Shown here: piece by piece, positions 1-44,203 of the stretch
Layout: every line of letters starts with the position of its first letter
Position numbering within the stretch: position 1 is the stretch's first letter
Assembly (NCBI GenBank): GCA_020346325.1
Contig: CP070782.1
Span: 3,438,492-3,482,694, forward strand
DNA length: 44,203 nt
From: Phycisphaerales bacterium
GTDB taxonomy: Bacteria; Planctomycetota; Phycisphaerae; Sedimentisphaerales; Anaerobacaceae
Reading direction: 5' to 3'
The notes under the pieces: model-generated
The model's input: only the letters and a program-made list of their open reading frames with translations
Databases searched by the model: none
What the model was told of the DNA's origin: nothing
Program-made: the position numbers and the translations under genes

Positions 1-306
1 CGTAGGATAAACAGACCGCGGGTATACTGGACTCTTCGTATCACGGCGCAGGATGTCGTTCCGGACCCAATATGCATAGGGGGGCCTGGTGGGCTAACTG
101 CTACCGTGTCGATCATAACGAGGGCCGGACCACGAGCTGGAGTTGGGCCCAAGTCGGATCGAGCTTTCATGAATTCGAGAAGGTTGGGACGCTTGTTTTC
201 GAGTAGATTTCTTCTGAGTGAAGGTGGACGAACCTGGACAGCATGCGCCCTCTTTGATAAGGTGGCCTGCAGCCGAAAGCGAAGGGGCGGAAGTTCTGAG
301 GCCGTG
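1..306. other. Leader region, no gene recognised
   Basis: I find no gene here. The aldo/keto reductase frame stays open back to an ATG at 106, but those extra codons encode an arginine-rich stretch with no family resemblance and would bury the Tat signal about 80 residues deep. I therefore treat the region as upstream non-coding sequence. A TATACT hexamer at 23-28 could be a -10 element, but its -35 partner would fall at the window edge and cannot be judged. A GAGG ribosome-binding motif at 298-301 serves the ATG at 307. A long antisense open frame covers part of this stretch and continues over the reductase. It has no recognisable content. Confidence 0.5.
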
Positions 307-1335
307 ATGGGAGTCATTGAGATGAAACGCCGCCAGGCATATTCGCAAACCTCCACACCGGATGCGTCGAGTTATAGTCGCCGCGCGTTCTTGCAGAAGA
401 CCGCTCTCACCGGGGCCGGGTTGGCCATGGGCGTAGCAGGGAGTCACGCCGCCTCGGCTGGTTCCGATCTGCCGAGGCGCGTGCTGGGCCGTACCGGAGC
501 CAGGGTCACGATCCTGGGCCTGGGCACAGCTCCCATCGGCGAGGCCCGGGGCGACATCGACGAGGCGGCGAAGATCTTTGCCGAGGTCATCGATCGCGGC
601 GTCAACTACGTCGATACCGCCCGTATCTACGGCATTGCCGAGGAGGCTCTCGGTCAGATCCTGCCGACACGGCGCGACAGGGTTTTTCTCGTCACCAAGT
701 GCTGGACCGATTCGGGCGCGCGGGCGCAGGAGTCCTTCGAGACGTCGCTGCGCACACTCAAGACAGATCACGTAGACCTGGTACACATCCACCATGTCGG
801 CGGCAAGGACATTGAGAAGGTTCTCGCCAAGGACGGCATCCTGGAATACCTGCTCAAGCAGAAAGAGGCGGGCAAGACGCGTTTCATCGGTATCTCGGGC
901 CACGCGCGGCCGCCACGTTTCGTGCAGATGCTCGAGACGGACCAGATCGACGTGGTGATGCCGGTGATGAATTACGCCGATCGGAACATCTACGACTTCG
1001 AAAGCAAGGTCTTGCCCGAATGCCGCAAGCGCAACGTGGGTGTGGTGGCGATGAAGGTCTACGCGGGGATCAAAGGCGGCTTTCCCAATCATCGCCGGGG
1101 CTGGGTGGGTTGCAGCACGCCGGCCGCAATGTTGTCGCAGGCGCTGGCATACGCGCTGGACCTCGACGGGGTCAGTGTCGCCAATGTCGGTCCCTTCACC
1201 ATGGAACAGGCAATTCAGAACGTGGAACTAGCCCGGCAGTACAAACCATTGACGGACAGCCAGCGCGAAGAACTGCTCGCCTTCGGTGAAGAACTGGCGC
1301 CGACCCTGGGGCCACGCTACGGCCCCGTCGCTTGA
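307..1335 (+). CDS. Tat-exported aldo/keto reductase
   Basis: This is a 342-residue NAD(P)H-dependent aldo/keto reductase expected to interconvert sugar carbonyls and alcohols outside the cytoplasm. The N-terminus has a twin-arginine motif (SRRAFLQ) followed by a hydrophobic Ala/Gly-rich stretch, so export in folded form with cofactor bound is likely. The TIM-barrel catalytic tetrad is visible: Asp103 and Tyr108 (DTARIYG), Lys131 (VTKC) and His162 (VDLVHIHH). The start at 307 is chosen because GAGG lies 5 nt upstream and it puts the Tat motif near the N-terminus. An ATG at 322 is also possible. The 3' end overlaps the convergent heparinase-like gene by 19 nt. The neighbourhood of DUF1080 and Gfo/Idh/MocA genes suggests a role in sugar oxidation or reduction, but the substrate cannot be read from sequence. 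Confidence 0.88.
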   Translation: MGVIEMKRRQAYSQTSTPDASSYSRRAFLQKTALTGAGLAMGVAGSHAASAGSDLPRRVLGRTGARVTILGLGTAPIGEARGDIDEAAKIFAEVIDRGVNYVDTARIYGIAEEALGQILPTRRDRVFLVTKCWTDSGARAQESFETSLRTLKTDHVDLVHIHHVGGKDIEKVLAKDGILEYLLKQKEAGKTRFIGISGHARPPRFVQMLETDQIDVVMPVMNYADRNIYDFESKVLPECRKRNVGVVAMKVYAGIKGGFPNHRRGWVGCSTPAAMLSQALAYALDLDGVSVANVGPFTMEQAIQNVELARQYKPLTDSQREELLAFGEELAPTLGPRYGPVA

Positions 1336-3686
1336 CTGCGTTCGCCATCCAGGCGTATTCGGAGTATCTGCTTGCCGGCATCGTAGGCAGGATCGACAGC
1401 CTTTCCGTTGAGACTCACAGCACGTGGCTTGGCCTGCGTCCGAATCGATGCTCGGATGATAGGCTGGCCCTGCAATGCGACCTGCATCTCGGGGCTCCGG
1501 CAGGTGAAGACCGTGTAGACCTTCGAAAGCGACTGGAGAGCGACCTTCCCATCCTTGCGCAGATAGCTGCCACACGCGACGAAACAACGGGTAAGCGTGT
1601 CCGGGTCGCTGTCGGTGGCATCCGCCGGTCGGGTCAAGCCCACCAGATACGCATCCGTGTCCCAGCCATCGATCACGTTGTTACTGTTGCGGTGCATGCG
1701 CCGGCCGTCTGCCATCAGATTCAGCCACACGTCCGTGACGGTTTCATCATTCTCGATGCGCACGCCCAATGCGTTTTGGGATTTCAACGAGGTGATGCGC
1801 GGGATGCCTTTTTCGCCGTTGCCCGGCAGCGGTATGAGGGCCGTGACAAACTTGGCCTCGCGCCTATCGCCTTCCGGCGTGAGGGCCAGGTACGGCACTG
1901 TCGTATCAGGGTCATGATCCTTCAAGCCCATCTTCTCCACCATCTGCATGTCTTCTGGAAACAACGGGCGCATTTCGAGTGTGGCATCTTCGTTTGTGAG
2001 GAGCACGATTGAGCCGTCCTGGCGGAGGTCTCCTTCGTAGTGTAGCAGCCATTCAAGCCGGCCCGGTTCGTGGGCCCGGACATCGTCGAAGATCAGGATG
2101 ACGTCGTCAATCCACAAGAAATGACGATAGTTGCGTGAGAACTTCCAGGCCGTGGGCCCGGTGGCGTCGGCAAAGACATACTTGATCCCTGCCGCATCCA
2201 GCAGGTGGTGGAGTTGCCCGGGCGTTTTGACACCGCGGTCGCCCCGGCTGCACGCCTCCGGGTTTTGGGCCTCGCCATCAATCAGGATCACGTTGTGCGC
2301 CTTGCTCTGGCGGTAATAGCTCGAGTACTCCCGTCGGCTATAGGAGCAGTTGCCCGAATCGATGAGCAGAGGTTTGCCGGCGTGAAACAGGATGAACGAC
2401 CCCGCGTCCGGATGGGCGTGATTCCAGGTGAATCCCGACTTGGCCGCCAGCATGGTGGCGTTGTCGTCCCAGGACGATCTCAGAACGGCCCATCCTATGT
2501 CCGGATAGAGCACCGAGGTGGGCAGCGATTGCGGCCGAGCCGCGACGGATCGTGTTCTGTCGTAGATCAGCCCGATGGGATCGTCGAGCCCTGGATCCGT
2601 TCGACCGAGGTACCACTGGTAGGCTTCCGTGTCGTAGCCATTGGCCAGGAGCAGGCGCAGGGTTCGTGCTCCGGATTTGTGTAAGCTGCTGTCTCCGAAA
2701 TTGACGGACAGCAGGGCTTCGTCGGTTGGATAAGCCGTGTGCAGGAAGAAGTTGCCTGCGGTCTTCAGCAGCGGAATATCCGGCAGGGCCGACGGGCCCA
2801 GAGCATTTGCCGCCGCCAGGCGAAACAGCAAATATTCAGACAGGGCGTAGTCGGCATAGCCCACGCTTTCGTAGAAGGCCCCGTCGCGGTCGAAATTGGG
2901 CGATTTGTTTTGAAGGATGTTGCCCTGGTAGCAAAACCACTCGGGAAAGGCCTCGGAGACCTCCTCGACCCAGGCTTCTGCCTGTGGCTCATCACCGGCC
3001 AGCGACAGCGCGGCCAGACCCGCCATGGAAACGCAGACGCTCCACCAGTTGTGCCCCATCGAGTCCAGCGCGTGAATGCGCCGATCACCCAGGACCCAGT
3101 CGTTCAGGGTCGGGAGGATGCCCAGCCGGATCATGGATTGCGCTAGAGACGCGCGCTCTGCTTCGTCCAGGAAATCATGGATCGAGTCATATGCCACGGC
3201 GTAGCCGAAGCAGAAGCGGGCCGTATTGAGTTCGGAATGCCACGGAGGCGTGTGGTGGGCATCGCCGGCCCAGCGTGCGAATCGCCCGTAATGGATCATT
3301 GCCTCTCTCAGTTTCCGGGCGTAGTCTTCGCTGCCGGTCATGCGATAGGCCAGGCCCAGGGCCGAACCCATACCGGCCATCTGGTTGCTCGGTCGGCCGT
3401 AGTTGCCATGCTGGCCGGTCCCGCCCTCGGCGTATTCCTTCGAGACCAGATCTTCTCCGAGCTGACGGTCGGCACGCTCCTTGATCCGTTGCCATCCTGC
3501 TCGGGCTCGCTCGTCACGCTCGAGGCGCTGCTGGAGGCGCTGGACCTTCTCCGGCGTGAAGAACAGACGGGGGCGTCTGTTATCATTCGCCCGGGCGAAA
3601 GCCGGTCCGGTCGCCCCGAGCGAAATGAGGAAAGCGAAGGTTGCCATCGCAATCGAATAAGGAGATGATATTTCAGTCTGTCTCAT
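1317..3686 (-). CDS. Heparinase II/III family exported protein (putative polysaccharide lyase)
   Basis: A 789-residue secreted protein with the two-part layout of alpha/alpha-toroid polysaccharide lyases. A signal peptide covers about residues 1-32 (ends GPAFA). A helical toroid spans about 50-380 (for example HTPPWHSEL and HALDSMGHNW). A beta-sandwich heparinase II/III-like domain starts near 390. Its family signature is clear: W421-N-H-A-H-P-D427 followed by a Gly/Ser strand, a DSG segment, a YYRQS segment and AHNVILIDG. The family cleaves uronic-acid-containing polysaccharides such as heparin, heparan, alginate or related glucuronans by beta-elimination. Which one applies here is not decidable. 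A GGAG motif precedes the ATG at 3686. An internal Met at residue 14 would give a more compact signal peptide. It is the only catabolic gene of the cluster on the minus strand, and its upstream region is shared with the DUF1080 gene. Confidence 0.88.
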   Translation of the reverse strand: MRQTEISSPYSIAMATFAFLISLGATGPAFARANDNRRPRLFFTPEKVQRLQQRLERDERARAGWQRIKERADRQLGEDLVSKEYAEGGTGQHGNYGRPSNQMAGMGSALGLAYRMTGSEDYARKLREAMIHYGRFARWAGDAHHTPPWHSELNTARFCFGYAVAYDSIHDFLDEAERASLAQSMIRLGILPTLNDWVLGDRRIHALDSMGHNWWSVCVSMAGLAALSLAGDEPQAEAWVEEVSEAFPEWFCYQGNILQNKSPNFDRDGAFYESVGYADYALSEYLLFRLAAANALGPSALPDIPLLKTAGNFFLHTAYPTDEALLSVNFGDSSLHKSGARTLRLLLANGYDTEAYQWYLGRTDPGLDDPIGLIYDRTRSVAARPQSLPTSVLYPDIGWAVLRSSWDDNATMLAAKSGFTWNHAHPDAGSFILFHAGKPLLIDSGNCSYSRREYSSYYRQSKAHNVILIDGEAQNPEACSRGDRGVKTPGQLHHLLDAAGIKYVFADATGPTAWKFSRNYRHFLWIDDVILIFDDVRAHEPGRLEWLLHYEGDLRQDGSIVLLTNEDATLEMRPLFPEDMQMVEKMGLKDHDPDTTVPYLALTPEGDRREAKFVTALIPLPGNGEKGIPRITSLKSQNALGVRIENDETVTDVWLNLMADGRRMHRNSNNVIDGWDTDAYLVGLTRPADATDSDPDTLTRCFVACGSYLRKDGKVALQSLSKVYTVFTCRSPEMQVALQGQPIIRASIRTQAKPRAVSLNGKAVDPAYDAGKQILRIRLDGERSQATGP

Positions 3687-3741
3687 CCGGAGGTCTCCTC
3701 AAGATGCGGTACCGAGATTGTGTCTGATAGTTTCGAGCACT

Positions 3742-3778
3742 AATTCTAACGATGCCTTGGGCGCATCGTAAGGGAATT
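3742..3778. promoter_or_regulatory. Two-tier inverted repeat in divergent intergenic region
   Basis: Between the divergent heparinase-like and DUF1080 genes lies a perfect 7-bp inverted repeat, ACGATGC at 3749-3755 and GCATCGT at 3763-3769, with a 7-nt spacer. An outer 5-bp pair (AATTC at 3742-3746, GAATT at 3774-3778) is offset by small internal loops. The position, 56 nt upstream of the heparinase start and about 140 nt upstream of the DUF1080 start, suits an operator for a dimeric regulator or an mRNA hairpin in the heparinase leader. There is no run of T after it on either strand, so a Rho-independent terminator is unlikely. Function is inference. Confidence 0.4.
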
Positions 3779-3914
3779 CTACCAGAGGCGAGGACACGCA
3801 CAAATGTTTTGCTTCCGCCCTTGTGAATCCGACGTAGGCCGGAGTACAATCGGTGATGTGGCACGAAGGGTAACCGTCAAGTTCCTGAGATACTCGGATG
3901 AAGGAGGTTTGCAG

Positions 3915-4676
3915 ATGGCTGTGAAACAGATCGTGACAATGCTGGCGCTGGCAATGGCACTCTGCGGCTCGGGCGTGACGGCCGGCCAGGAGAAGGACAA
4001 CGTGGCGCCGCCCGGATTTCGGGCCTTGTTCAACGGCAAGGACTTCACCGGCTGGAAAGTGCCCGCAGGCGACAACGGACATTGGAAGGTCATTGATGGG
4101 GTGATCGACTACGACGCTGAGAGCGAGGCTTCAGGTGACAAGAACCTGTGGCACACGGAGGACTTCAAGGATTTCATCCTGCGTGTGGACTGGCGGATCA
4201 AGGCGACACCCTACACCAATCCGCGCATTCCGTACATTCTACCTGACGGTACCCACGCGCGCGACATTCACGGCGAGGAGCTAAAGTTGGCTTTGCCTGA
4301 CTCGGACAGCGGCGTCTTCCTGCGCGGCGCCGGCAAGAATCAGGTCAATATATGGTGCTGGCCCATCGGGTCGGGTGAGTTCTACGGGTATCGCATGGAC
4401 CGCAGCATGCCGCCGGAAGTCCGGGCCGGCGTGACACCTCGTCACCAGGCCGACAAGCCCGTGGGGCAGTGGAATCGTTTCGAGATCACTCTCAAAGGAG
4501 ACCGGGTCACCGTCGTGCTCAACGACATCAAGGTTATCGACAAGGCCCAACTCCCGGGTATCGCCGCGAGCGGCCCCATCGCGCTGCAGCACCACGGCGG
4601 CAAACGCAACGGGCAGTGGAACAGCCCACCCAGCCTGCTCCAGTTCAAGAATATCTTCATCAAGGAGTTGAAATAA
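3915..4676 (+). CDS. DUF1080 / 3-keto-disaccharide hydrolase-like secreted protein
   Basis: A 253-residue protein of the DUF1080 family (Pfam PF06439), a concanavalin-like beta-sandwich fold. Family members have been shown to cleave glycosides already oxidised at C3. The signature FNGKDFTGWKV sits just after the signal peptide (about residues 1-24), and SDSGVFLRG matches the family's N-S-G-x-F-L-R core strand. The rest is beta-rich, as expected. The start at 3915 has an excellent ribosome-binding site (AAGGAGG at 3901-3907, 7-nt spacer). The frame stays open upstream, but that part has no signal and no ribosome-binding site. Only about 150 nt separate it from the downstream Gfo/Idh/MocA gene. 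In such pairs the dehydrogenase makes the 3-keto sugar and this protein removes the aglycone. That division of labour is inferred here. Confidence 0.88.
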   Translation: MAVKQIVTMLALAMALCGSGVTAGQEKDNVAPPGFRALFNGKDFTGWKVPAGDNGHWKVIDGVIDYDAESEASGDKNLWHTEDFKDFILRVDWRIKATPYTNPRIPYILPDGTHARDIHGEELKLALPDSDSGVFLRGAGKNQVNIWCWPIGSGEFYGYRMDRSMPPEVRAGVTPRHQADKPVGQWNRFEITLKGDRVTVVLNDIKVIDKAQLPGIAASGPIALQHHGGKRNGQWNSPPSLLQFKNIFIKELK

Positions 4677-4822
4677 AGAACGCGCCACGGCAATGCGAAA
4701 CGGGACACTTGGGCCACCGCTCCTGTCCTCCAATATAGGCTTGCATCGGCTCGATTCGGCGAGTAGAGTTATCCTTGAGAACACGCATTCTGGCAGGTTT
4801 CGTCTATTGAAGGAGGCCTTCA

Positions 4823-6328
4823 ATGACCGCTCACATCAGCCGCCGAGAATTCATGGGGTCCGCCGTAGCGTCTGGCGTTTTCACGATCGTTCCCCGTCAT
4901 GTGCTGGGCGGAAGTGGATACGTCGCTCCCAGTGAGAGGATCACGCTGGCCCACATCGGTATGGGGACACAGGGGTTCAATGAACTCGGAGGGTTGCTCG
5001 AAGACCCAGGCATCCAGATCGTCGCGGTGTGCGACCCCAACACTGATAGCAGCGACTACGTCGAGTGGGGCAAGAACAGTGTTCGCAACCGGATACGAAC
5101 GTATCTCGGGAATTCCACGTGGCGAGAAGGCCAGAGCGGCTGCCCCGGCGGGCGCGAGGTGGGCCGCGAAGTGGTCGATACCTACTACGCCAAGCGCCGA
5201 GTCGGCCAGAACCTCAAGAGCTGCTCTGCCTGTGCCGACTTCCGGGAACTGCTGGAGAACGAGAAGGATCTGGACGCCGTTAAGATCATGACGCCGGACC
5301 ACTTGCACGCGACCATTTCGATCGCGGCGATGAAGAAGGGCAAGCACGTCCTGATGCACAAGCCCATTGCCAACCGGCTGCACGAAGGTCGACTGGTTCT
5401 CGAGACCGCTCGAGAAACCAAGGTGGCCACCCACCTGCTGGCCTATGGCAGTGGCACCGGCAACGGGCGGATTGTCGAACGGATCAAGGAAGGAGTCATC
5501 GGTCCATTGCGTGAGGTGCACAACTGGACGAATCGGCCGGTGTGGCCGCAATACACGGAGACTCCCACCGACACGCCACCCATTCCCAAGGGCTTTGACT
5601 GGGATCTGTGGCTGGGTCCGGCGCTGCATCGCCCGTACCATCCGCACTATACGCATACGGTGTTCCGCGGCTGGTACGATTTCGGGGGCGGGTCGATGGC
5701 CGATATGGGGATCTACAGTCTGTGGCCCGTGTTCGTCGGGCTGGGCCTGGAGGCCCCGCTGAGCGCTCAGGCATGGGCGACTCACACTTGTACGATCAGT
5801 GATAATGTCAGCCGGACGGTGAAGAACGACTTCTCGTATCCGACCGCCTGCAACCTGCGTTTCCAATTCGCTCCACGCTCAGGTATGCCTGCTCTGGATC
5901 TGTTCTGGTACGACGGTGGCATGAAGCCACGTTTGCCTCGGGAGGTGGAAGCGCACGGTACCGAGATGGACCGGGAGGGCATTCTGTTCGTGGGTGATCA
6001 GGGCTCCATCATGGCTGGCTTTAATGGGCAGGAGCCCCGACTGTTTGCCAAGGGTCTGAGCCAGCCGCTCGAATTGGACCTGGCCACTTCGGAAACTACC
6101 AGACGCGGTGGTCGACACAGTCCGTGGCTCGATGCCTGCAGAGGGGGCGAGCCTTCCCCTGGCAGTTTCCTGAACGCGGCGGCCATTACCGACGCCGTCA
6201 ACCTGGGAACCGTAGCGCTGCGCGCCGGGCAGAAGGTGCTGTTCGACAGTGAGGCCATGAAGATCACCAACGCTCCCGAGGCAGATAAATACTTGCGTCG
6301 CCAATATCGGGAAGGCTGGGCACTATGA
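4823..6328 (+). CDS. Tat-type Gfo/Idh/MocA family oxidoreductase
   Basis: A 501-residue NAD(P)-dependent sugar oxidoreductase. The N-terminus carries a twin-arginine motif (SRREFMG) and a hydrophobic region, so export is predicted. The Rossmann fold begins near residue 40 (HIGMGTQG, then VAVCDPN as the end of the second strand). The family's usual Glu-Lys-Pro motif reads His179-Lys180-Pro181 here (VLMHKPIA). The lysine and proline are retained and only the glutamate is changed. The C-terminal alpha/beta domain contains WDLWLGPA and GGGSMADMG, typical of the planctomycete-type secreted subfamily. At about 500 residues it is longer than classical members (350-400). AAGGAGG at 4810-4816 with a 6-nt spacer fixes the start. 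It lies between the DUF1080 and GH2 genes, which suggests C3 oxidation of glycosides. Substrate and cofactor are not determinable from sequence. Confidence 0.9.
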   Translation: MTAHISRREFMGSAVASGVFTIVPRHVLGGSGYVAPSERITLAHIGMGTQGFNELGGLLEDPGIQIVAVCDPNTDSSDYVEWGKNSVRNRIRTYLGNSTWREGQSGCPGGREVGREVVDTYYAKRRVGQNLKSCSACADFRELLENEKDLDAVKIMTPDHLHATISIAAMKKGKHVLMHKPIANRLHEGRLVLETARETKVATHLLAYGSGTGNGRIVERIKEGVIGPLREVHNWTNRPVWPQYTETPTDTPPIPKGFDWDLWLGPALHRPYHPHYTHTVFRGWYDFGGGSMADMGIYSLWPVFVGLGLEAPLSAQAWATHTCTISDNVSRTVKNDFSYPTACNLRFQFAPRSGMPALDLFWYDGGMKPRLPREVEAHGTEMDREGILFVGDQGSIMAGFNGQEPRLFAKGLSQPLELDLATSETTRRGGRHSPWLDACRGGEPSPGSFLNAAAITDAVNLGTVALRAGQKVLFDSEAMKITNAPEADKYLRRQYREGWAL

Positions 6329-6588
6329 AGTCGTAGCGGCCAACTCGGCATGGGCGCCCAGGGTCTGTTCGAGGTGACTCAGGATTAGCAGCAAACGCGC
6401 GCTTCTCATGCGAAATCTCCTCGTTCATCTCGCGCTCGCGTTGTTTTCTTCCAAAAGAGGCGGGCACGATACATAATCCTAACGAGTATAACTGACCAAG
6501 CCGGACCCCATCGCCATGGCGTCCGCCACGGTCTCTCGGCGGCCAGGAATCGTTGCATGAAATTCAGAAGTGTTGAAAGGATGTGTTG

Positions 6589-8814
6589 ATGAAGAAGCAC
6601 GCGTGGATATGGGCAACTCTCATGATACTTTCGCTCGGAGTCGCGCACGCCCAGGGCTGGCAGCCGGCCGCGGGGCCGTTGGAGACCGTTTGGACAGGCG
6701 ACGTCTCGCCCGAACAGGTGTGGCCGGAATATCCGCGTCCGCAAATGGCTCGGCCGCACTGGACCAACCTGAACGGCCTGTGGGATTACGCCATTGTCGC
6801 CAAGGACGCGAGCAAGCCCGCCTCGTGGGAGGGCAAGATCCTGGTCCCGTTCGCGGCCGAATCCGCGCTGAGCGGTGTCAGGAAACCGGTCCTGCCCGGC
6901 CAGCGGCTGTGGTACCGCCGCTCGTTTACCCGGCCGGCCTTGACGTCAGGCGAGCGTCTGCTGCTGCACTTCGGCGCCGTGGACTGGCAGTGCACGCTCT
7001 GGGTCAATGGCGAAGAAGCGGGTACGCACACCGGTGGCTATGATCCCTTCACCTTCGATATTACCGAGGAGGTCAAGGCCGGGGACAACGAACTGGTCCT
7101 GGCCGTGTGGGACCCGACCGACCAGGGCTATCAACCGCGCGGCAAGCAGGTTCTCAAGCCGGGTGGCATCATGTACACCGCCGTCACCGGGATCTGGCAG
7201 ACGGTCTGGTTGGAGGTTGTGCCTCAGAATCATATCGAATCTCTCAAGATCGTCCCCGACATCGATCGCGGTATCGTCGCCGTGACGGTCAAGACCGCCA
7301 GCCCCGCGGCGGTCGAGGTCAAGGCTCTAGATCAGGGCCTGGTCGTCGCCGGCGAGCAGGGCCAAGCGGGCCAGACGATCAAGCTGGCGATCCCATCGGC
7401 GAAGCTGTGGTCGCCCGATACGCCGCACCTGTACGACCTGAAGGTCTCGCTGCTCCAGCAGGGCCAGCCCGTCGACGCCGTCACTAGCTACTTCGGCATG
7501 CGCAAGATCGAGGTTGCCCCTGACGCCGACGGCCTTCTGCGACTGAAGCTCAACAACGAGGTGCTCTTTCAGTACGGCCCGCTCGATCAGGGCTGGTGGC
7601 CCGATGGGTTGTATACGCCCGCGACCGACGAGGCGATGCAATATGACGTCGCCATGACCAAGATGTTCGGCATGAACATGGCCCGCAAGCACGTCAAGTA
7701 CGAGTGTGCCCGCTGGTACTACTGGTGCGACAAGCTGGGTCTGCTGGTCTGGCAGGACATGCCGGCCGGTGATTCGCCGCGCAACGACGAGAGCAAGGCC
7801 AACTTCCGCCGTGAGTTGAAGGCTATGATCAATGCCCTGCACAATTTCCCCTGTATCGTGATGTGGGTGCCGTTCAACGAGGGTTGGGGCCAGTACGATA
7901 CCCCGGAGATTATCAAGTGGGTCCAGGACTACGATCCGACCCGTCCGGTGAACGAGGCCAGCGGTTGGCACGACCGGGGCAGCGGCGACGTCTCCGACAT
8001 GCACAGCTATCCGGGCCCAGGCACGCGACCGGCCGAAAAGGATCGCGTCGTCGTATTGGGCGAATTCGGTGGGTTGGGTATGCCGGTCAAGGGACACACC
8101 TGGCAGGCCGAGAGGAACTGGGGTTACGTCTCTTACCAGAGCAAAGACGACCTCACCGATGCCTACGTGAGTCTGCTGACGCAGATGCGACCTCTGATCG
8201 GTCAGGGCCTCTCCGCGGCGGTCTATACCCAGACCTCCGACGTGGAAATCGAAGTCAACGGCCTGATGACCTACGATCGGAAGCTGATCAAGATGAACCT
8301 GGATAGCTGTGTGGCCGCGGCCGAGGAGCTGTATTTGCCGCCGCCCAAGGTCACGCTGCTGGTCCCGACCAGTCAGCACCAGGCGCAGACTTGGCGCTAT
8401 ACCACGACCGAGCCGGCCGGCAACTGGGCCGCTCCCAGCTTTGACGACAGCTCCTGGTCCCGGGGCCCCGGTGGTTTTGGCACGAAGGAGACGCCTGGTG
8501 CGGTCGTCGGTACCACCTGGGACAGCTCCGACATCTGGCTGCGTCGGACGGTGACGCTGGCGAGCCTGCCGCGCGACGGTGAGTTGGGCCTGACCATCCA
8601 TCACGACGAGGACGCCGAGGTCTACGTCAACGGCACTCTGGTTGCGAGCCTCAAAGGCTATGTGGGTGGCTACAAGGCCGTCGCGCTGACTGAGAACGCG
8701 ACCAAGGCCTTCAAGGCAGGGGCCAATACCGTTGCCGTCCACTGCCATCAAACCCGTGGTGGTCAGTTTATCGACGCCGGACTGATCTTGATTCAAGAAC
8801 GCCACGCGCAGTAG
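6589..8814 (+). CDS. Glycoside hydrolase family 2 (beta-galactosidase/beta-glucuronidase-like)
   Basis: A 741-residue secreted retaining glycosidase. The order is a signal peptide (about 1-23, ends AHAQ), a jelly-roll sugar-binding domain (about 60-215, with LWVNGEEAGTHTGGYDPF), an immunoglobulin-like domain (about 216-320) and a TIM barrel (about 325-590). The acid/base is Glu431 in the N-E-G-W-G motif and the nucleophile is Glu492 in GEFGG. A second galactose-binding-like domain follows (about 600-741), with NWAAPSFDDSSW and DIWLRRTV. GH2 covers beta-galactosidase, beta-mannosidase, beta-glucuronidase and exo-arabinosidase activities, and I cannot choose among them. The start at the ATG at 6589 is preferred over GTG 6583 because GAAAGGA lies about 7 nt upstream. 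The 260-nt leader contains a CATAAT hexamer at 6472-6477 as a weak -10 candidate. Confidence 0.9.
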   Translation: MKKHAWIWATLMILSLGVAHAQGWQPAAGPLETVWTGDVSPEQVWPEYPRPQMARPHWTNLNGLWDYAIVAKDASKPASWEGKILVPFAAESALSGVRKPVLPGQRLWYRRSFTRPALTSGERLLLHFGAVDWQCTLWVNGEEAGTHTGGYDPFTFDITEEVKAGDNELVLAVWDPTDQGYQPRGKQVLKPGGIMYTAVTGIWQTVWLEVVPQNHIESLKIVPDIDRGIVAVTVKTASPAAVEVKALDQGLVVAGEQGQAGQTIKLAIPSAKLWSPDTPHLYDLKVSLLQQGQPVDAVTSYFGMRKIEVAPDADGLLRLKLNNEVLFQYGPLDQGWWPDGLYTPATDEAMQYDVAMTKMFGMNMARKHVKYECARWYYWCDKLGLLVWQDMPAGDSPRNDESKANFRRELKAMINALHNFPCIVMWVPFNEGWGQYDTPEIIKWVQDYDPTRPVNEASGWHDRGSGDVSDMHSYPGPGTRPAEKDRVVVLGEFGGLGMPVKGHTWQAERNWGYVSYQSKDDLTDAYVSLLTQMRPLIGQGLSAAVYTQTSDVEIEVNGLMTYDRKLIKMNLDSCVAAAEELYLPPPKVTLLVPTSQHQAQTWRYTTTEPAGNWAAPSFDDSSWSRGPGGFGTKETPGAVVGTTWDSSDIWLRRTVTLASLPRDGELGLTIHHDEDAEVYVNGTLVASLKGYVGGYKAVALTENATKAFKAGANTVAVHCHQTRGGQFIDAGLILIQERHAQ

Positions 8815-8830
8815 AATCCCAGAACCGTTA

Positions 8831-8858
8831 GTAGGGGCGAATCATGATTCGCCCTTAC
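8831..8858. repeat. 28-nt palindrome (REP-like hairpin) between GH2 and GH43 genes
   Basis: The core at 8835-8854 is a perfect 20-bp palindrome (GGGCGAATCA followed directly by its reverse complement). It is extended by GTA/TAC arms with a single G-T mismatch. As RNA it would form a very stable stem with almost no loop. It lies 16 nt after the GH2 stop and 43 nt before the GH43 start. There is no T-tract, so it does not look like a standard intrinsic terminator. A REP-type dispersed repeat or an mRNA-stabilising hairpin between operon genes fits better. Copy number in the genome is unknown from this window; I see no second copy here. Confidence 0.65.
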
Positions 8859-8901
8859 GGACTGCCTGGAAACCTCTGTATGTCGCTGCAAGGAGTGCGC
8901 C

Positions 8902-9936
8902 ATGAGAATGCGGTATCTGTCTGTCTTGGTTTTTGCGGGGCTGCCTTTGCTGGCAGGATGCCCCGGATCTGGCCCAAAGGCAATGACACTCACCTATGAA
9001 AACCCGCTGTGGTCCGGGTATCTGGCCGATCCGTTCGTACTGGAGGTCGACGGCGAGTACTATGCCTATGGCACGGGACGAGCGCCGGACGGCTGCCAGT
9101 TTCCCATCCTGCACTCCCGCGACTTCGTGCATTGGGAGTTTGTCGCCGGTGCCTTGGCGCCCTTGGACGATCCAAAGCTGAAGGACTACTGGGCACCGGA
9201 GGTGGCCGAGCGGGACGGCAAGTACTATCTCTACTATGCCGGCGACATGAAGATGCGGGTCGCCGTGGCGGACCATCCGGCCGGCCCCTTCCGTGACAGT
9301 GGCAAGCTGATGTTCCCCGACCTGCCGTTCAGTATCGACGGCCACGCGTTCCGGGACCCGAAGAGTGGACAGTGGTATTTCTACTTTGCCAAGGATTTCT
9401 TTGATCAGAGACCGGGTACGGCTCTGGCGATGGTTCGGCTGGCGGACGACATGATCACGCCGGTCGGACCGGTCACGACGGTCTTGCGTGCCTTCGCTGA
9501 CTGGCAGATCTACGAGCGCAATCGTCCCCTCTACGACAAGATCTGGGATGCCTGGCATACCATTGAGGGTGCGGCGGTGATCTACAAAGACGAAAAGTAC
9601 TATTGCTTCTATTCCGGCGGAAACTGGCAAACGCCGGGCTACGGCGTCGGCTGTGCCGTGGCGGACCATATCCTCGGACCCTATGTGGATGACCACAGTC
9701 CCGAGGCGGCCGGCGTCCTCAAGTCTGTCCCGGGCAAACTGATCGGGCCGGGGCATAACTCTGTGATTCTGGGCCCGGATGGACAGACCTATTTCATCGT
9801 GTATCATTCGTGGAACAACGAGCGATCTGCCCGGCAGATCTGCATGGACCCGCTGATCTGGACCGAGCAGGGGCCCAAGGCCTATCGTCCTGCACGAGGA
9901 CACAAACGCGTGACGCTGCCTTTGGGAGAAGAGTAA
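8902..9936 (+). CDS. Glycoside hydrolase family 43 lipoprotein
   Basis: A 344-residue five-bladed beta-propeller glycosidase anchored as a lipoprotein: the lipobox LLAGC places the acylated cysteine at residue 20. The three GH43 carboxylates are identifiable: Asp43 (LADPFV, base), Asp146 (SIDGHAFRD, pKa modulator) and Glu222 (HTIEGA, acid). A GHNS motif near the C-terminus is also typical. Family activities are mainly alpha-L-arabinofuranosidase, beta-xylosidase, endo-arabinanase and exo-galactanase. AAGGAG at 8890-8895, 6 nt before the ATG, fixes the start. Its TAA stop shares one base with the ATG of the downstream GH127 gene, so the two are translationally coupled. With a beta-L-arabinofuranosidase next to it, activity on arabinosyl side chains is a reasonable inference. 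Confidence 0.9.
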   Translation: MRMRYLSVLVFAGLPLLAGCPGSGPKAMTLTYENPLWSGYLADPFVLEVDGEYYAYGTGRAPDGCQFPILHSRDFVHWEFVAGALAPLDDPKLKDYWAPEVAERDGKYYLYYAGDMKMRVAVADHPAGPFRDSGKLMFPDLPFSIDGHAFRDPKSGQWYFYFAKDFFDQRPGTALAMVRLADDMITPVGPVTTVLRAFADWQIYERNRPLYDKIWDAWHTIEGAAVIYKDEKYYCFYSGGNWQTPGYGVGCAVADHILGPYVDDHSPEAAGVLKSVPGKLIGPGHNSVILGPDGQTYFIVYHSWNNERSARQICMDPLIWTEQGPKAYRPARGHKRVTLPLGEE

Positions 9937-12263
9937 TGAAAGCGTTTGCCACGATCGTTTCTTGGCTGGGACTGATATCAGTTACATACGGAGCCTCTGT
10001 GCAAGATGTCGTTCCCTTGCGGGCCGAACCGTTTGAGCTGAAGGACGTGCGTCTGCTGGACGGGCCGTTCAAACACGCCCAGGATTTGCAGCAGCAGTGG
10101 CTGCTGGAACTGGAGCCGGATCGTCTGCTGGCCTGGTTCCGCAAAGAGGCGGGTCTGGAGCCCAAGGCGCCGGTCTATGGCGGGTGGGAAAGTCGCGGTG
10201 TCGCCGGCCACTGTCTGGGCCACTATCTGTCCGGCTGCGCGCTGATGTATCAGTCCACGGGCGACGGACGTTTTCGTCAGCGGGTCGACTACATCGTCAA
10301 CGAATTAGCGGTTTGCCAGGAGGCCAATGGCGATGGCTACGTCGCCGCCATTCCCGGAGGCAAGAAGGTTTTCGACGAGGTCTCGCGCGGCGAGATTCGT
10401 TCGGCCGGCTTCGATCTGAACGGCTCGTGGGTGCCGTTTTATACGCTGCACAAGCTGTTCGCCGGCCTCGTGGATGCCTATCGCCTGTGTGATAACGACC
10501 GGGCCCTGACGGTGAACCGCAAATTGGCGGATTGGCTGGACAAGACTCTCAGCGGGCTCAACCACGAGCAGATGCAGCAGGTCCTGGCCTGTGAGCATGG
10601 CGGCATGAATGAGGCCCTGGCGGATCTGTATGCCGACACGGGCCAAGAACGCTATCTGAAACTCTCCCGCCGATTCCATCATGAGTTCGTACTGGACCCG
10701 CTGACACAACAGGTAGACCGACTCAACGGCCTGCACGCCAACACGCAGATCCCCAAGCTCGTCGGTCTGGCCCGGCGCTATGAACTGACGGGCGATGAAA
10801 ACGATCGCAAAGCGGCGGCCTTCTTTTGGGACCGCGTGGTGAATCATCATTCCTATTGCACAGGCGGCCACTGTATCAACGAGCACTTTGGCCCGCCCGA
10901 TACGCTCAACGACCGGCTCGGTGTCAACACCACTGAGACCTGTAACGTCTACAACATGCTCAAGCTCACCCGCCATCTGTTCATGTGGGAGGCGGACGCC
11001 AAGGTGGCAGACTTCTACGAGCGGGCTCTGTATAACCACATCCTCTCCTCTCACCATCCGGGCGACGGTCGCGTGATCTACAACCTGACCTTGGAGATGG
11101 GCGGGTACAAGCGCTATCAGACCAAGTTCGACAGTTTCACCTGCTGCGTCGGGACAAATATGGAAAACCACGCCAAGTATGGTGCCAATATCTACTTCCA
11201 CACCGATGATCGGCTCTACGTGAATCTGTTCATGGCTTCGGAACTGAACTGGCGGGAAAAGGGACTGACGCTGCGGCAGGAAACCCGGTTCCCGGATGAG
11301 CCATCGACCACATTGACGGTCGCGTGCGAGGAGGCCGTCGAATTGGCCTTGTGCATTCGGCATCCCTACTGGATCGAAGAGGGACTGGCCATTACGGTGA
11401 ATGGCCGGCCCGTTTCCGTGACGTCCACGCCGTCATCGTATGCCGTGGTGCGGCGGACCTGGAAAGACGGTGATCGGATCGATGTCAAGCTGCCGATGAG
11501 CCTGCGCCTCGAGTCCATGCCCGACAATCCCAATCGCGCCGCTGTGCTCTATGGCCCGGTCGTCCTGGCGGGCGATCTGGGACCGGTCGACAACCCGGCC
11601 GCCACGCGTCCCGATTTCGTACCGGTTCTGATCACGGGAGGCCGGTCTGTCGACGAATGGATGGTGCCGGTGCTCGATCAGCCCTGTGTTTTCGGTACCC
11701 AGGATGTCGGTCGTCCGTGCGATGTGACGATGAAGCCTTTCTTCCGCACGCACGAGCGCCGCTACAGCATCTTCTGGGATCTGTTCACCGAAGAGCAGTG
11801 GCGGGCCAGACAGGCCGAGTACCAGGCCGCACTGGAACGCCGCCGCCTCATGGAACTGGCCACAGTCGACTTCTTCCAACCCGGTGAGATGCAGCCGGAA
11901 CGCGATCACAACTTGCAAGGCCAGCGCACCGAAGCAGGCCGCGCTCTCGGCCGCAAGTGGCGTCACGCCGTCGATGGTGGGTGGTTCTCGCTCACCATGA
12001 AGGTTCTGCCCGACAGGCCGATGCAATTGGTGTGCACCTTCTGGGGCAGCGATGCGGGCGGGCGGACCTTCGACATTCTGATCGATGGCCAAAAGCTCGT
12101 CACCCAGACCCTGGAGAACAACAAGCCGGGTGTGTTCTACGACGAAACCTATGCGATTGGCGTCTCACTGACGCAGGGGAAATCCCGGGTCACGGTGACG
12201 TTCCAGGCGCATCCCGGACGAATGGCCGGCGGCCTCTTCGGCGCCCGCATGATGAAGCAATGA
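9936..12263 (+). CDS. GH127 beta-L-arabinofuranosidase (DUF1680 family)
   Basis: A 775-residue protein with a short signal peptide (about 1-20) and the GH127 alpha/alpha-barrel. The unusual zinc-cysteine catalytic site of the family is intact: Glu334 and Cys336 in T-T-E-T-C, and the tandem Cys403-Cys404 in FTCCVGT. One of the tandem cysteines acts as nucleophile in characterised members and the other binds zinc. Other matches are GGWESRGVAGHCLGHYLS and WVPFYTLHK near the N-terminus. Beta-sandwich domains follow after about residue 430. The enzyme releases L-arabinofuranose in beta linkage from plant glycoproteins or pectin-type glycans. The start is the ATG at 9936, sharing a base with the GH43 stop (TAATG). 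The open frame upstream overlaps GH43 and lacks a signal peptide. The gene ends 19 nt from the convergent MscS gene. Confidence 0.92.
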   Translation: MKAFATIVSWLGLISVTYGASVQDVVPLRAEPFELKDVRLLDGPFKHAQDLQQQWLLELEPDRLLAWFRKEAGLEPKAPVYGGWESRGVAGHCLGHYLSGCALMYQSTGDGRFRQRVDYIVNELAVCQEANGDGYVAAIPGGKKVFDEVSRGEIRSAGFDLNGSWVPFYTLHKLFAGLVDAYRLCDNDRALTVNRKLADWLDKTLSGLNHEQMQQVLACEHGGMNEALADLYADTGQERYLKLSRRFHHEFVLDPLTQQVDRLNGLHANTQIPKLVGLARRYELTGDENDRKAAAFFWDRVVNHHSYCTGGHCINEHFGPPDTLNDRLGVNTTETCNVYNMLKLTRHLFMWEADAKVADFYERALYNHILSSHHPGDGRVIYNLTLEMGGYKRYQTKFDSFTCCVGTNMENHAKYGANIYFHTDDRLYVNLFMASELNWREKGLTLRQETRFPDEPSTTLTVACEEAVELALCIRHPYWIEEGLAITVNGRPVSVTSTPSSYAVVRRTWKDGDRIDVKLPMSLRLESMPDNPNRAAVLYGPVVLAGDLGPVDNPAATRPDFVPVLITGGRSVDEWMVPVLDQPCVFGTQDVGRPCDVTMKPFFRTHERRYSIFWDLFTEEQWRARQAEYQAALERRRLMELATVDFFQPGEMQPERDHNLQGQRTEAGRALGRKWRHAVDGGWFSLTMKVLPDRPMQLVCTFWGSDAGGRTFDILIDGQKLVTQTLENNKPGVFYDETYAIGVSLTQGKSRVTVTFQAHPGRMAGGLFGARMMKQ

Positions 12264-12282
12264 GGTCGATGCGGTCGGGTCT

Positions 12283-13902
12283 CTATCGCCCCCGCCACTC
12301 GCCCAGCATGCGCTTGAGGCGATGGAGAATTCCATCGCGGGCCAGCACGGGCGGAACTACCGCCGAGGCACGCAGTTTCTCCAGGGATTCGGCGTTCTCG
12401 GCCGCGCGTGCGGCTGCCAGGTCCGAGAGTACGTGCGGGATTTCCTCGCGAAGGGAAAGGAGACGGGTGAACGCCCGCCGATCGAATTCGAGCAGTTCGC
12501 AGTCCGTCGTGGCGGTCATCGTTGCGCTGCGCGGTAGACCAGTGAGAAGGCTCATCTCGCCGAACAGGGCGCCGGCCTGTAGGTCGAACTCGATGGGCTT
12601 GTCCGTCTCGGAATTGCTGATGCTGCCGTGCAGCTGCCCCTGGACGAGAACGTAGAACGATTCTCCCGTATCATTCTGGCGCATCAAGGTCTCACCGTGC
12701 GTGAAATGGGTGCGTCTGATGTCTCGGGCGACGCCCTTGAGTTCGTCCCGGCTGAGCATGCAAACACCCTCGGCGTCGGCCATGAGCTTGCGTCCGAAGT
12801 CACTGGCCAGCAGATCGTCCACGATACTCTCGAGCTCCGAGGCCAGGGGTTTTTCGAACTTCTGCGCGTGCACCGCCTCCAGGAAATTGCCCAGCAGCCG
12901 ACCGCTCATAGGGAAGGGGATCTCGATGCCTCGGCGGTTGAACTTGTACCAGATCATCCGCATCACGTGGCCTTCAATCACCGCACGCTGCTCGTATTGC
13001 CTCGACCAGAAGCGCAGCACGTATTCGATGCAGAAATCCTTGAAGCCGGTGACATAGGCGTCGGGTGCAGGCAATTTCTCAACGGTAGACACGCTTTGCG
13101 CCGCCTCCAGAAGGGCCTCGATCACGTCGCCGGGCGCATCGCCATAACTGGCCGCCACGGGTACCTCGTGGCGACGCAAGCTGGTGGGGGAGGAGAAATT
13201 CCGAATTGTCAGATCCGCGAGTTTGCCGTTGGGGATGATCACGACGTGGCCGCCGATGGTGCGCATGCGCGTCTCGCGCCAGTTGACGAGGAACACCTTT
13301 CCGATCTCGCCGTCTACCTCGATCCAATCACCGACCGACATGGACCGACTGGCGTGCAGCGACATGCCGGCCAGGAGATTGCCCAGCACGCCTTGCATGG
13401 CGAAGCCGATAACACCGGTGACGATCGCGGTCGAGGTGAGCAGCACGCTGATGTTGAATCCCAGTTGATACTTGACCAGCATAAAGGTGGCGCCCAGCAT
13501 GATTGCCAGACGCAGGATGCCGCGACTGAGCCGAGTGAGCGGACAGGCGCGGCCCAGTTGGGCAAATGTCTCGACGAGCAGCCCTTCGGCCAATCGAACG
13601 ATGGCGTAGATCCCCCAGAACGTCAGCCAGACTTGATGGTAGGGACGGGGAAGCACCACCCCCCGGGTCCGGAACCAGGAGGTCAGCGGAACCGAAAACG
13701 CCAGCACCAGAATCGAGAAGGCGACGTGACTGAGCAATGCCCTGAGAAAGTGCCGATGGGAGCGTCGTGTTGGCTCGATACTGTCTGAAATGCCGTATCG
13801 CCGGCGCAGCGGCAGCGACAGCAGATACGCGACAAACACCACTAAGAATGCCAGTCCAACATTCTGGATGTACGGCAATGCGGGCTCAAGCCATGTCAGC
13901 AT
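12283..13902 (-). CDS. MscS-type mechanosensitive channel with C-terminal cyclic-nucleotide-binding domain
   Basis: A 539-residue inner-membrane channel. Several N-terminal transmembrane helices (about 8-30, 57-77, 88-110, 125-145) precede the MscS pore helix and beta domain (about 150-260), which contain GFAMQGVLGNLLAG and VGDWIEVDG followed by VNWRETRM and IPNGKL. A cytoplasmic alpha/beta region ends near 365. The C-terminal part (about 395-510) is a cNMP-binding domain. Its phosphate-binding cassette is complete, FGEMSLLTGLPRSA, with Glu449 and Arg458 in the positions that hold the ribose and cyclic phosphate. The fusion is known from cyclic-nucleotide-gated relatives of MscS, where ligand modulates opening. 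It is the last gene of the operon and its start overlaps the MBL gene by 17 nt. An adenylate cyclase two genes upstream makes cAMP the likely ligand. Confidence 0.9.
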   Translation of the reverse strand: MLTWLEPALPYIQNVGLAFLVVFVAYLLSLPLRRRYGISDSIEPTRRSHRHFLRALLSHVAFSILVLAFSVPLTSWFRTRGVVLPRPYHQVWLTFWGIYAIVRLAEGLLVETFAQLGRACPLTRLSRGILRLAIMLGATFMLVKYQLGFNISVLLTSTAIVTGVIGFAMQGVLGNLLAGMSLHASRSMSVGDWIEVDGEIGKVFLVNWRETRMRTIGGHVVIIPNGKLADLTIRNFSSPTSLRRHEVPVAASYGDAPGDVIEALLEAAQSVSTVEKLPAPDAYVTGFKDFCIEYVLRFWSRQYEQRAVIEGHVMRMIWYKFNRRGIEIPFPMSGRLLGNFLEAVHAQKFEKPLASELESIVDDLLASDFGRKLMADAEGVCMLSRDELKGVARDIRRTHFTHGETLMRQNDTGESFYVLVQGQLHGSISNSETDKPIEFDLQAGALFGEMSLLTGLPRSATMTATTDCELLEFDRRAFTRLLSLREEIPHVLSDLAAARAAENAESLEKLRASAVVPPVLARDGILHRLKRMLGEWRGR

Positions 13903-14749
13903 GATTGCGGTTTCCCTTTATCGTTAGCCATTGGCCCGATCGCGCCAGCGCGGCGCCGGGCACGCATTTCTTAACTTGCTGCTCCAGGGCGTTGAGTGCT
14001 TGGTCCGTCGCCTCCGGGGCGTGATGACCCAACAGCACGCGTTCGACGCCCACCGACCCTGCGATTCCCACGCCGTCCTCCCAACACGTGTGTCCCCATC
14101 CGACGAACGCATCCGCATTCGCCTCCGCAAAATGCGCGTCGATAACGAGCAAATCCGCAGGTTTGGGCTCGCCACACATTGTGACGAACGCTGTTTCCTG
14201 CGCTTTCGTCCGGTTGCGCCACTCGATATCGGTAGCATACACCAGCGCGGCGCCGCTCGCATCATCGATGCGATAAGCGCGGCAGCCCCCGGGATGGGGC
14301 ACCGGACACTGGCGCACGCGCAGGTTGCCGATTCCGATTTCCTCGGCATCGAACGTGGCGAATTCGAAGCGAGCTTCCATCTGCTCCCACGAGACTGGCC
14401 AATAAGGTGGTGCCAACACCCGCGTCACGACCTCGCGAACATCCCCATCAGCCAGTGCCGGTCCCATGAACTTGAAAGACCAGCCCGACTCATAGAACAG
14501 AGGATTCATGGTCAATCCGACCATATGGTCAAGATGATAGTGTGAGAACAGTACGGCTACCTCGCCAGGTCCCATCGTCGCCAGTTCCCTGGCGATAGTG
14601 TGCATACCGGTTCCGGCGTCGAACACGAGGCGCTCACCTTCTGAGCTGACGAGCAGCAGCGACGTTGTGTCGCCGCCGAACTGCTCGAAAGCAGTGCCGG
14701 TGGCCGGCTGGCTGCCGCGCATTCCGCCAATGAACAGTTGCATACTCAT
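13886..14749 (-). CDS. MBL-fold metallohydrolase, candidate cyclic-nucleotide phosphodiesterase
   Basis: A 287-residue metallo-beta-lactamase-fold enzyme without signal peptide, so cytoplasmic. Both metal sites are present: His70-x-His72-x-Asp74-His75 (SHYHLDH), His152 (PVPHPGG), Asp174 (YATD) and a late histidine pair at 242-243 (LLGHHAPEATD). The FDAGTG strand before the first site matches the RNase Z/PhnP/class II phosphodiesterase branch rather than beta-lactamases. The start is the ATG at 14749, which overlaps the cyclase stop as ATGA. An ATG 30 nt further upstream is in frame but unnecessary. Lying between an adenylate cyclase and a cNMP-gated channel, it may hydrolyse cAMP. That is context inference, since lactonase or phosphodiesterase activity on other substrates fits the fold equally well. 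Confidence 0.8.
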   Translation of the reverse strand: MSMQLFIGGMRGSQPATGTAFEQFGGDTTSLLLVSSEGERLVFDAGTGMHTIARELATMGPGEVAVLFSHYHLDHMVGLTMNPLFYESGWSFKFMGPALADGDVREVVTRVLAPPYWPVSWEQMEARFEFATFDAEEIGIGNLRVRQCPVPHPGGCRAYRIDDASGAALVYATDIEWRNRTKAQETAFVTMCGEPKPADLLVIDAHFAEANADAFVGWGHTCWEDGVGIAGSVGVERVLLGHHAPEATDQALNALEQQVKKCVPGAALARSGQWLTIKGNRNHADMA

Positions 14750-16842
14750 TTCTGCGTTAGCTCCCACACTCCATCCCATTGAGCGGGCGGATCGGTGGCC
14801 AATTCAGCGCAGCGCCGGGCGTACTGCTGTGCAGCCGGATCGTCCGGCAGTTGTTTGAACGCCGTGGCTGCCTCGGCAAAGGCGCCTGCGCGAAAATGCG
14901 TCAATCCGCTCTCAAACGTTTCCCCGGTGGTTGGCTGAGCTTCGCCTGCCAATCCCACAAGTTCGTACACCGCCACAGCGCTCTGGCGACCGACCACGCG
15001 CAAGTCCGCCAGTTTGCGGCCCTGGAATTCGGCCGAGGCCAGCCGCCACGTGCTCTCGGCGACCATCGTCTCGGTGCCGAAGGCCTTGTTGGCGCCCTCC
15101 AGACGCGCGGCCAGGTTAGCGGCATCGCCCAGGATCGTATAGTTGAAACGTTTCCGCGAGCCCATGTTGCCGACGACAACCGGGCCCGTGTTGAGCCCCA
15201 CCCGCATGTGCAGCGCTGCTCCCGTGCGCTGCTGATACGCCGGGCGCAATTCGTTGAGTCGCCGCTGGCAACGCAATGCCGCCCGGCACGCCCGGACTGC
15301 GTGATCCGCCTGTTCCAGCGGCGCATTCCAGAAGGCGATGATTGCATCGCCTTCGTATTTGTCCAGCGTGCCACCCTCTTCCAGGATGATGTCGGTCATC
15401 TCGCTGAGGTAATCGTTGAGCAGGGCGGTCAACTCCACCGGCCCCAGCTTCTCAGAAAACGTTGAGAAGCCGGCCAAATCAGTGAACATGATCGTCAACT
15501 CGCGTTTCTCGCCCCCCAGTTGGAGATGCTTCGGATCGCGCAAGATCTTTTCAATCACCTCGCCGCTCAGGTAGTGCCGGAAGGCCTGTTTGAGAAACGC
15601 CTTTTGACGTCCCTCGGCCCAGTAATTCATCGCCAGTGTGCCGACGAGTCCGAGTCCCACCGCGGTCTCCTGGGGCACGATCGGCCACCACCAGCCCTTG
15701 TCATAGGCGGCAAAGCCGATAAGCATGGGTAGCCCCAGCCACGCCGCGGTGAGTGGCCCCGCCTGCCACCATCGTCCGGCGTAGGTCAGGCACAGGCTTG
15801 CGAGGATGGCCGTGGCCATCACGCCCGGGATGACCGTTGCCGAATTTGCCTCAGAGATAAACGAGTCGGTGAGCAGATTGTCGACAAACGTCGTGTGCAA
15901 GACGACACCCGGACACTTCGGATTGACCGGAACCGGTCGCAAATCCAGCAGCGACGGAGCGCTACAGCCCATGAACACGTAGCAATCCTTGAAGGTTTCC
16001 GGCGACAGCGTTGGAGTCTCTTCTTCACGCAACCGTAACTCAGACTGGACGATGGCCGCCGCGGAGATGGCTTCGGGCAGCCCGTTTTCACCGCGAAATC
16101 GCAGAATGGCGTGGCCCTTGCGGTCGAGAGGCACAACTTTGCTCCCGACGCGCAACCCGTCAGGTGCAGCAGCGACGGCATTCGGTTCCGAGAACGTGGC
16201 CATCCAGGCGGCCAGTCCCAGCGCTGGAATCTCGACGCCACCAAAGCGGCAGAACGGCGCCAGTCGCCTGAATATACCGTCTGCATCCGGCCGTCCCGTA
16301 GCGTGCCCGGCCGCAGCGGCGCCGGCCGCAATCTCCGCCACCGGGAACAACAGATGGGGCGACTCTATCGCGAGGGACATATCGATGGCTACGTCGGGAC
16401 GCGCCATATACGCCGGCCAGGTGGTCTGGCCGCCTCCGGGAAGCACAGGCAAAATCGCTGGCGGACCGCCCCGTAGCGCCTCGCCCATCGCTTCGTCGTC
16501 CGGCACGCCGTAAACGGACGGTTCAGTGAAGAGCAGATCCAGAGCCAGGGCTCGAGCTCCGCCACGCTGGCAAAACGCTGCGACGGCTCCATAGACTTCA
16601 CGAGGCCAGGGCCAACCCCAACCGTTTTCGCGTTGGGCCCAGTCCAAGCTGGCCTGGTCCAGTAGAATCAGCTTGACCTGCGGCGATGGGATCTCACGCC
16701 GCGCGAAGAAATGGGCCCGCCACGTCCACGTCGGGGCTTCCCACGATTCGAGCCAGCCCAGGTGCCATGCCGCCAGCGCCGTCGCTCCCGTGACCAGGCC
16801 GATCATCAATCCTCGCAAACATCTTCTACCGTGCTTGGACAT
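14746..16842 (-). CDS. CHASE2-domain class III adenylate cyclase
   Basis: A 698-residue membrane cyclase. One N-terminal transmembrane helix (about 10-30) precedes an extracytoplasmic CHASE2 sensor (about 35-330, with LILLDQASLDW and GARALALDLLF). Three transmembrane helices follow (about 337-410), then a class III catalytic domain (about 440-620). Metal aspartates are Asp455 (MFTDLAGF) and Asp499 (EGDAIIAF). Lys495 and Thr569 occupy the adenine-recognition positions, and Asn576 and Arg580 the transition-state positions (NYTILGDAANLAAR). The Lys/Thr pair marks a class IIIb adenylate cyclase; this class is often bicarbonate-responsive. A short helical tail (about 645-690) resembles a TPR-like segment. 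The gene begins 23 nt after the M48 gene and overlaps the MBL gene by 4 nt. The signal sensed by CHASE2 is unknown. Confidence 0.92.
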   Translation of the reverse strand: MSKHGRRCLRGLMIGLVTGATALAAWHLGWLESWEAPTWTWRAHFFARREIPSPQVKLILLDQASLDWAQRENGWGWPWPREVYGAVAAFCQRGGARALALDLLFTEPSVYGVPDDEAMGEALRGGPPAILPVLPGGGQTTWPAYMARPDVAIDMSLAIESPHLLFPVAEIAAGAAAAGHATGRPDADGIFRRLAPFCRFGGVEIPALGLAAWMATFSEPNAVAAAPDGLRVGSKVVPLDRKGHAILRFRGENGLPEAISAAAIVQSELRLREEETPTLSPETFKDCYVFMGCSAPSLLDLRPVPVNPKCPGVVLHTTFVDNLLTDSFISEANSATVIPGVMATAILASLCLTYAGRWWQAGPLTAAWLGLPMLIGFAAYDKGWWWPIVPQETAVGLGLVGTLAMNYWAEGRQKAFLKQAFRHYLSGEVIEKILRDPKHLQLGGEKRELTIMFTDLAGFSTFSEKLGPVELTALLNDYLSEMTDIILEEGGTLDKYEGDAIIAFWNAPLEQADHAVRACRAALRCQRRLNELRPAYQQRTGAALHMRVGLNTGPVVVGNMGSRKRFNYTILGDAANLAARLEGANKAFGTETMVAESTWRLASAEFQGRKLADLRVVGRQSAVAVYELVGLAGEAQPTTGETFESGLTHFRAGAFAEAATAFKQLPDDPAAQQYARRCAELATDPPAQWDGVWELTQK

Positions 16843-16865
16843 GTCGTTCTCTTGTGTGCGAGGTT

Positions 16866-17792
16866 CTAGTGGCTGGCTACGATCGGTTGAATGGCCGCTG
16901 AGAAGCGTTCCTGCCTGGCGGCATCGGACACCAATTCAGTTTGTCGGGCCGTGGAGGCAAGGGCACCAACGCGGCTCTGGGCCGAAGGGTGCGTCTTGGC
17001 GAATCCGAGTCCGCCCGCATCTGCTAGTCGCTCATCCATGCGTTGGAGCATGGTGATGATCGAGGCTTCCGGGTAACCGGCTCGTCGCAACAGTTGCACG
17101 GCAGCGGCATCGGCGTCGCGTTCTTGCGTTCGCGAGTAGCCGCTGGTGGTCAGCGTCATTACGACATCGCTCACCGACGCCTCGAACTCGCGCGTCAGCG
17201 AGGCCAGTTCTTCGCTACCCAGTTGCTTGGCCGATTCGGCCGCGATGATCGTGAACGCTTCGGTCAAGCGTCCCTGTTTGATCGCACTGAGGCCGTGCTT
17301 CTTCTCCACGTGGCAAATCTCGTGGGCCAATACGGCGGCCAGTTCATCCTCGCTCTCACAGCAGCGTAGCATGCCCCGCGTGACCAGGATCAGTCCGCCC
17401 GGGGCGGCGAAGGCGTTGATCTCGTCGGAGTCCAGCAAGAGGAAGTGGTACCCGCCGAACGTTTCGGGACGATTAGAGAAGACGGCCAGCGACTGACCGA
17501 GCAAGTTCAGGTACGCGTTCGCCTCTGGCTGATCAAGCGGCGGATAGCTCTGGAACACCTGCGCTGCCACGGCCCGTCCGGTGTAATACTCCTGCTCCGG
17601 CGTCAGATCCTGATACGTCTTTTCGATGGCCTTGACGCCGCGATTGAGCGATTCGGCTTCATCGGCTGAAATCACGCCGGCTTCCCAGGCCAACTGCGTA
17701 CCGATCTCAGTGACCTCTGCGCAACCGAAGAAGAGTGCCGCGATCAGCAGGGCAAAACATGCCATGGTCAGGAATGAGGGTCTCGCCTTCAT
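16866..17792 (-). CDS. M48 family metalloprotease, putative lipoprotein
   Basis: A 308-residue zinc peptidase of the periplasmic BepA/YggG (LoiP) type. A signal sequence ends in a lipobox-like FFGC (Cys24), so it is probably membrane-attached outside the cytoplasm. The active site is His157-Glu158-x-x-His161 (AHEICH). The distal glutamate is in TQERDAD (Glu224). NAFAAPGG and VTRGML, typical of soluble M48C members, precede the active site. Such enzymes act in envelope protein quality control, often on outer-membrane proteins. The start overlaps the SH3b gene stop by 4 nt (ATGA), with GGGAGG ahead of it. Its presence in a cAMP/MscS operon suggests that it responds to, or shapes, envelope stress. 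The substrate is unknown. Confidence 0.9.
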   Translation of the reverse strand: MKARPSFLTMACFALLIAALFFGCAEVTEIGTQLAWEAGVISADEAESLNRGVKAIEKTYQDLTPEQEYYTGRAVAAQVFQSYPPLDQPEANAYLNLLGQSLAVFSNRPETFGGYHFLLLDSDEINAFAAPGGLILVTRGMLRCCESEDELAAVLAHEICHVEKKHGLSAIKQGRLTEAFTIIAAESAKQLGSEELASLTREFEASVSDVVMTLTTSGYSRTQERDADAAAVQLLRRAGYPEASIITMLQRMDERLADAGGLGFAKTHPSAQSRVGALASTARQTELVSDAARQERFSAAIQPIVASH

Positions 17793-18253
17793 TGGGCGCC
17801 TCCCGGCAGGTTGCCTTGAGCGCGGAATTCCTTGATCTGTTCCTCGCTGATCACAAACGCTGCCATCCGATCCACCCAGGTATAGTCCAGTGTCCCCTCG
17901 GCTTTGAGTTTGGCCTCGACCTGTTCGTTGAAGCCCTTGCCAGCCAGGGCCACTTCGTCATCCGAGACCCCCGTGGCGGCGTCGGAGGTTCCGGCTCGCA
18001 TCGCGATCGGCTTGGTTGACAACGCCGATTCGTGTAACCAGCCCTTCTTACCATCCGCAGTGGTCACGGGATACCAACCCCGCTGCAATGCTCCGGTTTG
18101 AACCTTGGCGCCGTATTCTACCGTGGCGATGACACGTCCCAGTTGTGAAGGCGTCGCACGCACCTTGACATTGCGCACCTGGACGCTCATCGACGTGGCC
18201 AGTGCCACACTGGCAGAGACCGCCAGCAGCACCGCCAGAGCCCTGATCTTCAT
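17789..18253 (-). CDS. Exported bacterial SH3-domain protein
   Basis: A 154-residue protein with a signal peptide (about 1-20) and one bacterial SH3 domain (about 22-82; it begins VQVRNVKVRATPS and contains GWYPVTT and KKGWLHESAL). About 70 polar residues follow without a recognised fold, ending in a basic/acidic helix. Bacterial SH3 domains commonly bind peptidoglycan or envelope peptides. It is the first gene of the five-gene operon and overlaps the M48 protease start by 4 nt, so the two products may work as an envelope pair. AGGAGA lies about 10 nt upstream of the ATG. The role is inferred from the domain only. Confidence 0.82.
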   Translation of the reverse strand: MKIRALAVLLAVSASVALATSMSVQVRNVKVRATPSQLGRVIATVEYGAKVQTGALQRGWYPVTTADGKKGWLHESALSTKPIAMRAGTSDAATGVSDDEVALAGKGFNEQVEAKLKAEGTLDYTWVDRMAAFVISEEQIKEFRAQGNLPGGAQ

Positions 18254-18461
18254 GGCAACTGTCTCCTGTCAAACTGAATTCCATTTCTGCTGCCCGAGCT
18301 CCCGAGCCCGCTTCGGACTACACAGGGTACAATAGTACCGGGTACTGCCCCAAAAGCAAGCGGTCGCATATCGTTGTCCCGCGGAGCCGTTCAACATTCT
18401 GCGCTATGTTTCCGAATCCTCTCTGTGGTATTATGATAGCTTCCTGAAGGAGAAAGACGAT
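18254..18461. promoter_or_regulatory. Divergent promoter region with GGTAC repeats
   Basis: This 208-nt gap separates the leftward cAMP/MscS operon from the rightward TPR-SRPBCC gene. On the minus strand TTGCTT (18359-18354), a 16-nt spacer and TACTAT (18337-18332) form a weak sigma70-like promoter about 80 nt before the SH3b start. Overlapping the -10 are three GGTAC/GTACC units at 18326-18330, 18335-18339 and 18341-18345. The first two make an inverted repeat around AATA and the third repeats the first directly. This is a possible operator. For the rightward gene an AAGGAG motif at 18447-18452 is clear but a promoter is not. All promoter assignments are by eye. Confidence 0.3.
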
Positions 18462-19580
18462 TTGGGGCCAGAGAAATTCGAACCTGATGTGATGGTCTCG
18501 ATAGACAGGTTCAAGATCATGGCTGGAACGACTGTGTTTTTCGTTCTGTTGATGCTTGCCGGCTCGCTGACCGGCAGCGCCGCCTCAGGCGGCGCAGGGA
18601 TCGCAGAAAGCGGCGACCGAAGGACAGCGTACGAACTGTACCTGAGCGGCAATGTTCTTTGCCACAATGGGGACTACCGCGGGGCTGTTTCCGTTTTTCG
18701 CCAATCCATTGTCCTGGATACTGATTACTGCTATGGCCACGCCAACCTTGGAGTCGCGCTGGCGAAGCTGCAGCGATTCCAGGAAGCCATCGACGCGTTT
18801 ACCTTCTGCATCGATGGGAAGTATGGTTCGGGTGCCGATCGGTTCGTCTTCCACTTCAACCGGGCTCTCGCCCTGCTAGAAAATGGACAATTGGAGGCCG
18901 CACAGCGAGATCAGACGATCCTGAGACAGCTCGATCCGGCGCGAGCCGAGAAGTCCGGGGACACGCATGACTATATTCTGATGGATACAGCCTACGTTGA
19001 AGCGCGCAATGAGTTGGCCAAGAACCGCTTGTTCGAAGAACACCGGGCATCGATCACCAGAGGAAAGATCATCGTGCGGAGGGTGCCGGGAGCCGGGAAG
19101 AACACGGAAGAAGTCGAGGCCATGGGCCTCATCGGAGGTACGCTCGATGAGGTATCCGGCGTCCTGGCGGATTACGCGAAATACTCGGAATTCATGCCCA
19201 ATGTGAAGAAGGTGATTATCAAGAGCTCGAACAACGGCGTGGTCGTCGTTGATTGGCAGCTTAAGCTGCCGATGGGGTATGTCAAGAAGTATCGATTGAA
19301 GTGCTGGGCGAAGGACGAAGGCAATCGCGTGCAGCACTTTTGGAAGAAACTCCCTTGGCCCGGACTGAAGCCAAAGGAGACCATTGTGGACACCTACGGG
19401 CAATGGATTCTCGAAGTGTTCCCAGGGCATACCCCTAAGGTCCTGGCCTATTATCGTGTGTATACCGATCCGGGCAAAATCCCTCTGGGAACCGGATGGA
19501 TCGTGGATTTCCTCAGCGAGCAGAGTGTGTCTAATATAATCAAATGTACACGACAGCGAGTGAAGGATCTCTTCTATTAG
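18462..19580 (+). CDS. Exported TPR-SRPBCC fusion protein
   Basis: A 372-residue protein with an N-terminal hydrophobic signal or anchor segment (about 20-42). At least two TPR units follow (about 50-160, for example AYELYLSGNVLCHNGDY, then YGHANLGVALAKLQRF). The C-terminal SRPBCC/START-like domain (about 205-370) has the helix-grip pattern GTLDEVSGVLADY, YSEFMPNVKKV and a long C-terminal helix. SRPBCC folds hold hydrophobic ligands, and relatives include the CoQ10-binding/polyketide-cyclase group. The chosen start is TTG 18462 because AAGGAG lies 9 nt upstream. ATG 18492 is possible but lacks a ribosome-binding site. It is divergent from the cAMP operon and convergent with the caspase-fold gene. 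No exact function can be given. A lipid or quinone carrier role outside the cytoplasm is speculation. Confidence 0.75.
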   Translation: MGPEKFEPDVMVSIDRFKIMAGTTVFFVLLMLAGSLTGSAASGGAGIAESGDRRTAYELYLSGNVLCHNGDYRGAVSVFRQSIVLDTDYCYGHANLGVALAKLQRFQEAIDAFTFCIDGKYGSGADRFVFHFNRALALLENGQLEAAQRDQTILRQLDPARAEKSGDTHDYILMDTAYVEARNELAKNRLFEEHRASITRGKIIVRRVPGAGKNTEEVEAMGLIGGTLDEVSGVLADYAKYSEFMPNVKKVIIKSSNNGVVVVDWQLKLPMGYVKKYRLKCWAKDEGNRVQHFWKKLPWPGLKPKETIVDTYGQWILEVFPGHTPKVLAYYRVYTDPGKIPLGTGWIVDFLSEQSVSNIIKCTRQRVKDLFY

Positions 19581-19628
19581 TTGAATAAGGGTGGTGCAGG
19601 AGCAGGAACAGCCAGGCATCCCGTGCCG

Positions 19629-20603
19629 TCACGTGCCGTTCGGCTCCTTGATCGTTTCGTAGACGCGCGCGATTTCTACCAGCAGAGTTTCCAGTCTTGA
19701 GAAGTACGTCTCCTCGGGGATCTGCGCCTGCGCATCCCGCAGTTTCATCACCTCCAGTTCAAGTTGATTGCGTTTCGCTCGTAGACTTACCGGAATGCGC
19801 GCCTCGGCTTCGCTGTGGCGCAGGTGAAACTGGTGGGCCCGGTATCCGTCGAGCGAGGCATTGTCGCTGGCTCTCTGTACGGGTCGGATGCCACGAAACC
19901 AATCCGCCGGCGTGCCCAGGGCATCGCCGTTGTCGTCCAGCAGGGCGTGCTCGGTAGCCAATCGCCCGGCGGTCGCGTAGAACTGGTTCGTTCGATGGGA
20001 AGCCGTCAAGAAAGCCTCCAGCAAAGAGGTCTGTCCGTCCTTATCCAGGTCCGCCTCGGGTGCGATGATCGCTTCTGCCAGGTATTGCCCGAACCGTGCG
20101 TAGTTTTGCTCGAATCCGCTTTTCGTGGCCGTGATGATCACCCGCTCCGGTGCCGATAGTTGCTTGAGAAACGGCGCGCTGGATGAGGCGGTATTGATAA
20201 CCGCAACGGGTCTTGATATCGGCTTGAGCCAGCGGGTCAGATCGTTGGCTGAGATGTCAGGCCCTCGAAGGTTGAACTTGGCCGTCCTGCCGTCGAAGGT
20301 TCCGTGTCCGATCAGTACCAGCCAGAAAGCGGCGGTCTGCTGGGACTGTTCGCTGAGTATCTTCTCCAAACGCACTCGGTCAGAGAGATCTTCCTCGTCA
20401 TCCAGGCCGATGGCCAGGAAAGCCGCTTCGCTTTTCGAACATGCCTGCTCCCAGTCGCCGGCCCATTTAGCGAATTGGGCTGCGTATTCAGTGTTTCCCG
20501 GCGCACCGACCACGACGATTACGGTTTGTACCTGTGCGCTTGCCAGCGCCGGCAAGACAATGGCAGATACCAGTGCCGTGATCAGTAGTATCGCCGTTCG
20601 CAT
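19629..20603 (-). CDS. Secreted caspase/C13-fold protein lacking the catalytic cysteine, with EF-hand loop
   Basis: A 324-residue protein with a signal peptide (about 1-23, ends ASAQ). The core resembles C13/caspase-like peptidases: beta strands, a His100-Gly101 motif (LVLIGHGTFDG) and a second strand ending in VAVINTASSSAPF. In active relatives that strand ends in a D/T-x-C-x-S-G motif. Here the cysteine position is Ala139 and no other cysteine is nearby, so it is probably not a cysteine protease. Residues 185-196 (DLDKDGQTSLLE) form a canonical EF-hand calcium loop. The last 70 residues are helical and charged. Its ATG shares one base with the stop of the VWA gene (TGATG), and it is the final gene of the eight-gene operon. 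It may be a calcium-dependent binding or scaffold partner of the VWA proteins, by inference. Confidence 0.75.
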   Translation of the reverse strand: MRTAILLITALVSAIVLPALASAQVQTVIVVVGAPGNTEYAAQFAKWAGDWEQACSKSEAAFLAIGLDDEEDLSDRVRLEKILSEQSQQTAAFWLVLIGHGTFDGRTAKFNLRGPDISANDLTRWLKPISRPVAVINTASSSAPFLKQLSAPERVIITATKSGFEQNYARFGQYLAEAIIAPEADLDKDGQTSLLEAFLTASHRTNQFYATAGRLATEHALLDDNGDALGTPADWFRGIRPVQRASDNASLDGYRAHQFHLRHSEAEARIPVSLRAKRNQLELEVMKLRDAQAQIPEETYFSRLETLLVEIARVYETIKEPNGT

Positions 20604-22972
20604 CACGGCATCCCCTTTCGTCGACGCAGGGCCCATTCGGCGATGAAGCAGGTCGCCACGAAGACAAAGAGCGCCGGGAGAACGCCAGGCAAATCCCAGA
20701 GTGGTCTGGTCCAGGCTTCCGTGATTGGGACCTCCTGGTGGGGCAGGCTGCGCGCGAAGTGGTCCAACTGATCGGTCTCGACGAGTCGACCGCCAGTCTG
20801 CCGGGCGATTCGCTCCAGCAGGGGGCGATTGGTCTTGACGGACTGAAACTCGAGGGCCTCCAGATCGACCGCCCACCCGGCCGTCGCCTGGTCCAGTTCG
20901 GTTCCGTTGGCATCTGTCACCGTGGCTTGTGCGACGTAGCCGCCACTTCGACGCGGGACATAAGATGTCTCGAACAGGCCGCTCTCGGTCATCACCGGCT
21001 CGGCGGTTAGCTGCACCGATTCTCCTCCCGGTTCTCGCACCTTTATCGAGACGGAGACGTTGTCGAGGGGCTCGAAACACTTGTTGTGGGCTCGAACCTG
21101 AAGCTTTGTCGGCCGCCCGATTTCGTCCGGCCGGTGCTTGGCCAGGAGCGATATTCGGTCGGGCACGTCCGCGATCAACCAGCGCAGTGTCTGACGCCAG
21201 AATTTGTCCATGTCGTCATGCGTTTCCGGATCGCGCAGGCCCCAGCGCCATACGTCGCCGATCGTCAGGGCCGCCGTCCGCCCGTTACCCAGCCGCTGCA
21301 CGATCAGGGCAGGAAACTGCTGGCCCTCTTCGTCTCCCAGGGTGGCGACAACTCGGGCGCCGGGCTTGGCCGCACGGATACGGTTGAGGACACGGAACTC
21401 GGGCATCTCCGCCAGCCGCTGCCGTTCCTCGTCTTCATTGTCACGCAGACGCGTCCACGGTTGCAGCCAGCCTTCTCGGGTCAGATGCAGGCGCATCTGG
21501 AGCGTCAGTCGGTCGGCTGGCAGGCGGTCCAGATAGACCGGCAAGATGCCGGCAATCGGGGTGTGCTGAAGATTGCCCTGTCGAAACGATTCTCGGCCGC
21601 CCAGCATGAGGAACCCGCCGCCACGCTCGGTAACGAAACGCCGCAACAGATCCATTTGGTCGTGCGTGAAGAACTCGGCCTCCACATCGTCAAGAACAAC
21701 CGCGTGATACTCGAATAGTTCTTCCCGGGTCGTCGGAAACCCATCCCGCAGCTCACGTTCATCCCGCGTGTTCAAGCGCACGAGGACCGGTTGATCGTAT
21801 TGTTCCGCTTCATCCTCTTCCGTCGGTTCGAAGCCTCGATAGAGTGGGTTGCTCTGTTCGCCTGCCCGGCCCCGCCAGTCGTATTTCGGCTCACGTTTCG
21901 CGACGCGGATCAGGCCCACCAGGTGAACTTGTTCATCTTCGCTGATGGACCGCTGGAGGAACTTGTATTCCCAGTTGGGCCGGCCGGTAACGTAGAGAAT
22001 GCGGTAGGGGCCTCTTCCTCGATCCACGGCGAGGGTGCGCACGTTGTTGGCCAGCGTGGCCTCGGCATCGGAGTCAATCTTGCTCGGCGGTGTCTTCTGT
22101 GACATCTCAGCCACTCGGACTTGATAGAACAGTACACCCGTTCGCTCCGGCCGCACGCGGAAGCGAACCACATGTTCTGCGTCACCCTGGCGAACGCTCC
22201 ATTGCTGCCGTTCGACCAGATGGCCTGAATCTTCCATGAGGTCGATCGAGACAGTTTGCCCTGCGCATCCGGTGGCCTCCACCTTGGCCTGGATCGTGAC
22301 CGGGGCATCTTCGAACGAGGTTTGGCTGACTGAGACATTCGTCACGGCAATATCGCGCGGGGGCCGGGCCCGGCCCATCAAAACGGGGTAAACCGGGGGC
22401 AGCCCCGACAGATCGGAAGATTGCTCCCCCATGTCGGTGGCGTTACCGTCCGTCATCAGCAGCACGCCGGCCAGCGGTCGGCATTCGTACCGTTTGCCTA
22501 GTGTCTGCAACGCTGTGCCCATGTCGGTGGCGGTGCCGTCGAAAACCAGTTCGGAGAAATCAGTAGTCCGGCGCAGGCGAGAATCGAAAAGGTATTGACG
22601 GAGCTGGAAGTCCTCCGAAAGAGACGCCAACCACTCGGAGGTGCCGGATTGCAGCGTCGCCTGTAGAATCTCTGCACGACTCTGCTCGCTGCCGCGGTCA
22701 CGAATGTTCATGCCGCTGCTGTTATCGGCGACGACCACGAACAAGTTCGCGCCCGATTTGGCTTGTTGGCCGCTCCAGAGTGGCTCGATCAGGCACCAGG
22801 CCAGGGCCAGGAGGCCCAGCAGTTTGAGACCGAACGCGATCGCGCGGGCGGGTCCGATTTGAGGCGCCCGCCGATAGGCCCAAACCATCAGGACCCCGGC
22901 TGCCAGCAGCAAAATCCCGGCCGGCCAGACCCAGTGACTCCCGGGGATTGTGATGGTACCCAACCCAGGCAT
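20603..22972 (-). CDS. Membrane VWA/GATase-like protein
   Basis: A 789-residue inner-membrane protein. Two N-terminal helices (about 15-32 and 44-66) are followed by a von Willebrand A-like domain (about 75-215). Its metal site reads Asp83-Asn-Ser-Ser-Gly87 rather than the standard DxSxS, with LLMTDGNATD as a later strand. Immunoglobulin-like strands lie at about 225-330. A class I glutamine-amidotransferase-like domain (about 335-560) has RILYVTGRPNWEYKFL and GGGFLMLGGRESF but no catalytic triad that I can identify. Another beta-sandwich and a C-terminal helix (about 755-780) end the protein. This architecture is common in planctomycete and verrucomicrobial MoxR-linked operons. ATG 22972 overlaps the upstream stop by one base (TGATG). 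A TTG one codon earlier is less likely. It probably assembles with the coiled-coil and BatA-like neighbours. Confidence 0.82.
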   Translation of the reverse strand: MPGLGTITIPGSHWVWPAGILLLAAGVLMVWAYRRAPQIGPARAIAFGLKLLGLLALAWCLIEPLWSGQQAKSGANLFVVVADNSSGMNIRDRGSEQSRAEILQATLQSGTSEWLASLSEDFQLRQYLFDSRLRRTTDFSELVFDGTATDMGTALQTLGKRYECRPLAGVLLMTDGNATDMGEQSSDLSGLPPVYPVLMGRARPPRDIAVTNVSVSQTSFEDAPVTIQAKVEATGCAGQTVSIDLMEDSGHLVERQQWSVRQGDAEHVVRFRVRPERTGVLFYQVRVAEMSQKTPPSKIDSDAEATLANNVRTLAVDRGRGPYRILYVTGRPNWEYKFLQRSISEDEQVHLVGLIRVAKREPKYDWRGRAGEQSNPLYRGFEPTEEDEAEQYDQPVLVRLNTRDERELRDGFPTTREELFEYHAVVLDDVEAEFFTHDQMDLLRRFVTERGGGFLMLGGRESFRQGNLQHTPIAGILPVYLDRLPADRLTLQMRLHLTREGWLQPWTRLRDNEDEERQRLAEMPEFRVLNRIRAAKPGARVVATLGDEEGQQFPALIVQRLGNGRTAALTIGDVWRWGLRDPETHDDMDKFWRQTLRWLIADVPDRISLLAKHRPDEIGRPTKLQVRAHNKCFEPLDNVSVSIKVREPGGESVQLTAEPVMTESGLFETSYVPRRSGGYVAQATVTDANGTELDQATAGWAVDLEALEFQSVKTNRPLLERIARQTGGRLVETDQLDHFARSLPHQEVPITEAWTRPLWDLPGVLPALFVFVATCFIAEWALRRRKGMP

Positions 22973-25900
22973 CAATCGCTGTCCCCCAGATTCTCGAAGT
23001 ACCTGCGGACGAGTTCAGCGTAGCGGTCCGGCACCGGATCGCGATCGATCGGCACCAGCGCCTCGTCCGATTGAAGCTGCGCCAGTCTTTCGTCAATCTG
23101 TTGTCGCAATTCGGTCAGCGGCTGCATGATCTGCGAGCGAACGAGGTCCCACTGGGGCTCTTTCCCGTGACGGACGAACTCGGCGCGCATAGTCTGGGCG
23201 CGGTCGCGGACCCGAGCCACCTCCTCGCGCAATTCGCGCTCCGTCAGCATCTCCTCGACGTCGCGTAGACTGTCCGACCATTCGCGATAGCCCTGGCCCG
23301 TTAGTGGCCCCCGTTCTCCTATCTCTTCCCACCGTCCGGAATCTGCCGGACCGCCACCAAAGCCTGTTGGATCGCCCTGATTCCTTTGGCCGCCGGCGCG
23401 GGCCGTGCGTGTGCGCGCATCTGGTAGAGGTGTCTCGTCGCGAGACGAGCCCGGCTGGCCCGCCTCATCTTGATCTTCGACTTGTCTGTCCCCCTGGGAT
23501 TGACGGGAAGGCTGCCGGCCCGGATTCTCACGCGGGCGGCCGTCGTCTCGGCGGTTGGCCTGGGACACTTCCTCATCAACTTGTCGCGTCAATTCGTCGA
23601 TCTGCTGTCGTGCCAGGCGCAGTGCCTCCGTTTCGTCGCCGAGCACGTTTTCCGCCGCCTCCTCGACGCCTCTCCGCATCGCTTCGATCCCTTCAGCAGC
23701 TTGGCGCTCTACCTCCTGAGCTTGCGGCAGAAAGTTACGACGCAGCAGTTCGCTGGTCGTTTCCAGGGCGCGGTCCACATTTCCGGTGCTCGCCTGGCGC
23801 AGCGTGTCGTATAGCGTTCTCGACGCAAGTGGCTCGGAGGCCTCCGACTGTTCGCTCAGGTCGCGCATCTGATCGATCAGCTCTTCCATGTGTTCCTGCT
23901 GCTGTTCGATCTGCTCGGCCAGTTCGAGGTAACCCTCAGAGTCTCTCAGTGTCTTCTGGCGCGAATCGATCTGCTCTCGTATCTCTTCCGCGATCTCCTG
24001 CTCTCGCTCATCGAGTTGTTGCGCCTGGTCCCGCAGGTCACGCATCGCCTCGCTGAGTTGACTCGAGGTACGCCGGCGAAATTCATCACGCATCTCGTCG
24101 AGTTGTCGCCCGGCGCGGGTGGTCGAGGTGATAGCCCGCGAGACCATTCCTCGCTCCAGTTCCTCCGTCGACCGACGCATTTCTGAACGGGAATCATTGA
24201 GTCGTTGACTGGCCTCGGCCATGCGCTGACGATTCTCGGGGCCTTCCATACGCTGCTGGAGCTCATCGATATCGCTCATCGCTTCGAGCTGCTCATCGCG
24301 CAGACGCCGCAATTCCCGCAACACTTCTTCACGCTGCTGTTCGTCCTCTGCCTCGCGCAGTGCTGCCTGGGCCTCTCGCAGACGTTTGGCCATCTCGTTC
24401 TGCCGCCGGGCTAGGTCGCGGAGCCGGTTGAGGACCTGAAGGTCCTCGCGCTGTGTTTGTTGTTCACGCGACTGAGCCGTGCGCTGCGTTTCGTAGCGAT
24501 TCTCCTCCTGTGTCAGCTCTAGTTGTTGGAGCTGTTGTTGTGAACGCGAGGAAGCCGAGTTGGCACTGGCGGACCGGCCGGCATTTCGCCCGCGGGCGAC
24601 CTGGTGCTCGCGCTGTCTGAGCTTGAGCAACTCCTGATAAGCCGACTGCTCAGCCCCCAGAGCCGGCATCAACTCGCCGATCGACGACGACTCGTTCGCC
24701 TGGGCCAAACGGTCCACGGCCGTTTCCATGTGGCCGGCCGCCGCGTCCAGGGCTCCGGCCGAGGCCGGGTCCTCCGCCTCAGCCAATGCTGCATGGGCTT
24801 GCTCCAGCGCCTCACTTTGAGACTGGCGGACGACCTCCAGGTCTTCTTTCTGGTCCTCGGTGCCACCGGCGACATCAACCTGCTGTTTGATGTTCCAGGT
24901 CGCACTGATGATCTGCTTCTGGAGGCGAGCCAACTGCTCCCCGGGCCTTTCCTGCTGTTGCTGGCCCTGGTTTTCATTCTGATTTTGTTGGTTGGCCTGA
25001 GACTGGCTCTCGCGAAAGATTTCCTCGAATGGACGGACTTCCGCGAAATAGATGTCACTAACGGAGCGGCGTGGCTGCCCGCCGGGTCCCAAATCATTGG
25101 CCCAGAAGTAATAGGTCAAAAGCTGATCGGGCTCGGCGCCGAGTTCTTCCAGCGCCAAGACGTGCTGAATCTGTGGTTTGCGATCTGTTGCCTCACCCCG
25201 CGCCAGCGTAACGCTCTGACTATCCGCGCCGGCCAGCGTGTACGTGAGCCCGTAACCGGTCGCGCCGTAGTCATCCGTGACCTCGGCCTCCAGCGTCAAT
25301 TCCTCCAGCGGTGAGACGACCACGTCGCGATTGGGAAACACGGGCGTAATGGCCGGCGGGAGGTTCTTATGAACGTTGACGGCAAAGCGGGGCGGCATCT
25401 TGTTGGATCGGCCCTCGGCATCCGCCAAGTGCAGTTCGTAGCGTTCACTTTCGGTCGCCGTAAACGAAGTGAACAGTATCTGCGAACGCTCCTTCTCGGC
25501 GCTCAGTCCCAAGGCGATGCCAGAGCGCGGGACGAGCCGGCCCGACGTGACGGGCTTGTTGAGGGTGAAGGTCAGGGTGACGTCGGAACCTTCGGCGACG
25601 CTGATGCGCCGGGTATCCTCAACGATCTTTTCGGGTAGCCCTGTGTAGGCCGGAAAGACGATTCTTGCGTCGATTTTGGCCAACTTCGGAAGTTCGTAGA
25701 CTTCGATCGAATAGTCGCGGGTACGCTTGCCGGCGTATTCGATATGATACCGCAAGTCCGACGTGACGTTGCGAATAATGCCCCCGAACACGGGGTCGTC
25801 CAGACTCCGAACGAGCCTCCGTTTTTCGGGTTCCTCACCCGGGGGCCCCACAATCAGGCTGACCTCGGCGGGCATGGTACCGTCGAAACGGGCCAAGACC

Positions 25901-26502
25901 ACCACGGGCGACCCCGATTCGACGGTGGCATCCCCCGGCGTGACGCTGATCTCCTCGCCGCGCGTCAGAAGTCCGCCCGGGCGACTGCGGGGCAGCAGAG
26001 ATGTTGGCGCCAGGATCTGCGACAGAGCGACCACCAGAAACAGCAGGGCGGCGATCCGACCGATGTCGGCCAGCACGAGCTTCTGCGTCGATATGCTGCG
26101 AAGCCAGTCGTGGTCCGTTGCGTGTACGAGAGCCTCCTTGAGAACCTGCTTCTGGAGATAGCCGAGCTGTCCGTCCGGACCTTGCGGCTTCTGTTCCACC
26201 GCCGCCAGCAACAGTGCACGCAGATCGGGGTGACGCTGCTCGATATGTCGTGCCACGACGCGATAGTCGGGCTCCCTGCGGCGAGATTTGTAGAACACGT
26301 TCACGGTTACTGCGATCGTGGCCAGCGACAGAAGACCGGCGGCCCAAGGCGATCTCCATCCCCAAAGCCAATCGATGCCGATCAGGCCCAGCGCGACCAG
26401 TCCGGCCAGGGACCAGCAGAGCGCCAAACGTGTCGCCACGTCCACGCGCTGGCGACGTTTGACGATCGGCTCCAGTTGTCTGCGAAGGGCTCTTTCAATC
26501 AT
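22972..26502 (-). CDS. Giant membrane coiled-coil protein (DUF4175-like)
   Basis: A 1176-residue protein. Two N-terminal helices (about 25-45 and 52-70) and a third (about 148-166) anchor it in the membrane. Residues about 170-490 are beta-rich and look like immunoglobulin-type repeats (TPGDATVESGSPV, SVAEGSDVTLTFTLNKPV, LPPAITPVFPNRDVVVSPLEELTLEAEVTDDYG). From about 500 to 1000 it is an extremely Gln/Glu/Arg-rich heptad region, clearly coiled coil. A Pro/Gly/Arg-rich linker (about 990-1070) and a last helical segment follow. It resembles DUF4175-type proteins of MoxR-linked operons. It overlaps the BatA-like gene by 4 nt and the downstream VWA gene by 1 nt. A role as a long envelope scaffold for the VWA complex is inferred; no enzymatic motif is visible. 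Confidence 0.75.
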   Translation of the reverse strand: MIERALRRQLEPIVKRRQRVDVATRLALCWSLAGLVALGLIGIDWLWGWRSPWAAGLLSLATIAVTVNVFYKSRRREPDYRVVARHIEQRHPDLRALLLAAVEQKPQGPDGQLGYLQKQVLKEALVHATDHDWLRSISTQKLVLADIGRIAALLFLVVALSQILAPTSLLPRSRPGGLLTRGEEISVTPGDATVESGSPVVVLARFDGTMPAEVSLIVGPPGEEPEKRRLVRSLDDPVFGGIIRNVTSDLRYHIEYAGKRTRDYSIEVYELPKLAKIDARIVFPAYTGLPEKIVEDTRRISVAEGSDVTLTFTLNKPVTSGRLVPRSGIALGLSAEKERSQILFTSFTATESERYELHLADAEGRSNKMPPRFAVNVHKNLPPAITPVFPNRDVVVSPLEELTLEAEVTDDYGATGYGLTYTLAGADSQSVTLARGEATDRKPQIQHVLALEELGAEPDQLLTYYFWANDLGPGGQPRRSVSDIYFAEVRPFEEIFRESQSQANQQNQNENQGQQQQERPGEQLARLQKQIISATWNIKQQVDVAGGTEDQKEDLEVVRQSQSEALEQAHAALAEAEDPASAGALDAAAGHMETAVDRLAQANESSSIGELMPALGAEQSAYQELLKLRQREHQVARGRNAGRSASANSASSRSQQQLQQLELTQEENRYETQRTAQSREQQTQREDLQVLNRLRDLARRQNEMAKRLREAQAALREAEDEQQREEVLRELRRLRDEQLEAMSDIDELQQRMEGPENRQRMAEASQRLNDSRSEMRRSTEELERGMVSRAITSTTRAGRQLDEMRDEFRRRTSSQLSEAMRDLRDQAQQLDEREQEIAEEIREQIDSRQKTLRDSEGYLELAEQIEQQQEHMEELIDQMRDLSEQSEASEPLASRTLYDTLRQASTGNVDRALETTSELLRRNFLPQAQEVERQAAEGIEAMRRGVEEAAENVLGDETEALRLARQQIDELTRQVDEEVSQANRRDDGRPRENPGRQPSRQSQGDRQVEDQDEAGQPGSSRDETPLPDARTRTARAGGQRNQGDPTGFGGGPADSGRWEEIGERGPLTGQGYREWSDSLRDVEEMLTERELREEVARVRDRAQTMRAEFVRHGKEPQWDLVRSQIMQPLTELRQQIDERLAQLQSDEALVPIDRDPVPDRYAELVRRYFENLGDSD

Positions 26503-28601
26503 ATCTGTTCCCCCTCAGGTGCCGGATCAGTCGGGGTGAGCCAGCCGCCCAGCCAAGTCTCGACGAGCAGCGCGGCCAGCGCCGCGACGATGACCCATCG
26601 CCAGAGCTTCTGTTCCGATTCCATCTCGGAGAAGCTGCTCTGGGCCGTGGCTTGTTCGGTCCTCTCGATAGCGATGTTGGAGGGGGCCATGGAAACGCCC
26701 AATCTCTCGAGATCTTCGATGGGCATCGGGTCGGTCCGCGATTCTTTCGGCGGCAGGTTGATCGCGAACCGCCTCGTATTGGCTGACGACTCGCTGGTAT
26801 AGATCCCCGGAAGATTCGTCTGAGCGAATGTCTGCTGGTCCGCCTCCAGGTTTATCACTGATCCATCCGGCTTGCGCATGCGCCGGTTGCCTCGGCTCGA
26901 CATGGTTCGGATCGGTAGAGGTACCGGGTCTCCCACGGCGTACTGTGCTTGTCGGAGCGCGAGTGTCCCGCCATATTCGAGAGCCGAGTACAGCAGGGGG
27001 GCGAATTTGGACGACAACGCCAAGTCGCTATCGGCCGGGTGCCAGCCGCAGGTCCACACCAGCAGCGAACCTCTGCCCACGGGGATCTCGAACCAGGCCG
27101 GATCGCCGCTGTCGAAATGCGCCAAGATCTGGGCCTCGGGACAATTAGCCAAATCAACGCGACGGTACTTCCAGAAGTGAATTCGCGTGAAGTCACCAAA
27201 GCGAGGGTCGGCAAAGGAAACCAGCAAGGGGTGGTCGAACTCAATCTGAGCCAACATGGCATATTGGTCGACGTCGGCTTCCTGGGAATCGACGTTTTCT
27301 GTGCCTGCCAAGTCGGACAAAACCCTGACAGCTTCAGGGGATCTCAGCACCAGCATGACCGTACGGCCTGATTCCAGGTATTGACGCAGGGGCGCCACGC
27401 TCTGCCCGATCACTCCATCGGCGACGACGACCAGATGTGCCATTTCGATGTCTTCACGGCCAACAGTTTCGTCGGGTACGCGACGCAAAACCCGCGCGTT
27501 CAACACATCATCGATGTCGAAGGCCTGGCGAAGGTAAAACAGCATGTCCGTAGGGTCGTTCGGATCGTCATTGCCAACGTAGAGGACGTTGACCGGGCCC
27601 GGCGTGGACGGTGCCACATACAGCGTGTTATCGAAGTCGTGGTCATCACCGGTGAGCACGAGCCGTTGGCCCGCTGACGGCTGTGTCCGTGTCGGAACGC
27701 GCACGACGACGCTGCGACCGGGTGCGACGTATACGTCCACTGTCGAGCTTTCGTCAGCCCAGCCCAGTTGGAAACGTTCTGCGGTGGCGTCGGCCGAGTT
27801 GGTGATGCGGACCCGGGGAAGGGTATCGCGGTCAGAAGAGGCGAGCCGGTTGCGATCTGCCATTAGCTGCAGCGCTGCGTTGGTTGTCCCGCGCGGCCGA
27901 ATCAGCTTGACCGTCAGTTTCATTCCTTCGGGCCATTCATAGGCTTGAAGGGCTTCAACACCGCTACCCTGCTGGAGGTCACTGATGAGCAATATTTCCC
28001 GCTGACCGCCGGCTCGGCCTTCTTCATTGATCTCGTCGTCTTCCATCGTCTCGGCTGTGGTCACGAGGGCGCGACCCAGTTCAGTGCGGGCCCAGCTTGG
28101 CGACAGTTCCGACATCTGCTGATCGGCGACCGAGGCACGCCGCTCTGGCGGTATCTCCGCCCATTGCTCGAATCCTAGAAGTGTCTGCGCGTCCTGATCG
28201 AAACTCATAATGCTCACGCGATCGTCCGGACCCGCATCTTCCAGCGCCGTTCTTGCCGCGTTGACGGCTTGATCCCACATTCCCTCACGCCGCATCGACG
28301 CGCTGGTATCGATGAGTATGGCCAAGCGCTTCCCGACACGCTCCGGACGTTTCGAAACGGCGCGCGGGATGAAGGGCCGGGCGAAGGCCAGCGCCAGCAG
28401 ACACAAGATGAGGCACCGCAGGATCAGCAGCGGCAAATGCTCCAGACGCCGCCGATTTCGCAGACGCGGCGCGGTCGTGCGCAGAAACATCAGCGTGCTG
28501 AAGGCCACGCGCTGCCGCGTGTGGCGGCGGATCATATGGAGCAGGATCGGCAGCCCCACCGCAGCGATACCAGTCAGAGCCAGCGGATACAGAAAACTCA
28601 T
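26499..28601 (-). CDS. BatA-like membrane VWA protein
   Basis: A 700-residue protein starting with the BatA N-terminal double-helix domain (MSFLYPLALTGIAAVGLPILLH at 1-22, then an Arg-rich turn and a second helix at about 56-75). A VWA domain with a complete MIDAS, Asp98-Thr-Ser-Ala-Ser102 (ILIDTSASM), covers about 92-230. Long beta-rich and GATase-like regions follow to about 630, and the protein ends with a membrane helix (about 670-690). Bat proteins bind target proteins through the metal site and are remodelled by MoxR ATPases; in Bacteroides the operon affects aerotolerance. The ribosome-binding site GGAGG lies inside the end of the DUF58 gene, and the ATG overlaps that stop by 4 nt. It also overlaps the coiled-coil gene by 4 nt. 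Confidence 0.85.
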   Translation of the reverse strand: MSFLYPLALTGIAAVGLPILLHMIRRHTRQRVAFSTLMFLRTTAPRLRNRRRLEHLPLLILRCLILCLLALAFARPFIPRAVSKRPERVGKRLAILIDTSASMRREGMWDQAVNAARTALEDAGPDDRVSIMSFDQDAQTLLGFEQWAEIPPERRASVADQQMSELSPSWARTELGRALVTTAETMEDDEINEEGRAGGQREILLISDLQQGSGVEALQAYEWPEGMKLTVKLIRPRGTTNAALQLMADRNRLASSDRDTLPRVRITNSADATAERFQLGWADESSTVDVYVAPGRSVVVRVPTRTQPSAGQRLVLTGDDHDFDNTLYVAPSTPGPVNVLYVGNDDPNDPTDMLFYLRQAFDIDDVLNARVLRRVPDETVGREDIEMAHLVVVADGVIGQSVAPLRQYLESGRTVMLVLRSPEAVRVLSDLAGTENVDSQEADVDQYAMLAQIEFDHPLLVSFADPRFGDFTRIHFWKYRRVDLANCPEAQILAHFDSGDPAWFEIPVGRGSLLVWTCGWHPADSDLALSSKFAPLLYSALEYGGTLALRQAQYAVGDPVPLPIRTMSSRGNRRMRKPDGSVINLEADQQTFAQTNLPGIYTSESSANTRRFAINLPPKESRTDPMPIEDLERLGVSMAPSNIAIERTEQATAQSSFSEMESEQKLWRWVIVAALAALLVETWLGGWLTPTDPAPEGEQI

Positions 28602-29575
28602 GTTCGGCCTCCGCTTCCTGGGCTTGCCACGCGCCGGACCTGTTTTCGCAGCCGCATGCGGTGCTGGAGGAAATCCAACAGGGCCAGATCGAACGGGCGA
28701 TCCGTGGCGAACAGATGGTAGTCGACGCCGCGAGTCTGGCAGATGGACTTGGTCTGAGCCAGATGCTTGCTCAACAGACGCTGATACCCTCTCTGGGCGG
28801 CCGACGGATCGACGTAGATGTCACGCTCCGATTCGATGTCCCGAAACAGGGCTGGAGCGTCGAAGTCGAAACTCAGCTCCGTCGGGTCCAGGATTTGGAA
28901 CAGCACCACGTCGTGACCGCCGGCGGCCAAATAACCCAAGTCGCGTTCGAGCCGGTCGATCGACGCCAACAGGTCTGAAATCAGCACGACGAGTCCGCGC
29001 CTGGTCAGCATCTGAGCCAGTCGTTGTAGCGGTGGTCCCAGATCAGTGGCACGGCCGTGGGGCTGAGCCTCCAGGGCCAGAATCAGGCGGCGGAGATAGC
29101 TGGGCCGATTGCGCGGGGGCATGTACTGTCGAATTTCGGTGTCAAACGTAGCCAGTCCGACGGCATCACCCTGCGTGAAGAGAAAATAGGCCAGCGTGGC
29201 CGCGAGCGTGCCTGCATATTGGGCCTTGGTGTAACTGCCCGAACCATAACCCATCGAGCGGCTGTGATCGATCAGTAGGTGACATCGCAGATTGGTTTCG
29301 TCCTGGAACCTCTTGATATAGAATCGATCGCTGCGGGCATAGACGCGCCAATCGATGGTGCGCGGATCGTCGCCGTAAGTGTACTGGCGATATTCGGTGA
29401 ATTCGGCTGAGAAGCCATGATAGGGACTGCGGTGGATACCCTTCCAGAATCCGTGCACGATGGCACGGGCGCGCAGCTCCATCGACCTGATCTTCATCAG
29501 GGCGGCCGGGTCGACCATCCCGGAGCCGGGGTGGCTGCCGGGACGCGGATTGGAGGCTGCTGCCTGACCCATCAT
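28598..29575 (-). CDS. DUF58 domain protein (MoxR-associated VWA-like)
   Basis: A 325-residue cytoplasmic protein with no signal or membrane helix. The DUF58 hallmark G-D-D-P-R-T-I-D-W-R is at 68-77 with YARSDRFYIKRF after it. A VWA-like MIDAS follows at Asp103-His-Ser-Arg-Ser107 (LLIDHSRSMG), with a later strand LVVLISDLL. DUF58 proteins are standard partners of MoxR AAA+ ATPases and are thought to bridge the ATPase to membrane VWA proteins. Two adjacent ATGs (29575 and 29572) both overlap the MoxR stop, so coupling is certain but the exact start is not. The 3' end overlaps the BatA-like gene by 4 nt and carries that gene's ribosome-binding site. Confidence 0.9.
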   Translation of the reverse strand: MMGQAAASNPRPGSHPGSGMVDPAALMKIRSMELRARAIVHGFWKGIHRSPYHGFSAEFTEYRQYTYGDDPRTIDWRVYARSDRFYIKRFQDETNLRCHLLIDHSRSMGYGSGSYTKAQYAGTLAATLAYFLFTQGDAVGLATFDTEIRQYMPPRNRPSYLRRLILALEAQPHGRATDLGPPLQRLAQMLTRRGLVVLISDLLASIDRLERDLGYLAAGGHDVVLFQILDPTELSFDFDAPALFRDIESERDIYVDPSAAQRGYQRLLSKHLAQTKSICQTRGVDYHLFATDRPFDLALLDFLQHRMRLRKQVRRVASPGSGGRT

Positions 29576-30579
29576 CGGATGCCACTTTCCTTAACTGATT
29601 TCAGGAGGCGATCAACGAGACTGTCGACGATCACGCCCTCGGCTTCGGCGCGATAGTTGATCAATACGCGATGGCGCAGCACTGGATGGGCCAGGGCCCG
29701 GATATCATCGAAGCTGACGTGGGCTCGCCCTTCCAGCAGGGCGCGCGCTTTGCCACCCAGAACCATGTATTGCGAGGCCCGCAAGCCGGCACCCCACGTG
29801 ACCCATTCGTTGACGAAGTCCAGCGGGTTCTTCGGGCCGGGCCGGGAGGCGGCTGCCAGCCGCACGGCGTAACGCACCACGTCTTCGGCGATCGGCACTC
29901 GGCGGACAACGTCCTGGAAACGCAGCAGGTCCTCTCCCGAGAAGATCGACTCGATCGCTTCCGAATCTGTTGTGGTGGTCTGACGCACGACGGCGACCTC
30001 ATCGTCCTCCTGTAAGTAGTTGATCGAGACATTGAACATGAAGCGGTCGAGCTGGGCCTCGGGCAGGGGATAAGTCCCTTCCATCTCGATTGGATTCTGC
30101 GTCGCAAAGACGAAGAAGGGCTCGCTGAGCCGGTACCCGACCCCGGCGGCCGTCACGTGATGTTCCTGCATGGCTTCAAGCATCGCTGCCTGGGTTTTGG
30201 GAGGTGTCCGGTTGATCTCGTCGGCCAGGATCATGTTGGCAAAGATCGGGCCCTTCACGAACACCATCTTGCGCTCGTGATCGGTCTGTTGCAGAATTTC
30301 CGTCCCGGTGATGTCCGCGGGCATGAGGTCTGGGGTGAACTGAATGCGCTGAAACGTCACGTTGAACAACTGAGCCAGCGATTTGACCAGCAGAGTTTTG
30401 GCCAGCCCCGGCGCGCCGGTCACCAGGCAGTGTCCGCCGGAGAGCACCGCGATGAGCAGGTGCTCGATGACATCCTGTTGGCCAACGATAACCTTCGAGA
30501 GCTCGGCGCCGATGCGCTCCCGGGCTCCCTTGATCTGCTCGACTGCCAATCGCTCGGATTCATAAGTCGTGTCAGTCAA
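29572..30579 (-). CDS. MoxR family AAA+ ATPase
   Basis: A 335-residue cytoplasmic ATPase. Walker A is GAPGLAKT (55-62), Walker B is MILADEIN, sensor 1 is ATQNP, and the MoxR-specific segments FTPDLMPADITG and TYPLPEAQLDRF are present. The C-terminal lid contains WGAGLRASQ and RVLINY. MoxR proteins act as chaperone-like motors that insert cofactors or remodel VWA-domain complexes. The start is assigned to TTG 30579 because GGGAG lies about 6 nt upstream and the length then matches the family. An ATG at 30621 is in frame but has no ribosome-binding site and adds 14 atypical residues. It sits between the DUF4159 gene (66 nt upstream) and the DUF58 gene (overlapping). Confidence 0.92.
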   Translation of the reverse strand: MTDTTYESERLAVEQIKGARERIGAELSKVIVGQQDVIEHLLIAVLSGGHCLVTGAPGLAKTLLVKSLAQLFNVTFQRIQFTPDLMPADITGTEILQQTDHERKMVFVKGPIFANMILADEINRTPPKTQAAMLEAMQEHHVTAAGVGYRLSEPFFVFATQNPIEMEGTYPLPEAQLDRFMFNVSINYLQEDDEVAVVRQTTTTDSEAIESIFSGEDLLRFQDVVRRVPIAEDVVRYAVRLAAASRPGPKNPLDFVNEWVTWGAGLRASQYMVLGGKARALLEGRAHVSFDDIRALAHPVLRHRVLINYRAEAEGVIVDSLVDRLLKSVKESGIR

Positions 30580-30645
30580 AATGGTCTCCCTTTCCTGTTT
30601 CCAGTGTCCCAGTCGCTGCATCGCTGGCGTTCTATTGACATCGTG

Positions 30646-31518
30646 TCAGTGTGTCATGGCGTAAAACACGATGTTGATTCCCAGTGGATACGCCTTCTTC
30701 TCCGAAAACTCATGAAAATACCATTCGTTCTCTCCCTCGCGTTCCCAGCCATCGCCGAGGTCAGTGTTGTGGCAAATAATGGCCATCATCCGGCCCTTGT
30801 CATCATACAAGGCCTTGTAGTGCACTTCCTGGGCATCGTCACGTTCCCAGGTGATGCCATAACGGCGTCCTTGCAGGGCGTGCCCGATGCTCGGGATCTG
30901 AGGCTTTTCCTTCAGATCGAATACAGCATGAAAGATCGGATGGCTCAACGGCAACTCCCGTGGCTCGCGCTCCGGGAACACGCGCTTGATCTCATAGTAG
31001 AAATTGTACCATTCGTCCTCACCCCAGAAATCGTCGACCATCAGAAACCCGCCGTTGAGCAGGTACCGGCGCAGGGCTTGGACTTCATCCTCCGTGAACA
31101 CCAGCGCCCCGGGTTCGACGATATAGATGAAAGGATAGTCGAAAAGTTCCGGGTCCGTCAGGCGCAGGACGACGCCGTCCGGATTGACCTCCATGGCCGT
31201 CAACTGATGCAGACGATAGGAGAAATTGAGGTCGCTGTCGGGGTAATCCGTCGCCCAGCCTCCACCGCCTCGACCGCCCCATCCGCGTCCACCGCGCCGG
31301 CCGCCGCGGCGTCTCCGGCCGTAGCCGCCGCCATACCCGCCTCCACCCCATCCCGAGGAGTATTCGATCCGCACGAAGGTGAAGACGTCCTCAGCGAACT
31401 CGCTGTCAGGTTCCCAATAGGGCACGTCGTTCCGGTCGTAGTAGCGCTGAGCCAATGTTACGCCGGCCGCAACGACCGTCACGGCCATCAGCGCAGCGAG
31501 CCATTTCCAGGCTGTCAT
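30646..31518 (-). CDS. DUF4159 protein with Gly/Arg-rich insertion
   Basis: A 290-residue protein with an N-terminal signal or anchor helix (about 5-23) and a DUF4159 domain (about 45-285), a flavodoxin/GATase-like fold. Typical segments are FTFVRIEYSS near the start, EPGALVFTEDEVQALRRYLLNGGFLMVDDFWG in the middle and FHAVFDLKEKPQIPS later. The family has no proven activity but recurs in MoxR-linked operons. The domain is interrupted at residues 56-88 by a low-complexity run of Gly, Arg, Tyr and Trp that resembles an RGG box. The ATG overlaps the stop of the TPR/peptidase gene by 4 nt, with AGGAGAG 7 nt upstream. It is followed by MoxR after 66 nt. Confidence 0.87.
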   Translation of the reverse strand: MTAWKWLAALMAVTVVAAGVTLAQRYYDRNDVPYWEPDSEFAEDVFTFVRIEYSSGWGGGGYGGGYGRRRRGGRRGGRGWGGRGGGGWATDYPDSDLNFSYRLHQLTAMEVNPDGVVLRLTDPELFDYPFIYIVEPGALVFTEDEVQALRRYLLNGGFLMVDDFWGEDEWYNFYYEIKRVFPEREPRELPLSHPIFHAVFDLKEKPQIPSIGHALQGRRYGITWERDDAQEVHYKALYDDKGRMMAIICHNTDLGDGWEREGENEWYFHEFSEKKAYPLGINIVFYAMTH

Positions 31519-34127
31519 TGGGTGCTCTCCTGTACTGCCAGTGATTCGTCACGGTCCTGCGATGTCTCCGCTGGAAGTGTACCGCTCTCGGCGAGGATTT
31601 GCAGCAACAATCGGTGGCCCTGGCGAAAACGGGGCGCGTCGGCCAGGGCCTGGAGAACGTGCTTTTTGGCCGCTGCGGCGTCACGCGGTCGCAACAAGCG
31701 CGCCAGACGATAGTGGACCTCGACGGGATCGGACGGTTTCAGCCAGAGCAGACGCCGGTAGGATTCGATCGCTTGCTCGTCCTGGCCAAGTGCCTCGTGG
31801 GCCTGGCCCAGCCGCCAATGAACGGTGCCGAGCATGGGGTAGACGGCCAGGTACTTATCGCCATTCTCGACGACCTGGGGCCATTGCTCGCGTTCGGCGC
31901 CAACTTCTGTGAGGCGTTCATAGGCTTCGCCGGCGTCGGCCGACCGCGTGGCCAATTCGGTCAGCACTTCAATTTCGTGCTCGGTCTCTCCCAGGCCGCG
32001 GTGCACCCTGGCCAGGAGCTCGTAGGCGTTGCCCTCGTCGACGTACTCGGGGTAAAGCGCGATCAGCTTCCGCAGCGGCTCTTTCGCCGATTCCCACTGC
32101 TCCCTGGCCAGGAGGCTCAGCGCTTGCTGTTGCAGTGCCCAGAAACTGTTCGGATGCTCGGCCAGCCACCGAGACAGTGTCTCTTCATTGGCCGGACTGA
32201 TCGCCTCCCTCTCCGGCTGTTCCCAGTCTACCCGCGGCGCCAAGCTTTTAGCTCGCTCTCGGGCAAAGGCCTCAAACTCCTGCTCGATCTTCTTGAGTGG
32301 TCCGGCGTGCGCGGTGATGGCCGCATTGATGTCCACGCCCTGACCCAGGTCGACGAGAATGGCTTTCAGGGCGTCGAAGCCAAACCGATCGACGAGGTAC
32401 TCGACGACCAGCGCGGATTCATAATAGGCGAATTGCAGATGCAGGGGCGTGGGCGGATTCAGGAAGGCCGAACTGAGGCTGCCGACCGGTGTCAATTCCC
32501 CCGCCAGAATCATCCGGCGGTACTGCGGACTCATACGCTGGCCCCACTTCGGATTCCGCTGCAATTCTTCGTAAACCGAGATGCCTTCACTGAGCCACCG
32601 GGGCATTTTGTTACGGGTCATATTCAGTGTCACCACGTGGCAGAATTCATGCCACAGGGTTGCTTTCCAGTTGGCAGGGCGTTCGACGCGGGGGCTGTTG
32701 GCGGTGATGACGTTGCCGAAGCATACGCCCAGAAAGCCGTCGCCGCCGGGCATGCCGAACGTGCGAACGGCGAAATCCTGCTGATTCGTGAACAGCTCGA
32801 CCGTCACGGGCCCATCCAACTCCAGGCCATACTTGGCGCACAGATTCGCTTTGGCCTGCTGCAAGAGCTGTGCGACCTCGTCCCCGTAGACCTCGGCTTC
32901 CAGTTTGTCCATGCGGATGATGAAATCATCGGATCTCAGCGTCTGGAATTCGCGATACTTGTCGTGCAGGCTGACGAGATTGTAGGCTTCGATGTTATAT
33001 GGGTCCTTACCGTTGACCTCGTCAGCCAGGGTCCAGCCCTCCTGTTCGTCGCCGAGGCGGAGCAGGTCTTGGGCCAGTTGGATCTTAGCCGGCAGATAGT
33101 CGGGATCGAATTTCAGGGCCCGGCGCTGATACGCCGCCCCTTCGGTGAAACGATACTTCATGGACAGCTTCCTGCCGATGAGGTAATCGACCTCTGGATT
33201 GGTAGACCAGAACTTAAGAGCGTTAGCGCGGCAGCGATCAACCTCGTTCGGATCGGCGTCGAGCTGCGCCAGGACGGCACGATACGCCCAGGCCTGTGGT
33301 TGCCATGGGTTCACCGCGAGCACGCGATCCAGCGACTTGGCGGCCGCGTCGTGGCTTTCGCAGTCAATCTGGTGTTCGGCCAGCAGGATCAGGGCCGGGG
33401 CGTGGCGGGGGTTTACCAGGAGGGCCGCGTTCAACGACTGAATCATGGCATTGCGGTCACTGTGATAGAATGCCTGGGCCAATCCGTGATGCATGTCCGG
33501 ATCGTCCGCAAACCGCGTCAAGGCCTCGTGGTATTGTTCGGCGGCCAACTCAAAGTCCTGCTTGGCCAACGCCAAGGCCCCGGCGGCCAGGTACGCGCTG
33601 CGGCAGTTCGGATCATTGTGCAGCGCCCGGTTGTAGAAATCATCCAGGACCAAGCGAGGTTCGACGCCCATCACAAGCAAGGCTTCGCCCAGAGCGACGG
33701 CGTCATCACTGCTCATGTACTCGGCGCGCCGGGTTGTGGCGATGCGATAGATGATCCCAAGCATGGTCTCGCCCTGCTCGTCCTGGCCATTGTGCTGATA
33801 GGCGGCGTGAGCCAGCGTCAGCATGCGGATGCTGGGCCGCATCTCTCTGAGCATAGTGTCGATGCGTTCGGCCGCCTCATCGTAGCGTCCGAGCGCCATC
33901 AGGGATCGGACCGTCAGGAGTCGCCATTCGGTCTGATAGGCGCCCTCGTCGATGGCTTTTTGGGCCGAGGCTAGAGACGCTTCGTACCGGCCCGTTTTGA
34001 ATTGCTCGCGCGCCTCCTCGATGTTAGCCGCGTACGCGAAGGGGCTCCAGACCGTGGTCCAGATGGTCAGGGCAAATACCGTGATCAGGTGGTTGCGACC
34101 CGACATGTCTTGGATCGAGCAAGTCAT
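31515..34127 (-). CDS. Exported TPR protein with central HExxH peptidase-like domain
   Basis: An 870-residue protein and the first gene of the eight-gene operon. A signal peptide ends near AYAANIEEA (about residue 34). TPR repeats occupy about 35-390. A gluzincin-type peptidase domain (Peptidase MA-like) lies at about 395-625 with His493-Glu494-x-x-His497 (LWHEFCH) and a third ligand Glu514 (WLSEGIS). TPR repeats resume from about 650 to 860 (LYPEYVDEGNAYELLARVHRGLG, HWRLGQAHEALGQ). The zinc residues are complete, so activity is possible. The start is uncertain: ATG 34127 lacks a clear ribosome-binding site, and ATG 34106 would give a tidier signal peptide. It overlaps the DUF4159 gene by 4 nt. 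The TPR arms suggest a scaffold for the envelope complex built by the downstream genes. Confidence 0.83.
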   Translation of the reverse strand: MTCSIQDMSGRNHLITVFALTIWTTVWSPFAYAANIEEAREQFKTGRYEASLASAQKAIDEGAYQTEWRLLTVRSLMALGRYDEAAERIDTMLREMRPSIRMLTLAHAAYQHNGQDEQGETMLGIIYRIATTRRAEYMSSDDAVALGEALLVMGVEPRLVLDDFYNRALHNDPNCRSAYLAAGALALAKQDFELAAEQYHEALTRFADDPDMHHGLAQAFYHSDRNAMIQSLNAALLVNPRHAPALILLAEHQIDCESHDAAAKSLDRVLAVNPWQPQAWAYRAVLAQLDADPNEVDRCRANALKFWSTNPEVDYLIGRKLSMKYRFTEGAAYQRRALKFDPDYLPAKIQLAQDLLRLGDEQEGWTLADEVNGKDPYNIEAYNLVSLHDKYREFQTLRSDDFIIRMDKLEAEVYGDEVAQLLQQAKANLCAKYGLELDGPVTVELFTNQQDFAVRTFGMPGGDGFLGVCFGNVITANSPRVERPANWKATLWHEFCHVVTLNMTRNKMPRWLSEGISVYEELQRNPKWGQRMSPQYRRMILAGELTPVGSLSSAFLNPPTPLHLQFAYYESALVVEYLVDRFGFDALKAILVDLGQGVDINAAITAHAGPLKKIEQEFEAFARERAKSLAPRVDWEQPEREAISPANEETLSRWLAEHPNSFWALQQQALSLLAREQWESAKEPLRKLIALYPEYVDEGNAYELLARVHRGLGETEHEIEVLTELATRSADAGEAYERLTEVGAEREQWPQVVENGDKYLAVYPMLGTVHWRLGQAHEALGQDEQAIESYRRLLWLKPSDPVEVHYRLARLLRPRDAAAAKKHVLQALADAPRFRQGHRLLLQILAESGTLPAETSQDRDESLAVQESTQ

Positions 34128-34495
34128 CGTATGTCCGCCAAAATGGTTGCCGGTCCGGGCGTTTCATTGATCCAGCCTGATCATGCCTATCGATTCGCGT
34201 GGGGGGCTATGGCCCCGTGCACGGCCCGCACGTGGTCTAAGAGCCACAGCGTCCACAGAGTGTCAAAGACAAAACATTCGGCTTCGGGTCCCAAAGGGCA
34301 GGATGGAGCAGCCCCAGAACGACCAGACGCAACAGATGCCATACCAAAATTCGACAGTGAGCTATACGACCGGTGCCTATTGTAGTTCATACCGCGCCGG
34401 GCTACAACACGGTCCAAGCACTATCCAGCGGGTAAGACGTTCGAATCCTGGCCTTTATTGCGTCTGCCCCTCTCCAGGGGCTGGAGAGCGGCCGG
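34128..34495. other. Intergenic region upstream of the eight-gene operon
   Basis: This 368-nt gap should contain the promoter of the leftward TPR/MoxR operon and the 3' end of the permease/TolC transcript. No convincing -35/-10 pair stands out. Visible structure includes GGGGC-TATG-GCCCC at 34203-34216, a small hairpin about 80 nt before the operon's first start codon, and the 8-bp hairpin at 34470-34488 listed separately. A GTTCGAATC string at 34439-34447 recalls a tRNA T-loop, but no tRNA can be folded around it. I see no gene. Confidence 0.5.
34470..34488 (-). terminator. Hairpin just after the TolC-like gene
   Basis: A perfect 8-bp stem (CTCTCCAG at 34470-34477, CTGGAGAG at 34481-34488) with a GGG/CCC loop begins 7 nt past the TolC-like stop codon. 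The position fits transcript termination or 3'-end protection of the permease/TolC mRNA. No T-tract follows it in the direction of transcription, so it is not a canonical intrinsic terminator. Confidence 0.35.
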
Positions 34496-36124
34496 TCATT
34501 GGACGGCGGATACACCGGTTTGCTCGGGTAGATCAACCGGTTCCAGGAACACCTGACCATAGCCGAGCAGCGTACCCGTGGCGCGCGCCAGGTTGACTTG
34601 GGCGATTTCGTAATCGGAGAAAGCGCGAATCTGGCTCAGTTGCGCGTCAGCCAGTTGGGTGGCGGAATACAGCACGTCCGTGCTCGTGCTGGCGCCGAGC
34701 TGAAATTGCGACTGTTTCACCCGATAGTCCCGGAAGGCAGCGACCACGCCCTGTTCGGTGGCCAGGATGCGACGCCAGTTCCGCTCCAAATCGCTGACGG
34801 TCTCGTACACCTCCTGCCGGATGGTCTGGCGGAGTCTGTCCCGCCAGGCCTCGTTCTGGATCTTGACCAGACGCGCCTGTTGCAGCCGGGCCTGGGCTGC
34901 CCGGTTGCCCAGCGGGATGCTGGCCGAGAGGCCGATTACATGGTCGTCCGAGGCGTTGCCTGTCAGATCTTCAAAGGCGCTGCCTACGGACCCGGCCTCG
35001 GACTGTGTGCTGTACCTGTAGGTCAATGCCAGATCGGGGCGGGTAGCATCGCGTGCCAGCTCGATGTCCAGATCATCGATGCGCAGCAACTGCTCCAGTT
35101 CGATCATTTCCATGCGTAGAGTCAAGGCCTTTTCGGCCAGTTGCTGCACATCCAGATCCAGTCCGAGCGGGCTCGGATTGGTCTTCGGTACGATGTCAAC
35201 CGCCGCTTCAAAGGGGACGTCGTTCCGATTCATGATGCGCAAGAGTTCGCGTCGGTAGCTCTGTACCGTTGTTTCGGCATTGATCACCGCCTCCAGTCGA
35301 CTGGCCAGACCGGCTTCAGCCAGGACAATCTCGATTTTAGGAGCTGACCCGGCGGCCACCTTCTTCTTGGCGTGACTGAGTTGGTTTTGGGCCAGCTTGT
35401 ATTGTTCCCGCCGCACATCCAGAGCCTTGCGCGCGGCGTACAGACGCCAATAGACAATGTCGGCATTTGCCAGCAGCGCGATAGCAGTCCGCTTCGTCCG
35501 GGCGCTGACGATGTTCCATTCGTGTTCCGCAATCCGAATGGACTGTGTGTTGATTCGGGTTCCGGATCCGCGCAGCAATGACTGGACGTAGGAAACACTC
35601 GCCGCGGCGGTAGCCAGCCCGCCTGAATCTGTGTCGCCAAAGGGCAGCCCTATCTCAAGGGTCCCACCCGTCGGCAACGGTTTGGCTACCCCGACTTCCG
35701 ATGACCATGCCTTGGAAACGTCGCCGGTCCCCAAGGCCTCGCTGCGGGCATAGCTGGCCGAGCCGAAGAACACCGATTCAAATTTCGCACGCTCTGCATC
35801 CAGGCTGCGCTGGGCGATGGCCGGGTCGACGAGTTCCACCTTCAGGTCCAGGTTATTCGCCAACGTCGCCTGACGCACTTGCTCAAGAGTCAATTCCAGC
35901 GTCTTCGACGGGGCATTGGGCTCGGTTACCTGCTGGGCGATTTGTTCGGTGGCCTCCTCCACGCTCACAGGTGGCGAAACGGATTGTTCCGCCAGTTGCA
36001 CCGTGTCAATCGTGGTCAGATTATCCCTCAAGGTCTCGCGCGGAGTCGTCCGTTTCGGAGAGGAGGCCGTACATCCTGCCACAAAAGCCAAAGCCGACAA
36101 TGCCGCAATCGTTCTGTAGAACAT
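34496..36124 (-). CDS. TolC-like outer-membrane efflux lipoprotein
   Basis: A 542-residue outer-membrane factor. The signal peptide ends in a lipobox (FVAGC, Cys18). A polar linker rich in Gln, Glu and Pro (about 20-90) precedes two outer-membrane-efflux repeats (about 95-300 and 310-525) made of long helices with short beta segments (LTLEQVRQATLANNLDL, then YRRELLRIMNRNDVPFEA between them). TolC-type trimers form the exit duct for ABC, RND or secretion systems. The start at 36124 is supported by GGAG 8 nt upstream and by the lipobox. An alternative ATG at 36181 overlaps the permease stop as ATGA but puts 19 extra residues before the signal. It lies directly downstream of four permeases, with no adaptor (membrane fusion) protein gene in the window. 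Confidence 0.87.
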   Translation of the reverse strand: MFYRTIAALSALAFVAGCTASSPKRTTPRETLRDNLTTIDTVQLAEQSVSPPVSVEEATEQIAQQVTEPNAPSKTLELTLEQVRQATLANNLDLKVELVDPAIAQRSLDAERAKFESVFFGSASYARSEALGTGDVSKAWSSEVGVAKPLPTGGTLEIGLPFGDTDSGGLATAAASVSYVQSLLRGSGTRINTQSIRIAEHEWNIVSARTKRTAIALLANADIVYWRLYAARKALDVRREQYKLAQNQLSHAKKKVAAGSAPKIEIVLAEAGLASRLEAVINAETTVQSYRRELLRIMNRNDVPFEAAVDIVPKTNPSPLGLDLDVQQLAEKALTLRMEMIELEQLLRIDDLDIELARDATRPDLALTYRYSTQSEAGSVGSAFEDLTGNASDDHVIGLSASIPLGNRAAQARLQQARLVKIQNEAWRDRLRQTIRQEVYETVSDLERNWRRILATEQGVVAAFRDYRVKQSQFQLGASTSTDVLYSATQLADAQLSQIRAFSDYEIAQVNLARATGTLLGYGQVFLEPVDLPEQTGVSAVQ

Positions 36125-36177
36125 TACATATCTCCAAAGCTGTCGCTCGACTGTTCTTGCCGTATCAATCAATATTC

Positions 36178-38706
36178 TCATTCGTACCTTAGAGCTTCCA
36201 TGGGATCGATCTTTGCCGCCCACCGGGCCGGCAGGTAACTGGCCAACAGCGCCACCGAGGTCAGAAGTAGCGCCACACACGCAAACGTCAATGGATCGGT
36301 GGGGCTGACATCATATAAGAGGGTGCGAATGATCCTTGTCACAGCCATGGCGCCGGCCAAGCCAATGGCCAGGCCGAGAAGTGTAAGCCTGAGGCCCTGG
36401 CGAAGCACGGCGTTCAGCACGTCGTTGCGGCGGGCGCCCAGGGCCATACGGATACCGATCTCGTGCGTCCGGCGCGACACTGTGTAGGCGGTGGTGCCGT
36501 ACACGCCGATGCCGGCCAGGAACAGTGCCACGCTTGCAAACGCCCCGAGAGACAGCATGTTGAAACGCTGTGGTGCGATGAACTCGGCAATGTCCTCGCC
36601 TAGAGGTATCATGCGGCGAATGTCGGTGTTCGCATCAACAGCGAGCACCTCGCTGCGCAAGGCTTTCATCAAGCCTCGCGGATCGGATTCGGTGCGAAGC
36701 AGCAGACTCATATAGCCTCCCCACTCGGTCTGTGCATAGGACGTATACACCAGAGGTTCCGGTGGACCAGGCTTTAGATTGTTGAACTCGCGTACGTCAC
36801 CGACCACCCCCACGATCCGAAACTCGCGACGAACGGTCTCCTCTTTGCCTTGTTCGGTCCGCCGCGTCCTGACCTCTGTGAGATATTTGTCTAGGGGGCT
36901 CTCTGTGGGCCAGAAGCGTCGTGCCATCGATTCGCTGACAATGGCTACCCGCGAGGCGCCCGCCCTGTCCGCATCCGTGAAGGACCGACCTTTCACGAGC
37001 GGGATATCGAGGGCATGAAAGTAGTCTGGCGAGATTTGACGGAATAGAAGAGCAGGAAACCTTCCCTCGTCTCTGAGGTCGTACTCGGTTGGCGAGTATC
37101 CCTCGATCTGGCAACGGGGGTAGTTGCCTCCTCTTCTTCCGGGCGACTGATCCGCAACCGCCGCAAACTGAATTCCAGGCAAGTGCCTGACGCGCTCCTG
37201 GATTCGCTCGAAGAATGCCAGACGCTGCTCGAATTGCGAATAGGGCGGCTGGTCTTCATCGGGACGGAGTGTCACGGCCAGCACATTGTCGGTCTCGAAC
37301 CCGATGCCCGTGTTCAGACGCGCATAACTGTTGACGAGCAAGCCGGCGCCAACGAGAAGTAAGAAGGCAACGGCCACATCACCAACCACAAGCGCGGACC
37401 GCATGCGATAGAAGCGCATTCCTTGGTTGGGCGTTCCTCCTGCTGATCGCGACCGATTCGGATCGATGTTGGACCCTTGTATCGCGGGCAGCGCACCAGA
37501 GAGGATGCACGTCAGGAGTGAAACTCCCATGGCATAGAGAAGCGTCCGCGCATTCAGATGGAGATCGATGAACCAGGGGATCAGCGTCTGAATCTGCTGT
37601 GCCGCGTACCAGGAATTCGACCCCGATCGAAGCACCGAAATCAAGATCATTCCCCAGTAGGTGAGCAGCAGACCCAGCCCGCCCCCGAGCAGAGCCAGAA
37701 GGATGCCTTCCGTCAGCAACTGCCGGATCAAGTGCGAACGGCGAGCCCCCAGAGTCGCGCGAATGGCGATCTCCTTCTCGCGTGCCCCGGATCGGATCAG
37801 CAACAGACTTGCCACATGGAGGCAGGCCATGAGTAGCACGGAGGCAACGATTGCCTGCGCAATAAAGAAGACTCGGCGGTCACGCCCAACCCTCTCGCTG
37901 TACTCTTTGGCAACGGAAACGACCGATACGGTTGTCTCCGCATTCGCGCCTGGATAGGCCTGTGCGAGCCGTCTGCCGATCAGATCCATCTCGACCTGAG
38001 CCTCCGTCGTTGTCATGCCCGGCTTTAGTCGCGCCATCACAAGCATGTAGCCGTGCCCTCGTGTTTCTTCGGTATTTGCCTCCGCTCCGAGAAACGGTGT
38101 CAAGGGCATGTACACATCCAGTTCTCTGTAGTTGGCGTAGCGAAAGTCTGCTGGTAACACTCCGATGACGCTATAGATCTTTTCGTCGAGAACCACCGCC
38201 CTGCCCACGACATCAGGATCGCCGCCGAACCAATCGTGCCAGAAGTTATGGCTGATTAGGACGACAGGCTCTCCGTTCAGCTTGTCGTCTTCGGGGATGA
38301 AGAGTCGGCCCAGCGCCGGTTTGACGCGTAACGCCAAGAAGTATTCAGAAGAAACCGCTCGGCCGAAAATCCATTCCCGTTTGGTGGCTGTTGTGGCCGT
38401 GAAACGCGAGTTGGCGTACCCTGCGACCTGTTCAAAAACGGCGCTCTGATCCCTCCAGTCGGCAAAATTCGGGTAGGAGGTAGTGCCGCGATCCGAATCG
38501 TTGTCAATCTTGCTTCTGTAGAGATGGACGAGGCTGCCGGGGTCTTCGTAGGGCGGGGGTCGCAGGAGAATGGCGTCGATGACGTTGAGCATCGTCGTCG
38601 TGGCACCGATGCCGATTCCCAGGATGATCACGACGATGATCGTGAAGCCAGGATTCCTCGCGAGCATCCGGGCTCCGTGCCTGATGTCTTGCCCCAGCGT
38701 TATCAT
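36178..38706 (-). CDS. ADOP-type ABC transporter permease 1 (duplicated MacB/FtsX)
   Basis: An 842-residue inner-membrane permease with the duplicated MacB-core/FtsX architecture of the ADOP (acidobacterial duplicated orphan permease) family. A transmembrane helix near 22-45 (after DIRHGARMLARNPGF) is followed by a periplasmic MacB-core domain (about 50-240), three FtsX helices (about 280-410), a second transmembrane helix near 435 and a second periplasmic domain (about 450-690). FtsX helices to the end follow, finishing in DPMEALRYE. There is no ATPase domain. MacB-type permeases work as mechanotransmitters, passing ATPase force to periplasmic partners rather than forming a channel. The gene is the last of the permease series and starts 9 nt after the preceding one. 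Substrate is unknown. Confidence 0.88.
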   Translation of the reverse strand: MITLGQDIRHGARMLARNPGFTIIVVIILGIGIGATTTMLNVIDAILLRPPPYEDPGSLVHLYRSKIDNDSDRGTTSYPNFADWRDQSAVFEQVAGYANSRFTATTATKREWIFGRAVSSEYFLALRVKPALGRLFIPEDDKLNGEPVVLISHNFWHDWFGGDPDVVGRAVVLDEKIYSVIGVLPADFRYANYRELDVYMPLTPFLGAEANTEETRGHGYMLVMARLKPGMTTTEAQVEMDLIGRRLAQAYPGANAETTVSVVSVAKEYSERVGRDRRVFFIAQAIVASVLLMACLHVASLLLIRSGAREKEIAIRATLGARRSHLIRQLLTEGILLALLGGGLGLLLTYWGMILISVLRSGSNSWYAAQQIQTLIPWFIDLHLNARTLLYAMGVSLLTCILSGALPAIQGSNIDPNRSRSAGGTPNQGMRFYRMRSALVVGDVAVAFLLLVGAGLLVNSYARLNTGIGFETDNVLAVTLRPDEDQPPYSQFEQRLAFFERIQERVRHLPGIQFAAVADQSPGRRGGNYPRCQIEGYSPTEYDLRDEGRFPALLFRQISPDYFHALDIPLVKGRSFTDADRAGASRVAIVSESMARRFWPTESPLDKYLTEVRTRRTEQGKEETVRREFRIVGVVGDVREFNNLKPGPPEPLVYTSYAQTEWGGYMSLLLRTESDPRGLMKALRSEVLAVDANTDIRRMIPLGEDIAEFIAPQRFNMLSLGAFASVALFLAGIGVYGTTAYTVSRRTHEIGIRMALGARRNDVLNAVLRQGLRLTLLGLAIGLAGAMAVTRIIRTLLYDVSPTDPLTFACVALLLTSVALLASYLPARWAAKIDPMEALRYE

Positions 38707-38715
38707 TTGTCTCTC

Positions 38716-41244
38716 CTATTCATAGCGCAAGGCCGTCATCGGATCGATCTTGGCCGCGCGACGGGCCGGGAGCCAGCAGGCCACCAGCATGACTGACGCG
38801 ACGAGGAGGACGACGCAGAGGTAAGTCAATGGGTCCCACATGTGCACGCCGTAGAGGGCGTACTCGTCGACGAAGCGAACGGGTGGAAGCAGGAGCGTCA
38901 AGATCCACAAGGGGATACAACTGAACCCGAGCCCGAGTCCCAAGCCAATACCTGTGAGGACGGCGCCCTTGCGCAGGACGAAGTACAGCACATCTCTCCA
39001 TCTGGCTCCCAAGGCCATCCGTATGCCGATCTCTCGCGTCCGTTGGCTGACTTCGAAAGCCATCACACCGGCAATCCCGGTCGCCACAAACAGAAGTCCC
39101 ACCGCTCCAATCACACTCAAGAGAGCGGTGATGACACGTTGTCCGGTGTGTAACCCACTGGCGCGCTCGGCAAGGGTGCTTATTTTGTACGTTGCCGGCG
39201 TCAAACCCGCAGACCCCAATTCCTCCTCCAATAAGGACACCAGTGACTGCTGATCGCCCCGGGTCCGTATCAGCAGGTCCCATCGGTTCACCGGCGGCGA
39301 CGCCATACTCTCTGCGTTCATTTGCTGTTCGAGTGGCAAGAACGACAACGGTTTGGGCTCTTCTCGGATGTTAAGGAGCTTAACCGCCTTGACCACGCCT
39401 ATCACTTCCCGCGGTCCACCCCCGACATCAACGTGCTTGCCGATCGGGTCCTGGCCGGGCCAGAAGCGCTGCGCCATCAGTTCGTTGATAATCATAACCC
39501 TGGACGTGTCCGGGCCGTCCTGTGGGAAGAAGTCCCGTCCTCGCAGCAGAGGAACGCCCAGCGTCTGAAAGTACCCCGGACTGACCACCACGGAATCCCA
39601 GGGGACATAGTCCCTGTCCGCAGGCATCTGGAAGCCCTCAATGTATTTCACACCCGTTCTATGCCGTCCACCTCCCGTTAGTGGCACGCCCGATGCCAGA
39701 CTGACGGTCTGTACCCCGGGAAGCGGAGTCACTCGTTTCTGCAAATGCGCGAACAGTTCCTCAAAGTCAATGTTGACGGGCAATTCGTCTGTGACGTCGA
39801 AGGATACGGCCAGCACTCTTCTATGGTCGTAACCGGGATCCGCCACGTGCAGCGCGCGCAAACTCAGCAAGCACAACACGCCAAATGACAAAACGATCAC
39901 GGAAAAAGCCACCTGGATGACGACCAGGGCATTGCGCAAGCTTAAGCGTCGGGAAAATAGAGTGACCGCTCCGGCGCCATCCTTGAGGACACTCATCACA
40001 TTGGGGCGTGACACCTGCAAGGCTGGCACCAGACCGAAAAGAAACACGGAGCCCAAGGATCCCAGCAGTGTCAGACACAGAATGCGTCCGTCCACGCCTA
40101 CCGGCAAGCCGATCTGTTGAATTACGGGAAGGGCCGAGCGAAGTGTGAGCGTCAACCAATGAGCCAAAAGGGCGCCACAGACACCACTCAATAGCGCCAG
40201 AATCGCGCTTTCGACCAGTAACTGCCGAATGATGTCACGCCGATTCGCCCCGATGGCACGCCGGATGGCAATCTCCCGCTGGCGCATCATCCCCCGAGCC
40301 AACAATATGTTCGCCACATTGGCACAGGCGACCAGAAGGATCAGCATCGTGGGGGTCTGAAACAGAACGACGACCAGCCCATAGTAGTCTTCGTGGGCAA
40401 CAGGATTGGTGCCCCGGCTTCCATTCTTGATCATAAAATCAGTATAGGCGGTTCTATAAGAACCCGCTCGATTGATCTGCTCTGTCAGAACCAGGAGCTT
40501 GGCCTCGGCCTGGGCGCGGCTCACTCCCGGTTTGAGACGTCCCAGGCAGTAGAATGAAAAGTTGCCGGGATTGTCCCAAGGAAAGTTGTCCATTTGGCCC
40601 AGCGTGCCCAGCGTGACATACACTCCGGGATTCATAGCCGCCACGGTTCCGGTGAACTCGGGTGGCGTCACACCAACGACCGTGAGGGGATAGTTGCTGA
40701 TAGAAATGGTTTGACCCAGAACTGCCGGGTCGCCGTCGAAAAAACGACGCCAAAGCCCATGACTGATTACAGCAACGGACTGAGCACCGCGCCCGCTTTC
40801 CTCTTCCGGAAGAAAGAAACGCCCAATCGCAGGCTGAATGCCGAGAACGGAGAAATAGTTGCCCGAGACCGCTAATGATGCAACGCGCTCGACCGAATCA
40901 CCCACGTGCACACCGGACGACAACTTGCCAGACGTATAAGCTATCAGGCCGGAGAACACTTCAGACTGGTCACGATAACTCACGTAGAGTGGGTAAGTGA
41001 ATTTATTGTCCTCACCTACACCGGAATGATCACCATATTGATATCGGTAGTGATATTCCAGCTTGACCAGTTCTTGTGGTTTCTTCACTGAGAGGGGCCG
41101 CAGCACCGCACGATCGAGAAAGCTGAAGATGGTGGTGTTGGCACCAATACCCAAAGCGAGGGTCAGAACGATCACGGCTGTAAAACCCGGATGGCTTCGT
41201 AGCATGTGAAGGCCATATCGAATGTCGCGCCAGAGCGTTTCCAT
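38716..41244 (-). CDS. ADOP-type ABC transporter permease 2 (duplicated MacB/FtsX)
   Basis: An 842-residue paralogue of the neighbouring permeases, with LWRDIRYGLHMLRSHPGF before the first helix (about 20-42). A MacB-core periplasmic domain (about 55-245) and an FtsX half (about 285-415, ILLVACANVANILLARGMMRQREIAIRRAIGA) follow. A second periplasmic domain (about 450-690) and a second FtsX half (REIGIRMALGARW) end in DPMTALRYE. The R-E-I-A-I-R-x-A-x-G-A cytoplasmic motif occurs twice, as expected; in this family it is the contact for the ATPase. The ribosome-binding site overlaps the TAG stop of permease 3. Sequence divergence from its neighbours is large outside the motifs, so the duplication is old. 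Confidence 0.88.
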   Translation of the reverse strand: METLWRDIRYGLHMLRSHPGFTAVIVLTLALGIGANTTIFSFLDRAVLRPLSVKKPQELVKLEYHYRYQYGDHSGVGEDNKFTYPLYVSYRDQSEVFSGLIAYTSGKLSSGVHVGDSVERVASLAVSGNYFSVLGIQPAIGRFFLPEEESGRGAQSVAVISHGLWRRFFDGDPAVLGQTISISNYPLTVVGVTPPEFTGTVAAMNPGVYVTLGTLGQMDNFPWDNPGNFSFYCLGRLKPGVSRAQAEAKLLVLTEQINRAGSYRTAYTDFMIKNGSRGTNPVAHEDYYGLVVVLFQTPTMLILLVACANVANILLARGMMRQREIAIRRAIGANRRDIIRQLLVESAILALLSGVCGALLAHWLTLTLRSALPVIQQIGLPVGVDGRILCLTLLGSLGSVFLFGLVPALQVSRPNVMSVLKDGAGAVTLFSRRLSLRNALVVIQVAFSVIVLSFGVLCLLSLRALHVADPGYDHRRVLAVSFDVTDELPVNIDFEELFAHLQKRVTPLPGVQTVSLASGVPLTGGGRHRTGVKYIEGFQMPADRDYVPWDSVVVSPGYFQTLGVPLLRGRDFFPQDGPDTSRVMIINELMAQRFWPGQDPIGKHVDVGGGPREVIGVVKAVKLLNIREEPKPLSFLPLEQQMNAESMASPPVNRWDLLIRTRGDQQSLVSLLEEELGSAGLTPATYKISTLAERASGLHTGQRVITALLSVIGAVGLLFVATGIAGVMAFEVSQRTREIGIRMALGARWRDVLYFVLRKGAVLTGIGLGLGLGFSCIPLWILTLLLPPVRFVDEYALYGVHMWDPLTYLCVVLLVASVMLVACWLPARRAAKIDPMTALRYE

Positions 41245-41255
41245 TTCTCTCTCTC

Positions 41256-43676
41256 CTATTCGTATCTCAACGCCACCATCGGATCGATCTTTGTCGCCCG
41301 CCGGGCTGGGAGGTAGCTGGCTGCCAGGGTGGCTCCAGCTAGCAGGAACATGACAAGGAGGAACGTCGCAGGATCGGTCGGACTGACGTCATGGAGCATG
41401 CCTGGGATGCTCGCGAGCAGCCGACTCAGGGCAAATCCCCCCAGCCCGCCGACGGCCAGGCCGATGAGAGCTAGCCGCAGTCCTTGGCTGATGACCATCA
41501 ACAGGACATTGGGCATCCCGGCGCCCAGGGCCACGCGAATGCCGATCTCCTGGGTGCGCTGGCTCACCGCATAGCTCGTGACGCCGTAAATCCCCGCGAA
41601 AGCGAGAATCCCGGCAACGACGGCGGGCAGCCCGTACAGCCACAGGGCCAGACGTCGAGGCCATGTGGATTCCTGCACGCGTTCGGACATGCTTTGGACG
41701 TTCTCGATAGGGACTCCGGAATCCTGCGATCGAACGATTCCGCGAACAGCGGGCACGAGCGCAAGCGGGTCGCCGGTGGTCCGGATGACGGCATACATGC
41801 CAAAGGCCGCGTCCGTCACACGGGGCAGATAGACCCCTGGTTGTGGTGATTGCTCCAGATTGATCTGCGTGATATCTCCGACGATGCCGATGACACGGAA
41901 CCAGCCCTCCGAGCCTTGCTGGCGGATGCGCTTGTCCAGCGGATTTTCGCCGGGCCAGAATCGCTCTGCCAGGGTCTTGTTGACGATCACGGTCGGTTCG
42001 CTGTCCAAGCGGTTATCGTTCGCCATGAAGCCGCGACCTCCGAGCAGCGGTATGCCGAGCGTCTTGAAATAATCCGGCGTGATCCTGCGTACCAACACCG
42101 GCGTATCCTGCTCGTCGCTCGTGCTCGGTTGGCCCTCGCTTTCAAAGGCCCGGACCGCAGGCATACTCATGGGTGGGTTATTGATCAGGGCGGCATGCAC
42201 CGCACCGGGTAAGGCCTGGATCGCCTCGAGATGTCGCTCCCAGAATGCGTGCCGCTTGTTTTCGTCGATGTAAGCCCCGATGGACAGAGGCACGTGATAC
42301 GTGAGAACGCCAGTTGTGCGAAATCCCGAGTCTGTGTTCTGCACCCTGAGAAACGTGCGCAGCATCAGCCCGGCGCCGGTCAATAGCATCGCCGCCACGG
42401 CAATTTGGGCGACGACGATGGCGCCGAGTGTCCGATGTCGGGCGCCGGAGGCGGTTGCCCACGTGCCCGACGCGTGTAGCACGGCGTACAAACGCTTGGG
42501 GAAGGCCGCGTGCAGAGCCGGCAGCAATCCGGACAGCAGAGTCGTCAACGAAAGAATCAGCGCGATGAACGGCACGAACCGGAAGTCCGGCGTAAAACGC
42601 ATCCATGTAGGGACCGCATCGGCCAGCAGGATCAGCAGAAGGCGCAATCCGGGAAGGCTCAGAAACGCGCCCGCGAGACCTCCGACCAGGGACAGGACAA
42701 GGCTCTCAGCAAGTACTTGTTGAATGAGACGTCCGCTTGTAGCGCCGAGGGCCGCCCGCATGGCGATCTCCCGCTTGCGATAGACCCCACGTGCCAACAT
42801 GGTGCTGCTTACATTGCAGCAGGCGACCAACAGGACGAGTGTCACCACGGCCAGGACGATGGTCAGAGCCAGGCGGACATCGTGCACTTGGCGCAAGTAG
42901 GCATCGCGCAACGGCATGATCCGCGGCACGGTTGTGACATTCTTCTCCGGATGTTGCTGGGCCCAACCTCTCTGAATGTGCGTTAGATCATCCCGGGCCT
43001 GTTCGGCGGTCACTTCACGTTTGAGGCGTCCGACCGCCATCGGGCCCAGCCCCCCGTGCCCCTTGTCCGGATCGGCGCGCAGTGGGCACCACACGTCCTT
43101 GTGATCGGGAAACGTGTCGTCGGGCAGAATCCCGACCACGGTATGCGAGGGATCGCCATCGAGGCAAATGGTCCGGCCGATAACGTTCGGATCGCGACCG
43201 AACAAGCGCGTCCACAGGCCGGCGCTCAGCAGCACCACGTTCGGCCCGCCCGGGCGGTCCTCGTCGGCGGTGAAACATCTTCCCAGGATCGGCCGGATGC
43301 CCAATACGTCAAAGAACTCACGGTCTGCCAGACGCGTGCCGATGCGCTCGGCCGTGCTGTTCGCTGAGACATTGGCGACCCATACGGTGGAGAACCCCAT
43401 CGACTCGAACGTCCGATTGTGTTCCCGCCAGGCGTGGAACCGCCCATAGGAGGGGCCACGTTCCTTGCTGGAGACTGTGTCGAGCTCGTGTAGATTCATG
43501 ACCCGCGCCTCGTTGGGGATAGGCAGTGGGCGCAGGAACAGACCGTTGAACAGACTGAAGATCGTTGTCGTCCCCGCGATTCCGATCGCCAGGATGAACA
43601 CGATCATTACCGAGAACGTCGGTTGTTTCGCGAGACTACGATAGGCGATTCGAATGTCCTGCCAGAGGGTCCCCAT
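41256..43676 (-). CDS. ADOP-type ABC transporter permease 3 (duplicated MacB/FtsX)
   Basis: An 806-residue permease of the same family, slightly shorter because of a smaller first periplasmic domain. It begins LWQDIRIAYRSLAKQPTF, then the first helix (about 20-42). The first FtsX half contains LVACCNVSSTMLARGVYRKREIAMRAALGA and the second TQEIGIRVALGAG, ending DPMVALRYE. The second periplasmic domain has the family landmark RITPDYFKTLGIPLLGGRGF, followed by ERFWPGENPLDKRI. Stop and next start are joined by a TAGGAGA junction. No ATP-binding subunit is adjacent, so energy must come from an ATPase encoded outside the window or from none. Confidence 0.88.
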   Translation of the reverse strand: MGTLWQDIRIAYRSLAKQPTFSVMIVFILAIGIAGTTTIFSLFNGLFLRPLPIPNEARVMNLHELDTVSSKERGPSYGRFHAWREHNRTFESMGFSTVWVANVSANSTAERIGTRLADREFFDVLGIRPILGRCFTADEDRPGGPNVVLLSAGLWTRLFGRDPNVIGRTICLDGDPSHTVVGILPDDTFPDHKDVWCPLRADPDKGHGGLGPMAVGRLKREVTAEQARDDLTHIQRGWAQQHPEKNVTTVPRIMPLRDAYLRQVHDVRLALTIVLAVVTLVLLVACCNVSSTMLARGVYRKREIAMRAALGATSGRLIQQVLAESLVLSLVGGLAGAFLSLPGLRLLLILLADAVPTWMRFTPDFRFVPFIALILSLTTLLSGLLPALHAAFPKRLYAVLHASGTWATASGARHRTLGAIVVAQIAVAAMLLTGAGLMLRTFLRVQNTDSGFRTTGVLTYHVPLSIGAYIDENKRHAFWERHLEAIQALPGAVHAALINNPPMSMPAVRAFESEGQPSTSDEQDTPVLVRRITPDYFKTLGIPLLGGRGFMANDNRLDSEPTVIVNKTLAERFWPGENPLDKRIRQQGSEGWFRVIGIVGDITQINLEQSPQPGVYLPRVTDAAFGMYAVIRTTGDPLALVPAVRGIVRSQDSGVPIENVQSMSERVQESTWPRRLALWLYGLPAVVAGILAFAGIYGVTSYAVSQRTQEIGIRVALGAGMPNVLLMVISQGLRLALIGLAVGGLGGFALSRLLASIPGMLHDVSPTDPATFLLVMFLLAGATLAASYLPARRATKIDPMVALRYE

Positions 43677-43685
43677 GTCTGTCTC

Positions 43686-44203
43686 CTACTCGTATCGTAA
43701 TGCTACCATCGGATTGGTCTTGGCCGCGCGGCGAGCCGGGAGCCAGCACGCTGCGAGCGTGATGGTGGCGATCGCCAATGCCGCACCGACGTAGGTCAGG
43801 GCATTCGACGCAGCGGGGCCGGACAAGAAGAACTTGTCCCACTTCTGGATCATCGAGAGTTGGCTGGTCAACAATTGGACCCCGGCCCAGCTTAACCCCA
43901 AGCCCAGAACCAGGCCGATGACCAGCAGCAGGGCCCCCCGGAGCAGAACCGGCATCAGGACGTGACGGTCCTGCGCTCCCAGGGCGATGCGGATACCAAT
44001 ATCGCGCGTTCGCTGCCGGACTGCATAGGCTATCACAGCATAGATACCGGTGGCCGACAAGAACAAGCCGACCAGCGCGAAGCTGTTGAGGATGCCCGTC
44101 AGAATCCGTTGCGGCAGGAGCAGACCCCAGACACGCTCAGCCACCGTGCGAATGTCACAAGGCGGCGCTGGCTGGATCGTTGCTGCCTCCTTGCGGATGG
44201 TCG
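43686..44203 (-). CDS. ADOP-type ABC transporter permease 4, C-terminal part (runs off window)
   Basis: The frame is open to the right-hand edge, so this is the last 171 or so codons of a fourth permease. The visible part starts in the linker before the C-terminal FtsX domain (APPCDIRTVAERVWG) and includes helices at about 35-60, 85-110 and 135-155 of the fragment. The cytoplasmic motif RDIGIRIALGAQ is present, and the fragment ends DPMVALRYE with its lysine-rich variant AAKTNPMVALRYE. GTG 44144 could be read as a start but lies in the middle of the conserved linker, so it is not one. It is followed after 9 nt by permease 3. Confidence 0.87.
   Translation of the reverse strand, partial: TIRKEAATIQPAPPCDIRTVAERVWGLLLPQRILTGILNSFALVGLFLSATGIYAVIAYAVRQRTRDIGIRIALGAQDRHVLMPVLLRGALLLVIGLVLGLGLSWAGVQLLTSQLSMIQKWDKFFLSGPAASNALTYVGAALAIATITLAACWLPARRAAKTNPMVALRYE

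Follow-up and report, generated by a model that had tools for sequence, protein, structure and literature searches.

Channels of the bCNG type, which belong to the MscS superfamily and combine an MscS pore with a C-terminal cNMP-binding domain, were reportedly described by Caldwell et al. in 2010. To our knowledge, published bCNG work treats the channel by itself. Although these channels have been known since 2010, we found no open-access paper naming a circuit that controls one of them. In the case of Ss-bCNGa, gating by tension is presented as unique in the bCNG family, according to a title cited in PMC4560390. The CHASE2 receptor cyclases CyaD1, CyaD2, and CyaK of Sinorhizobium meliloti answer an envelope-side signal via the beta-barrel protein NsrA, and their output is the CRP-type protein Clr (PMC13001267). 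In the Pycsar antiphage systems, a class III cyclase (PycC) adjoins a membrane protein carrying a cNMP domain (PycTM or PycTIR). Rv1339, YhfI, and CpdA define the atypical class-II phosphodiesterases, which carry a [T/S]HxHxDH motif and the PF12706 domain (PMC9293780), and YhfI is an MBL-fold enzyme that cleaves cAMP and cGMP by preference (PMC9117128). Lastly, the M48 proteases LoiP, YcaL, and BepA serve the quality control of envelope proteins (PMC7950410).

The locus analyzed here carries members of such known families in a single operon. It lies in a window (the whole stretch of DNA analyzed, 44,203 nucleotides) taken from a single-contig 6.5-Mb genome, the completeness of which is given as 76%. 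No published account of this operon, of CHASE2 together with M48 or SH3b, or of MscS together with a cyclase was found in the open-access literature, in keeping with the claim of the sequence-only reading that this is not a described system. Nor did this literature yield any mention of the circuit as one inherited unit, of its occurrence in two phyla, or of a link between the SH3b-M48 pair and cAMP. We propose, with a probability of roughly 0.6, that the operon is a dedicated circuit leading from the status of the envelope via cAMP to a bCNG channel, with a built-in phosphodiesterase.

Organization of the operon and conserved residues

Five leftward genes joined by overlaps of 4, 4, and 17 nt and one gap of 23 nt had been proposed, and the open reading frames between 12283 and 18253 bear this out (Table 1): the overlaps occur between SH3b and M48 (4 nt), the cyclase and the MBL enzyme (4 nt), and the MBL enzyme and the MscS channel (17 nt), and the gap separates M48 from the cyclase. 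The start of the MBL gene was placed at the Met codon at 14749, which matches the starts of the homologs and gives the 4-nt overlap; a longer open reading frame is possible from the ATG at 14779. The domain identities assigned to the five genes were each recovered with Pfam.

Table 1. Position and annotation of the five genes of the operon and of the adjoining intergenic region (coordinates are those of the window)
Feature	Coordinates	Strand	Basis or remark
MscS/cNMP channel, bCNG-type (539 aa)	12283..13902	-	PF00924, PF21082, PF00027; only PF00027 match in the genome
MBL-fold metallohydrolase (287 aa), probable cyclic-nucleotide phosphodiesterase	13886..14749	-	PF12706, AF2 model, Foldseek
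CHASE2 class III adenylate cyclase (698 aa)	14746..16842	-	PF05226 (E 7e-40), PF00211 (E 6e-21)
M48 metalloprotease, putative lipoprotein (308 aa)	16866..17792	-	PF01435, alignment, hydropathy
Exported SH3b protein (154 aa)	17789..18253	-	PF08239, hydrophobic N-terminus, alignments, AF2 model
Intergenic region between SH3b and a divergent TPR-containing gene	18254..18461	.	presumed (candidate) site of the operon promoter

The cyclase carries the metal, adenine, and transition-state residues in addition to its CHASE2 domain, which is the only one in the genome of the window; likewise, the cyclase query gave a single match there. D455, K495, D499, T569, N576, and R580, all present at the numbers given in the earlier reading, are invariant in 8 close and 13 phylum-wide cyclases, and the protein can thus be regarded as an adenine-type class III cyclase with a complete catalytic set. 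The invariant residues include the metal Asps and the adenine-selecting pair K495/T569, which argues for ATP as the substrate; cAMP is very likely to be the product. The channel consists of an MscS pore and beta domain followed by a C-terminal cNMP-binding domain (PF00924, PF21082, and PF00027, all above the cut-offs). The cNMP cassette previously described as intact, FGE(449)...PR(458)SAT, is present on this pore, and neither E449 nor R458 varies among 10 close and 8 diverse channels. The channel can be expected with considerable confidence to bind a cyclic nucleotide.

A cyclase adjoining a transmembrane cNMP effector is also the layout of Pycsar, and the PADLOC models match the operon at two points: those of PycC hit the cyclase domain with up to 112 bits, and those of PycTIR and other effectors match the cNMP domain (34 bits for PycTIR). 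It is nevertheless very improbable that the operon is a Pycsar-like antiphage system in which the cyclase activates the membrane effector and the infected cell is killed. The matches are limited to the cyclase and cNMP domains that the two systems share, and the operon, which is without a TIR or nuclease effector, differs from Pycsar by its CHASE2 membrane receptor cyclase with an adenine-type K/T pair, its MscS channel, its built-in MBL enzyme, and its periplasmic partners, the protease and the SH3b protein. Its gene order is also strictly conserved over the long term, across two phyla.

In the M48 protease, H157, E158, and H161 (HEICH, 157-161), E224, the H268-P269 plug, and R274 are invariant in 10 sequences. 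The enzyme thus resembles LoiP, YcaL, and BepA in having the HExxH motif, a third Glu ligand, an HP active-site plug with the same residues as in BepA, and the Arg (PMC7950410). It differs from this group in that it lacks the C-terminal TPR domain of BepA (PF01435 is its only Pfam domain), is paired or fused with SH3b, and is linked to a cyclase. G23-C24 is invariant after a hydrophobic stretch, and we read this Gly-Cys as a putative lipobox and the hydrophobic N-termini of SH3b and M48 as putative signal peptides. The SH3b protein consists of a hydrophobic N-terminus (6-24), an SH3_3 domain, a low-confidence linker, and helices at the C-terminus that are conserved across the family; in the AF2 model, the SH3 part has a pLDDT above 90 and the C-terminal helices (98-147) are less sure. 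Since relatives of the M48 protease work in the quality control of the envelope, the stimulus may be the state of the outer membrane or the peptidoglycan.

Conservation of the gene order in two phyla

Among 61 relatives, 10 genomes carry both a full-length channel (70-79% identity) and a cyclase (66-75%), and no other genome carries either; these 10 belong to the genus of the window and four further genera. Seven of the nine other genomes carry the five genes on one contig in an order and direction identical to those of the window; in the remaining two, a contig end falls within the cyclase gene, and the genes on either side fit the same order. The perfect agreement between the genomes that have the cyclase and those that have the channel, together with the uniform, uninterrupted arrangement on every contig long enough to show it, indicates that the operon is not a chance arrangement. 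A scan of 84,980 species genomes yielded 18 orthologous loci, 9 of them complete and the remainder cut by contig ends, and no deviating gene order was observed among them; with the channel alignment, this contig scan reached the close orthologs plus four other MscS proteins and nothing else. The named orthologs are MAGs from Sedimentisphaerales/Phycisphaerae (Planctomycetota), and the complete five-gene order was also detected in a planctomycete from a different family (G683, locus L209). The gene-neighborhood search named as a check in the earlier reading thus shows that the order SH3b-M48-CHASE2 cyclase-MBL-MscS/cNMP recurs elsewhere. The genes flanking the operon in the window are not kept beside it in the relatives, apart from weak matches (24-29%) to two neighboring gene families in a few loci, which agrees with the description of the operon as a self-contained unit.

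Part of this unit is distributed more broadly. In the 30 best SH3b loci from 294 Planctomycetota genomes, M48 is adjacent in 27 and both M48 and the CHASE2 cyclase in 24, and this core shows two gene orders, SH3b-M48-cyclase and cyclase-SH3b-M48. In the f82 family, SH3b and M48 form one polypeptide; of three fused ORFs scanned with Pfam, two showed both domains. The recurring adjacency, the two gene orders, and the fusion suggest that SH3b, M48, and the cyclase very probably act together. SH3b, M48, and the CHASE2 cyclase are the core found across Planctomycetota, to which the channel and the MBL enzyme are additions.

The second phylum is Verrucomicrobiota, going by one member, a Verrucomicrobiales bacterium (L089). 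In the 30 best SH3b loci from 195 genomes of this phylum, M48 always adjoins SH3b. Twenty-six loci are of the closer type: 8 carry all five genes in the order of the window, 7 carry four genes without the channel (one of these being cut by a contig end), 2 consist of SH3b-M48-cyclase, and 9 of SH3b-M48 alone. Of these 26 genomes, 25 encode a cyclase that belongs to the same clade, and in 8 of them it lies away from SH3b-M48, the MBL gene standing beside the separated cyclase in 5 of the 8; in the 26 loci, MBL was not seen next to SH3b-M48 pairs without a cyclase. These splits indicate that the system has three parts: SH3b-M48 as an envelope pair, cyclase-MBL as a make-erase pair, and the channel as an optional element. 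The circuit had been called complete, but it is not so everywhere, since only 8 of the 26 loci in the second phylum have all five genes. The channel is absent beside the cyclase in most of the latter loci, so that the core must there have another output as well, which counts against the proposed circuit.

In the cyclase tree, a single clade (100/99) unites the cyclases encoded at SH3b-M48-cyclase loci in the two phyla; the f82 fusions stand outside this clade, and complete operons occur at several places within it. The five-gene state may be either ancestral, with losses, or assembled more than once.

The MBL-fold enzyme as a probable phosphodiesterase

The MBL enzyme carries the motif S69-HYHLDH, and H70, H72, D74, H75, H152, D174, H220, H242, and H243 are invariant. 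It scores 43.8 bits against PF12706 (cut-off 27), and its family carries S/T-HxHxDH; it therefore shows the features of the atypical class-II phosphodiesterases and shares fold and motif with Rv1339, CpdA of Corynebacterium, YhfI, and Apyc1. Its identity to these enzymes is only about 20%, and the score against the NCBIfam equivalog of cyclic-nucleotide phosphodiesterases (NF041851) is 40.2 bits, well below the cut-off of 400. Using an AlphaFold2 model built from 32 sequences (pLDDT 93.6), Foldseek placed YhfI of B. subtilis (6kns) first and also listed Apyc1.

Some of the data would also fit an RNA-processing (RNase Z-like) or other hydrolase that is merely co-expressed with the cyclase. RNase Z models match all 32 members of the MBL family; in VIA-align, RNase Z structures reached a Z score of 29.2, as against 27.5 for YhfI; and no protein of the genome of the window passes the curated cut-off of the RNase Z model TIGR02651 (292.95), against which the MBL enzyme scores 42.5 bits, no less than against NF041851. 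The two structural comparisons differ in their first choice and so do not decide between the enzymes, and neither do the PDB sequence searches: the sequence alone gave one weak match, 1zkp, and the family profile matched RNase Z, 1zkp, and YhfI together. A different ORF of the genome fits the RNase Z model better than the MBL enzyme does (56 bits versus two pieces of 22 and 21 bits), the motif and the first Foldseek match are those of the phosphodiesterases, and the MBL gene stays with the cyclase in split operons. It is this association with the cyclase that tips the balance toward a phosphodiesterase, and we consider the RNase Z-like reading unlikely. The MBL enzyme is thus probably the eraser of the cyclic-nucleotide signal. 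The proposal that it resets the signal is supported by its company, the MBL gene staying with the cyclase in the way expected of an eraser, and by YhfI as the closest Foldseek match; cAMP is its putative substrate.

The channel and the proposed circuit

The operon channels of both phyla form one clade (100/100), set off by a long stem (1.2 changes per site). The MscS/cNMP channels located elsewhere in second-phylum genomes or in orphan positions belong to other clades, the sole exception being L178, a second copy carried by an operon-bearing genome; four of those encoded elsewhere (L307-L310) were considered as relocated operon channels and rejected, since they form a separate clade in the tree. 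In other families of the class, full-length MscS/cNMP channels stand without any operon partner, which means that the presence of an MscS/cNMP fusion is by itself no predictor of the operon. The operon channel resembles bCNG channels in its architecture and differs from the known ones, as far as we know, in constituting a dedicated clade tied within one operon to its cyclase and to the probable phosphodiesterase.

PF00027 gave one match in the whole genome of the window, namely the operon channel, and the same search detected no CRP-type receptor; at 76% completeness, a further cNMP protein may have been missed, although the genome is a single contig. In S. meliloti the output of the CHASE2 cyclases is CRP-type and the partner a beta-barrel, whereas here the proposed output is the channel and the partners are SH3b and M48. 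The channel being the only detectable cNMP receptor in this genome, its gating should be cleanly testable.

MscS/cNMP channels also adjoin cyclase-SH3b-M48 loci in G109/G142, G484, and G567, where they fall at three other places in the channel tree, with weak support for some of these placements. DUF1003/cNMP membrane proteins are found close to the core in G075, G097, and G764 (DUF1003 having been read by eye in the last). The fact that the same core is repeatedly paired with different cNMP-binding membrane proteins suggests that the signal of the cyclase acts at the membrane, and this is our strongest argument. It bears on another explanation, namely that the core performs quality control of the outer membrane or peptidoglycan, tuned by cAMP via other receptors, and that the channel is a co-transcribed passenger in some lineages. 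The pairing of SH3b-M48 with the cyclase is indeed much more widespread than the channel, which stands beside the core in just a few of the Planctomycetota SH3b loci (the cyclase and M48 in 24 of the best 30), and the M48 relatives LoiP, YcaL, and BepA have such a role (PMC7950410). Against it stand the dedicated clade of the operon channels, the lack of any other detectable PF00027 receptor in the genome of the window, and the cNMP membrane proteins next to the core in several independent arrangements, and we hold this explanation to be improbable.

In the circuit that we favor, SH3b and the M48 lipoprotease would form a pair outside the inner membrane that reports, or processes, the condition of the envelope for the CHASE2 domain in the periplasm; that they feed this domain is somewhat more plausible than not. 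The cyclase would then produce cAMP, which would bind the C-terminal domain of the channel and alter its opening, with ions or solutes exiting or entering as a result, and the MBL enzyme would end the signal by hydrolyzing cAMP. A change in conductance upon binding of a cyclic nucleotide is likely. That a cAMP circuit with the channel as the sole detectable receptor in the cell, and with erasure in situ, is encoded by one operon in two phyla is put forward more tentatively, at somewhat less than even odds.

The word mechanosensitive, as applied to this channel, is an assumption. The MscS pore and beta domain are intact, and Ss-bCNGa is reported to gate with tension, so that the channel might be an osmotic safety valve opened by tension and tuned or desensitized by its cNMP domain (tension and cAMP together). 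The title reporting this, cited in PMC4560390, is also the one that calls tension gating unique within the bCNG family. Tension gating of the operon channel is doubtful, the safety valve is a rather unlikely reading, and the protein should for now be named a bCNG channel rather than a mechanosensitive one.

The operon provides a maker, a probable eraser, and a receptor as one heritable unit, and it ties the SH3b/M48 envelope pair to cAMP signaling across Planctomycetota and the second phylum, a link that we have not seen reported. If the dedicated circuit is real, it would be a bacterial analog of the cyclase-phosphodiesterase-CNG-channel logic of animal sensory cells. Distant MscS/cNMP channels (about 25% identity) were also observed in plasmid records, many of them in Rhizobium and Azospirillum.

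Arrangement and candidate effectors of the SH3b-M48-cyclase core

In planctomycete family f82, the SH3b and M48 parts are joined in a single ORF of about 517-557 aa, and the CHASE2 cyclase comes after this fused ORF (loci L189, L197, L198, L200, and L204 of genomes G592, G580, G643, G651, and G509, respectively). The DUF1003/cNMP membrane proteins found near the core at three other loci are candidates for an alternative effector. No cyclase, M48, SH3b, or MBL gene was detected near the full-length MscS/cNMP channels of family f11 (L159-L167), and a strict cut-off left no match to the CHASE2 cyclase in the genomes holding them.

Surroundings of the operon

The operon shares a 208-bp intergenic region with a divergent TPR gene, the C-terminal part of which is START/polyketide-cyclase-like by eye; conservation of this gene next to the operon was not found in other loci. 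As regards the RNase Z reading of the MBL gene, the best RNase Z-like ORF in the window's genome scores under the curated cut-off (TIGR02651).

Coordinates of the features discussed
Feature	Position	Direction or context
TPR-repeat gene	window 18462-19580	opposite to operon
BatA/VWA, DUF58, DUF4159, DUF4175, glutamine-amidotransferase-like, TPR/Peptidase_MA proteins (long run)	window 19629-34127	leftward
Three consecutive MacB_PCD/FtsX-type permeases (842, 842, 806 aa)	window 36178-43676	leftward
DUF1003/cNMP protein	L115:12445-13347	near core
DUF1003/cNMP protein	L116:4901-5797	near core
DUF1003/cNMP protein	L277:8289-9416	near core
RNase Z-like ORF	G000:C1:4343393-4344043
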